Virus record (IMG/VR): IMGVR_UViG_3300025929_000305
Span: 1 to 30,750 of that record
Direction: 5' to 3' (one strand)
DNA: 30,750 bases
Origin: a virus
Shown here: positions 1 to 30,750 of the stretch, piece by piece
Layout of the letters: each line of letters opens with the position of its first letter
Position numbering within the stretch: the stretch's first letter is position 1
Notes under the pieces: generated by a model
Databases searched by the model: none
What the model was told of the DNA's origin: nothing
What the model saw: only the letters and a program-made list of their open reading frames with translations
Position numbers and translations under genes: made by a program

Positions 1-170
1 ATGAATTGCTCGGTTGTGCCACCTGGTATGGTGGCGGTGTATTGCTTGCGGTGAATCGGTGGCCATGGGCCTGAACTTTTCTTCGCCCAATAGGCCAATT
101 CGACCGCCTTGCTTGGCTTCACGTAGCTATGTGCAGCCAAAGTTGCGTGATTGCTAATTGCCACTGGCAT
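1..170 (-). CDS. Partial hypothetical protein running off the left edge
   Basis: The reading frame opens with ATG at 170 and stays open for 56 codons to the window edge, so the C-terminus is missing. The start follows CGGAGCAAAGCACATG, a GGAG ribosome site in the same context as other genes of this strand. It overlaps the end of the upstream 72-residue gene by 17 bases, which fits the compact minus-strand cluster. The visible protein starts MPVAISNHATLAAHSYVKPS and has a Lys/Trp/Pro-rich middle (WAKKSSGPWPP). I recognise no family. The call rests on the start context and the clean frame. Confidence 0.6.
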   Translation of the reverse strand, partial: MPVAISNHATLAAHSYVKPSKAVELAYWAKKSSGPWPPIHRKQYTATIPGGTTEQF

Positions 171-372
171 GTGCTTTGCTCCGTTTCACTGCCAGCCATA
201 GTGACTGGCGGCTGCTGTACTCAAGTCCAGTTGTGGGTTCCGTCATGACATCAGCAATGTGTGCTATCACGCTGTCGTCATGACACATACGGTCGAGAAA
301 TACGCTTTGTTCACCCTCTGAGAGCCCAATAAAGCGGCTCTTACGAGGGGCTTTTATGGTTGAAGGGGTCAT
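154..372 (-). CDS. Small hypothetical protein (72 aa)
   Basis: A basic N-terminus (TIKAPRKSRF) is followed by a predicted helical stretch; no catalytic or metal-binding motif is visible. Its ATG overlaps the stop of the upstream zinc-ribbon gene as ATGA (369-372), so translation is probably coupled to that gene. It is the fourth member of an overlapping series that starts at 1068. The function is unknown; by position it is likely an accessory or early phage protein. Confidence 0.7.
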   Translation of the reverse strand: MTPSTIKAPRKSRFIGLSEGEQSVFLDRMCHDDSVIAHIADVMTEPTTGLEYSSRQSLWLAVKRSKAHASGN

Positions 373-593
373 AGCAGCACCCCCCGTTTACGCTCGTGCA
401 ACTCGAACACCAGCTTGCTCAAATCAAACGTGGCCCCAGTGCAGGTCTGGCAAACCATTTCCCGTTGCTTGGCCCGCTCTCGCGTGAGACTGCCCAGTTG
501 TTGTTTGTGGCCACAAGACAAATGCGCTACGCCCCAACGCGGGCCTTTTGTCACGCGCACCACCTTGCGGCGGATGATTGTGATAGTGGTCAT
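369..593 (-). CDS. Small zinc-ribbon-like protein (74 aa)
   Basis: The protein has a basic N-terminal strand region (TIIRRKVVRVTKGPRWG) and then a possible metal site made of C27, H29 (SCGH), C48 and C51 (CQTC), the spacing of a small zinc ribbon. I chose the ATG at 593 over an in-frame start at 659 because it overlaps the stop of the upstream membrane peptide as ATGA (590-593). Starting there also frees the region that codes for that peptide. No specific family is recognised. A DNA- or RNA-binding or host-interaction role would be inference. Confidence 0.7.
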   Translation of the reverse strand: MTTITIIRRKVVRVTKGPRWGVAHLSCGHKQQLGSLTRERAKQREMVCQTCTGATFDLSKLVFELHERKRGVLL

Positions 594-691
594 CGCGCCA
601 CCGCCCAGCCCACAATGCAATACACGATTGCAACGAGGGCTATGAGATAACCGCCCCACACGATGATGAACGTCCAGTTGAGTTGCCTCAC
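590..691 (-). CDS. Single-pass membrane peptide (33 aa)
   Basis: GTG at 691 opens a 33-residue protein beginning MRQLNWTFIIVWGGYLIAL. One hydrophobic segment covers residues 8-31, with Arg/Gln before it and a final Arg after it. The GTG overlaps the upstream stop as GTGA (688-691), and its own stop overlaps the next gene as ATGA (590-593), so both ends fit a coupled cassette. A second GTG one codon upstream (694) is equally possible. There is no lysis partner nearby. It could be a small host-membrane or superinfection-exclusion peptide, but nothing in the sequence proves that. Confidence 0.6.
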   Translation of the reverse strand: MRQLNWTFIIVWGGYLIALVAIVYCIVGWAVAR

Positions 692-1068
692 CACGTCACC
701 CCCAGCGCAAACCGCCCAGTAGCACAGCTGCGGCCATGTGTGGCGGTGACGTTTTCATCGCCCTCGTACCACGTCCAGCTTTCCCCCACGTGACAAACCG
801 GACAGGTGTGCGCCCATTCGACTCCCACGCAGGAATCCATGTGTTCCCAAATCGCCCCACACTTGGGGCACTTGTGTTTGTGTGTGTCCATGTGCATTGC
901 TCCGTGACTCAGATATGAGTCCAACGCCAATTGGCGATATAAGTGCGCCACGGGAGCCCGTGGTGGGCTCCGCGTGGGTTGTCGCAACCGCTGTTGTTCT
1001 ATGAACCAACGCACGTAATAAGCGGCGTTGGCGTACTCCAGGAGTAGTTCCGTCAAGTTGTCGTTCAT
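688..1068 (-). CDS. Zinc-ribbon protein (126 aa)
   Basis: The N-terminal half is helical and basic (residues 1-55). A treble-clef or zinc-ribbon-like module follows, with C67/C70 (CPKCG) and C89/C92 (CPVCH) and an extra Cys at 80. The C-terminus is rich in Trp, Glu and Asp. I prefer ATG 1068, which follows GGGGTGA with an 8-base gap from the G-run, over an in-frame GTG at 1077 that lies inside that ribosome site. The 3' end overlaps the membrane-peptide start as GTGA. A long inverted repeat (1077-1136) covers the ribosome site and may control translation. The exact function is unknown. Confidence 0.75.
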   Translation of the reverse strand: MNDNLTELLLEYANAAYYVRWFIEQQRLRQPTRSPPRAPVAHLYRQLALDSYLSHGAMHMDTHKHKCPKCGAIWEHMDSCVGVEWAHTCPVCHVGESWTWYEGDENVTATHGRSCATGRFALGVTW

Positions 1069-1076
1069 GATGGTCA

Positions 1077-1136
1077 CCCCGGTATTGGGAGCCGACCACG
1101 CAAGAACTCACATTCACGTGCCTCTCAATACCGGGG
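1077..1136 (-). promoter_or_regulatory. Long hairpin covering the ribosome site of the zinc-ribbon gene
   Basis: Arms 1077-1090 and 1123-1136 are inverted copies (CCCCGGTATTGGGA against TCTCAATACCGGGG, one mismatch) around a 32-base loop. On the minus-strand RNA the 3' arm contains the GGGG of the GGGGTGA site, 8 bases before ATG 1068. Folding would hide the ribosome site. The structure lacks a T-run, so it is not a typical terminator. Confidence 0.55.
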
Positions 1137-1176
1137 CGCAGGGGTACTGCACTCCCCACCACGAACGACATCGCTC

Positions 1177-1380
1177 TCACCGAATTTCTCCCATGACCGT
1201 GACCACGTGTCCCGTGACCATGTTGTGCGTAATTGCGTCCTTGAGAATCTGCGCGGGGCTTTTCCCACGTGAATCCCAACGGCATCCGCAACTCGCGTGT
1301 AGGTTGTGGTCGAGGCGCTTCACATCGTGTTGTGGAACGTCCACGACCTGGGTTTGTGGCGCAACTTGCTGTTGTGTCAT
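1177..1380 (-). CDS. Small hypothetical protein (67 aa)
   Basis: The ATG at 1380 follows CGGAGAAGCACATG, a good ribosome site. The N-terminus is Gln/Val-rich (TQQQVAPQTQVVDV), followed by a middle with two Cys in CGC and a C-terminal helix and strand (AQILKDAITHNMVTGHVV). No known domain is recognised. A palindromic 18-mer lies 34-51 bases upstream of the start and may be an operator or hairpin. It belongs to the small-gene cluster and its product is probably accessory. Confidence 0.7.
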   Translation of the reverse strand: MTQQQVAPQTQVVDVPQHDVKRLDHNLHASCGCRWDSRGKSPAQILKDAITHNMVTGHVVTVMGEIR

Positions 1381-1413
1381 GTGCTTCTCCGTGGGCTAAT
1401 TGCCCATGAGGCA

Positions 1414-1431
1414 CACACGCTGTGCCGTGTG
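1414..1431. promoter_or_regulatory. Palindromic 18-mer, copy A
   Basis: CACACG and CGTGTG arms are separated by six bases (CTGTGC). A near-identical element with the same spacing occurs at 1667-1684; 16 of 18 bases match. Both sit just upstream of minus-strand gene starts (this copy 34 bases before ATG 1380). It could be an operator dimer site or an RNA hairpin in the leader. Confidence 0.5.
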
Positions 1432-1446
1432 CGACTCTCTGTGCGA

Positions 1447-1653
1447 CTAGTAGTTCCACGTGCTCTGCCTCTCTCCCGCGAATGGTTCGTTCATCGCGGT
1501 TGCGTCATGTGCGTCAACTTTGCCGTTCTCCACGAGCATGTTGTAACGTGCGATTTTTGCTTGCAAGTGCTCACGTATGTCGAGCACAGGTGAGTTGTTG
1601 TGATATACGGGGGCTGGTACGCCAGCCCAGTTGTGTGTTGTCACGTGTGTCAT
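1447..1653 (-). CDS. Small hypothetical protein (68 aa)
   Basis: The ATG at 1653 has a GGAG site in CGGAGATAGCACATG. The protein has an N-terminal Thr/His/Asn stretch, then a likely helix (VLDIREHLQAKIARYNMLVE) that could self-associate, and an acidic, polar tail. No family was recognised. It lies between the terminator of the 111-residue gene upstream and the 67-residue gene downstream. A copy of the palindromic 18-mer lies 14 bases upstream of the start. Confidence 0.7.
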   Translation of the reverse strand: MTHVTTHNWAGVPAPVYHNNSPVLDIREHLQAKIARYNMLVENGKVDAHDATAMNEPFAGERQSTWNY

Positions 1654-1666
1654 GTGCTATCTCCGT

Positions 1667-1684
1667 CACACGCTGTTGCGTGTG
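1667..1684. promoter_or_regulatory. Palindromic 18-mer, copy B
   Basis: CACACG, a six-base spacer (CTGTTG) and CGTGTG. In RNA a 7-bp stem with a four-base loop can form. It matches copy A at 16 of 18 positions, and lies directly upstream of the ribosome site of the 68-residue gene. Confidence 0.5.
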
Positions 1685-1720
1685 TGTCAGCAGCCCCGTG
1701 TGGGCCGCTCACATACGCGC

Positions 1721-1756
1721 AAAATAAAAAATCCCCAGGGGATTGCTCCCCTGGGG
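1721..1756 (-). terminator. Rho-independent terminator of the 111-aa gene
   Basis: A perfect 9-bp stem, CCCCAGGGG / CCCCTGGGG (1733-1741 and 1748-1756), has a six-base loop. On the minus strand it is followed by ATTTTTTATTTT. It stands 18 bases past the stop codon of the 111-residue gene. Genes further left would need read-through or their own promoter. Confidence 0.85.
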
Positions 1757-1768
1757 CACTCACATCGC

Positions 1769-1782
1769 ATCGCCTAGGCGAT
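1769..1782. repeat. 14-bp perfect palindrome over a stop codon
   Basis: ATCGCCTAGGCGAT is fully self-complementary and holds the TAG stop of the 111-residue gene. It sits 12 bases before the terminator stem. It may be a protein-binding site, or chance. Confidence 0.4.
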
Positions 1783-2109
1783 ATCAAATTCCGCTTCGAG
1801 TTCTTTCAGCGAAGCCAACCGCGCCGCCCGCTGTTCCGGCGTGAGTTTCTTCAGGTCGGCCACGAATTTCTCCTGTGACTTGGCCGCCTGTTTCTCCACA
1901 CGCGACGTTCCCGCCGACACCGGGTTCACGTTGATGCACAGATTCAGCGTGTACCGCTTCCCGTCTATGACCTTGCTGAAGTTGTTGGCCCCCGTGGTCA
2001 ACTGGCCCGGCTTGTACCCGTCACGCGACTCGAACTCGGTCTCCATGTCCAACGTGCTCAGAATCACGTCCAGAATGCTCTCCATGTTGGTGCTGTTGAT
2101 TAACGCCAT
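1774..2109 (-). CDS. Hypothetical protein with charged C-terminal helix (111 aa)
   Basis: ATG 2109 follows AAGGAGATAAGCACATG, one of the strongest ribosome sites in the window; the frame also extends upstream to in-frame ATGs at 2190 and 2223, which lack such a site. Residues 1-75 look like a mixed alpha/beta fold (ILDVILSTLDMETEFESRDG, then VIDGKRYTLNLCINVNPV). Residues 80-111 form a Lys/Glu/Ala-rich helix that could be a coiled coil. A strong terminator follows. No family is recognised. Its own ribosome site and terminator suggest high expression, perhaps early in infection. Confidence 0.8.
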   Translation of the reverse strand: MALINSTNMESILDVILSTLDMETEFESRDGYKPGQLTTGANNFSKVIDGKRYTLNLCINVNPVSAGTSRVEKQAAKSQEKFVADLKKLTPEQRAARLASLKELEAEFDIA

Positions 2110-2186
2110 GTGCTTATCTCCTTGCCCCTGAGGGGCTGTTGTTATCGTCCGGCCACCGCCCATCTGCCGGACCAGCCGCCGATAGT

Positions 2187-2327
2187 TCATTCCCTGTGCC
2201 ATCCGGCAAACTGCTGATTCCAAAGCACGTGCGCCGAACCGGCCCCGGCAGCCGCCGAATTAAAAAGGAACGCGCACGCACGCGGAATGAAGCTTATCGC
2301 TTCGAGTCTGGTCGGATTGATTACCAT
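2187..2327 (-). CDS. Possible small protein (46 aa)
   Basis: ATG 2327 is preceded by GGAGGAG, but the spacing to the start is unusually short (about 2 bases). The product begins MVINPTRLEAISFIPRACAF, with an Ala/Gly-rich middle (NSAAAGAGSA). Its stop overlaps, as ATGA (2187-2190), an in-frame upstream ATG of the 111-residue gene. It may be a short leader gene coupled to that gene. No family is recognised and it could be spurious. Confidence 0.35.
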   Translation of the reverse strand: MVINPTRLEAISFIPRACAFLFNSAAAGAGSAHVLWNQQFAGWHRE

Positions 2328-2395
2328 CTCCTCCGACAGATCGTGAAAATTCGGAATTTCCCGCTATATATAAGGTGGGAGGCTACTTAGACTGA

Positions 2396-2420
2396 AGCAA
2401 AAGGGGGTCTGGGGCCCCCT
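2396..2420 (-). terminator. Probable terminator of the HNH gene
   Basis: Stem AGGGGG / CCCCCT (2402-2407 and 2415-2420) with a seven-base loop is followed on the minus strand by TTTTGCTT. It lies about 130 bases beyond the HNH stop codon. The T-run is short, so efficiency is uncertain. Confidence 0.5.
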
Positions 2421-2439
2421 CGTATGTATATGAAAACAC

Positions 2440-2475
2440 TGGATTTTGCGAAAAACGCAGTTTTGAGCAAATCCA
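2440..2475. repeat. Nested inverted repeat
   Basis: Outer arms TGGATTT (2440-2446) and AAATCCA (2469-2475) enclose a smaller GCG/CGC hairpin with an A5 loop. It lies in non-coding DNA downstream of the HNH gene; a binding or packaging site is possible. Confidence 0.4.
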
Positions 2476-2550
2476 AGATTTAGGGTAATTCGGGGGCGTT
2501 CGGCGCGGATCGGCCTGGAGTGCTGGCGCACACCGGGAGATGCTTTGTTT

Positions 2551-2877
2551 TCAATTAATTGCAGGATTGAACTCAGTTAAAAGTTGCCGGTAACCACGAT
2601 TTTCGTTGTTTTCTGCCCGTTTTATCCAATTGCAGTTTGCACAGAGCAATTGGTATTCACCGTTCTGATCTTCGAGAACAGCTCGGCACAAAGTTGCACC
2701 GCGTTTCCGAGATTTCTCGTCGGTTCCTAGCACGTGGTCTATCTGTAGAGCGCGTGGATCGGTGAAACCGCACTGAGCACACTTACCACCTAACTTCTCG
2801 ATAGCTTTCTTTCGGATGCTACGTTGCCATTTTTTAATGCTACGAAGGGTGTATGAAGGAGTTTTGCAGGCGTCCAT
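2551..2877 (-). CDS. HNH endonuclease (108 aa)
   Basis: This is a small HNH nuclease with a complete core: a CAQCG zinc pair (residues 34-37), the IDHV motif with catalytic His near residue 48, and CANCNW near residues 79-84 supplying the second Cys pair and the Asn. The N-terminus is basic (RSIKKWQRSIRKKAIEK). It lies next to the terminase genes but is transcribed the opposite way. In many phages an HNH protein beside terminase aids genome cutting during packaging, so that role is inferred. A stand-alone homing nuclease is the alternative. No clear ribosome site precedes ATG 2877; the 34-bp repeat ends 3 bases before the start codon, so a very short or absent leader is possible. Confidence 0.88.
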   Translation of the reverse strand: MDACKTPSYTLRSIKKWQRSIRKKAIEKLGGKCAQCGFTDPRALQIDHVLGTDEKSRKRGATLCRAVLEDQNGEYQLLCANCNWIKRAENNENRGYRQLLTEFNPAIN

Positions 2878-2915
2878 ATATAATTAGACGGAATTTATAG
2901 AACTTTTCAGAGTGT

Positions 2916-2967
2916 GTCACTCTCATGCCTTACATAAAACTCCACCCACACACAATGAGAGAGTGAC
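2916..2967. repeat. Inner inverted repeat
   Basis: GTCACTCTCAT (2916-2926) pairs with ATGAGAGAGTGAC (2955-2967), which has two extra bases. The 28-base loop is rich in C and A. It nests inside the larger repeat next to its left arm. Confidence 0.55.
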
Positions 2968-3046
2968 AATATAAATAGATAAATATAAGATATTAATATA
3001 TTTAATTAAATAATGTTCTAATTATAAAATAATAGTGTGTATTTAT
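2968..3046. other. Very AT-rich segment, possible unwinding or promoter region
   Basis: Only about 7 of 79 bases are G or C, far below the flanking genes. It lies between the inverted repeats; a TATACT box overlaps its right end (3044-3049) without a good -35. It suits a DNA-unwinding element of an origin or a strong regulatory region. I saw no series of short direct repeats that would prove an origin. Confidence 0.4.
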
Positions 3047-3104
3047 ACTCTGAAAACTTCTGTTTTTTCCGTCTAATTATGTGAGGAGTCACGTCTACAA
3101 TTCT

Positions 3105-3242
3105 ATGCACGCTTTTGGTCATTTTCTCGCTCATCCCGCTCTTCTGAAGCACGCTGGCAAGGGTGCTGAGGCAGCCGCGAAGTACGCTCCGAAGGTCGGT
3201 AAATTCGCTCTTGTTGTGGCGAAGCGCGTCCTTTTCGGGTAA
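3105..3242 (+). CDS. Small cationic peptide upstream of terminase (45 aa)
   Basis: ATG 3105 opens a 45-residue protein beginning MHAFGHFLAHPALLKHAGKG. It carries regularly spaced Lys with Ala, Val and Phe, which suggests an amphipathic, membrane- or nucleic-acid-binding helix. A GAGGAG at 3083-3088 is too far away (16 bases) for a normal start. An in-frame GTG at 3081 would add eight residues but overlaps that site. It ends nine bases before the terminase small-subunit start. There is no recognisable family. Confidence 0.45.
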   Translation: MHAFGHFLAHPALLKHAGKGAEAAAKYAPKVGKFALVVAKRVLFG

Positions 3243-3251
3243 GTAGCCCCC

Positions 3252-3713
3252 TTGGCCCGCCCGAAACTCCAAACCTGGTACGGAAAAGTCGCTGAAACCA
3301 TGGTCCGGGAAGGGAAAACCTTCCGCATGGCCGTGAATGTCCATGAAATTGACCTTCACGACGACGAATTTCAGCGAATTGAACGATCCCAGGAGTTTCA
3401 GGCGACGCTTTGGGCCGAGCGGATGCGGTTTTACAACGAAATAGCCGCTTCGCCAGGCCGGACAAAGACCGCAATCGCGGGAATTGTCACCATTTCCATC
3501 CAGAAGCTCTTCGACGCCGGCGAGTACGAAAAAGTTGTCGAAGCTTGTCTCAAGCTGGCCAAGATCGAGGGCTGGATGGGAGCCGAAAACACCGTCAACA
3601 TCTTTGAAAACGTGTCCGCGAAGGATTACGAGGCGGCACGGAAAGAACTTCTAGCCTTACTTGGAAACCCATCAGAAGCTGATTCAGGACCTGGGGAATC
3701 GCAGCTTAATTGA
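3252..3713 (+). CDS. terS: Terminase small subunit
   Basis: This protein (153 aa) matches the expected size and position of the DNA-recognition subunit of the packaging motor. The N-terminal part (MARPKLQTWYGKVAETMVRE) and the following segment to about residue 60 fit the helix-turn-helix region of small terminases. The middle is helical (residues 60-115) for oligomerisation, and the C-terminal tail is Glu/Ala-rich. The first codon is TTG, chosen because its product has the usual terminase beginning; the next start (ATG 3300) would remove the first 16 residues. Its 3' end overlaps the large-subunit frame by 53 bases. The family call comes from pattern and context, not from a diagnostic motif. 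Confidence 0.75.
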   Translation: MARPKLQTWYGKVAETMVREGKTFRMAVNVHEIDLHDDEFQRIERSQEFQATLWAERMRFYNEIAASPGRTKTAIAGIVTISIQKLFDAGEYEKVVEACLKLAKIEGWMGAENTVNIFENVSAKDYEAARKELLALLGNPSEADSGPGESQLN

Positions 3714-5175
3714 CAAGCTGGCGGTCCTTGAGGCCCTGGAGAAGAAGCGTCGGGACGAACAATTTATCAAGTATTGGCAAGCTTACCCAAAGCAGGGTGA
3801 GCTGTTCAGCCGTTTTACGGCTGACACAAAAATCTTTGGCATCCTCGGAGGCAATCGCTCCGGCAAGACAGAAATGGGTGCCTTCATCTCAGTGGCCTGG
3901 GCCCTCGGGAAGCAGTTCTTCGTAAACGAACCTGCTTGGGAGTATGTGAAAGACCTCCCCATTCCCGAGGGCCCTTGCAACATCTGGGTCGTGGGATTGT
4001 CTTTCGCCGTCCTGCGGGACGTGATTTTCCGCGAGAAGCTGCTGCATGGGAGGCAACATCCCCCGCTGCTGCCCAAAGACAGCACCATTGTGCGGAAGAT
4101 CAGTGAAGCTGACTTCCAGATTTTCTTCGCCAACGGGAGTGTGATTACTGGGAAGTCGGCGGACTCGGGCCGGGACAAGTTCCAATCGGCATCTTGTGAT
4201 CTGATTTGGATTGACGAGGAGCCAGATGTTGAGATTTTCGATGAATGCTACCAGCGAACTGCCGACTGTGCCGGTCGAATACTCCTTACCCTTACCCCCC
4301 TCACGGACATCTCCTCCGGAGCAACTGTACCGTGGGTCTTCGACCTCTACGAGGAATTCAAACACGGGAAGAAAGACGTAAATTTTGTCCAGCTTTCGGT
4401 CCTCGATAACCCGTATGTTCCAGAGGTTGAGAAGCAAAAGCTGCAAGATAAGTGGCAAGGTCACTTTGAAGAGCGTGCACGTCTGTATGGTGAGTTTGTT
4501 CGCCGCTCTGGTCTTGTCTATAACATGTGGAATCCTTCCGTCCACATGGTCAAACCTTTCCCTATTAGCCGGGATTGGCGGCGGATCGTTTCTATTGACC
4601 CTGCTGCCACTGGTACGACTGCGGCTATCTGGGCTGCCGTCGCCCCCGGAAGCAACAACCTATACCTTTACCGCGAATACTACGAACGGGACCGAGTTGT
4701 CTCTGACCATGCCAAGGGAATTCTGGCTCGAAATGCCGGTGACCCTGTTGACATATGGCTCATTGACCCCAAGTGGAGCATCCAGCGAAACGCTGAGAAT
4801 CACAAGCAAAACGGGCAGCTTTATCGAGAGTCGGGAATACCAGTTCGAGAGGCCGTAGTAGGCGAAGATTATGGGATGAACGAGTCGCGGGAGTACATGA
4901 ATGCGACTCTGTATCAGACCGAGCGGCACCCGAAGGTTTTCATCTTCGACGATCTGAAGTTCTTCCAGTGGGAAATCGAACACTACGTTTGGGATTTCTT
5001 CCAGAAAGGCGAACAAAAGGGGTTGTCCAAAGACAAGCCCCGCAAACGCAGCGACCATCTAATGAACGCCTTTCAATACCTTTGCGCCATGCGGCCCCGT
5101 GGGCTGAGCCGCCAGGCCAGGTATCGCAGCCTCGATGAGAGACGGGCGGATGCGGCTGTGAATAGCTACACTTAA
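3661..5175 (+). CDS. terL: Terminase large subunit
   Basis: This is the ATPase and nuclease that drives DNA into the prohead. Walker A is GNRSGKT at residues 64-70, Walker B is LIWIDEEP at 181-188 with the catalytic Glu after D185, and a coupling motif LLTLTP lies at 208-213. The C-terminal RNase H-like nuclease shows acidic residues D313 (SIDPA), D369 (WLIDP) and D465 (RSDHLMNAF). At 504 residues it is a full-length protein. The start is uncertain: TTG 3661 gives a 53-base overlap with the small subunit, no good ATG lies near, and the first about 20 residues may not be translated. Confidence 0.96.
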   Translation: METHQKLIQDLGNRSLIDKLAVLEALEKKRRDEQFIKYWQAYPKQGELFSRFTADTKIFGILGGNRSGKTEMGAFISVAWALGKQFFVNEPAWEYVKDLPIPEGPCNIWVVGLSFAVLRDVIFREKLLHGRQHPPLLPKDSTIVRKISEADFQIFFANGSVITGKSADSGRDKFQSASCDLIWIDEEPDVEIFDECYQRTADCAGRILLTLTPLTDISSGATVPWVFDLYEEFKHGKKDVNFVQLSVLDNPYVPEVEKQKLQDKWQGHFEERARLYGEFVRRSGLVYNMWNPSVHMVKPFPISRDWRRIVSIDPAATGTTAAIWAAVAPGSNNLYLYREYYERDRVVSDHAKGILARNAGDPVDIWLIDPKWSIQRNAENHKQNGQLYRESGIPVREAVVGEDYGMNESREYMNATLYQTERHPKVFIFDDLKFFQWEIEHYVWDFFQKGEQKGLSKDKPRKRSDHLMNAFQYLCAMRPRGLSRQARYRSLDERRADAAVNSYT

Positions 5176-5330
5176 TGCTCGATCACATACTCCTCGCAAT
5201 CATTACTCTCTTCTGCGCCTACGATTGCTACCTGACCCATCAGGACAAAAAGGACCAGAAGAAGCAGCTTGAACTCCTTGAAGGGATTCTTACTGAAGAA
5301 GTAATCAGTAATTCCAATGATTCTAATTGA
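5175..5330 (+). CDS. Small membrane protein with charged tail (51 aa)
   Basis: ATG 5175 overlaps the terminase stop as TAATG, so it is likely coupled to it. Residues 3-16 (DHILLAIITLFCAY) are hydrophobic and could form one membrane helix. Residues 22-42 are strongly charged (HQDKKDQKKQLELLEGIL), probably a short coiled coil. The layout of one N-terminal membrane segment and a cytoplasmic charged helix is seen in many small phage proteins, including spanin- and antiholin-like ones, but nothing specific is shown. Confidence 0.65.
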   Translation: MLDHILLAIITLFCAYDCYLTHQDKKDQKKQLELLEGILTEEVISNSNDSN

Positions 5331-5490
5331 CTCGACCGGAAAACTTTGGGAAGTAATGGTTTCAGCATCTGGTCAACTCGTAACTGAGGCCATTGCGCCT
5401 CAACCAGTCTTAACAATTTCTGATCCAACAGGCGGGCAGTGGAAGTTAGGCGTTGATTCCAACGGAGTCCTAACTACCACCAAAATCTAA
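5317..5490 (+). CDS. Two-repeat Trp-motif protein (57 aa)
   Basis: ATG 5317 overlaps the end of the preceding gene by 14 bases. The protein is two copies of a unit of about 28 residues: MILIDSTGKLWEVMVSASG, then VLTISDPTGGQWKLGVDSNG. The shared pattern is hydrophobic-x-D-x-x-G-x-x-W-x-V-x-V-x-x-x-G-x-L-x-T. The 263-residue protein at 7657 carries about six such units, so the two are related by duplication. The fold is probably beta-strand repeats, as in virion decoration or fibre parts. The function is unknown. Confidence 0.7.
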   Translation: MILIDSTGKLWEVMVSASGQLVTEAIAPQPVLTISDPTGGQWKLGVDSNGVLTTTKI

Positions 5491-5491
5491 G

Positions 5492-5515
5492 TTCCCCATG
5501 CCCCCATGGGAATTT
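5492..5515 (+). terminator. Weak terminator-like hairpin
   Basis: CCCATG (5495-5500) pairs with CATGGG (5505-5510), extended by TT/AA around a bulged C, and is followed by TTT. It lies just after the 57-residue gene. The short T-run makes full termination unlikely; it may only slow transcription or protect the RNA end. Confidence 0.35.
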
Positions 5516-5535
5516 CACCAATAAAGGAAAAATAA

Positions 5536-5880
5536 ATGGCAATTACTGCCGGAAATGCTTCTTATTCGGGATCGGGTCCCGCTTTTACAGGCCAGGTTGT
5601 TGCACAGAACCTGAGCGACCCCGCTGCCCGCGTACTCTTTGGGACTGCGACCGTCACAGGTGACGCCTCCAGCACCAGCTTTGTGGTTAATTTCATTGAT
5701 GGGACCAACGTCCTGCCCTTTACGCCCAGCGGCGTGATCTGTCACCGTTCCGGCGGGGCCGCGACCGGGTCCATCTACGTGCAGAGTGTCAGTTCAATCT
5801 CTGCAACCAGCTTCACCGTGAACACGTCGGCTGCGGTCAACGCCGCGACCTTCACCGTGTCTTTCTACGCATTCAAATAA
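5536..5880 (+). CDS. Beta-rich putative structural protein (114 aa)
   Basis: An AAAGGAAAAATAAATG context gives a clear ribosome site. The sequence is Ser/Thr/Ala/Val-rich with alternating hydrophobic residues typical of beta-sandwich virion proteins (for example GTATVTGDASSTSFVVNFID). No catalytic residues or signal peptide are seen. It sits among small genes beyond the large terminase. A decoration or head-associated protein is the best guess; no family is recognised. Confidence 0.65.
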   Translation: MAITAGNASYSGSGPAFTGQVVAQNLSDPAARVLFGTATVTGDASSTSFVVNFIDGTNVLPFTPSGVICHRSGGAATGSIYVQSVSSISATSFTVNTSAAVNAATFTVSFYAFK

Positions 5881-6059
5881 TGGGTTGTTCTGGGGACCAT
5901 CGCTATTTTGTAGCCGAGACGGCTGGTGTGGAAGCGAACGGCGCAGCCAGTGTGCATCTTTTCCTGGTGTGCATCAATTGCGGCCATCCGGTCCACCATA
6001 AGTTCGATGTCTCCGAGGTCCCCGTGGCAGCTCTAAAACTCACAGGAAAAAAGGAATAA
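5880..6059 (+). CDS. Small Cys/His protein (59 aa)
   Basis: ATG 5880 overlaps the previous stop as TAATG. The product starts MGCSGDHRYFVAETAG and has a CINCGHPVHH cluster at residues 31-40 that could bind zinc together with C3 or H7. The rest is short beta-like sequence with a Lys-rich end. It is probably translated by coupling. Its role is unknown. Confidence 0.65.
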   Translation: MGCSGDHRYFVAETAGVEANGAASVHLFLVCINCGHPVHHKFDVSEVPVAALKLTGKKE

Positions 6060-6063
6060 AACA

Positions 6064-6549
6064 ATGGCATTTTCTTTTCGAGAAGACGCGCCTGTCCTGG
6101 GGTCGAGTACGCAGATTGACATGAGCAATGCTCCCGGTCAGCTGACAAGTCTCCCCAAAGTACAGGCTTATGAATTTATCCAGGTGAATAACCTGGTTGC
6201 AACTAGCACCAGCCAAACGGCCTTTGTTGTGCCGGTGTCCACGCTGTATGGGACCTATAAGTTTGAATATGCGGTGGCTAACTTCGGCACCGCCTCAACC
6301 AGCGGAACCTTGCAGGTTGAGAAGGCCCACGGTACCCAGGCCATTGGCTCTGGCACGGCGCTCCTCCAGGGGACCATTTCCCTGGCTGGAACGGCCAACA
6401 CCCCCGTTGACTCCAGCGGATCGGCTGCGCCCGTGACCAACCCCAACACGCTGACCCTGGCTGCTGGCGACCGCTTGAATATCCTTCTGGCGGGTACCTT
6501 GACCAGCTTGGCGAACTGCTCGGTTGTGTTGGTCCTTTCGAGGCAATAA
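6064..6549 (+). CDS. Beta-rich putative structural protein (161 aa)
   Basis: AAAAAGGAATAAAACAATG gives a good ribosome site. The protein is free of Cys up to near the end and is rich in Thr, Ser, Ala, Gly and Val, with a strand-loop pattern (TYKFEYAVANFGTASTSGT; TLTLAAGDRLNILLAGTL). That suits a virion surface or decoration protein. No conserved enzyme motif is seen. It is one of several beta-rich small proteins in this block. Confidence 0.65.
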   Translation: MAFSFREDAPVLGSSTQIDMSNAPGQLTSLPKVQAYEFIQVNNLVATSTSQTAFVVPVSTLYGTYKFEYAVANFGTASTSGTLQVEKAHGTQAIGSGTALLQGTISLAGTANTPVDSSGSAAPVTNPNTLTLAAGDRLNILLAGTLTSLANCSVVLVLSRQ

Positions 6550-6553
6550 CCTC

Positions 6554-6748
6554 ATGTCTGATTGGAAAGTAGGACAACTGCCCCCGCAGGGCAGCAAACC
6601 CGTCTCTCAGGCCCCCGACGTTCACGTCGAGGTGCAGGAGCTGGACATGTCCCGTTATGGCGAAGACTGGGAGCCCCACGGTTTCTATCGCATCCGCAAG
6701 GGAACCGAGGGTGATTTCGACTTCGACCACGATGGCGACCAGGACTAA
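6554..6748 (+). CDS. Small acidic protein (64 aa)
   Basis: ATG 6554 is chosen because it starts just after the previous stop; a TTG ten codons upstream would overlap that gene. The product has a Pro/Gln-rich start (KVGQLPPQGSKPVSQAP), a middle of alternating charges, and a highly acidic end (GDFDFDHDGDQD). The end resembles a calcium-binding DxDxDGD-like loop, but one motif alone cannot prove metal binding. The function is unknown. Confidence 0.65.
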   Translation: MSDWKVGQLPPQGSKPVSQAPDVHVEVQELDMSRYGEDWEPHGFYRIRKGTEGDFDFDHDGDQD

Positions 6749-6751
6749 AAC

Positions 6752-6955
6752 ATGGCATTCAACAAGAAGGATATTCCTCCGAGTTTACAAGGAGGATTTC
6801 CTATGATGAAGATTCCAGACAAGCAATACCCCAAATTCTCCCCAATGAAACCAATTGATGACCATTTGGGAGGACGTGGGCCAGTTGACCAGCATTCTCA
6901 CGCAACTGGGACACATGTGGGAAATGCTGCTGGGTCTACGCTTGACTACGACTAG
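6752..6955 (+). CDS. Small Pro/Gly/His protein with two possible starts (67 or 50 aa)
   Basis: The frame opens at ATG 6752 (weak AGGA site) and again at ATG 6803, which has a near-perfect AAGGAGG site seven bases upstream. Translation may therefore start at either place, giving 67 or 50 residues. The shared part starts MMKIPDKQYPKFSPMKPIDD and ends with a His/Gly/Thr stretch. A 6-bp hairpin can cover the second site (6775-6796). No family is recognised. The 3' end overlaps the next membrane-protein gene. Confidence 0.65.
   Translation: MAFNKKDIPPSLQGGFPMMKIPDKQYPKFSPMKPIDDHLGGRGPVDQHSHATGTHVGNAAGSTLDYD
6775..6796 (+). promoter_or_regulatory. Hairpin over an internal ribosome site
   Basis: TCCTCC (6775-6780) pairs with GGAGGA (6791-6796) around a ten-base loop. 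The 3' arm is the ribosome site for the internal ATG 6803. Ribosomes starting at ATG 6752 would melt the stem, so the two starts may be coupled. Confidence 0.5.
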
Positions 6956-7220
6956 CTTAATTTTTGGGGCCCTTGCGCTGGTTCTAAGCGGATTCGATGC
7001 CTGGCTAACCCGCCATCGCATGATCGCCTTCGGGCCCCAAGTTGAGCTAAACCCAGTCATAAGATGGCTGGGTCCCTCTAGAGGGGCTTTTTTCGGGTTG
7101 ACAAGTAATTTCCTATATATCTTTCTTTTCTTCTTGTTTTCCCAGCCCCTCTTAGCTTTCTTCGCCGGTCTCAAAACCGGGCTCTTCGTACTTCAATTAA
7201 GGTCTCTTCATGGCAAATAG
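6924..7220 (+). CDS. Integral membrane protein, DUF5658-like (98 aa)
   Basis: Three hydrophobic segments lie near residues 10-25, 50-68 and 70-90. Between the first two is a D-x-x-L-T...ELNP pattern (FDAWLT then VELNPVIRW), which resembles the small DUF5658-type membrane family. The start is uncertain: ATG 6924 follows GGGAA, but an in-frame ATG exists at 6915 and others upstream to 6855, which would overlap the preceding gene more. A terminator-like double hairpin lies inside the gene (7051-7093). It ends 11 bases inside the next gene. The role is unknown. Confidence 0.6.
   Translation: MLLGLRLTTTSLIFGALALVLSGFDAWLTRHRMIAFGPQVELNPVIRWLGPSRGAFFGLTSNFLYIFLFFLFSQPLLAFFAGLKTGLFVLQLRSLHGK
7051..7093 (+). 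terminator. Intragenic terminator-like double hairpin
   Basis: The first stem is ACCCAGTCAT / ATGGCTGGGT (7051-7060 and 7064-7073, ten pairs with one G-T). The short palindrome CCCTCTAGAGGG follows (7074-7085), then GC and six T (7088-7093). It resembles an intrinsic terminator but lies within the membrane-protein gene, so it may act as an attenuator. Confidence 0.5.
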
Positions 7221-7422
7221 AACGTTTGAAGCAACTCGCTCCGTGAGCGAGAACGGCACCGCCGAGCTGGATTTCGCGCCCCGCGTGGGCAGTCCTGCCA
7301 AGGTCATTTCTGGCCACTCCGGCCAGACCATCCAGGTCCACGCCGACTACGCCGTCTGGTGCGCCACCGATGGTGTGTTTATTAACCTCGACAATAAAGC
7401 GATTAAAAACCCCGGCCTGTAG
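7210..7422 (+). CDS. Small beta-rich protein with ADY-motif (70 aa)
   Basis: ATG 7210 has an AAGG about eight bases upstream. The protein begins MANRTFEATRSVSENGTAEL. Its second half, QTIQVHADYAVWCATDGVFI, matches a motif shared with the next gene and with the end of the 263-residue protein, but here only one Cys of the CxxC pair remains. It is probably a small virion or host-surface protein. No known family. Confidence 0.65.
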   Translation: MANRTFEATRSVSENGTAELDFAPRVGSPAKVISGHSGQTIQVHADYAVWCATDGVFINLDNKAIKNPGL

Positions 7423-7656
7423 ATGCCCCTGAATGTCCCAGTCCTCGTCATTGACCGACGCCGAAAAGATGTTCGCCGGGTCCCGGTTGGGACCAGCCAC
7501 AGCAAGTTCGGCGTTGGTAATGCCACCTGGCTGCACAACGCCTGCAAGACACCCGTCGAGTTGTATGCCGACTACTCTGCTTGGTGTCCACAGTGTAAGT
7601 GCAACGTCCGTGTAGAGGATCGGACTGAGGTTCGCCTCAACCGACGCCGCAGATAA
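7423..7656 (+). CDS. Small CxxC protein with ADY-motif (77 aa)
   Basis: It starts directly after the preceding stop (TAG then ATG) and ends directly before the next gene. The basic first third (IDRRRKDVRRVPV) is followed by TPVELYADYSAWCPQCKCNV, the ADY-W-CxxC motif, which may bind a metal ion. The end is Arg-rich (RLNRRRR). The motif recurs in both neighbours, so the three may share a small domain. The function is unknown. Confidence 0.7.
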   Translation: MPLNVPVLVIDRRRKDVRRVPVGTSHSKFGVGNATWLHNACKTPVELYADYSAWCPQCKCNVRVEDRTEVRLNRRRR

Positions 7657-8448
7657 ATGTTTCTTCTTCAAGATTCCAACAGTAATGTTTGGGCAGTAAC
7701 CGTAAATAACAGCGGGTTGCTCGTTACGAGCCCGTCTGCTGGCATTACTTCGCCTGTTGTATTGAGCGACTCTAGTGGGAAGCTCTGGAAACTACAGGTC
7801 ACAACCGGCGGAATTATCTTTAGCATTCCGGGTTCTGGGGCCAGTGTTCCAAGTATTCTTCTTATTGCGCCAAACGGAAACGGCTGGCTCCTCACTGTTA
7901 GTGGCGGGATTCTTCAGACCGCCCAGCAGCAGCTCACGGCTGTCAGTGGCTACCACGTCGTGGATTCCAACGGCGAACTCTGGGCCGTCAATGTAACGAC
8001 CGATGGAAGGCTGACCTCTCAACTCACCGTTGGGTCAGTTAGCCCCACGGCAGTTATTACCGACCAGGCCGGTGTTGCCCACTGGGCCATCGGCGTCGCT
8101 ACCGACGGTTCCATCACGGCGACTCAGACCGTGGCCCCACCCTCAGCTCCCCTGGTCCTGCTCGATCCGAGCGGGGCCCAATGGCTCGTTGGCGTCCTGG
8201 ATGGCACCGGCTTAATCATTACCACCTTTCTGGGAATCCCGGTTCCCCCACCGCCGCCCCCGGTTCCCTGTGTCGTGCCCATGCCCCCCAGCGTTGCCGA
8301 GAGCCTCTTCGGCACCGATGGCCTAATTATTCACACTCCAACTGGTTTCCCCGTTACCGTGCGGGCCGACTTCAGCTGCTACGTCTGCGGCCTGAATGCC
8401 TTCGTCCCGCCCGAACAAACCAACATGCTACTCATCCTTGATGAGTAG
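7657..8448 (+). CDS. Trp-repeat protein with proline hinge and C-terminal ADY motif (263 aa)
   Basis: Residues 2-195 are about six tandem units of about 32 residues with pattern D-x-x-G-x-x-W-x-V-x-V-x-x-x-G-x-L, for example LQDSNSNVWAVTVNNSGLL and VVDSNGELWAVNVTTDGRL. Some copies have lost the Asp or moved the Trp. A polyproline hinge (IPVPPPPPPVP) at about 197-210 leads to a C-terminal domain with the motif PVTVRADFSCYVCGLNAFV, shared with the two upstream genes. The repeats suggest an extended beta structure such as a propeller or spike shaft. There is no signal peptide. A virion appendage is plausible but unproven; the related two-unit protein is at 5317. Confidence 0.75.
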   Translation: MFLLQDSNSNVWAVTVNNSGLLVTSPSAGITSPVVLSDSSGKLWKLQVTTGGIIFSIPGSGASVPSILLIAPNGNGWLLTVSGGILQTAQQQLTAVSGYHVVDSNGELWAVNVTTDGRLTSQLTVGSVSPTAVITDQAGVAHWAIGVATDGSITATQTVAPPSAPLVLLDPSGAQWLVGVLDGTGLIITTFLGIPVPPPPPPVPCVVPMPPSVAESLFGTDGLIIHTPTGFPVTVRADFSCYVCGLNAFVPPEQTNMLLILDE

Positions 8449-8531
8449 ACAAGTTTCCAGCCTCCGACGCACCGCGCTTGCCCTCCTCGGATGCCCCTGC
8501 TCCCCGCTGTCAGGTGGGTTTCAGAGCAGTA

Positions 8532-8565
8532 AGGGGGCTGGAAAGTTTCAACCCCAAAAGCCCCT
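8532..8565 (+). terminator. Hairpin between small-gene block and next gene
   Basis: AGGGGGCT (8532-8539) pairs with AGCCCCT (8559-8565) with one bulge. Its right arm, preceded by AAA, resembles the right arm of the hairpin at 22951-22958. No T-run follows, so it may be a weak terminator or an RNA-stability element. Confidence 0.4.
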
Positions 8566-8576
8566 AGGTCGCTCTC

Positions 8577-8894
8577 ATGCCACTGAACCGATTCAGCGAA
8601 GCTGAAAAAAGACAAATCCTCCACGACTTTGGCAACAAAGACCATCTCAATGTTTTCTGTGGAGATCACGGCTACGTGGGCAGTCCGCTGCCCCCAACCA
8701 AGCACGACTGCTCCAAGTGCTGGTTTGCGTATTTTTACTGGTCTTGGGCGACCACACCCGTTCACCTTAAACAAGAGCGCCTAGAACAGATGGAAAGCAT
8801 GATCTACCACATGCAAGAGGCCATCGAAAGGGGCGAGGGCGACACCGTCACTTTTGTTCCTCAACACAAAATAGAAGTAATCAAGGAAGATTAG
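8577..8894 (+). CDS. Cys/His protein (105 aa)
   Basis: The product starts MPLNRFSEAEKRQILHDFGN. A possible zinc site is formed by C28 and H31 with H43, C45 and C48 in HDCSKCW. An aromatic stretch (FAYFYWSW) follows, then a helical, Glu-rich second half (residues 65-90). The ATG comes 12 bases after the hairpin and lacks a strong ribosome site. No family was recognised; it might bind nucleic acid or a host protein. Confidence 0.65.
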   Translation: MPLNRFSEAEKRQILHDFGNKDHLNVFCGDHGYVGSPLPPTKHDCSKCWFAYFYWSWATTPVHLKQERLEQMESMIYHMQEAIERGEGDTVTFVPQHKIEVIKED

Positions 8895-8895
8895 T

Positions 8896-9201
8896 ATGGC
8901 TGATTTTGCAGGAATCTTTGTACCCCCGGCTCCTGGCCTAGTTCAAAGTAGCACTTTGGCTACGGTAGCTAGCACTGCCGAGCTTGTGTTTGGTAATAGA
9001 ACCCGTCTGGCTATTGTGGTGACGGGTGCCGCTGCGGTGAGATTTGGCAACAGTGGAATGGCAGCCGCGTCTGCTGCCGATGCTCTTATCCCCCCGAATA
9101 CCCTAGTCATCTTTAACCTGGGTGACGCCTATGACCGCATTCGTATTTTTAATATTGGCGCAAGTACGATCAACTATTCTGCTTATCCCCTGACTACCTA
9201 A
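8896..9201 (+). CDS. Beta-rich putative virion protein (101 aa)
   Basis: CAAGGAAGATTAGTATG gives a good ribosome site. The sequence (LAIVVTGAAAVRFGNSG; FNLGDAYDRIRIFNIGAST) shows the short strand-turn-strand pattern of small phage head or fibre-base proteins. It ends one base before the GTG start of the first signal-peptide gene. No enzyme motif or signal peptide. It could be a decoration or baseplate part. Confidence 0.65.
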   Translation: MADFAGIFVPPAPGLVQSSTLATVASTAELVFGNRTRLAIVVTGAAAVRFGNSGMAAASAADALIPPNTLVIFNLGDAYDRIRIFNIGASTINYSAYPLTT

Positions 9202-12200
9202 GTGAAAAAGCTCCTAACAATTCTAACTCTCTTTGCCGCCAGTTGTGGGGTGTGGGCACAAAACCACACAGAAGTGACCCTGGAAGATAATCAGACTATC
9301 ACAGGAACTAAGTCATTTTCTCAGTACGCATTGACGGTAGCTGGACTTCCAGTTGCTCCTCCCAACGGAACTCCCGCCATTGTGCTGGACGGCAACGGCT
9401 CAAGTTGTACTGCCGGTGGTGGGGTTACTATCGTATTGTGTTTATACAATAACGGTTGGCAAGTCGTAAGTGGTGGTGGGGGTGGTGGTGGAAGCGCGTT
9501 TGTAGGTGGTCTGGGAAATTCGTTTCAAGATGTTACGGAAGTTGCTGCGCCAGTAAACCCAGTCACTGGAAACGACCGCTTGTGGTTGGATTCAACTAGT
9601 CATACCTTAAAATGTAAAACTAGCTCCGGTGCTGACTGTTTTCTTCCCGCTGCAATCAACTTAGCGGGGTCTAGTTTTGGCGGCGTTACAGGTACTCTGC
9701 CAGGGGCTAATATGTCCGCAGTAAACCTAGCCGCTGGTGGAAATGGCGGTGTTAGCGGCATCTTACCAACTGGAAACCTTCCCTTTACCTACACAGGTAA
9801 CACTACTAAGCTAGTAACGGGCGGGACTATAGCTGGAACAGCACAGCCACTGTGTACAGATATAAACCTAAACGCTACCACTTCTGGTTGTCCTGGCGCT
9901 ACATCGGTTCCATTCAGTGGTATTACAGCGTCCACTAATAGCACGGCAGCAATGGTTATTGGTACGGGAGCTTCTCTTGCAGCAACAGGCAGTGGAACCA
10001 TAACCGCCACAAGCCTTGCATTAGGAAGCTCGGGGACGATAACTGCATCTTCTGGGGCTAGTGTAGACTTCTCCTCCGTCGTGGCAACAGCCTTCAAGAT
10101 TCCTGTAGCGGTAGGGGCTTCACCTACCGCCGATGGTCAGTTGGGAGTAGACTCTACAACACATTATTTCAACTTCGGTTCTAATGGTAGCACTCATAAT
10201 GTGGCGGCCTGGGCCGGAGATATTGGTGGGAATACTGCCCTTTCCCCACAGGTTACAGTTACACATTTGAGTTCTCCGTTACCCATTGCACAGGGGGGAA
10301 CTGCGGGAACAACGGCAGGGGCAGCGTTTACCAATCTTGCTCCAGTGGCTACGATTGCCGGATCAATTATGTATTGGAACGGAACCTCCTGGGTCAAGTT
10401 AGATGGGAATACCTCTGGTACTAACTTCTTACAGGAAAACGCGCTGGGAGTTCCTTCCTGGGCAGCCACGGCGGCAACTGTTGCTTGGTCAAATATCAGT
10501 CCTGCGGCAACCAACACCATCATTAACAATGGTGCGTTTAGCACTACATTTACCCAAACCGCTGCCCAGAACTGGTTCTGGTCAAACACCACTGCGTCCA
10601 CGTCAAGCGTCAATCAGAGCTCTCCCATCTTCAACATCTGCGGGCAGGGCTGGGAAGGTTCTACCCCCGCCGATACGCAGGACTGCTGGACATTACAGAA
10701 CGTCATTCCCAACGGCCCCAATCCCAACGTGACTCTACTGTTTGGAAATAGCGGAGCAACCTCTGGGCTTCGCATAGTGCAGTTCCCCGGACCAATCGCC
10801 ACACAGGGAGCTGTGTCAACGTCCTGCTCTGGAGCATCCGGCGGGTGTATAGGGTTAACCGAAGGTTCATCCGTTCCTTCTGGCTTGGGTGGTGTGGATG
10901 AGCTATATGCAAAATCGTCCTCCCATCGCCTGATGATGAACAACAACAATGCTGGAGAACAGCAGATTGTAGGTTCGGGAGTAGATATAAATACTTCCGA
11001 CCAGGTCATAAGCCTTCACCTTACCTCTCCGGCCCAATGCACCAACCAAGTTCTAAACGGGGTGACCGCTGGGGTCACCGGCACAAGCACCTGCGTAACC
11101 ATTACCTCGGCCTATGTGGATACAACCGTAGCCACTACCAACGGAGCAAACAGCTATACCGCTGGGCCGCAGGACTTGAATCTTCAGGCGTTGACTCAGC
11201 AGTTCGCCAATGACACGGTAACTGGAACCACTGCCAAACTCCTGGCAAAGCTCACCTCCACAGGAGCGATAAAGGCTGGAACCAGCGACACCGCAGTTCC
11301 GGTTTACATTGTTGATTCCGGAGCTGGAATCACGGGTAGCGCCAAGTTGGCTTTTGGTGGACAGGAACTTTGCACAATGGATGCTACCCAGTCCAATACC
11401 GAGGGATTTATCGTTGTCGCCTCAGGTACGACGGCTGGAGAGTGTCATGCTGTGTCTCCCCCCATTGCCCCAACTTCAGGTACGTTCGTTATTGGAACCC
11501 TTAAATCCAATTCGACCACTTTGGGCTCCAATGCGACCGTGGCGGTCAACCCTTACTTCGTAAACCCGTCCAGCGCGGGTGGAGGTGGTTCGGGTACGGT
11601 CAACTCGGCCACGGGTGGGCAAATGACAGGCTATACCGCTACAGGAACGACGGTGTCAGGACTACCTAGCGAAACATTCAGTGCCGGTGATGTCACATTC
11701 GGTCAAGCAGGCTCGGTGCAGGGATCACTGTCCTTAGCAGGGGCTACGTCAAGCGCAACTAAGATTACCGCTCCGGCTACTGCTGGGGGTACAAATACTC
11801 TGCAAGCCGTTACCGATACCTTTGTCTATCGGGCAACTACGGACACTTTAACTAATAAAACCTTCGACACCGGGGGAACGGGGAACGTCTTCAAGGCCAA
11901 CGGAACGCAGGGAACTACGGGTCAGGTTCTCCGAGCTACCACCTCTGCGGGACCGCAGTACATTGACTTCCCTGATGTGCATATCATTCCTGCCGCGAAC
12001 TGCAACAATACGACTGGCGGTCCGGGGTGGTCTATTGGTTCGGGTGGGACCGTAACCTGTCGGGCAGGAACCAACAACAAGGGAGGCTTCATCTCCATAA
12101 CCGATACCTCCACCACGTTTGCTACGTTCCAGGTTGCAATTCCAGAGGATTGGGATTCGGCTTCTAATCCATTTATCCGATTCCAGGTTGCCTCTACTGA

Positions 12201-12504
12201 CGCAACCTCTGGACATACCATCATCCCCTCGATTCAAGTGGCTTGTTACAAGGGCGATGGTTCAACCACGGACGATGTAGCTGCGAACGCTGCCCACTCT
12301 CTATCCACTATCACACTCAATACAACCGCCAACCAGTTCTGGTCTAGCGACAACGTGCAGATGAATGCCACCGACATGACCGGATGTGTGGCGGGAGCCG
12401 TGATGCAGGTCACTGTAGGACGAGCTACCGATACGGCTACTAATGCGGAGTTTTACTCCGCAACTATTACCTTCCCCAGACTCCTGGTGGTGCAAGCCAA
12501 CTGA
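9202..12504 (+). CDS. Tail-fibre-like protein with Sec signal peptide (1100 aa)
   Basis: The N-terminus MKKLLTILTLFAASCGVWA (cleavage likely before Q20) is a textbook Sec signal, unusual for a tailed-phage fibre. A Gly-rich hinge follows near residues 91-97. The long Thr/Ser/Gly/Ala-rich shaft has fibre-like phrases such as PIAQGGTAGTTAGAAFTNL and TDTLTNKTFDTGGTG. The C-terminal about 130 residues form a compact Cys-containing beta domain. The first codon is GTG directly after the previous stop (TAA GTG), without a ribosome site, so translation is probably coupled. The 3' end overlaps the next start as TGATG. It is either a receptor-binding fibre exported before use or an adhesin placed on the infected cell. 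Confidence 0.85.
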   Translation: MKKLLTILTLFAASCGVWAQNHTEVTLEDNQTITGTKSFSQYALTVAGLPVAPPNGTPAIVLDGNGSSCTAGGGVTIVLCLYNNGWQVVSGGGGGGGSAFVGGLGNSFQDVTEVAAPVNPVTGNDRLWLDSTSHTLKCKTSSGADCFLPAAINLAGSSFGGVTGTLPGANMSAVNLAAGGNGGVSGILPTGNLPFTYTGNTTKLVTGGTIAGTAQPLCTDINLNATTSGCPGATSVPFSGITASTNSTAAMVIGTGASLAATGSGTITATSLALGSSGTITASSGASVDFSSVVATAFKIPVAVGASPTADGQLGVDSTTHYFNFGSNGSTHNVAAWAGDIGGNTALSPQVTVTHLSSPLPIAQGGTAGTTAGAAFTNLAPVATIAGSIMYWNGTSWVKLDGNTSGTNFLQENALGVPSWAATAATVAWSNISPAATNTIINNGAFSTTFTQTAAQNWFWSNTTASTSSVNQSSPIFNICGQGWEGSTPADTQDCWTLQNVIPNGPNPNVTLLFGNSGATSGLRIVQFPGPIATQGAVSTSCSGASGGCIGLTEGSSVPSGLGGVDELYAKSSSHRLMMNNNNAGEQQIVGSGVDINTSDQVISLHLTSPAQCTNQVLNGVTAGVTGTSTCVTITSAYVDTTVATTNGANSYTAGPQDLNLQALTQQFANDTVTGTTAKLLAKLTSTGAIKAGTSDTAVPVYIVDSGAGITGSAKLAFGGQELCTMDATQSNTEGFIVVASGTTAGECHAVSPPIAPTSGTFVIGTLKSNSTTLGSNATVAVNPYFVNPSSAGGGGSGTVNSATGGQMTGYTATGTTVSGLPSETFSAGDVTFGQAGSVQGSLSLAGATSSATKITAPATAGGTNTLQAVTDTFVYRATTDTLTNKTFDTGGTGNVFKANGTQGTTGQVLRATTSAGPQYIDFPDVHIIPAANCNNTTGGPGWSIGSGGTVTCRAGTNNKGGFISITDTSTTFATFQVAIPEDWDSASNPFIRFQVASTDATSGHTIIPSIQVACYKGDGSTTDDVAANAAHSLSTITLNTTANQFWSSDNVQMNATDMTGCVAGAVMQVTVGRATDTATNAEFYSATITFPRLLVVQAN

Positions 12505-13208
12505 TGAAACATTGTATTTGCATATTGTTTTTGACACTGTTAGCGGTGCCTTCGTTCGCTGTCATCAGTGAGGTACAGCACGCGACCACGACCAATAGGT
12601 TATTGAGCTTTGCAAGCACCGTTACAGCCGGTGATTGGTTTGTGGTTGCCGTAATTGTAGACGATACTACCGATACTCCATTTGTGTCACCAACCACTCA
12701 TGATAATTGCGGCAATGCGACTTACACGTCGGCGGTTCAGGTCACCGATGCTGGCCGTGGGTCTAATACGTGGATTTTTTACGGCAAGGTTGTTACCACT
12801 TCAGCAAGTTGCACCCTGACCATGTTCGACACTACTCCGGGGTCGGGAATGGCTGCTATCGGGGTGGAGTTCACAAACATAGTGGGCACTTCTCCGCTTG
12901 ACAAAGCTGTAGGGGCTTCCGGTTCCGGTACGGCACTTAATTCTGGGCCTACCAGTGCAACCTCACAGGCCAATGAATTAGTCTTTGGTGTTCTTACTGA
13001 TGGTGCAGACACGTTTACCAAGGGGCCGTCGTTTACCACCAGCTATACCACGACTTCCATACTAGCACAGTATAAGGTAGTTACTTCGATTGGCACCTAC
13101 GACTCCGATGGCACCAAGGCTGTATCGTCAGCGTGGGAATCAGCAGTAGCTACATTCAAGGATGTTTCCCCAGGGGCCGCTCCAACCATGCCCCCAGCGA
13201 TTTACTGA
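12504..13208 (+). CDS. Secreted beta-sandwich protein (234 aa)
   Basis: A Sec signal, MKHCICILFLTLLAVPSFA, with an SFA cleavage site at 17-19, is followed by one beta-sandwich domain of about 200 residues. The domain has the pattern AGDWFVVAVIVDD, CTLTMFDTTPGSG, VGVEFT-like strands and ANELVFGVLTDGADTFTKG. A diverged copy is in the fourth gene of this block (about 409-615 of the 1062-residue protein). TGATG overlaps the upstream fibre stop, so the two are translationally coupled. It is probably a carbohydrate- or surface-binding module; no catalytic residues were seen. Confidence 0.8.
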   Translation: MKHCICILFLTLLAVPSFAVISEVQHATTTNRLLSFASTVTAGDWFVVAVIVDDTTDTPFVSPTTHDNCGNATYTSAVQVTDAGRGSNTWIFYGKVVTTSASCTLTMFDTTPGSGMAAIGVEFTNIVGTSPLDKAVGASGSGTALNSGPTSATSQANELVFGVLTDGADTFTKGPSFTTSYTTTSILAQYKVVTSIGTYDSDGTKAVSSAWESAVATFKDVSPGAAPTMPPAIY

Positions 13209-13209
13209 A

Positions 13210-16200
13210 ATGAAACCCTTCTTGGTGCTTTTTATCTTGTCCTGTCTGTCCTCCGCCCAGGTGGAAATGACAGGAACCTCAGTTAAGGGAATACAAATGT
13301 CGGCCAACCTGCCGACCATTCAAAGCGTGACCCTTTCCCCCAACGCTGTCGTGGGAGGCGCATCGTCCCTTGGGACAGTGAATATCTCTCTTGGCAAGGG
13401 AGAGACCGTACTTCTATCAAGTTCTAACCCTTCTGTGGCTTCGGTTCCGGCCTCAATAGTCATCAGCAAAGGGTCTACGTCCGGAACATTCAACATCACC
13501 ACCACTCCGGTCGCCGCCAATACCACCGTTACCATCACCGCCACGCTCAACGGCACATTCCAAACCACGCTAACTGTTATTGCGCCCACGGTAAGTGCTT
13601 TGTCCTTGAATCCAAACTCCGTGACTGGCGGCAGTCCTTCTACCGGGACAGTGACGATTAGTGGCAATGCTCCTACGGGTGGTATTGCAGTCGCTTTGTC
13701 ATCCTCCAATACCCCGGCGGCAACAGTTCCAGCGAGTGTGACTGTACCTGCGGGCCAGAACTCGGCCAATTTCACCGTCACTACCCTCTCCGTCAGCTCG
13801 ACTACCACGTCCATCATAACGGCAACACTCGGGGGTTCGCAGACCGCCGTTCTTACCGTCAATGCCAGTGTGGTTCTGTCAGCGTTCACCATAAATCCTA
13901 GTACAGTTACGGGAGGGTCACAGAATTCCACTGGAACTGTTACCCTGAATTCTCCAGCTCCGAGCGGGGGCTCATCGGTAACTCTCAGTAGCTCTAATTC
14001 CTCTGTGGCTTCGGTTCCGGCCAGCGTGGCAGTGGCCGCAGGAAACACCACAGCCAACTTCACGATAACGAGCTTTTCTGTCGGCTCTACTACAGCAGTT
14101 ACCATTACAGCCGTTCTTGGGGTAACTCTAACCGCGACATTGACGGTAAATGCCAGTTCAGGAACCACGGCAGGAGACACCCTGCCCAATGCGACCGGAA
14201 CTGGTTGGAGTGATTTACCCAATACGTCTCCCTGCTCCTTGGGTACGGCTAACTTTCCTTCAGGCGTGACGTGCTCCCAAGGAGCAAATGACTGGTCTAG
14301 CGGCTTCTATGACAAATCCAGAAAGCAATTGGTCTGGGTAGGCTGGGGACATACGGGGGGCTGTGACAACGCTTTCTATGCCATTCAGTTAGACGGCAAC
14401 CCGGCATTTCTCAAGCGATTGGATATGTGGTCGGCTGGTTCGGCTACAGGTGGAACTTATGCAGACGGCTCCCCACAAACAGGTCATACATACGATGGCG
14501 TGGTCTATGTTCCCCCCACCAGTGCCAACGGTCCAGACAGCTTCATTCAGACGAACGAAGGTGTGTGTACCACGGCTGGAGGGTTAGGGAATTCATCCGT
14601 AGTCCGCTTATCTAACATCGCTGCTGCTGGACCCACTAACACCGTTTCTGGATCAAGCTGGGTGGCAGTAGGGACACCGAACAACGGCTACTACGGTGGT
14701 GGAGACTTCGATCCCAACACCTCAATGGTCTATAGCGTCAGCGGAGACAACAGCTCTGGAGCCTCGTGGATGCTGACCACCATCAACCCATCTAATGGCG
14801 CAGTGACAGTGGTAGAGAATGGTCATGGACTCTGCTACCAATGCACCATGATAGTTGATCCAGACTTGAGAAAGATGTATGGATTTGGTCCCAACGTTCA
14901 GGGCGTCAACATTCTGATAAGTGCGGCCATCATTGCCTGGGACATCAACCCAGCCCATGCTGGAACTACTTACGGAATCGCTGCCGCTGCATCTGCTTCC
15001 GGCTGTCCCACTTTCACCAACGATCCGGGGGCCGATTGGGACCCGGTAGCACACCTTATCGTCATCTGGAACTCGAACGGCAACCCCACAACCAACAACC
15101 TGGTGCTCTACAACCCTGATACGGTGTCTCATACCGAAGGCTCGACTTCGGTTCCGGCAGGAAGCTGCGTGACCATAACCCCCTCTGGAAATGGTCCTGT
15201 TGCAGGGACAGTAAGCAATGGAACCTTCAAGCGATTCCGCTACGTGGATTACTGTGATTGTTTCGTCATTCTGAACAACGACGAGCAGGATGCCTTCATC
15301 GTCCGTACCCGCCCCCATCTAGCCCCCAACAGCTTCACGGCGCGTTCGACCGGGACCAATGTACCTGGAGGTGCAACAAGCATCATCGGTACTCAGAATT
15401 TTGACGGCCCCGTAATTCTCGGTGCTAGTCTGGGCGGCCAACTGGAAGGTGTAGGGGCCACCAACACCACAGCAGGGTGGACACAAGACACAACCAACTT
15501 TGCCGATGGCGGTAGTTCCTGGCGCTGTAATGTGGCTGCTGGCCAGCAGTCCTGCACTGACTACTTCCGCAACTTTGGCGGACCGACCAATTTTCCCAAC
15601 GGTGTGGGGTTGGGAGGGGAGTTCTACTTTCAATTCCGTGAATATTTCGGGCCTAACTTTATCGGCAATTCCAATTGGCCGAGTGGAGAAGGTTACAAGA
15701 CTGGCGGCCCCATGGCGGAAGAGGACCGCAATGGGTACATAGCGCCTTCTTGTTCTACCCAGCCAGACGAAGTAGTTATCAATGCCAGAATGTCAGATGC
15801 TCTGGCTCCGATGATTTACACCCACTGCCCACCTATCAATTTAATGCAATACGCCACAGTCGGCAGCGATTTCCTCGACCAGATTCCCGCAGGCTGTGTT
15901 CACTACGGAGGACGAGGAGCCGGGAATGCTGGCGAAGGCGATCCCGGCTGCTGGTTCTACCATGCTGGAGAATGGTTCACCTTTCAGGAGCACGTCAAGG
16001 TTGCTGCCGGAGGCTGGAATACGTGTTGCTCCACGGTGGAAGTGTGGGCCTCCCACGCAGGACAACCGTCTCGCCTCATCATCCAAAGCTCACAGTGGAT
16101 TTTGGGTAATGACAATCCCGCGTCGTCTCTTTACGGCAAGCTCTGGCTCAATGCCTTCAATACAGGAAATACCGGGGCAGTGCAATCAACTTGGGCCGAT

Positions 16201-16647
16201 TTTGATGATTTGATTATCTCCAAACGTCGTATTCCCGATCCCGACGTAGGCGTGCCCAATGCGCCCGATTCCATTACCGCAACCATCAACTCCCAAACGT
16301 CGGTGACGTTAAACTGGCGGGTGAACTCCAACAACGGCACGGCACAAGACGATACCGGGTTTAGTGTGGAACGCTGTAGCCCAACCAATACCGGGCACAT
16401 TGAATTATGTTTTACCGGGCTTGAGACCTTTAGTGTCGTAGGCACAACCGCTGCTCATGCCTCGTCTTACACAGACAACACAGTGGTTCACGGAACAAGC
16501 TATATCTACCGCGTGAGAGCAGTTAACTCTACTGGCAATTCTGCTTACACTGTAGGCTGGTGTCAAGGCAACAACTTTGCTTGGGGTGGATTCACCGCTC
16601 AACCAGGAACACCCCCTAATCCTTGTGGCAGCATGGTGACTCCTTAA
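13210..16647 (+). CDS. Large secreted adhesin-like protein with Ig-like repeats (1145 aa)
   Basis: A signal peptide MKPFLVLFILSCLSSA precedes Q17. Domains in order: three Ig-like repeats (38-123, 127-218, 222-315); a beta-propeller or kelch-like region with Gly/Trp/Asp turns (about 330-690, e.g. LVWVGWGHTGGCDNAFY); a jelly-roll domain resembling polysaccharide-lyase or concanavalin folds (about 705-1010, e.g. GEFYFQFREYFGPNF and WADFDDLIISKRRIPD); and a fibronectin-III domain (about 1015-1115). It is rich in Cys, fitting export and disulfides. I chose ATG 13210, one base past the previous stop, because it begins the signal peptide; an earlier in-frame ATG (13162) would bury it. It may bind or cleave surface polysaccharide. 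A free secreted protein or virion part are both possible. Confidence 0.82.
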   Translation: MKPFLVLFILSCLSSAQVEMTGTSVKGIQMSANLPTIQSVTLSPNAVVGGASSLGTVNISLGKGETVLLSSSNPSVASVPASIVISKGSTSGTFNITTTPVAANTTVTITATLNGTFQTTLTVIAPTVSALSLNPNSVTGGSPSTGTVTISGNAPTGGIAVALSSSNTPAATVPASVTVPAGQNSANFTVTTLSVSSTTTSIITATLGGSQTAVLTVNASVVLSAFTINPSTVTGGSQNSTGTVTLNSPAPSGGSSVTLSSSNSSVASVPASVAVAAGNTTANFTITSFSVGSTTAVTITAVLGVTLTATLTVNASSGTTAGDTLPNATGTGWSDLPNTSPCSLGTANFPSGVTCSQGANDWSSGFYDKSRKQLVWVGWGHTGGCDNAFYAIQLDGNPAFLKRLDMWSAGSATGGTYADGSPQTGHTYDGVVYVPPTSANGPDSFIQTNEGVCTTAGGLGNSSVVRLSNIAAAGPTNTVSGSSWVAVGTPNNGYYGGGDFDPNTSMVYSVSGDNSSGASWMLTTINPSNGAVTVVENGHGLCYQCTMIVDPDLRKMYGFGPNVQGVNILISAAIIAWDINPAHAGTTYGIAAAASASGCPTFTNDPGADWDPVAHLIVIWNSNGNPTTNNLVLYNPDTVSHTEGSTSVPAGSCVTITPSGNGPVAGTVSNGTFKRFRYVDYCDCFVILNNDEQDAFIVRTRPHLAPNSFTARSTGTNVPGGATSIIGTQNFDGPVILGASLGGQLEGVGATNTTAGWTQDTTNFADGGSSWRCNVAAGQQSCTDYFRNFGGPTNFPNGVGLGGEFYFQFREYFGPNFIGNSNWPSGEGYKTGGPMAEEDRNGYIAPSCSTQPDEVVINARMSDALAPMIYTHCPPINLMQYATVGSDFLDQIPAGCVHYGGRGAGNAGEGDPGCWFYHAGEWFTFQEHVKVAAGGWNTCCSTVEVWASHAGQPSRLIIQSSQWILGNDNPASSLYGKLWLNAFNTGNTGAVQSTWADFDDLIISKRRIPDPDVGVPNAPDSITATINSQTSVTLNWRVNSNNGTAQDDTGFSVERCSPTNTGHIELCFTGLETFSVVGTTAAHASSYTDNTVVHGTSYIYRVRAVNSTGNSAYTVGWCQGNNFAWGGFTAQPGTPPNPCGSMVTP
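13321..14154 (+). repeat. Three tandem Ig-like repeats in the adhesin gene
   Basis: Units at 13321-13578, 13588-13863 and 13873-14154 encode about 90 residues each, with repeated phrases such as LSPNAVVGG, LNPNSVTGG and INPSTVTGG, and SVASVPAS in the first and third. Similar arrays are common in secreted proteins of environmental bacteria, including Acidobacteriota. Internal duplication is clear at protein level; the DNA copies have diverged. Confidence 0.75.
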
Positions 16648-16654
16648 AATTAAA

Positions 16655-19600
16655 ATGTCATTCAAATCCTTGACGTTATCTTCTTTCTTTCTCCTCACCG
16701 CGATACTTGCAGGTGGTCAAACACACAAGACTGCCATGCAGGACCTTAACAACCACATGACGGGGCAGAATGACTTTACTCAGGCGATCCAGTACGACCC
16801 CATCCTTTTCGCCAATCTTCCCACTGCCGTCAACGGCCTACACGCCTTTTGCTCTGATTGTCAGGTAAGCAATCCCTGCACAGGTGGCGGCACAGGTGCA
16901 TTTGCCCGCGCTGTTGGAGGGGCGTGGAATTGTTATGCGGGTGATGTGACTTTTGGAAACGGTGTTCCTTCGGGCAGCTGTGCAAGCAATCTCAGATACA
17001 TTCGACTTGATAATCCTGGCGGGGTGTACATTTGCCGTAATGGCTCCTGGATGCCAGAAGCCTCTACCCTGATATTGAATGAAGAACCTCCTTCTGGATC
17101 CACAATTTCTAATCCAACTGCCTGTACCTCCATTGTTTCCACCGCAGTCCCCGTTCAATGGGAGGCTTTACCGACACCGAATAACTACCAAATAACACAA
17201 TGTTTGGACACGGTAAATGGAAATCGTTTTGATCTATCTATAAATATTTGTAGTGGCACTAATTGCACGCCCCCGCCGATCACCCAGCCAACAATGACCT
17301 GTGCTCCGTCCTCGTTGCTTTTTCCCAATACCAACACGAATCAGACTAGCGGTTCGCAGACGGTGAACTGCTCCAACACGAGCACCTCAGGGTCCAGCGT
17401 CATCTTCTCCGGAATCACCTTTACCACGGGGACGAACTTTAATCTGGTTTCTCAGAACTGCGGAACAATAGCCCCTGGGGGGAGCTGTTCTATTGTCATC
17501 ACGTTCAGTCCCTCGGCGGCTCAGGCTTATTCCGACACCCTAAATATCGCCTCCAACGCGCAGGGCAGCCCGGTCACGGTGTCTCTTTCGGGAACCGGGG
17601 TCACTCCGACCACCCCAACTCCTTCCTCGGTAACGATTTCTCCGGCCAGCCCCTCTGTCGGTATCGGCGCAACCTCGAACGAAAGCGCCACGTTGGTAAT
17701 GTCTGACTCGACAACTCATCCTTCTATCGGGGCGTTTTGGAACTCTGCGACGACAGCCAACGCAACCGTCTCGAATACGGGTGTAATTACTGGAGTAGCT
17801 TTGGGAACTTCTGTCATTTCCGCCAATTCAGGTTCTTACGTTTCTCCCAATAACGCTGAAGTCCACGCCGGGGCGGGACCGTTTACGACTCAGGTTCTCC
17901 CAGCTTTCGCGTCTCCTAATCTCTCAGGCGACCGAATTCTCTGCGCGGTGATGTGGGGCTCAGCTACGGGAACTGTCTCAGGAGTTTCCGACACGGCAGG
18001 CAACACTTACGCCGCTATAACCGGCACGCTCGAACAGGCCAACAGCAATAGTGTGCAGTGGTGGACGGCAACCGGCATCAAGGGTGCCTCCAACAATGTT
18101 ATTACGGTTACGTGGTCTGGAGGTGGAGTTGGGTTCCCTGACCCCATCTGTTTTGAGGTTCAGGGCGATACGGCAGTAGACCAAGCAGCGGTGGGAACGG
18201 TGGCCGCAGGAACCTCGGTAGCAACCACAGCCATTACGCCCGCCCAGGCCAGCGAGACGATATTCTCGGCGGTTATCACCGGGAACTTCGTCAAGGCTAT
18301 AAATTCTGGGGCCTTTTGTATCGTGGCCGGCGGTTCAGGGCAGAATGGATTGAATGGAACCTCCTGCCCGGTTTCGGGCGCGGGTTCGAGCGTCTTCCAG
18401 CAGGGCACGTTCTCTACCGCTGCCGTGACCCCTACGGCAACTCTCAACGCATCCTCGAACGCCGTTATTTCCTCAGTAGCTTTGAAGACGATTACAGGAA
18501 CCATCACGGCAACCGTGTCCAACGGTTCTAGTTTGTTTTCCATCTCCAGCCCCATGCCCGCAGGCACTAACATTTATCCGACCAGCCCCGCCGCCATCTC
18601 GGGGATTTCATCGGGGCCGCTCTACAACACGCCCATTCCGTCAAGTGCGACAACCTTCCCTCTCCAGCATTGCTATGGAAACACTTCAAACTGTGCCGCT
18701 GGGGATGCGAACGCGCAATTCACTATTACCGGAAACGAGAACTGCACCTTCAACGCGGCAGACACATCAACCTTGGGGTGTGGGCTCATCATCATCGCCA
18801 AAGCCCAGAGCAGCACCGACCTGGGACAGCCCATCTACTACTCAAATCCCGCCACCGACCCCTACTATTCGATGACAGGCCCGCAATGCAACCTGAATGA
18901 CCCCGGACTAAACTTCAAGTTCCAATGCACGAACAACGCCCAGTTCAGCGGCTCAACCAGCGACCAGAACCTTGGCTGTTATGACCAGGCGCAGCAGTTG
19001 TTCTTTGGCGGATATGCATTCGACAAGGGAGTGGGATTCTCTTTGGGGGCCTGTCCAGGCGGAGGCCACGCTGGAACCTTGGCCGACCCCTGCCCCATTC
19101 CCGGTATCTCCGCGTGTACGGCTAACCGTGTAGGAACGGACCCCAGTTGGGGCTCGGGCAATTACACGGTAACGACTCCGGGGAGCTATACCCTCGGCTT
19201 CGGTTCTGGACAACGGGCGGCAGCGGGAGCGATGCAGGTCCGCATTCAGGAACTCATTTCTGGCAACATCAACCACGCGATTGGAATTGGCGTGCCGTGC
19301 AATCAGTCCACCTTGGTCTTCCCCGCTTCCTCTGTGGACCTCGTTTGCACCGGGTCAAATGGTCTGCCGGTGTCGAGCAATGACCCCGTATTTGCTGGAC
19401 TCTACTGGCTGGATTACACCACGGCGCAGATAAACGCTATGGGTCTTCCAGCGTGGAAGTCGGCCATCCTCAAGGCCATGTCCACCTATGGGTTCTATCC
19501 CACTGTCACGATAGGAGGACAAGCGTTCACAGGCTTCCAAATGATAAACACAGTAGAATCGCAGACCGCTTACAAGTTCGCCGGTCAAACCACGAGTCCT

Positions 19601-19843
19601 ATCAATCCACTGTGCTCCCAGTCCCAGATCGCCATTTGTACCACGGGGTCTCCATCAACGGCCATCTTCGAGACAGATATCTTCAACGCTGATATTCCAC
19701 TGGTGCAGACCATAGGTTCAACTTCCGTTGATCCTGCTGGACATGCCTGCAACTCCGCAGGGGGTTGCGACTGGCGCGGCCACGTGCATCTGCTTGACTC
19801 CTGCGTAGCCAAGACGATGGCGGGCCAGCCCGGCGGTTGTTAG
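16655..19843 (+). CDS. Large secreted Cys-rich multidomain protein (1062 aa)
   Basis: The N-terminus MSFKSLTLSSFFLLTAILA is a Sec signal (cleavage likely after A19). Residues 20-210 hold a short segment resembling the N-terminal part of the first fibre (LPTAVNGLHAFCSDCQVSN against its LPVAPPNG...CTAGGG region). Then come an anchor-D-like domain (213-315), an Ig-like BIG2-type domain (324-397), a beta-sandwich related to the 234-residue protein (409-615), and a Cys-rich C-terminal domain (620-1062, 18 Cys) that I do not recognise. It starts eight bases after the upstream stop. Export and disulfide bonding are likely. The function may be surface binding; no enzyme motif was found. Confidence 0.82.
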   Translation: MSFKSLTLSSFFLLTAILAGGQTHKTAMQDLNNHMTGQNDFTQAIQYDPILFANLPTAVNGLHAFCSDCQVSNPCTGGGTGAFARAVGGAWNCYAGDVTFGNGVPSGSCASNLRYIRLDNPGGVYICRNGSWMPEASTLILNEEPPSGSTISNPTACTSIVSTAVPVQWEALPTPNNYQITQCLDTVNGNRFDLSINICSGTNCTPPPITQPTMTCAPSSLLFPNTNTNQTSGSQTVNCSNTSTSGSSVIFSGITFTTGTNFNLVSQNCGTIAPGGSCSIVITFSPSAAQAYSDTLNIASNAQGSPVTVSLSGTGVTPTTPTPSSVTISPASPSVGIGATSNESATLVMSDSTTHPSIGAFWNSATTANATVSNTGVITGVALGTSVISANSGSYVSPNNAEVHAGAGPFTTQVLPAFASPNLSGDRILCAVMWGSATGTVSGVSDTAGNTYAAITGTLEQANSNSVQWWTATGIKGASNNVITVTWSGGGVGFPDPICFEVQGDTAVDQAAVGTVAAGTSVATTAITPAQASETIFSAVITGNFVKAINSGAFCIVAGGSGQNGLNGTSCPVSGAGSSVFQQGTFSTAAVTPTATLNASSNAVISSVALKTITGTITATVSNGSSLFSISSPMPAGTNIYPTSPAAISGISSGPLYNTPIPSSATTFPLQHCYGNTSNCAAGDANAQFTITGNENCTFNAADTSTLGCGLIIIAKAQSSTDLGQPIYYSNPATDPYYSMTGPQCNLNDPGLNFKFQCTNNAQFSGSTSDQNLGCYDQAQQLFFGGYAFDKGVGFSLGACPGGGHAGTLADPCPIPGISACTANRVGTDPSWGSGNYTVTTPGSYTLGFGSGQRAAAGAMQVRIQELISGNINHAIGIGVPCNQSTLVFPASSVDLVCTGSNGLPVSSNDPVFAGLYWLDYTTAQINAMGLPAWKSAILKAMSTYGFYPTVTIGGQAFTGFQMINTVESQTAYKFAGQTTSPINPLCSQSQIAICTTGSPSTAIFETDIFNADIPLVQTIGSTSVDPAGHACNSAGGCDWRGHVHLLDSCVAKTMAGQPGGC

Positions 19844-19855
19844 TCCTTCCTTTTC

Positions 19856-21910
19856 ATGCCTGATAAAGCAATCAGTGGTAGCAAAGACGTAGCTCTTGCT
19901 GACGACCCAATTCTGAACGACGCGGTCAACAAACTGCGGCGGATGCGCTATTTCCGCCGCCAGTATGACCAGCGCCGAATTCTCTTTTATCGCCAGTACC
20001 TTGGCCAGCGTGACGCCCGGATGTTCCCGGACAACGTCACCAGCCGCAGCAACACTTTCGTTCCTTATCCGTTGTCCAACGTGGAAAGCATTGTCTCCCG
20101 CGTGGATGACGCCTTTTTCTCATTCGATCCGTGGTTCGAGGCAAAGCCACGCAGTGAAGGAGACCAGCCCGCCTCCGAGAACATGCAGTGTGTTCTGGCC
20201 GACCGGCTGCACAAGGCCAACTTCAAGGCCGCCTTTGAGACCCTGGTGCGGAACATCTGCATCTACGGCCATGCCGCAATCAAGGTGGACTGGGACTGGG
20301 ACACGGAGACGGTCACCTACGCTCAGCCCATCTATGCCATTGACCCCAACACGGGGCAGCCGCTGATGCAGGTGGTGCAGACGCCCATGGGTCCGATACA
20401 GAATCCGGTGCAGATCGGCGTGCAGCCCATGACCAAACAGGTCCCTCGGGCCCGCCCCAAGTTCATTCCCATTGATGTCTTCGACATCCTGGTTGACCCG
20501 GATGGCGGCATTGTCGCTCACTTCATTGAGAGAACCCTCGGCCAGATGCACAAAGAGGCCGAGCAGAATCCCAAACTCTACATCCCAGAAGCCCTGGAGA
20601 AACTCACACAACGGGTCTACCAAGCCAACGTCAAGAACCCCGAGCAGGTGATTATTCGCCTCGCAGAGGTTTGGGACGAATTCACCAAGACCCAAACATT
20701 ACTTGTTTATAGCGAAGAAGTAGATGAAGCCCTCAAATGGAAAGACCTTCGATATTCTTACCGGAGTGCCAGTTATTCTCCTTATAAACGGGAAGCCTAT
20801 GGAGGGGAGCCTATTCTTCTTTACCACGGACCCAATCCCTTCATGCATCAACGGAACCCTATTCTTCATACCTCATTCATCAAACTCCCTAATGAGGTGT
20901 ATGGACTGGGTGCAATTGAAATTATCTCGGAGTTGACCGAAGCCCTGAACAAGATGGTCAACATGGTGGTGGATAACTGGAACCTGGGAATTAACCACCG
21001 CTATGCGTATGACACTGCGGCTGACATTGACCACGAGGCCCTGAATAATTTCAACACGCCTGGTGGGAAGGTCGCGGTCTCGGGCGACCCAAGCAAGGTC
21101 ATCATGCCCCTGCCGTTCTTCACGCCGCAGGCGGGGGATTATCAGATTCTTGAGCTATTCCGCGGACAGGTAGAACTGGCCTCTGGCGTGAGTGATTTCT
21201 ATTCCAAGGGCGTGGGCAGCCCCACCAATAACAAGACCGCCTCTGGCATCAGCAACGTGATGAACGAATCGAACTACCGATTCAAGCTGTTCATCCGCAA
21301 CCTGGAGCTGGACATCCTTCAGCCCATGCTGGAGATGTGCTCCTCGATGGTGCAGCAGTTCATCCAGGACCCGGTGGAGATTCAGATCACGGGGCAGCCG
21401 CCGGCAATTCGCAAGTGGGCGGTTCTGACCCCTGAGGAGCTGATTGGCACCCTGGACTTCCAGCTGGTTGCCGCCAACTACGCGACCAACAAAGTCATTC
21501 GCCAGCGGCAGTTCCTGGCCCTGATGAACATTGCCTCGCAGAGCCCGTTCTTGAATCAATACGAGGCCCTGAAGGAAGCGTTCAAACTCTTCGAGATTCC
21601 AAATTCGGCCAAGCTGCTTTACAACGAGCAGCAGGTTGCCATGATGCAGCAGCAGCAACTTGACCAGCAAGTCAAGATGATGATGATGGAAGCCGCACTG
21701 CAAACCGAAGGCCAAGCGAGATTGGCCCAGTCGAAACCCCAACCCGCCTCCGGGGCGATGAAGGGGAAGAAGCCGGGCCAGAAGCCCAAGATGCAATTCG
21801 AGGGCAAGATTCCGGGAGCTGGTCTCACCAGCACCATCCGGAGCCTCGGACAGAGCTTGGGCATGAATAGCCTGGGGCTAGAGGGCCTCAGTGAAGAGGG
21901 TGGATTTTAA
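19856..21910 (+). CDS. Portal protein
   Basis: At 684 residues this has the size of portals from short-tailed phages, and is placed before scaffold and capsid. The N-terminal part (LRRMRYFRRQYDQRR; RMFPDNVTSRSNTFVPYPLS) and the region around EALNKMVNMVVDNWNLGIN match the long helical portal core. The final about 100 residues are Gln/Met-rich helix (MMQQQQLDQQVKMMMME) and a basic Gly/Pro tail, as in portal barrels. It forms the twelve-membered ring through which DNA enters and to which adaptor and nozzle attach. Its stop overlaps the next start as TAATG. Confidence 0.88.
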   Translation: MPDKAISGSKDVALADDPILNDAVNKLRRMRYFRRQYDQRRILFYRQYLGQRDARMFPDNVTSRSNTFVPYPLSNVESIVSRVDDAFFSFDPWFEAKPRSEGDQPASENMQCVLADRLHKANFKAAFETLVRNICIYGHAAIKVDWDWDTETVTYAQPIYAIDPNTGQPLMQVVQTPMGPIQNPVQIGVQPMTKQVPRARPKFIPIDVFDILVDPDGGIVAHFIERTLGQMHKEAEQNPKLYIPEALEKLTQRVYQANVKNPEQVIIRLAEVWDEFTKTQTLLVYSEEVDEALKWKDLRYSYRSASYSPYKREAYGGEPILLYHGPNPFMHQRNPILHTSFIKLPNEVYGLGAIEIISELTEALNKMVNMVVDNWNLGINHRYAYDTAADIDHEALNNFNTPGGKVAVSGDPSKVIMPLPFFTPQAGDYQILELFRGQVELASGVSDFYSKGVGSPTNNKTASGISNVMNESNYRFKLFIRNLELDILQPMLEMCSSMVQQFIQDPVEIQITGQPPAIRKWAVLTPEELIGTLDFQLVAANYATNKVIRQRQFLALMNIASQSPFLNQYEALKEAFKLFEIPNSAKLLYNEQQVAMMQQQQLDQQVKMMMMEAALQTEGQARLAQSKPQPASGAMKGKKPGQKPKMQFEGKIPGAGLTSTIRSLGQSLGMNSLGLEGLSEEGGF

Positions 21911-22329
21911 TGTTCGAGAAACTAATCAACTATTTCAAGGTGAAAGAAAACGAAGTTAAACGGGACGTGAAGTACGTCGTGGTCGAGGTGGAGAAGCCGT
22001 TCCAGAAGATTCCGCCCCTGACCCAGGAACTCAAGGACAGCATCCATGCGCTGGCGTTGACCCCGGCCTTTCAGTACATCCTGGCCAAGGCCCGCCTGGA
22101 GAAGGCGTTCCTGGAGCGCCAGCTCCGCGAGATTCGCCACGACGAGGTCAACTCCGTCAACTTCCTCCAGAACGGAATCTATTGGGCCGGGTGGCTGGAG
22201 CGCCAGCTGAAGCTGTCCCAGCAGACGGGCAAAGACGAAATCCGTTCCCAGTATGACATTCTCACTGGGCAGGATGACGCCGCGCTTCGGGAGATCGAGA
22301 ACTCAATCAGCTTAGTGGGTCGCAACTAA
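21910..22329 (+). CDS. Helical hypothetical protein (139 aa)
   Basis: ATG overlaps the portal stop (TAATG), and its own stop overlaps the next start in the same way, so all three are coupled. The sequence is strongly helical and charged (LEKAFLERQLREIRHDEV; WLERQLKLSQQTGKDEI). No Cys, signal or catalytic motif is visible. Small helical proteins beside portal can be head-completion or scaffold-assisting factors; that role is inferred. Confidence 0.75.
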   Translation: MFEKLINYFKVKENEVKRDVKYVVVEVEKPFQKIPPLTQELKDSIHALALTPAFQYILAKARLEKAFLERQLREIRHDEVNSVNFLQNGIYWAGWLERQLKLSQQTGKDEIRSQYDILTGQDDAALREIENSISLVGRN

Positions 22330-22916
22330 TGTCCTTTTCCCTCTGGGGTCACAACTGGAGAATTGATGGGCCTTGGGGAGCGCCCGGTGGTGGGACATTC
22401 CAACCATCGAATGTGTTCCCCTTGCCCGACGCCCTAGTCCTTCAGATGACACAATCATCTGCGGGCTCCAGTGACGCCGAAGTCATCTCTGCCAGTACCT
22501 TCGGCTACGGGACCTTCAGCTACACTGCCGCTGTGTACCCAGTTCAGAGCGGCCAGGTGGCCTCGGGCTTTCTCTACATCAACAACTCCCAAACGGAGAT
22601 TGACGTGGAGCAGACGGGCAACAACCCCAACGCCGTGTGGCTGACCAACTATTCCGGTGTCTCGAATAAACAATATTCCGAGGTCGCCGGGTACCCCCAG
22701 GGCCAGTTCCATACCTTCAAGTTCACCTGGAAACCGGGTGAGATTCTCTACTACGCCGACGGCAACCTTGTGGCTACCCACACCCAGGATGTGCCCTCGA
22801 CACCGGCGTATTTCCTTTTCAATTTCTGGGGCACCAATAGCACCAGCTGGGGTGGCACCATGACACCGGGCACGCGGTTCATGTTTGTGACCAACTTCAG
22901 CTATCAGCCCTTATAG
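22329..22916 (+). CDS. GH16-type glycoside hydrolase (195 aa)
   Basis: The motif TEIDVEQTG gives the GH16 catalytic pattern E90-x-D92-x-E94. A typical jelly-roll surrounds it: GYGTFSYTAAVYP, then GQFHTFKFTWKPGEILYYADG and the FNFWG strand. The first about 35 residues contain no signal peptide, unlike the adhesin genes. At 195 residues it is a compact, nearly complete domain. GH16 enzymes cleave beta-1,3/1,4-glucans and related polysaccharides, so it may act in virion entry or capsule removal; which substrate cannot be told. It lies between portal and scaffold, an unusual site for a lone glycosidase. Its TAG stop lies in a hairpin. Confidence 0.88.
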   Translation: MSFSLWGHNWRIDGPWGAPGGGTFQPSNVFPLPDALVLQMTQSSAGSSDAEVISASTFGYGTFSYTAAVYPVQSGQVASGFLYINNSQTEIDVEQTGNNPNAVWLTNYSGVSNKQYSEVAGYPQGQFHTFKFTWKPGEILYYADGNLVATHTQDVPSTPAYFLFNFWGTNSTSWGGTMTPGTRFMFVTNFSYQPL

Positions 22917-22958
22917 GGGCTTCTTCGGGTTGAAATAGCTCAACCGGCAAAAGCCCCT
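22915..22958 (+). terminator. Two-part hairpin after the GH16 gene
   Basis: Outer arms AGGGGCTT (22915-22922) and AAGCCCCT (22951-22958) enclose an inner GGTTGA / TCAACC stem (22928-22933 and 22940-22945). The left part is nearly identical to bases 7082-7101. It covers the stop codon. No T-run follows, so it may be a partial terminator, an RNA-processing site or a stabiliser of the upstream message. Confidence 0.5.
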
Positions 22959-23026
22959 CCGTTCGCTCCCCTCAAGTTCCCCCCCCCCCACACGGGGTTA
23001 GTAACCCTCCCACAAGGATGGTACCA

Positions 23027-23947
23027 ATGGCTACACCCAATGGCCCTAGCGCCGGGTTTGATTTCTCCGACGCACCTGGGGCCGACATGGACTTGGATTC
23101 TCTCTTCGGGAATCCCGAGACCACCGTCACCGCACCGGAACCTGATGCGGGAACTCCTCCTGCGGAGGCCGCAGCGCCACAAGCGACTGAGCCTACGGCA
23201 CCGACAAATCCGGATTTCTTCCTGAAGTCTCCGGACGGTTCGGTTGTCTATAAAACACAGGATGAGGCACTCAGGGGGCTGGACGAAAAGAACCGGCTCA
23301 TCAATGAGCTTCGCCAGAGAATAGTCGAGACCACGGGAGTTGATCCGGTCACAAACCGACCCGTTCAGCGTACTCAGCCACAAGCCGAGGAACCCAACTA
23401 CGCTGTTGACTATGAACGTTTCTATCGGGACGCCGCCGAAGCCAACCAGAAGCATGACGCCAAACGCTTTGCTGAAATCCAGGCAAAGTTTGTCAATGAC
23501 CTGTTGGCCCCGGTTGTACCTCTAGTTCAGGAACTCGCCCAGGACCGCGCTGCAAAGTCGGTTGCTGCTGAGTCCCCGGACTTCATGAAGTTCAAAGGCA
23601 GCCCTGAATATAAACAGATTCTGGAGCAGCGTCCTGCGCTTGCGCGGGGAATCACAATGAGCGAACAGAACATCGCTTTTGCGAATCAGCTGCCTGAACT
23701 CTACCGCCTCGCTTATGAGGCGTATCAAGTTCAGCGAATGCCAGAGATAATCAAAGCGCAAGTCGAGCAAGCCCGCTCGGCTGCGCCTCCCGTTCAAAAT
23801 CCTCAACCTGCAAGACCAACCACTACTAGTCCTTCCTCGCAGCCTCCCATTCCGTCGTTTGGTCGCCCCGACATTCGTACCCCTGAAGGTCGCAAGGCCA
23901 TCATTGACGCCTTTGAAAAGACTTCTGGGATGGACAAAGTGTTCTAA
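23027..23947 (+). CDS. Scaffold-like protein (306 aa)
   Basis: It lies directly before the capsid gene. The N-terminal about 60 residues are acidic and Pro/Ala-rich; the middle is helical (residues about 80-240, e.g. DEKNRLINELRQRI) and fits a coiled coil; the Pro/Ser-rich stretch near 250-280 leads to a short basic helix at the C-terminus (EGRKAIIDAFEKTSGMDKVF) that could bind the capsid shell. This is the usual layout of phage scaffolds. ATG 23027 is preferred over ATG 23018 because AAGG lies at the right distance. The long C-run upstream (22979-22989) is a possible slip site for sequencing. Confidence 0.75.
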   Translation: MATPNGPSAGFDFSDAPGADMDLDSLFGNPETTVTAPEPDAGTPPAEAAAPQATEPTAPTNPDFFLKSPDGSVVYKTQDEALRGLDEKNRLINELRQRIVETTGVDPVTNRPVQRTQPQAEEPNYAVDYERFYRDAAEANQKHDAKRFAEIQAKFVNDLLAPVVPLVQELAQDRAAKSVAAESPDFMKFKGSPEYKQILEQRPALARGITMSEQNIAFANQLPELYRLAYEAYQVQRMPEIIKAQVEQARSAAPPVQNPQPARPTTTSPSSQPPIPSFGRPDIRTPEGRKAIIDAFEKTSGMDKVF

Positions 23948-23953
23948 CCGCGT

Positions 23954-23977
23954 CTTCAGGTTGAACCAAACCTGAAG
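23954..23977 (+). promoter_or_regulatory. Hairpin at the capsid ribosome site
   Basis: A perfect 9-bp stem, CTTCAGGTT (23954-23962) with AACCTGAAG (23969-23977), has a six-base loop. The right arm overlaps the GAAGGA ribosome site of the capsid gene, so folding would reduce its translation and melting would raise it. Confidence 0.55.
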
Positions 23978-23983
23978 GAATCA

Positions 23984-24988
23984 ATGAAACTTTTTAATTT
24001 GCTGCTCATTGCCTTCGGCTTTGGAGCGGATGTAATCACCGTCACCTCGGGCACGGCGGGTAATGCCGGTAGCACTGCTGCCGAACTTATTACCTACATG
24101 TCTGCCCGTCTGTTGGAAGTTGCAGAGCTTAACACCATTCTGGACCAGTTTGGTGACAAGCATCCTCTGCCCAGTAACTCCTCGAAGACGATTCGCTTCG
24201 TCCGTGAAGAGAAGCTGTCAGTTGCTGCAAGTCCGACCCAGTTGACGGAAGGTCTCGCTCCCGATGCCGCTGGTATCACCCTTAACCAATTTGAAGCCAC
24301 CATCGAACAGTACGGTTCGGTGATTCGTCTGTCCGACCTGGCGGAAGTAACCGCCCGGCACGACATCATCTCTCGTAGCATCTACATCCTGGGCCTCCAG
24401 GCTGCTGAGACCTACGACCAGCTGATCTACAACGTGCTGAATGCTGCGTCGAACACCTATTACCCGAATAACCGTGGTGGTGACACCTCCCTGGTGGGCT
24501 CCGACCTGGTCAGCTATGTTGACCTGATCGAGCTGGATGCGACTCTCCAGACTCAGGGCGCTCGGCCTTATGAAGGCGGCGACTATGTCTTCGTGACTAG
24601 CCCGCAGCCCTACGCTGGCCTGCTCCGCGACCCCGACTGGAAGGCTTCAAACCAGTTTGCCGCGCCCCAGAAAATCTGGCGTGGTGAAGTTGGCACCCTG
24701 GGCGGATTCCGCGTAATCCGTTCCAACAGCCCTGCGTTCGCCGCAACGAGCCAGGCTGGTGCTGGGCAGTCGAACTTGGTCTACAGTTCGTTTGCTCTGG
24801 GCCGCTTTGCCTACCAGATCACTGATCTCCAGAACCTGCGTGTATACGTGGTTGCTCCTGGCGGTCAGGTTGACCCCCTGATGCAGTCCCGCAAGATTGG
24901 TTGGAAGTTTGCTTTCAAGAGCATCATCACCAATCAGAACTGGATTCGCCGGGTTCGGTCTTCTGGTCTGTCCTCGGTAACTAACTAA
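23984..24988 (+). CDS. Major capsid protein, N4-gp56 type (334 aa)
   Basis: The body matches the N4-gp56 capsid family: AELITYMSARLLEVAELNTI, then a long GSVIRLSDLAEVTARHDIIS helix and AETYDQLIYNVL, and a C-terminal strand region. It has no Cys, unlike the exported proteins nearby. ATG 23984 follows CTGAAGGAATCA, a good ribosome site. The first 15 residues (MKLFNLLLIAFGFGA) are hydrophobic with a Lys, like a weak signal peptide, which is not normal for a capsid. No other in-frame ATG keeps the family N-terminus. The position after scaffold supports the call. Confidence 0.92.
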   Translation: MKLFNLLLIAFGFGADVITVTSGTAGNAGSTAAELITYMSARLLEVAELNTILDQFGDKHPLPSNSSKTIRFVREEKLSVAASPTQLTEGLAPDAAGITLNQFEATIEQYGSVIRLSDLAEVTARHDIISRSIYILGLQAAETYDQLIYNVLNAASNTYYPNNRGGDTSLVGSDLVSYVDLIELDATLQTQGARPYEGGDYVFVTSPQPYAGLLRDPDWKASNQFAAPQKIWRGEVGTLGGFRVIRSNSPAFAATSQAGAGQSNLVYSSFALGRFAYQITDLQNLRVYVVAPGGQVDPLMQSRKIGWKFAFKSIITNQNWIRRVRSSGLSSVTN

Positions 24989-24997
24989 CCTCTAACC

Positions 24998-25017
24998 GTG
25001 GGGCCTTCGGGCCCCAC
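24998..25017 (+). terminator. C(UUCG)G hairpin after the capsid gene
   Basis: GTGGGGCC (24998-25005), a TTCG loop and GGCCCCAC (25010-25017) make a perfect 8-bp stem with a very stable UUCG tetraloop. No T-run follows. It probably protects or trims the capsid mRNA or acts as a weak terminator. Confidence 0.55.
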
Positions 25018-25028
25018 TGGAGAACTTT

Positions 25029-25241
25029 ATGTCTCATTCTTTTGAAAAGCCGCGCCCGGACCATTCGGTCCACCACGTGCGTATGCCGGAAGGCCACGGT
25101 GGTTCGGATCAGAAATTGGGTAAGGGTATGCGGTCCCCGATGGTAAGCCAGCTCCCGCTGGCCAACGGGCTTGAAAGCGCCGAGCTGGATCAGAACCTCT
25201 CCGGAGGCGAAGGTTCAGTTGGTGGTGGAGAGTCCTACTAA
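25029..25241 (+). CDS. Small His/Gly protein (70 aa)
   Basis: It lies between two UNCG hairpins, with GGAGAA upstream as ribosome site. The start MSHSFEKPRPDHSVHHVRMP is His-rich, followed by KLGKGMRSP and a Gly/Glu/Ser-rich tail (GGEGSVGGGESY). No secondary-structure-rich domain is obvious and it may be disordered. It resembles no family I know; close spacing to capsid suggests a minor virion or assembly protein. Confidence 0.65.
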   Translation: MSHSFEKPRPDHSVHHVRMPEGHGGSDQKLGKGMRSPMVSQLPLANGLESAELDQNLSGGEGSVGGGESY

Positions 25242-25244
25242 ATA

Positions 25245-25264
25245 GGTGGGGCTACGGCCCCACC
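25245..25264 (+). terminator. C(UACG)G hairpin before the next gene
   Basis: GGTGGGGC (25245-25252), TACG loop and GCCCCACC (25257-25264) form a perfect 8-bp stem closed by a stable UNCG tetraloop. It lies just before the CAAGGAG ribosome site. The loop and stem differ from the hairpin at 24998 but the design is the same. Confidence 0.55.
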
Positions 25265-25281
25265 CAACTTCAAGGAGTTTT

Positions 25282-25656
25282 ATGTCACTCGGTAAACAGA
25301 TGACCTTGGACGAGAAGATCGCTGCCAAGGCTTCCCAGACAACTGATTGGGATTCCGATCAGTCTACCTGGGAATATGTCACAATCCCGGAAGAGAATGC
25401 GCTCGGTGAAAGGCATGATTCCATGAGCATCAACAACCATGTCTTCGCCCCCGGTCAAACCTACAAGGTTCCTCCGAAGATCGCGGAAACTCTACGGGAT
25501 CGTCTGAAGGTCTATGCCCGCGCCTGCGTGCGTATCCTTCAGCCCAAGCGTGACGTGGATGCAGAACGGCGTGTGGCCATTGGCTCTGCCAGCTCGGCCC
25601 AGGCTGTTGAGGCTTCCACTCTCGCCAACGACTTCAGCGGACTGAACGTTCGGTGA
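25282..25656 (+). CDS. Hypothetical protein, possibly head-tail (124 aa)
   Basis: CAAGGAGTTTTATG is a strong ribosome site, so ATG 25282 is used instead of an in-frame upstream start at 25246. The protein is mixed: N-terminal helix, strand region (EYVTIPEENALG; NNHVFAPGQTYKVP), then a long helix with AETLRDRLKVYARACVRIL. The APGQTYKVPPKIAE pattern recalls capsid-associated or head-completion proteins, without proof. Its stop overlaps the endolysin GTG as GTGA. Confidence 0.7.
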   Translation: MSLGKQMTLDEKIAAKASQTTDWDSDQSTWEYVTIPEENALGERHDSMSINNHVFAPGQTYKVPPKIAETLRDRLKVYARACVRILQPKRDVDAERRVAIGSASSAQAVEASTLANDFSGLNVR

Positions 25657-26036
25657 CCTGGTCCGACTGGGATAAAACTCTCCTGGCCCTCGTGATGTGG
25701 CGTGAAGCCCGTGGCGAAGGCCGGGAGGGTATGCGGGCTGTGGGCCACGTGGTGAAGAACCGCGTCAAGTTCACGGAGTGGGATCGGGTGATTGCTGCCA
25801 AGTGGCAGTTCTCCTCGATGGCCGCTCCCGGTGACCCAGAGTTGATTCTCTGGCCCGAGGCTCCCGACCCCGTCTTTGAAACGGCCATGTCCCTAGCCGA
25901 AGTCATCTACTCCGGCGAAGACCCCGACAATACCAACGGAGCCACACACTACTTCAACCCCAACGTCGTACTTCCCAGTTGGGCTGCGACGATGACCAAG
26001 GTAGCCTCTATCGGCCACCACGACTTTTATAAATAG
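25653..26036 (+). CDS. Endolysin, SleB-type cell-wall hydrolase (127 aa)
   Basis: This small enzyme has the SleB/Hydrolase_2 pattern: WREARGEGREGMRAVGHVV with the likely catalytic Glu at 18, and GATHYFNP (96-103), then VLPSWAATMTKVASIGHHDFY at the end. It hydrolyses peptidoglycan, as endolysin or virion-associated enzyme. It is one domain with no signal peptide, so it needs the holin or another route. Start GTG 25653 overlaps the previous stop (GTGA). The histidine phosphatase and holin follow closely. Confidence 0.92.
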   Translation: MTWSDWDKTLLALVMWREARGEGREGMRAVGHVVKNRVKFTEWDRVIAAKWQFSSMAAPGDPELILWPEAPDPVFETAMSLAEVIYSGEDPDNTNGATHYFNPNVVLPSWAATMTKVASIGHHDFYK

Positions 26037-26048
26037 AGATTATGCTAA

Positions 26049-26636
26049 GTGGCCACTGTCATTGTTGTAAGGCATTCGGATATTCCGGGCACTGACCCGA
26101 GTAATCCCATCTTCGACGGCTGGTCGAACCCCGCGCTCAATGAGCAAGGAATCAAGGATGCTGAGGCGTTAGCTGAAAAATTCGCCCACATTCCTTGCAA
26201 GCACGTCGTAACCTCTGACCTGCTTCGCACCTATCAGACGGCTGAAATCCTAGCCACCATGATGGGCGCGAAGGTTGAACCCACGCGGACCCTGCGTCCC
26301 TGGGACTACGGAATGTTCACCGGCCAGAAAGAAACCGCCGAGAACTTCCGCAAGCTGCAATATTACGTTGACCATCCGGATGTCCCCGTTCCTGGTGGAG
26401 AGAGTTTCCATACCTTCGCCTACCGTTTCGCAGCGACCTTCGAGAAGGCCTTGTTATACGCCAGGAAGCATCCTGACGAAACCGTGGTTCTGGTTACCCA
26501 TAGTCGCAATATATCTCTCGTCTTCACCATTCTGAGAGGCGAACAGATGAACGCGGTGAACTTCGATGAGACCCCGGACCCGGCTGGTTTCGTTGTCCTG
26601 AAACTCAAGAAGGACAAGTGGCAGGTGGAGAAGTAA
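26049..26636 (+). CDS. Histidine phosphatase (phosphoglycerate-mutase family, 195 aa)
   Basis: VVRHSD places the phospho-accepting His at residue 9 with Arg 8; a second Arg lies in SDLLRTYQTAEIL (R60), and the second His in VTHSRN (H151), with GGES near 116-119. These make a complete phosphatase core. The start is GTG 26049, 12 bases after the endolysin stop. The enzyme removes phosphate from small metabolites, sugars, nucleotides or proteins; the substrate is not shown. Its position between endolysin and holin is unusual. It overlaps the holin start as TAATG. Confidence 0.88.
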   Translation: MATVIVVRHSDIPGTDPSNPIFDGWSNPALNEQGIKDAEALAEKFAHIPCKHVVTSDLLRTYQTAEILATMMGAKVEPTRTLRPWDYGMFTGQKETAENFRKLQYYVDHPDVPVPGGESFHTFAYRFAATFEKALLYARKHPDETVVLVTHSRNISLVFTILRGEQMNAVNFDETPDPAGFVVLKLKKDKWQVEK

Positions 26637-27067
26637 TGGCTTTTGATCCCGTAACAGCAGCAATCAATTTCGGCAATACCCTGATTGACCGGCTAATTCC
26701 TGACCGGACCCAGGCGGCTGCCGCCAAGGCCCAGCTCCTGGACATGCAGGTCAAGGGGCAGCTCGATAACGACATTGCCCAGCTCCAAGTTGACCAGGCA
26801 GAAGCCCAGAGTCATTCAGTCTTTGTTGCAGGCTGGCGACCGTTCATCGGTTGGGCCTGCGGAGCTGCGTTTGTATATTCGTACATCTTACAGCCGCTTA
26901 TCCAGACCGGCCTCGTGGTCTTCCATAGCAATTTTGATCCTACCAAGCTACCCAAGCTAGACCTGGCACAGATGCTCCCCGTGCTCTTGGGTATGTTGGG
27001 TCTTGGTGCCTACCGCAGCTACGAGAAGGTTAATGGCGTCAGCACGGAGCAGTTCAACAACAAGTAA
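26636..27067 (+). CDS. Holin of the three-transmembrane type (143 aa)
   Basis: A cytoplasmic-type helical N-terminus (residues 1-60, Ala/Gln/Asp-rich) is followed by SHSVFVAGWRPFIGWACGAA, the typical GWRPF motif of Holin_3TMs, and two or three membrane spans (about 70-96 and 111-126). The C-terminus has the RSYEKVNGV signature. It forms the inner-membrane holes that release the endolysin. I start at ATG 26636, which overlaps the phosphatase stop as TAATG, not at an upstream in-frame start. It lies directly upstream of the adaptor. Confidence 0.9.
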   Translation: MAFDPVTAAINFGNTLIDRLIPDRTQAAAAKAQLLDMQVKGQLDNDIAQLQVDQAEAQSHSVFVAGWRPFIGWACGAAFVYSYILQPLIQTGLVVFHSNFDPTKLPKLDLAQMLPVLLGMLGLGAYRSYEKVNGVSTEQFNNK

Positions 27068-28230
27068 TGCCCACCTTAACAGTTCAAAACATCATTGATG
27101 CTGCCGCGCAGGACGTGCGGCAGAACATTGACAGCACTACCAATCCCGGCCAGGAAATCCTGGTGGACTATTGCAACCGCATCCATCTGGCAGTGCTGCG
27201 GCAGAGCCGCTGGAAGTTCCAGCTCTCGGCCCCGCAACGATTCATCACTCAACTCCAGCAGACCGACTATTGGTTTGGGCCCACGGGAACCGGGCCTAAT
27301 GGAGTGGTTGACACCGGCTTGAACCTGTCTGATGTGCAGGTCATCAAGGAAGGGAGTGTCTTCGATAGGAGCAACTTCCGCAACTTGGACAAGACCGACG
27401 AAGCTCCACTGTCGAGCAACACTTCATTTGCCGATGCCACGCTTCGCGCAGATCGTCCCCGGCTATGGCGCAACGCCACGGACACCCCGAATGTAATGAA
27501 CATTTATCCGGCCCCGGATAATCAGAACACCTACCAACCAGAACCAGAGTCTCCGTATTGTTCCACGGTTGCGGGTGGGGCACTGGCGGGTCGAATCTAT
27601 TACGTTCGCACGGCATTTGTAGATTCTGCTGGGAACCTGGGCTCGGCCAGTGGTACCACCAGCTCCCAGGATGGCACCAAGATTTTCGTCCCAGCCAATT
27701 TCCTGTTGGTCGTTCACCCGCCCGTTGAGCCCTTCGCAAGCAGCGCCTCGGGCGTGCAATACAACCAATACAACGTTTACGCCTCGACCGTGCAGGGCGG
27801 GGAAGTGTTGCAGAACGGCAACACGCCCATCTCTACGAGTGCTACCTGGACAGAGCCGACGAGCGGTCTAATCACCAGCGCGGCTACTTATCCCACAACT
27901 AACGACCTTGAGCCGGTTGATGGCTACATCATCGAGTTTCGTTACTTCCGGCAGCGCCCTCAGTTGACCAGCACCACCACCGTTCTCACCACCCCCGACG
28001 ATTACAAAGACATCATCGTGGCGGGAGTGAATTGGCTGGCACTCGAATACCTGCGTCGGCCAGAGGCCAAGACCTGGGCGGAAGTCTTCCAGGCTGGCAT
28101 CACCTCCATGATCCGCGACCGCAATCTGGGTCCACGTGGCGGCGAATACATTCACCCCGATCCCGCAAGCCAAGGTGGCAAGCTCCCCATTATGGAGACC
28201 TTCGACCCCACCATTCTGCGTAGTCAATAA
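27067..28230 (+). CDS. Head-tail adaptor with inserted domain (387 aa)
   Basis: N- and C-terminal helical regions (NIIDAAAQDVRQNIDST, CNRIHLAVLRQSRWKFQL; GVNWLALEYLRRPEAKTWAE) match a short-tailed-phage adaptor that docks to the portal ring. A domain of about 110 residues resembling FN3 or Ig folds is inserted at about 165-275 (GRIYYVRTAFVDSAGNLGSA). A similar insert occurs in the next protein. The overlap with the holin (TAATG) fits coupled translation. The adaptor role is inferred from pattern and order. Confidence 0.75.
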   Translation: MPTLTVQNIIDAAAQDVRQNIDSTTNPGQEILVDYCNRIHLAVLRQSRWKFQLSAPQRFITQLQQTDYWFGPTGTGPNGVVDTGLNLSDVQVIKEGSVFDRSNFRNLDKTDEAPLSSNTSFADATLRADRPRLWRNATDTPNVMNIYPAPDNQNTYQPEPESPYCSTVAGGALAGRIYYVRTAFVDSAGNLGSASGTTSSQDGTKIFVPANFLLVVHPPVEPFASSASGVQYNQYNVYASTVQGGEVLQNGNTPISTSATWTEPTSGLITSAATYPTTNDLEPVDGYIIEFRYFRQRPQLTSTTTVLTTPDDYKDIIVAGVNWLALEYLRRPEAKTWAEVFQAGITSMIRDRNLGPRGGEYIHPDPASQGGKLPIMETFDPTILRSQ

Positions 28231-30683
28231 TGTGGTACCAGCAACCAATTAGGCCGCTTGACCCGGTCATTGAGGACGACCCTCAGACTGGGGCCATTCG
28301 GTACATCCGAGACAACTTCACTGGCACTGGGCAGGACAGCTATACGCAACCCCCTGCCCAGGACCAAGGCCAGTGGCAAGCTCTGACGAATATCCTGCCG
28401 GTTACCGACGGCAGTCTCCGACGGCGCTGGCCGTTGGCCGCTTGGGGTGGGACTGACTCCACCGGCATTAGCCCCGGCACAGCGAGTCAGTTTGTCACCC
28501 GGTTGTACAACTTCGAGCGGGATGTAGACCTGTCGCGGCGGGTACTCGGCTGCTGCAATGGCCTTGTGTTCTCCATGCAGGAGGGGACGGGCTTTGTTGA
28601 TAACGCTTCTGTATTCACCCCGCTGACCACGCCGAGAGCTGTGGTCTCCCGCAGCACTGCTTACTTCTTCGACGGTCAGAAACAGGACAACAAGAAGTGG
28701 GATGCCAGCACCCTCAGCAACTGGGGCATTGACATCCTGGCCAACTCGGCCACGGGACCTGTTGGTCCTAACTTCGGTGCCACCGCTGCTGACACCGGCT
28801 CGACGGGCGTGGCCTGGGTCAATCCCAACAACGCCCTGGCGGATGACGGTGCGGTTGCTACCGCCACTCTGACGCCGACCACCACACTCTCCCACACCCT
28901 GAAAATTACCAGCTTCGGTTTCGCAATTAGTGGAACCGTGGTTGGGATCAAGGTGGAAGTTAAAGCTGACCTGTCACGACTGCCCGCTGCGTCCGCGTGG
29001 TTGCAGACATTTCTTTATAAGGGCGGCACCCAGACAGGCACGGTGAAGTCGGTCAACTTGGCAAACACCTCGCTGAATTATTTTTCCATGGGCAGCAGCA
29101 CCGATCTCTGGGGCACATCGTGGACTTCAACTGACATCAACGCCGCGACCTTTGGGGTGGGAGTCATAGTGGGCTATCCAGCGACCCTTAACTCCAACCT
29201 GACGATCAATGTGGATGCGATTCGCGTCACCGTTTATACCAGCACGCAGGCAATCACTTTCACCTCGGCGGCGGGTGGCGTCACTCTCACCATCGGGCGT
29301 GTTTATTACTACGCTTTCAAGAACTCCAAGACTGGCCACTACAGCGACCTAAGCATCGCCAGCAACTCCACGGGTGCTCAGACCAGCAAGCAATTCACCT
29401 TGACCTTGCCGCAGCCCTCAGGGGATTCCCAGATTGACACCATCGTCATCATGGCCACAGCCGACGGTGGCGATCCCAGCATCCTGTATCAAGTGGCCGA
29501 GGTGCCCAGCGGCACGGTCAGCTACACCGACAACACCCCTGAGACAACGCTCAACCTGAACCAGCAGCTTGTCTACACCGACGCCAACCACAACACCTTC
29601 GGCCTGGCGTTGAATACCCCGCCGCCAGCGGGGACCTTGTGCGTCAAGCACAAAGGCCGCCTGTGGATGGCTCTCGGTCAGTATGTCTACTTCTCCAAAA
29701 GCATCTCAGACCTGACGCTCCCCAATGGCTTCATCGCCGGGATATACGAAGAAGCGTGGCCACAGAGCAATTTCTTCGACATCAGCCAGGGCTCGGAGAC
29801 GGTGAACGCCCTGTTCTCGGACGGCACCACGCTTTATATCGGGACCCAATATCACATCCGCCGCTTGCTGGGCGACGATCCCACCAACTTCCAAGAGCCC
29901 GAGATTCTGCACCCGCAGGCTGGCGTCCTCAACCAGGAAGTGGTGCAGCTGGTCTATATCGAAGGCACGCCTCTAGGGGCCATGTGGCTCACGCCGGACA
30001 ACCGTGTCCTGGCTAGTGATTTCAATACCGTGGGGGATGTGGGCCACCCCATTCAGGACATTCTGAATAACATCAACGCCACCGGGGCCCTGAACTCTTG
30101 GGCCACGTTCGCGTCCTTTGGACCGTATGACGTTTACATCCTGGCGGTGCCCACCGGCACGAATACCGGCAGCCCAGACACGCTTTGTGTCTACGACGTT
30201 CGTGGCCGTCGTTGGTATGTCTGGACGAGCACCTACGGCTTCTATTCGGCAGGGCTGTTTAATGTGCCCGCCTCTGGGGTTCCTCAGTGGCTTGTTGCGT
30301 GGGCCAAGTTTCAGAATGTTCTGAAGTTCGATTTCACCAACGCCACGGTTGAACCTAACTTCTCCTCCACCGCACAGACAAGCTGGATGCATCTCGGGTC
30401 CCCGACCTATCGCAAGCTCCTTGATGAGATCGAGGTCATTGGGGACACAGCCAACACCACCGTCACCGTGGAGGGAGCTTCCACGCAAGCCGACTTCGCC
30501 ACGCCACATACGGTAGCCAACGCCCTGACTCCGGTCACTGGTCCCTTCGGACAGTCCAAGGTCTATCTCGCTACAGCTACCACCAAGGACCGTTATTACC
30601 GTTTCACTTTCGCTGACTCGGGTACGGGTCCGGTCGTTCTCAACGGCTTCAATATCCGCGCCGTTCCCTTCAATACTCTGTGA
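28230..30683 (+). CDS. Tail nozzle-like beta-propeller protein (817 aa)
   Basis: Size, place after the adaptor and the blade-like motifs (HKGRLWMALGQYVYFSKSIS; DGTTLYIGTQYHIRRLLGDD; RGRRWYVWTSTYGFYSAGLF) fit the nozzle or tubular protein that ends a short tail. It holds two likely inserts: a beta-sandwich near 176-338 and an FN3-like domain near 347-450 (GRVYYYAFKNSKTGHYSD) that resembles the adaptor insert. The start overlaps the adaptor stop (TAATG). No enzyme motif is seen; a role in channel formation is inferred. Confidence 0.75.
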   Translation: MWYQQPIRPLDPVIEDDPQTGAIRYIRDNFTGTGQDSYTQPPAQDQGQWQALTNILPVTDGSLRRRWPLAAWGGTDSTGISPGTASQFVTRLYNFERDVDLSRRVLGCCNGLVFSMQEGTGFVDNASVFTPLTTPRAVVSRSTAYFFDGQKQDNKKWDASTLSNWGIDILANSATGPVGPNFGATAADTGSTGVAWVNPNNALADDGAVATATLTPTTTLSHTLKITSFGFAISGTVVGIKVEVKADLSRLPAASAWLQTFLYKGGTQTGTVKSVNLANTSLNYFSMGSSTDLWGTSWTSTDINAATFGVGVIVGYPATLNSNLTINVDAIRVTVYTSTQAITFTSAAGGVTLTIGRVYYYAFKNSKTGHYSDLSIASNSTGAQTSKQFTLTLPQPSGDSQIDTIVIMATADGGDPSILYQVAEVPSGTVSYTDNTPETTLNLNQQLVYTDANHNTFGLALNTPPPAGTLCVKHKGRLWMALGQYVYFSKSISDLTLPNGFIAGIYEEAWPQSNFFDISQGSETVNALFSDGTTLYIGTQYHIRRLLGDDPTNFQEPEILHPQAGVLNQEVVQLVYIEGTPLGAMWLTPDNRVLASDFNTVGDVGHPIQDILNNINATGALNSWATFASFGPYDVYILAVPTGTNTGSPDTLCVYDVRGRRWYVWTSTYGFYSAGLFNVPASGVPQWLVAWAKFQNVLKFDFTNATVEPNFSSTAQTSWMHLGSPTYRKLLDEIEVIGDTANTTVTVEGASTQADFATPHTVANALTPVTGPFGQSKVYLATATTKDRYYRFTFADSGTGPVVLNGFNIRAVPFNTL

Positions 30684-30750
30684 GAATTTCGCAGCCCACT
30701 CTTCCGCAAATCAATCGTGAACTGGCCCGCCTGGAGGAGTTTCACAAGCG
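30680..30750 (+). CDS. Partial gene at right edge
   Basis: GTG 30680 overlaps the previous stop as GTGA and opens a frame through the window end (about 23 residues visible, starting MRISQPTLPQINRELARLEE). The short helical start fits a minor virion protein such as an internal protein, but the family cannot be told. Confidence 0.55.
   Translation, partial: MRISQPTLPQINRELARLEEFHK

Follow-up and report, generated by a model that had tools for sequence, protein, structure and literature searches.

In the window, that is, the whole 30,750-nucleotide stretch of viral DNA that was analysed (IMG/VR record IMGVR_UViG_3300025929_000305), four adjacent genes occupy positions 9202-19843 between the terminase and portal genes, on the same strand as both and among late structural genes, and each of them encodes a protein with a predicted Sec-type signal peptide (SP) at its N-terminus (Table 1). 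Signals were called with an n/h/c-region heuristic, which looks for a basic n-region, an uncharged hydrophobic core and small residues at −3 and −1, and all four genes pass it. The coordinates, lengths and N-termini given in a preliminary description of this DNA were confirmed on the sequence. The starts of the block genes abut or overlap the preceding stop or lie no more than 7 bases from it, and because they are coupled in this way, over-extended reading frames can be ruled out as the source of the signals and misannotated starts were rejected; for gene 3 the start was taken at 13210 and not at 13162, where the longest open reading frame begins. Among named phages the portal finds only distant counterparts, and the closest of these are not acidobacterial; the virus is probably a short-tailed phage of soil bacteria with a host in the Acidobacteriota (Terriglobia).

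Table 1. Genes and predicted signal peptides of the window (positions are those of the window)
Feature	Position	Strand	Remarks
Terminase large subunit	3661..5175	+	genomic context
Gene 1, SP-bearing tail-fibre-like protein	9202..12504	+	1100 aa; predicted signal, residues 1-19; mature N-terminus QNHTEVTLEDNQTITGTKSF
Gene 1 predicted signal peptide	9202..9258	+	19 aa; GTG start abuts preceding stop; leader MKKLLTILTLFAASCGVWA, cleavage before QNH
Gene 2, SP-bearing protein	12504..13208	+	234 aa; 2 Cys after cleavage; Val rather than Gln at +1
Gene 2 predicted signal peptide	12504..12560	+	about 19 aa; leader MKHCICILFLTLLAVPSFA, cleavage before VIS
Gene 3, SP-bearing adhesin-like protein	13210..16647	+	1145 aa; 22 mature Cys
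Gene 3 predicted signal peptide	13210..13257	+	16 aa; leader MKPFLVLFILSCLSSA, cleavage before QVE
Gene 4, SP-bearing protein	16655..19843	+	1062 aa; mature N-terminus QTHKTAMQDLNNHMTGQNDF; 36 mature Cys
Gene 4 predicted signal peptide	16655..16717	+	19-21 aa; leader MSFKSLTLSSFFLLTAILAGG, cleavage before QTH
SU10-type portal protein	19856..21910	+	anchor for finding relatives
Major capsid protein	23984..24988	+	0 Cys; negative control for signals
Probable endolysin, a SleB-like cell-wall hydrolase lacking a signal	25653..26036	+	lysis context
Holin, GTA_holin_3TM family	26618..27067	+	lysis context

No function could be assigned to genes 1 and 2 as whole proteins from Pfam or PHROGs, and no Rfam family was found in the whole window. 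The C-terminal ~195-220 aa of gene 1 are 63-68% identical to the C-terminus of an SP-bearing fibre from a related locus (L046_6684), and the AlphaFold model of this domain was uninformative (pLDDT 42). Gene 3 has a C-terminal fn3-like domain that scores under the Pfam cutoff, while gene 4 contains Ig domains of the ASH/HYDIN type and Big_2, and its residues ~45-95 are common to exported proteins of Terriglobia chromosomes. Lipoproteins processed by signal peptidase II were considered and rejected, the lipobox [LVI][ASTVI][GAS]C being matched neither by the non-canonical AASC of gene 1 and ILSC of gene 3 nor by anything in genes 2 and 4. Exported endolysins, whether of the SAR or the SP type, were also rejected, as no Pfam or PHROG lysin domain is found in the four proteins and a separate SleB-like hydrolase is encoded downstream.

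Recurrence of the signals, their cleavage motif and cysteine parity

Relatives of genes 1, 3 and 4 sought in viral contigs yielded nothing, or the same virus only; fibre bodies are too variable, and relatives were therefore anchored on the portal and capsid proteins instead. The resulting sample consists of the window and 85 related loci, with 366 proteins of at least 250 aa, on 38 of which a signal was called, as opposed to 2 after shuffling of the N-termini and 0 at internal starts, so that the signals are not due to chance. A few passes of the heuristic are false, such as capsid N-termini and two "YNN" fibre N-termini; the false positives set aside where recognised were capsid N-termini, L031_12673, L039_10567, L004_6979 and L013_7106. 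Together with the coupled starts, these controls bear out the earlier proposal that all four block proteins carry Sec signals. The signal-bearing proteins in the related loci are almost all large and fibre- or spike-like, and nearly every fibre-like protein of at least 290 aa bears a signal in the eight near-complete relatives (65-68 kb). In two deeper relatives, the fibres are without signal and poor in Cys, with SP-less fibre-like genes in the interval between terminase and portal. Export is not obligatory, because some close relatives (L043, L047) also have SP-less fibres.

The same signal block was found in Tunturi_1 and Tunturi_2, cultured podoviruses of an acidobacterium, where it comprises gp12, 13, 14, 16 and 17; the starts annotated by the depositors of Tunturi_1 take in the leader for gp12, 13, 16 and 17. 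The host of Tunturi_1 is Tunturiibacter psychrotolerans X5P2; the Tunturi paper reports no proteomics, and no virion or secretome proteomics turned up for the other phages either. The portal and capsid proteins of both phages give no match to the clade of the window, and a relative of the Tunturi phages has signal-bearing fibres, too. Signal-bearing fibre genes, which the preliminary description suggested looking for in related contigs, do recur there, and the trait, described at first for four genes of this phage, extends beyond them to the related loci and the two isolates.

Gln is exposed at +1 in 31 of the 42 predicted cleavage sites, including three of the four in the window. At the rule positions, Gln makes up 21% of residues in the phage SP proteins, compared with 3.7% in the body of the mature proteins (p 4e-14), and the corresponding values for host Terriglobia proteins are 19.7% and 3.9% (p 1e-18); a sample from E. 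coli gave 0/27. As judged from sequence, the predicted phage leaders follow the host-style Gln+1 preference, and Gln is favoured at +1 in the exported proteins of Terriglobia, as it is in Bacteroidetes. The original Q-rule paper reportedly does not mention this preference for Acidobacteriota.

The mature products of genes 1-4 contain 18, 2, 22 and 36 Cys, respectively. The capsid protein was correctly described before as devoid of Cys, and the Cys richness ascribed to the two largest adhesin-like proteins is real but extends to all three large ones. In genes 1 and 3 the total becomes even only once the leader is removed (from 19 to 18 and from 23 to 22), and the mature count is even in 40 of the 42 SP proteins of at least 200 aa (p 2e-10), against 95 of 183 in the SP-less control.

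An N-terminal fibre module with and without a signal

One N-terminal fibre module occurs in both SP-plus and SP-less forms, which are homologous by hhalign (99%, E 4e-18). After the predicted cleavage, the SP-plus form begins at most about one residue away from the position of Met1 in the SP-less form. A conserved Cys pair is present in five of five SP-plus modules and in none of the six SP-less ones. The module follows the signal in the relatives L048, L029, L037, L012 and L020 and in Tunturi gp12; the four genes of the window have a short fibre-type motif at their start, and the tailspike-like module was not found in them. Relatives starting downstream of the signal, which had been named beforehand as a point against export, were encountered only as these SP-less homologous modules in other genes, and since they differ from the SP-plus modules in Cys content, they support export rather than refute it.

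The profile of the SP-less module matches the PDB tailspike 9vyg (E 2e-5) and 7eeq, a "tailspike head-binding domain" (E 0.0085). For an exported copy of the module modelled by AlphaFold (pLDDT 86), the top PDB match is the tail-complex spike of podophage Pan3, albeit with modest Foldseek E-values to PDB (0.0087), and the TM score against the head-binding domain of the P22 tailspike is 0.56-0.60. The exported module, as modelled, resembles by fold the virion-binding domain of podovirus tailspikes such as those of Pan3 and P22. The fold, which is of the CarboxypepD_reg/transthyretin-like type, also occurs in exported bacterial proteins. With the SP-plus profile alone, exported bacterial proteins of that fold score better than 9vyg, and the fold matches include WceF of Pantoea (6tgf), a bacterial enzyme that has been characterised and has a tailspike-like fold. 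Export of the block proteins is, at the level of sequence, well supported by the coupled starts, the host-style Gln+1, the even mature Cys counts and the module that exists in both forms with a Cys pair confined to SP-plus copies.

Where the exported proteins might act

The reading that we favour, with measured confidence, is that the block encodes exported receptor-binding fibres or spikes of a short-tailed phage that take the Sec route, fold with disulfide formation in the periplasm and dock on the virion at lysis. The proteins would be made as precursors and exported by host Sec, signal peptidase I would cut the leaders, usually exposing Gln as in many host proteins, and the mature fibres would fold in the periplasm with disulfide bonds. 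At lysis by holin and endolysin, these pre-folded fibres would come into contact with virions put together in the cytoplasm and might dock on the tail through their N-terminal domain. A broader version, to which we give slightly less than even credence, is that two unrelated lineages of Acidobacteriota podoviruses have split their assembly: capsid and tail are made in the cytoplasm, whereas every receptor-binding fibre is sent to the periplasm, where it is oxidised and its N-terminus cyclised, and is added to the virion only at lysis.

The preliminary description had offered two options, namely that virion fibres mature beyond the cytoplasm and join the particle after lysis, or that the proteins are free decoys; export is supported, and the first option is favoured because the large fibre or spike candidates of near-complete relatives are nearly all SP-bearing and the first domain after cleavage is tailspike-like in several relatives. 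We regard it as rather unlikely, but as the most serious alternative, that the proteins are exported and never enter the virion, acting free or on the surface of the infected cell. They would then be exopolysaccharide lyases, adhesins or decoys, serving to loosen the matrix, to mask receptors or to prevent superinfection, and the receptor would be bound by another protein. All the export evidence fits this equally, Terriglobia chromosomes encode SP-bearing spike-like proteins that have modules in common with the phage proteins, in some cases within apparent polysaccharide gene clusters, and WceF is among the fold matches. The Ig-type domains of gene 4 are common in exported host proteins, and exported host proteins encoded close to polysaccharide genes have modules in common with it, which would suit a free enzyme or adhesin as well. 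What speaks against such a role is that SP proteins fill most of the fibre-coding capacity, so that several near-complete genomes have few further large proteins that could bind the receptor, that their genes are located in the late structural region, and that the N-terminal module of the relatives is shared with SP-less phage fibres and is similar to virion-binding domains of tailspikes.

It is improbable that the signals are hitch-hikers captured with host exported domains, export having no selected role or mattering only in lysogens. The modules shared with exported host proteins and the integrases in 6 of 24 relatives agree with such an origin, as do the at least eight gains or losses of the trait needed on the capsid tree, on which some tips are mislabelled by short flanks (the signals of L089, in G008, lie outside its flank, and the call on L079 is false), and hence no count of origins was drawn. 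Most relatives are nevertheless without integrase, Gln+1 and Cys parity persist in fibre bodies that are divergent and unrelated to one another, the presence of the Cys pair follows that of the signal within one phage module, and the Tunturi isolates, which form clear plaques, retain five signals in one block. Least probable is that the hydrophobic N-termini are peptides that stay in the virion as anchors to membrane or tail. The capsid protein, a virion protein of the same phage, does have a hydrophobic N-terminus, conserved through "GFGADVVTV" and without a conserved cleavage site, and hydrophobicity alone is therefore no proof of export; the block proteins, however, have a basic n-region, a small-x-small cleavage motif and the host-matched Gln+1, the Cys of genes 1 and 3 are even in number only without the leader, and SP-less homologues begin at the cleavage point.

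In textbook tailed phages, receptor-binding proteins are assembled in the cytoplasm, and spikes of the P22 type are made and assembled there without signal peptide, whereas the coat proteins of filamentous phages are virion proteins with cleavable Sec signals that assemble at the membrane by extrusion. We know of no tailed-phage assembly route in which fibres mature outside the cytoplasm, and no report of Sec-exported tail fibres of this kind was found in the open-access literature. With the podovirus tailspikes (P22 gp9, cyanopodophage Pan3), the exported proteins share a large, modular, beta-rich fibre or spike architecture, in several relatives an N-terminal module of similar fold, and a place among late structural genes, but they differ in their predicted cleavable signal and richness in Cys. 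They share Sec signals with filamentous phage coat proteins and, on the favoured reading, would share virion membership, but the virion here is tailed and is accompanied by holin and endolysin. WceF is likewise tailspike-like, and Terriglobia SP-bearing spike-like proteins have modules in common with phage fibres; WceF is, however, a host gene product of an exopolysaccharide system, while the block genes lie in phage structural operons. Sec-exported endolysins such as Lys44 of fOg44 and the SAR endolysins (reviewed in PMC6116005) are also late proteins of tailed phages that use host Sec, but they are lysis enzymes, whereas the four block proteins are fibre-like, without a detectable muralytic domain. 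Phages of Porphyromonas gingivalis, with Bacteroidetes hosts, carry five Q-rule signal-peptide genes of unknown function (PMC10367356), whose signals likewise expose Gln+1 in line with the host rule; the genes described here differ in that they are large and fibre-like, are arranged as a block and are carried by podoviruses with a link to Acidobacteriota.

If the favoured reading is correct, clade-wide, Sec-exported, disulfide-rich fibres would constitute a new route of morphogenesis, and export would explain how such viruses build cystine-stabilised fibres. Even before lysis, the exported fibres could, in addition, serve as free enzymes or mask receptors. Because Tunturi_1 and Tunturi_2, which carry the same block, plaque on a culturable acidobacterium, the question is approachable by ordinary proteomics.

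Leaders on the fiber genes of the window and its relatives

The preliminary description attributed Sec-type signal peptides (SPs) to four consecutive genes of the window, and this is borne out: all four open with signal-peptide-like leaders, from start codons on, or at most 7 bases from, the preceding stop. The search it proposed for signal-bearing proteins in related phage loci was also productive, since 38 of the 366 proteins of at least 250 aa from the window and 85 related loci pass the leader test, with 2 passes for shuffled N-termini and 0 for internal starts. Once recognized false hits are removed, those passing are almost all large, Gly/Ser/Thr/Asn-rich and fiber or spike-like; in the relatives they occupy several genomic positions, and in near-complete relatives almost every large fiber candidate bears an SP. 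The major capsid protein, in the window and relatives, has a signal-like conserved hydrophobic N-terminus ending in GFGADVVTV, lacks a conserved cleavage site, and serves as a negative control. In L016, a related locus (and in L008 and L010), the capsid gene is apparently split by ~500 bases, possibly an intron or intein; this interruption has no Rfam or Pfam match, and in L016 it contains a 149-aa ORF, judged by eye to resemble a LAGLIDADG endonuclease (LAGFFAGEGSLTI).

The 30.75-kb record is that of a short-tailed phage, with genes for an SU10-type portal and adaptor, a phrog_1357 capsid protein, a terminase, a GTA-type holin and a SleB-like hydrolase. An acidobacterial host is likely, not proven: the portal's relatives are metagenome viruses apart from a single match among bacterial genomes, which lies on a Terriglobia MAG contig.

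Coordinates of the features discussed
Feature	Locus	Position	Remark
Gene 1	window	9202-12504 (+)	1100 aa; 18 mature Cys
Gene 2	window	12504-13208 (+)	234 aa; 2 mature Cys
Gene 3	window	13210-16647 (+)	1145 aa; 22 mature Cys
Gene 4	window	16655-19843 (+)	1062 aa; 36 mature Cys
GH16-family protein	window	22329-22916	PF00722, E 1.5e-17; 195 aa, no signal; between portal and capsid genes
Major capsid protein	window	23984-24988	
Histidine-phosphatase-like protein	window	26049-26636	between hydrolase and holin genes; RHG-type motif judged by eye; similar-looking genes there in L003, L004
Split capsid gene	L016	14255-15880	
Host SP-bearing spike/beta-helix-like proteins	L110	7466-8848	some of these four amid glycosyltransferase-like genes
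	L111	8436-10112	
	L112	8426-10513	
	L114	2068-3504	

Cleavage sites, cysteines and a shared fiber module

Among the 42 SP proteins with a length of 200 aa or more, cleavage would expose Gln at +1 in 31, a count biased by the cleavage caller's preference for Gln; all rule-compatible positions were therefore compared as well, and Gln occupies 21% of them at the leader end but 3.7% within the mature part of the protein (p 4e-14). The same comparison in Terriglobia genomes (thirty-five 20-kb stretches) gave 19.7% versus 3.9% (p 1e-18), and no enrichment was seen in a small E. coli sample (0/27). The signal peptidase site of exported Terriglobia proteins (chromosome loci L115-L129, L171-L190) is strongly enriched for Gln at +1, and 6 of 20 Terriglobia genomes tested have a plant-type glutaminyl cyclase. 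The Q-rule has been described as Bacteroidetes-specific, with Acidobacteria unmentioned (PMC5837995); judged from these sequences, the Terriglobia enrichment is a Q-rule outside that phylum.

The cysteine number after cleavage is even in 40/42 SP proteins (p 2e-10; the set of 42 includes homologous pairs, which makes its p-values somewhat overstate significance) and in 95/183 SP-less proteins from the same phages, and Cys density per 100 aa is 2.13 in SP versus 0.80 in SP-less fiber-like proteins.

A module, YxNxVxNQxGxPVxGAxVxV, opens SP-less fibers at Met1 (L038, L007, L034, L043, L046, L039) and directly follows the cleavage site in SP fibers (L048, L029, L037, L012, L020), whose mature N-terminus lies ~1 residue ahead of the SP-less Met1. 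The profiles of the SP and SP-less modules can be aligned with each other (hhalign 99%, E 4e-18); 5/5 SP copies, but none of the SP-less ones, contain a Cys pair. Among solved structures, the SP-less module hits the N-termini of podovirus tailspikes, namely 9vyg (E 2e-5) and 7eeq, a "tailspike head-binding domain" (E 0.0085). When the structure of an exported copy was predicted (pLDDT 86), the top PDB match was the Pan3 tail-complex spike (rmsd 2.4, TM 0.59, Foldseek E 0.0087); the model also resembles the P22 head-binding domain (TM 0.56-0.60) and gave 34 viral-library matches below 0.001, several named pectate-lyase or tailspike proteins, but its fold is also frequent among exported bacterial proteins, a genuine caveat. 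The module is absent from window genes 1-4; genes 1 and 4 start with a short fiber-type motif, about DLNxxxTGxxxF.

Cultured phages and the proposed fate of exported fibers

Tunturi_1 (PP887698) and Tunturi_2 (PP885685), podoviruses forming plaques on Tunturiibacter psychrotolerans X5P2 (PMC11924767, a paper with no mention of signal peptides or of virion proteomics in its main text), hold the same kind of block, with leaders on gp12, 13, 14, 16 and 17, Gln+1 in 4/5 of these and even mature Cys in all four large proteins. By hhalign, neither the portal nor the capsid of these two phages resembles those of the window clade; a metagenomic Tunturi relative also has signal-bearing fibers. Annotated fibers within the first 50 kb of Tunturi_3 (same host strain), 4 and 5 are leaderless, and therefore the trait is not simply common to all acidobacterial phages. 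In the open-access literature searched, we found no description of fibers with Sec signals in tailed phages, though an earlier report may exist elsewhere; nearest are P. gingivalis phage genes that follow the Q-rule and are of unknown function (PMC10367356).

We favor, with modest confidence, a route in which the fibers would first be exported, would fold oxidatively and would then dock at lysis. Late attachment of spikes to finished particles is established for P22 in vitro. The main rival, that the exported proteins act free of the virion, is less probable; it draws support from WceF as a precedent and from SP-bearing spike-like proteins sharing modules that occur in host chromosomes, some apparently within polysaccharide clusters. 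That the signals merely hitch-hike is improbable, and that the N-termini are non-Sec anchors is more improbable still. A GGTGAxA module is common to phage fibers and several host SP-bearing spike/beta-helix-like proteins, and exchange between tailspikes and exopolysaccharide enzymes may possibly have occurred.

Because a phage needs a receptor-binding protein and almost every large fiber candidate bears an SP, the SP proteins are the best candidates for the receptor-binding proteins of the near-complete relatives. The final ~200 residues of gene 1 are common to another SP fiber (63-68% identical), which would be the kind of tip exchange expected for receptor-binding fibers.
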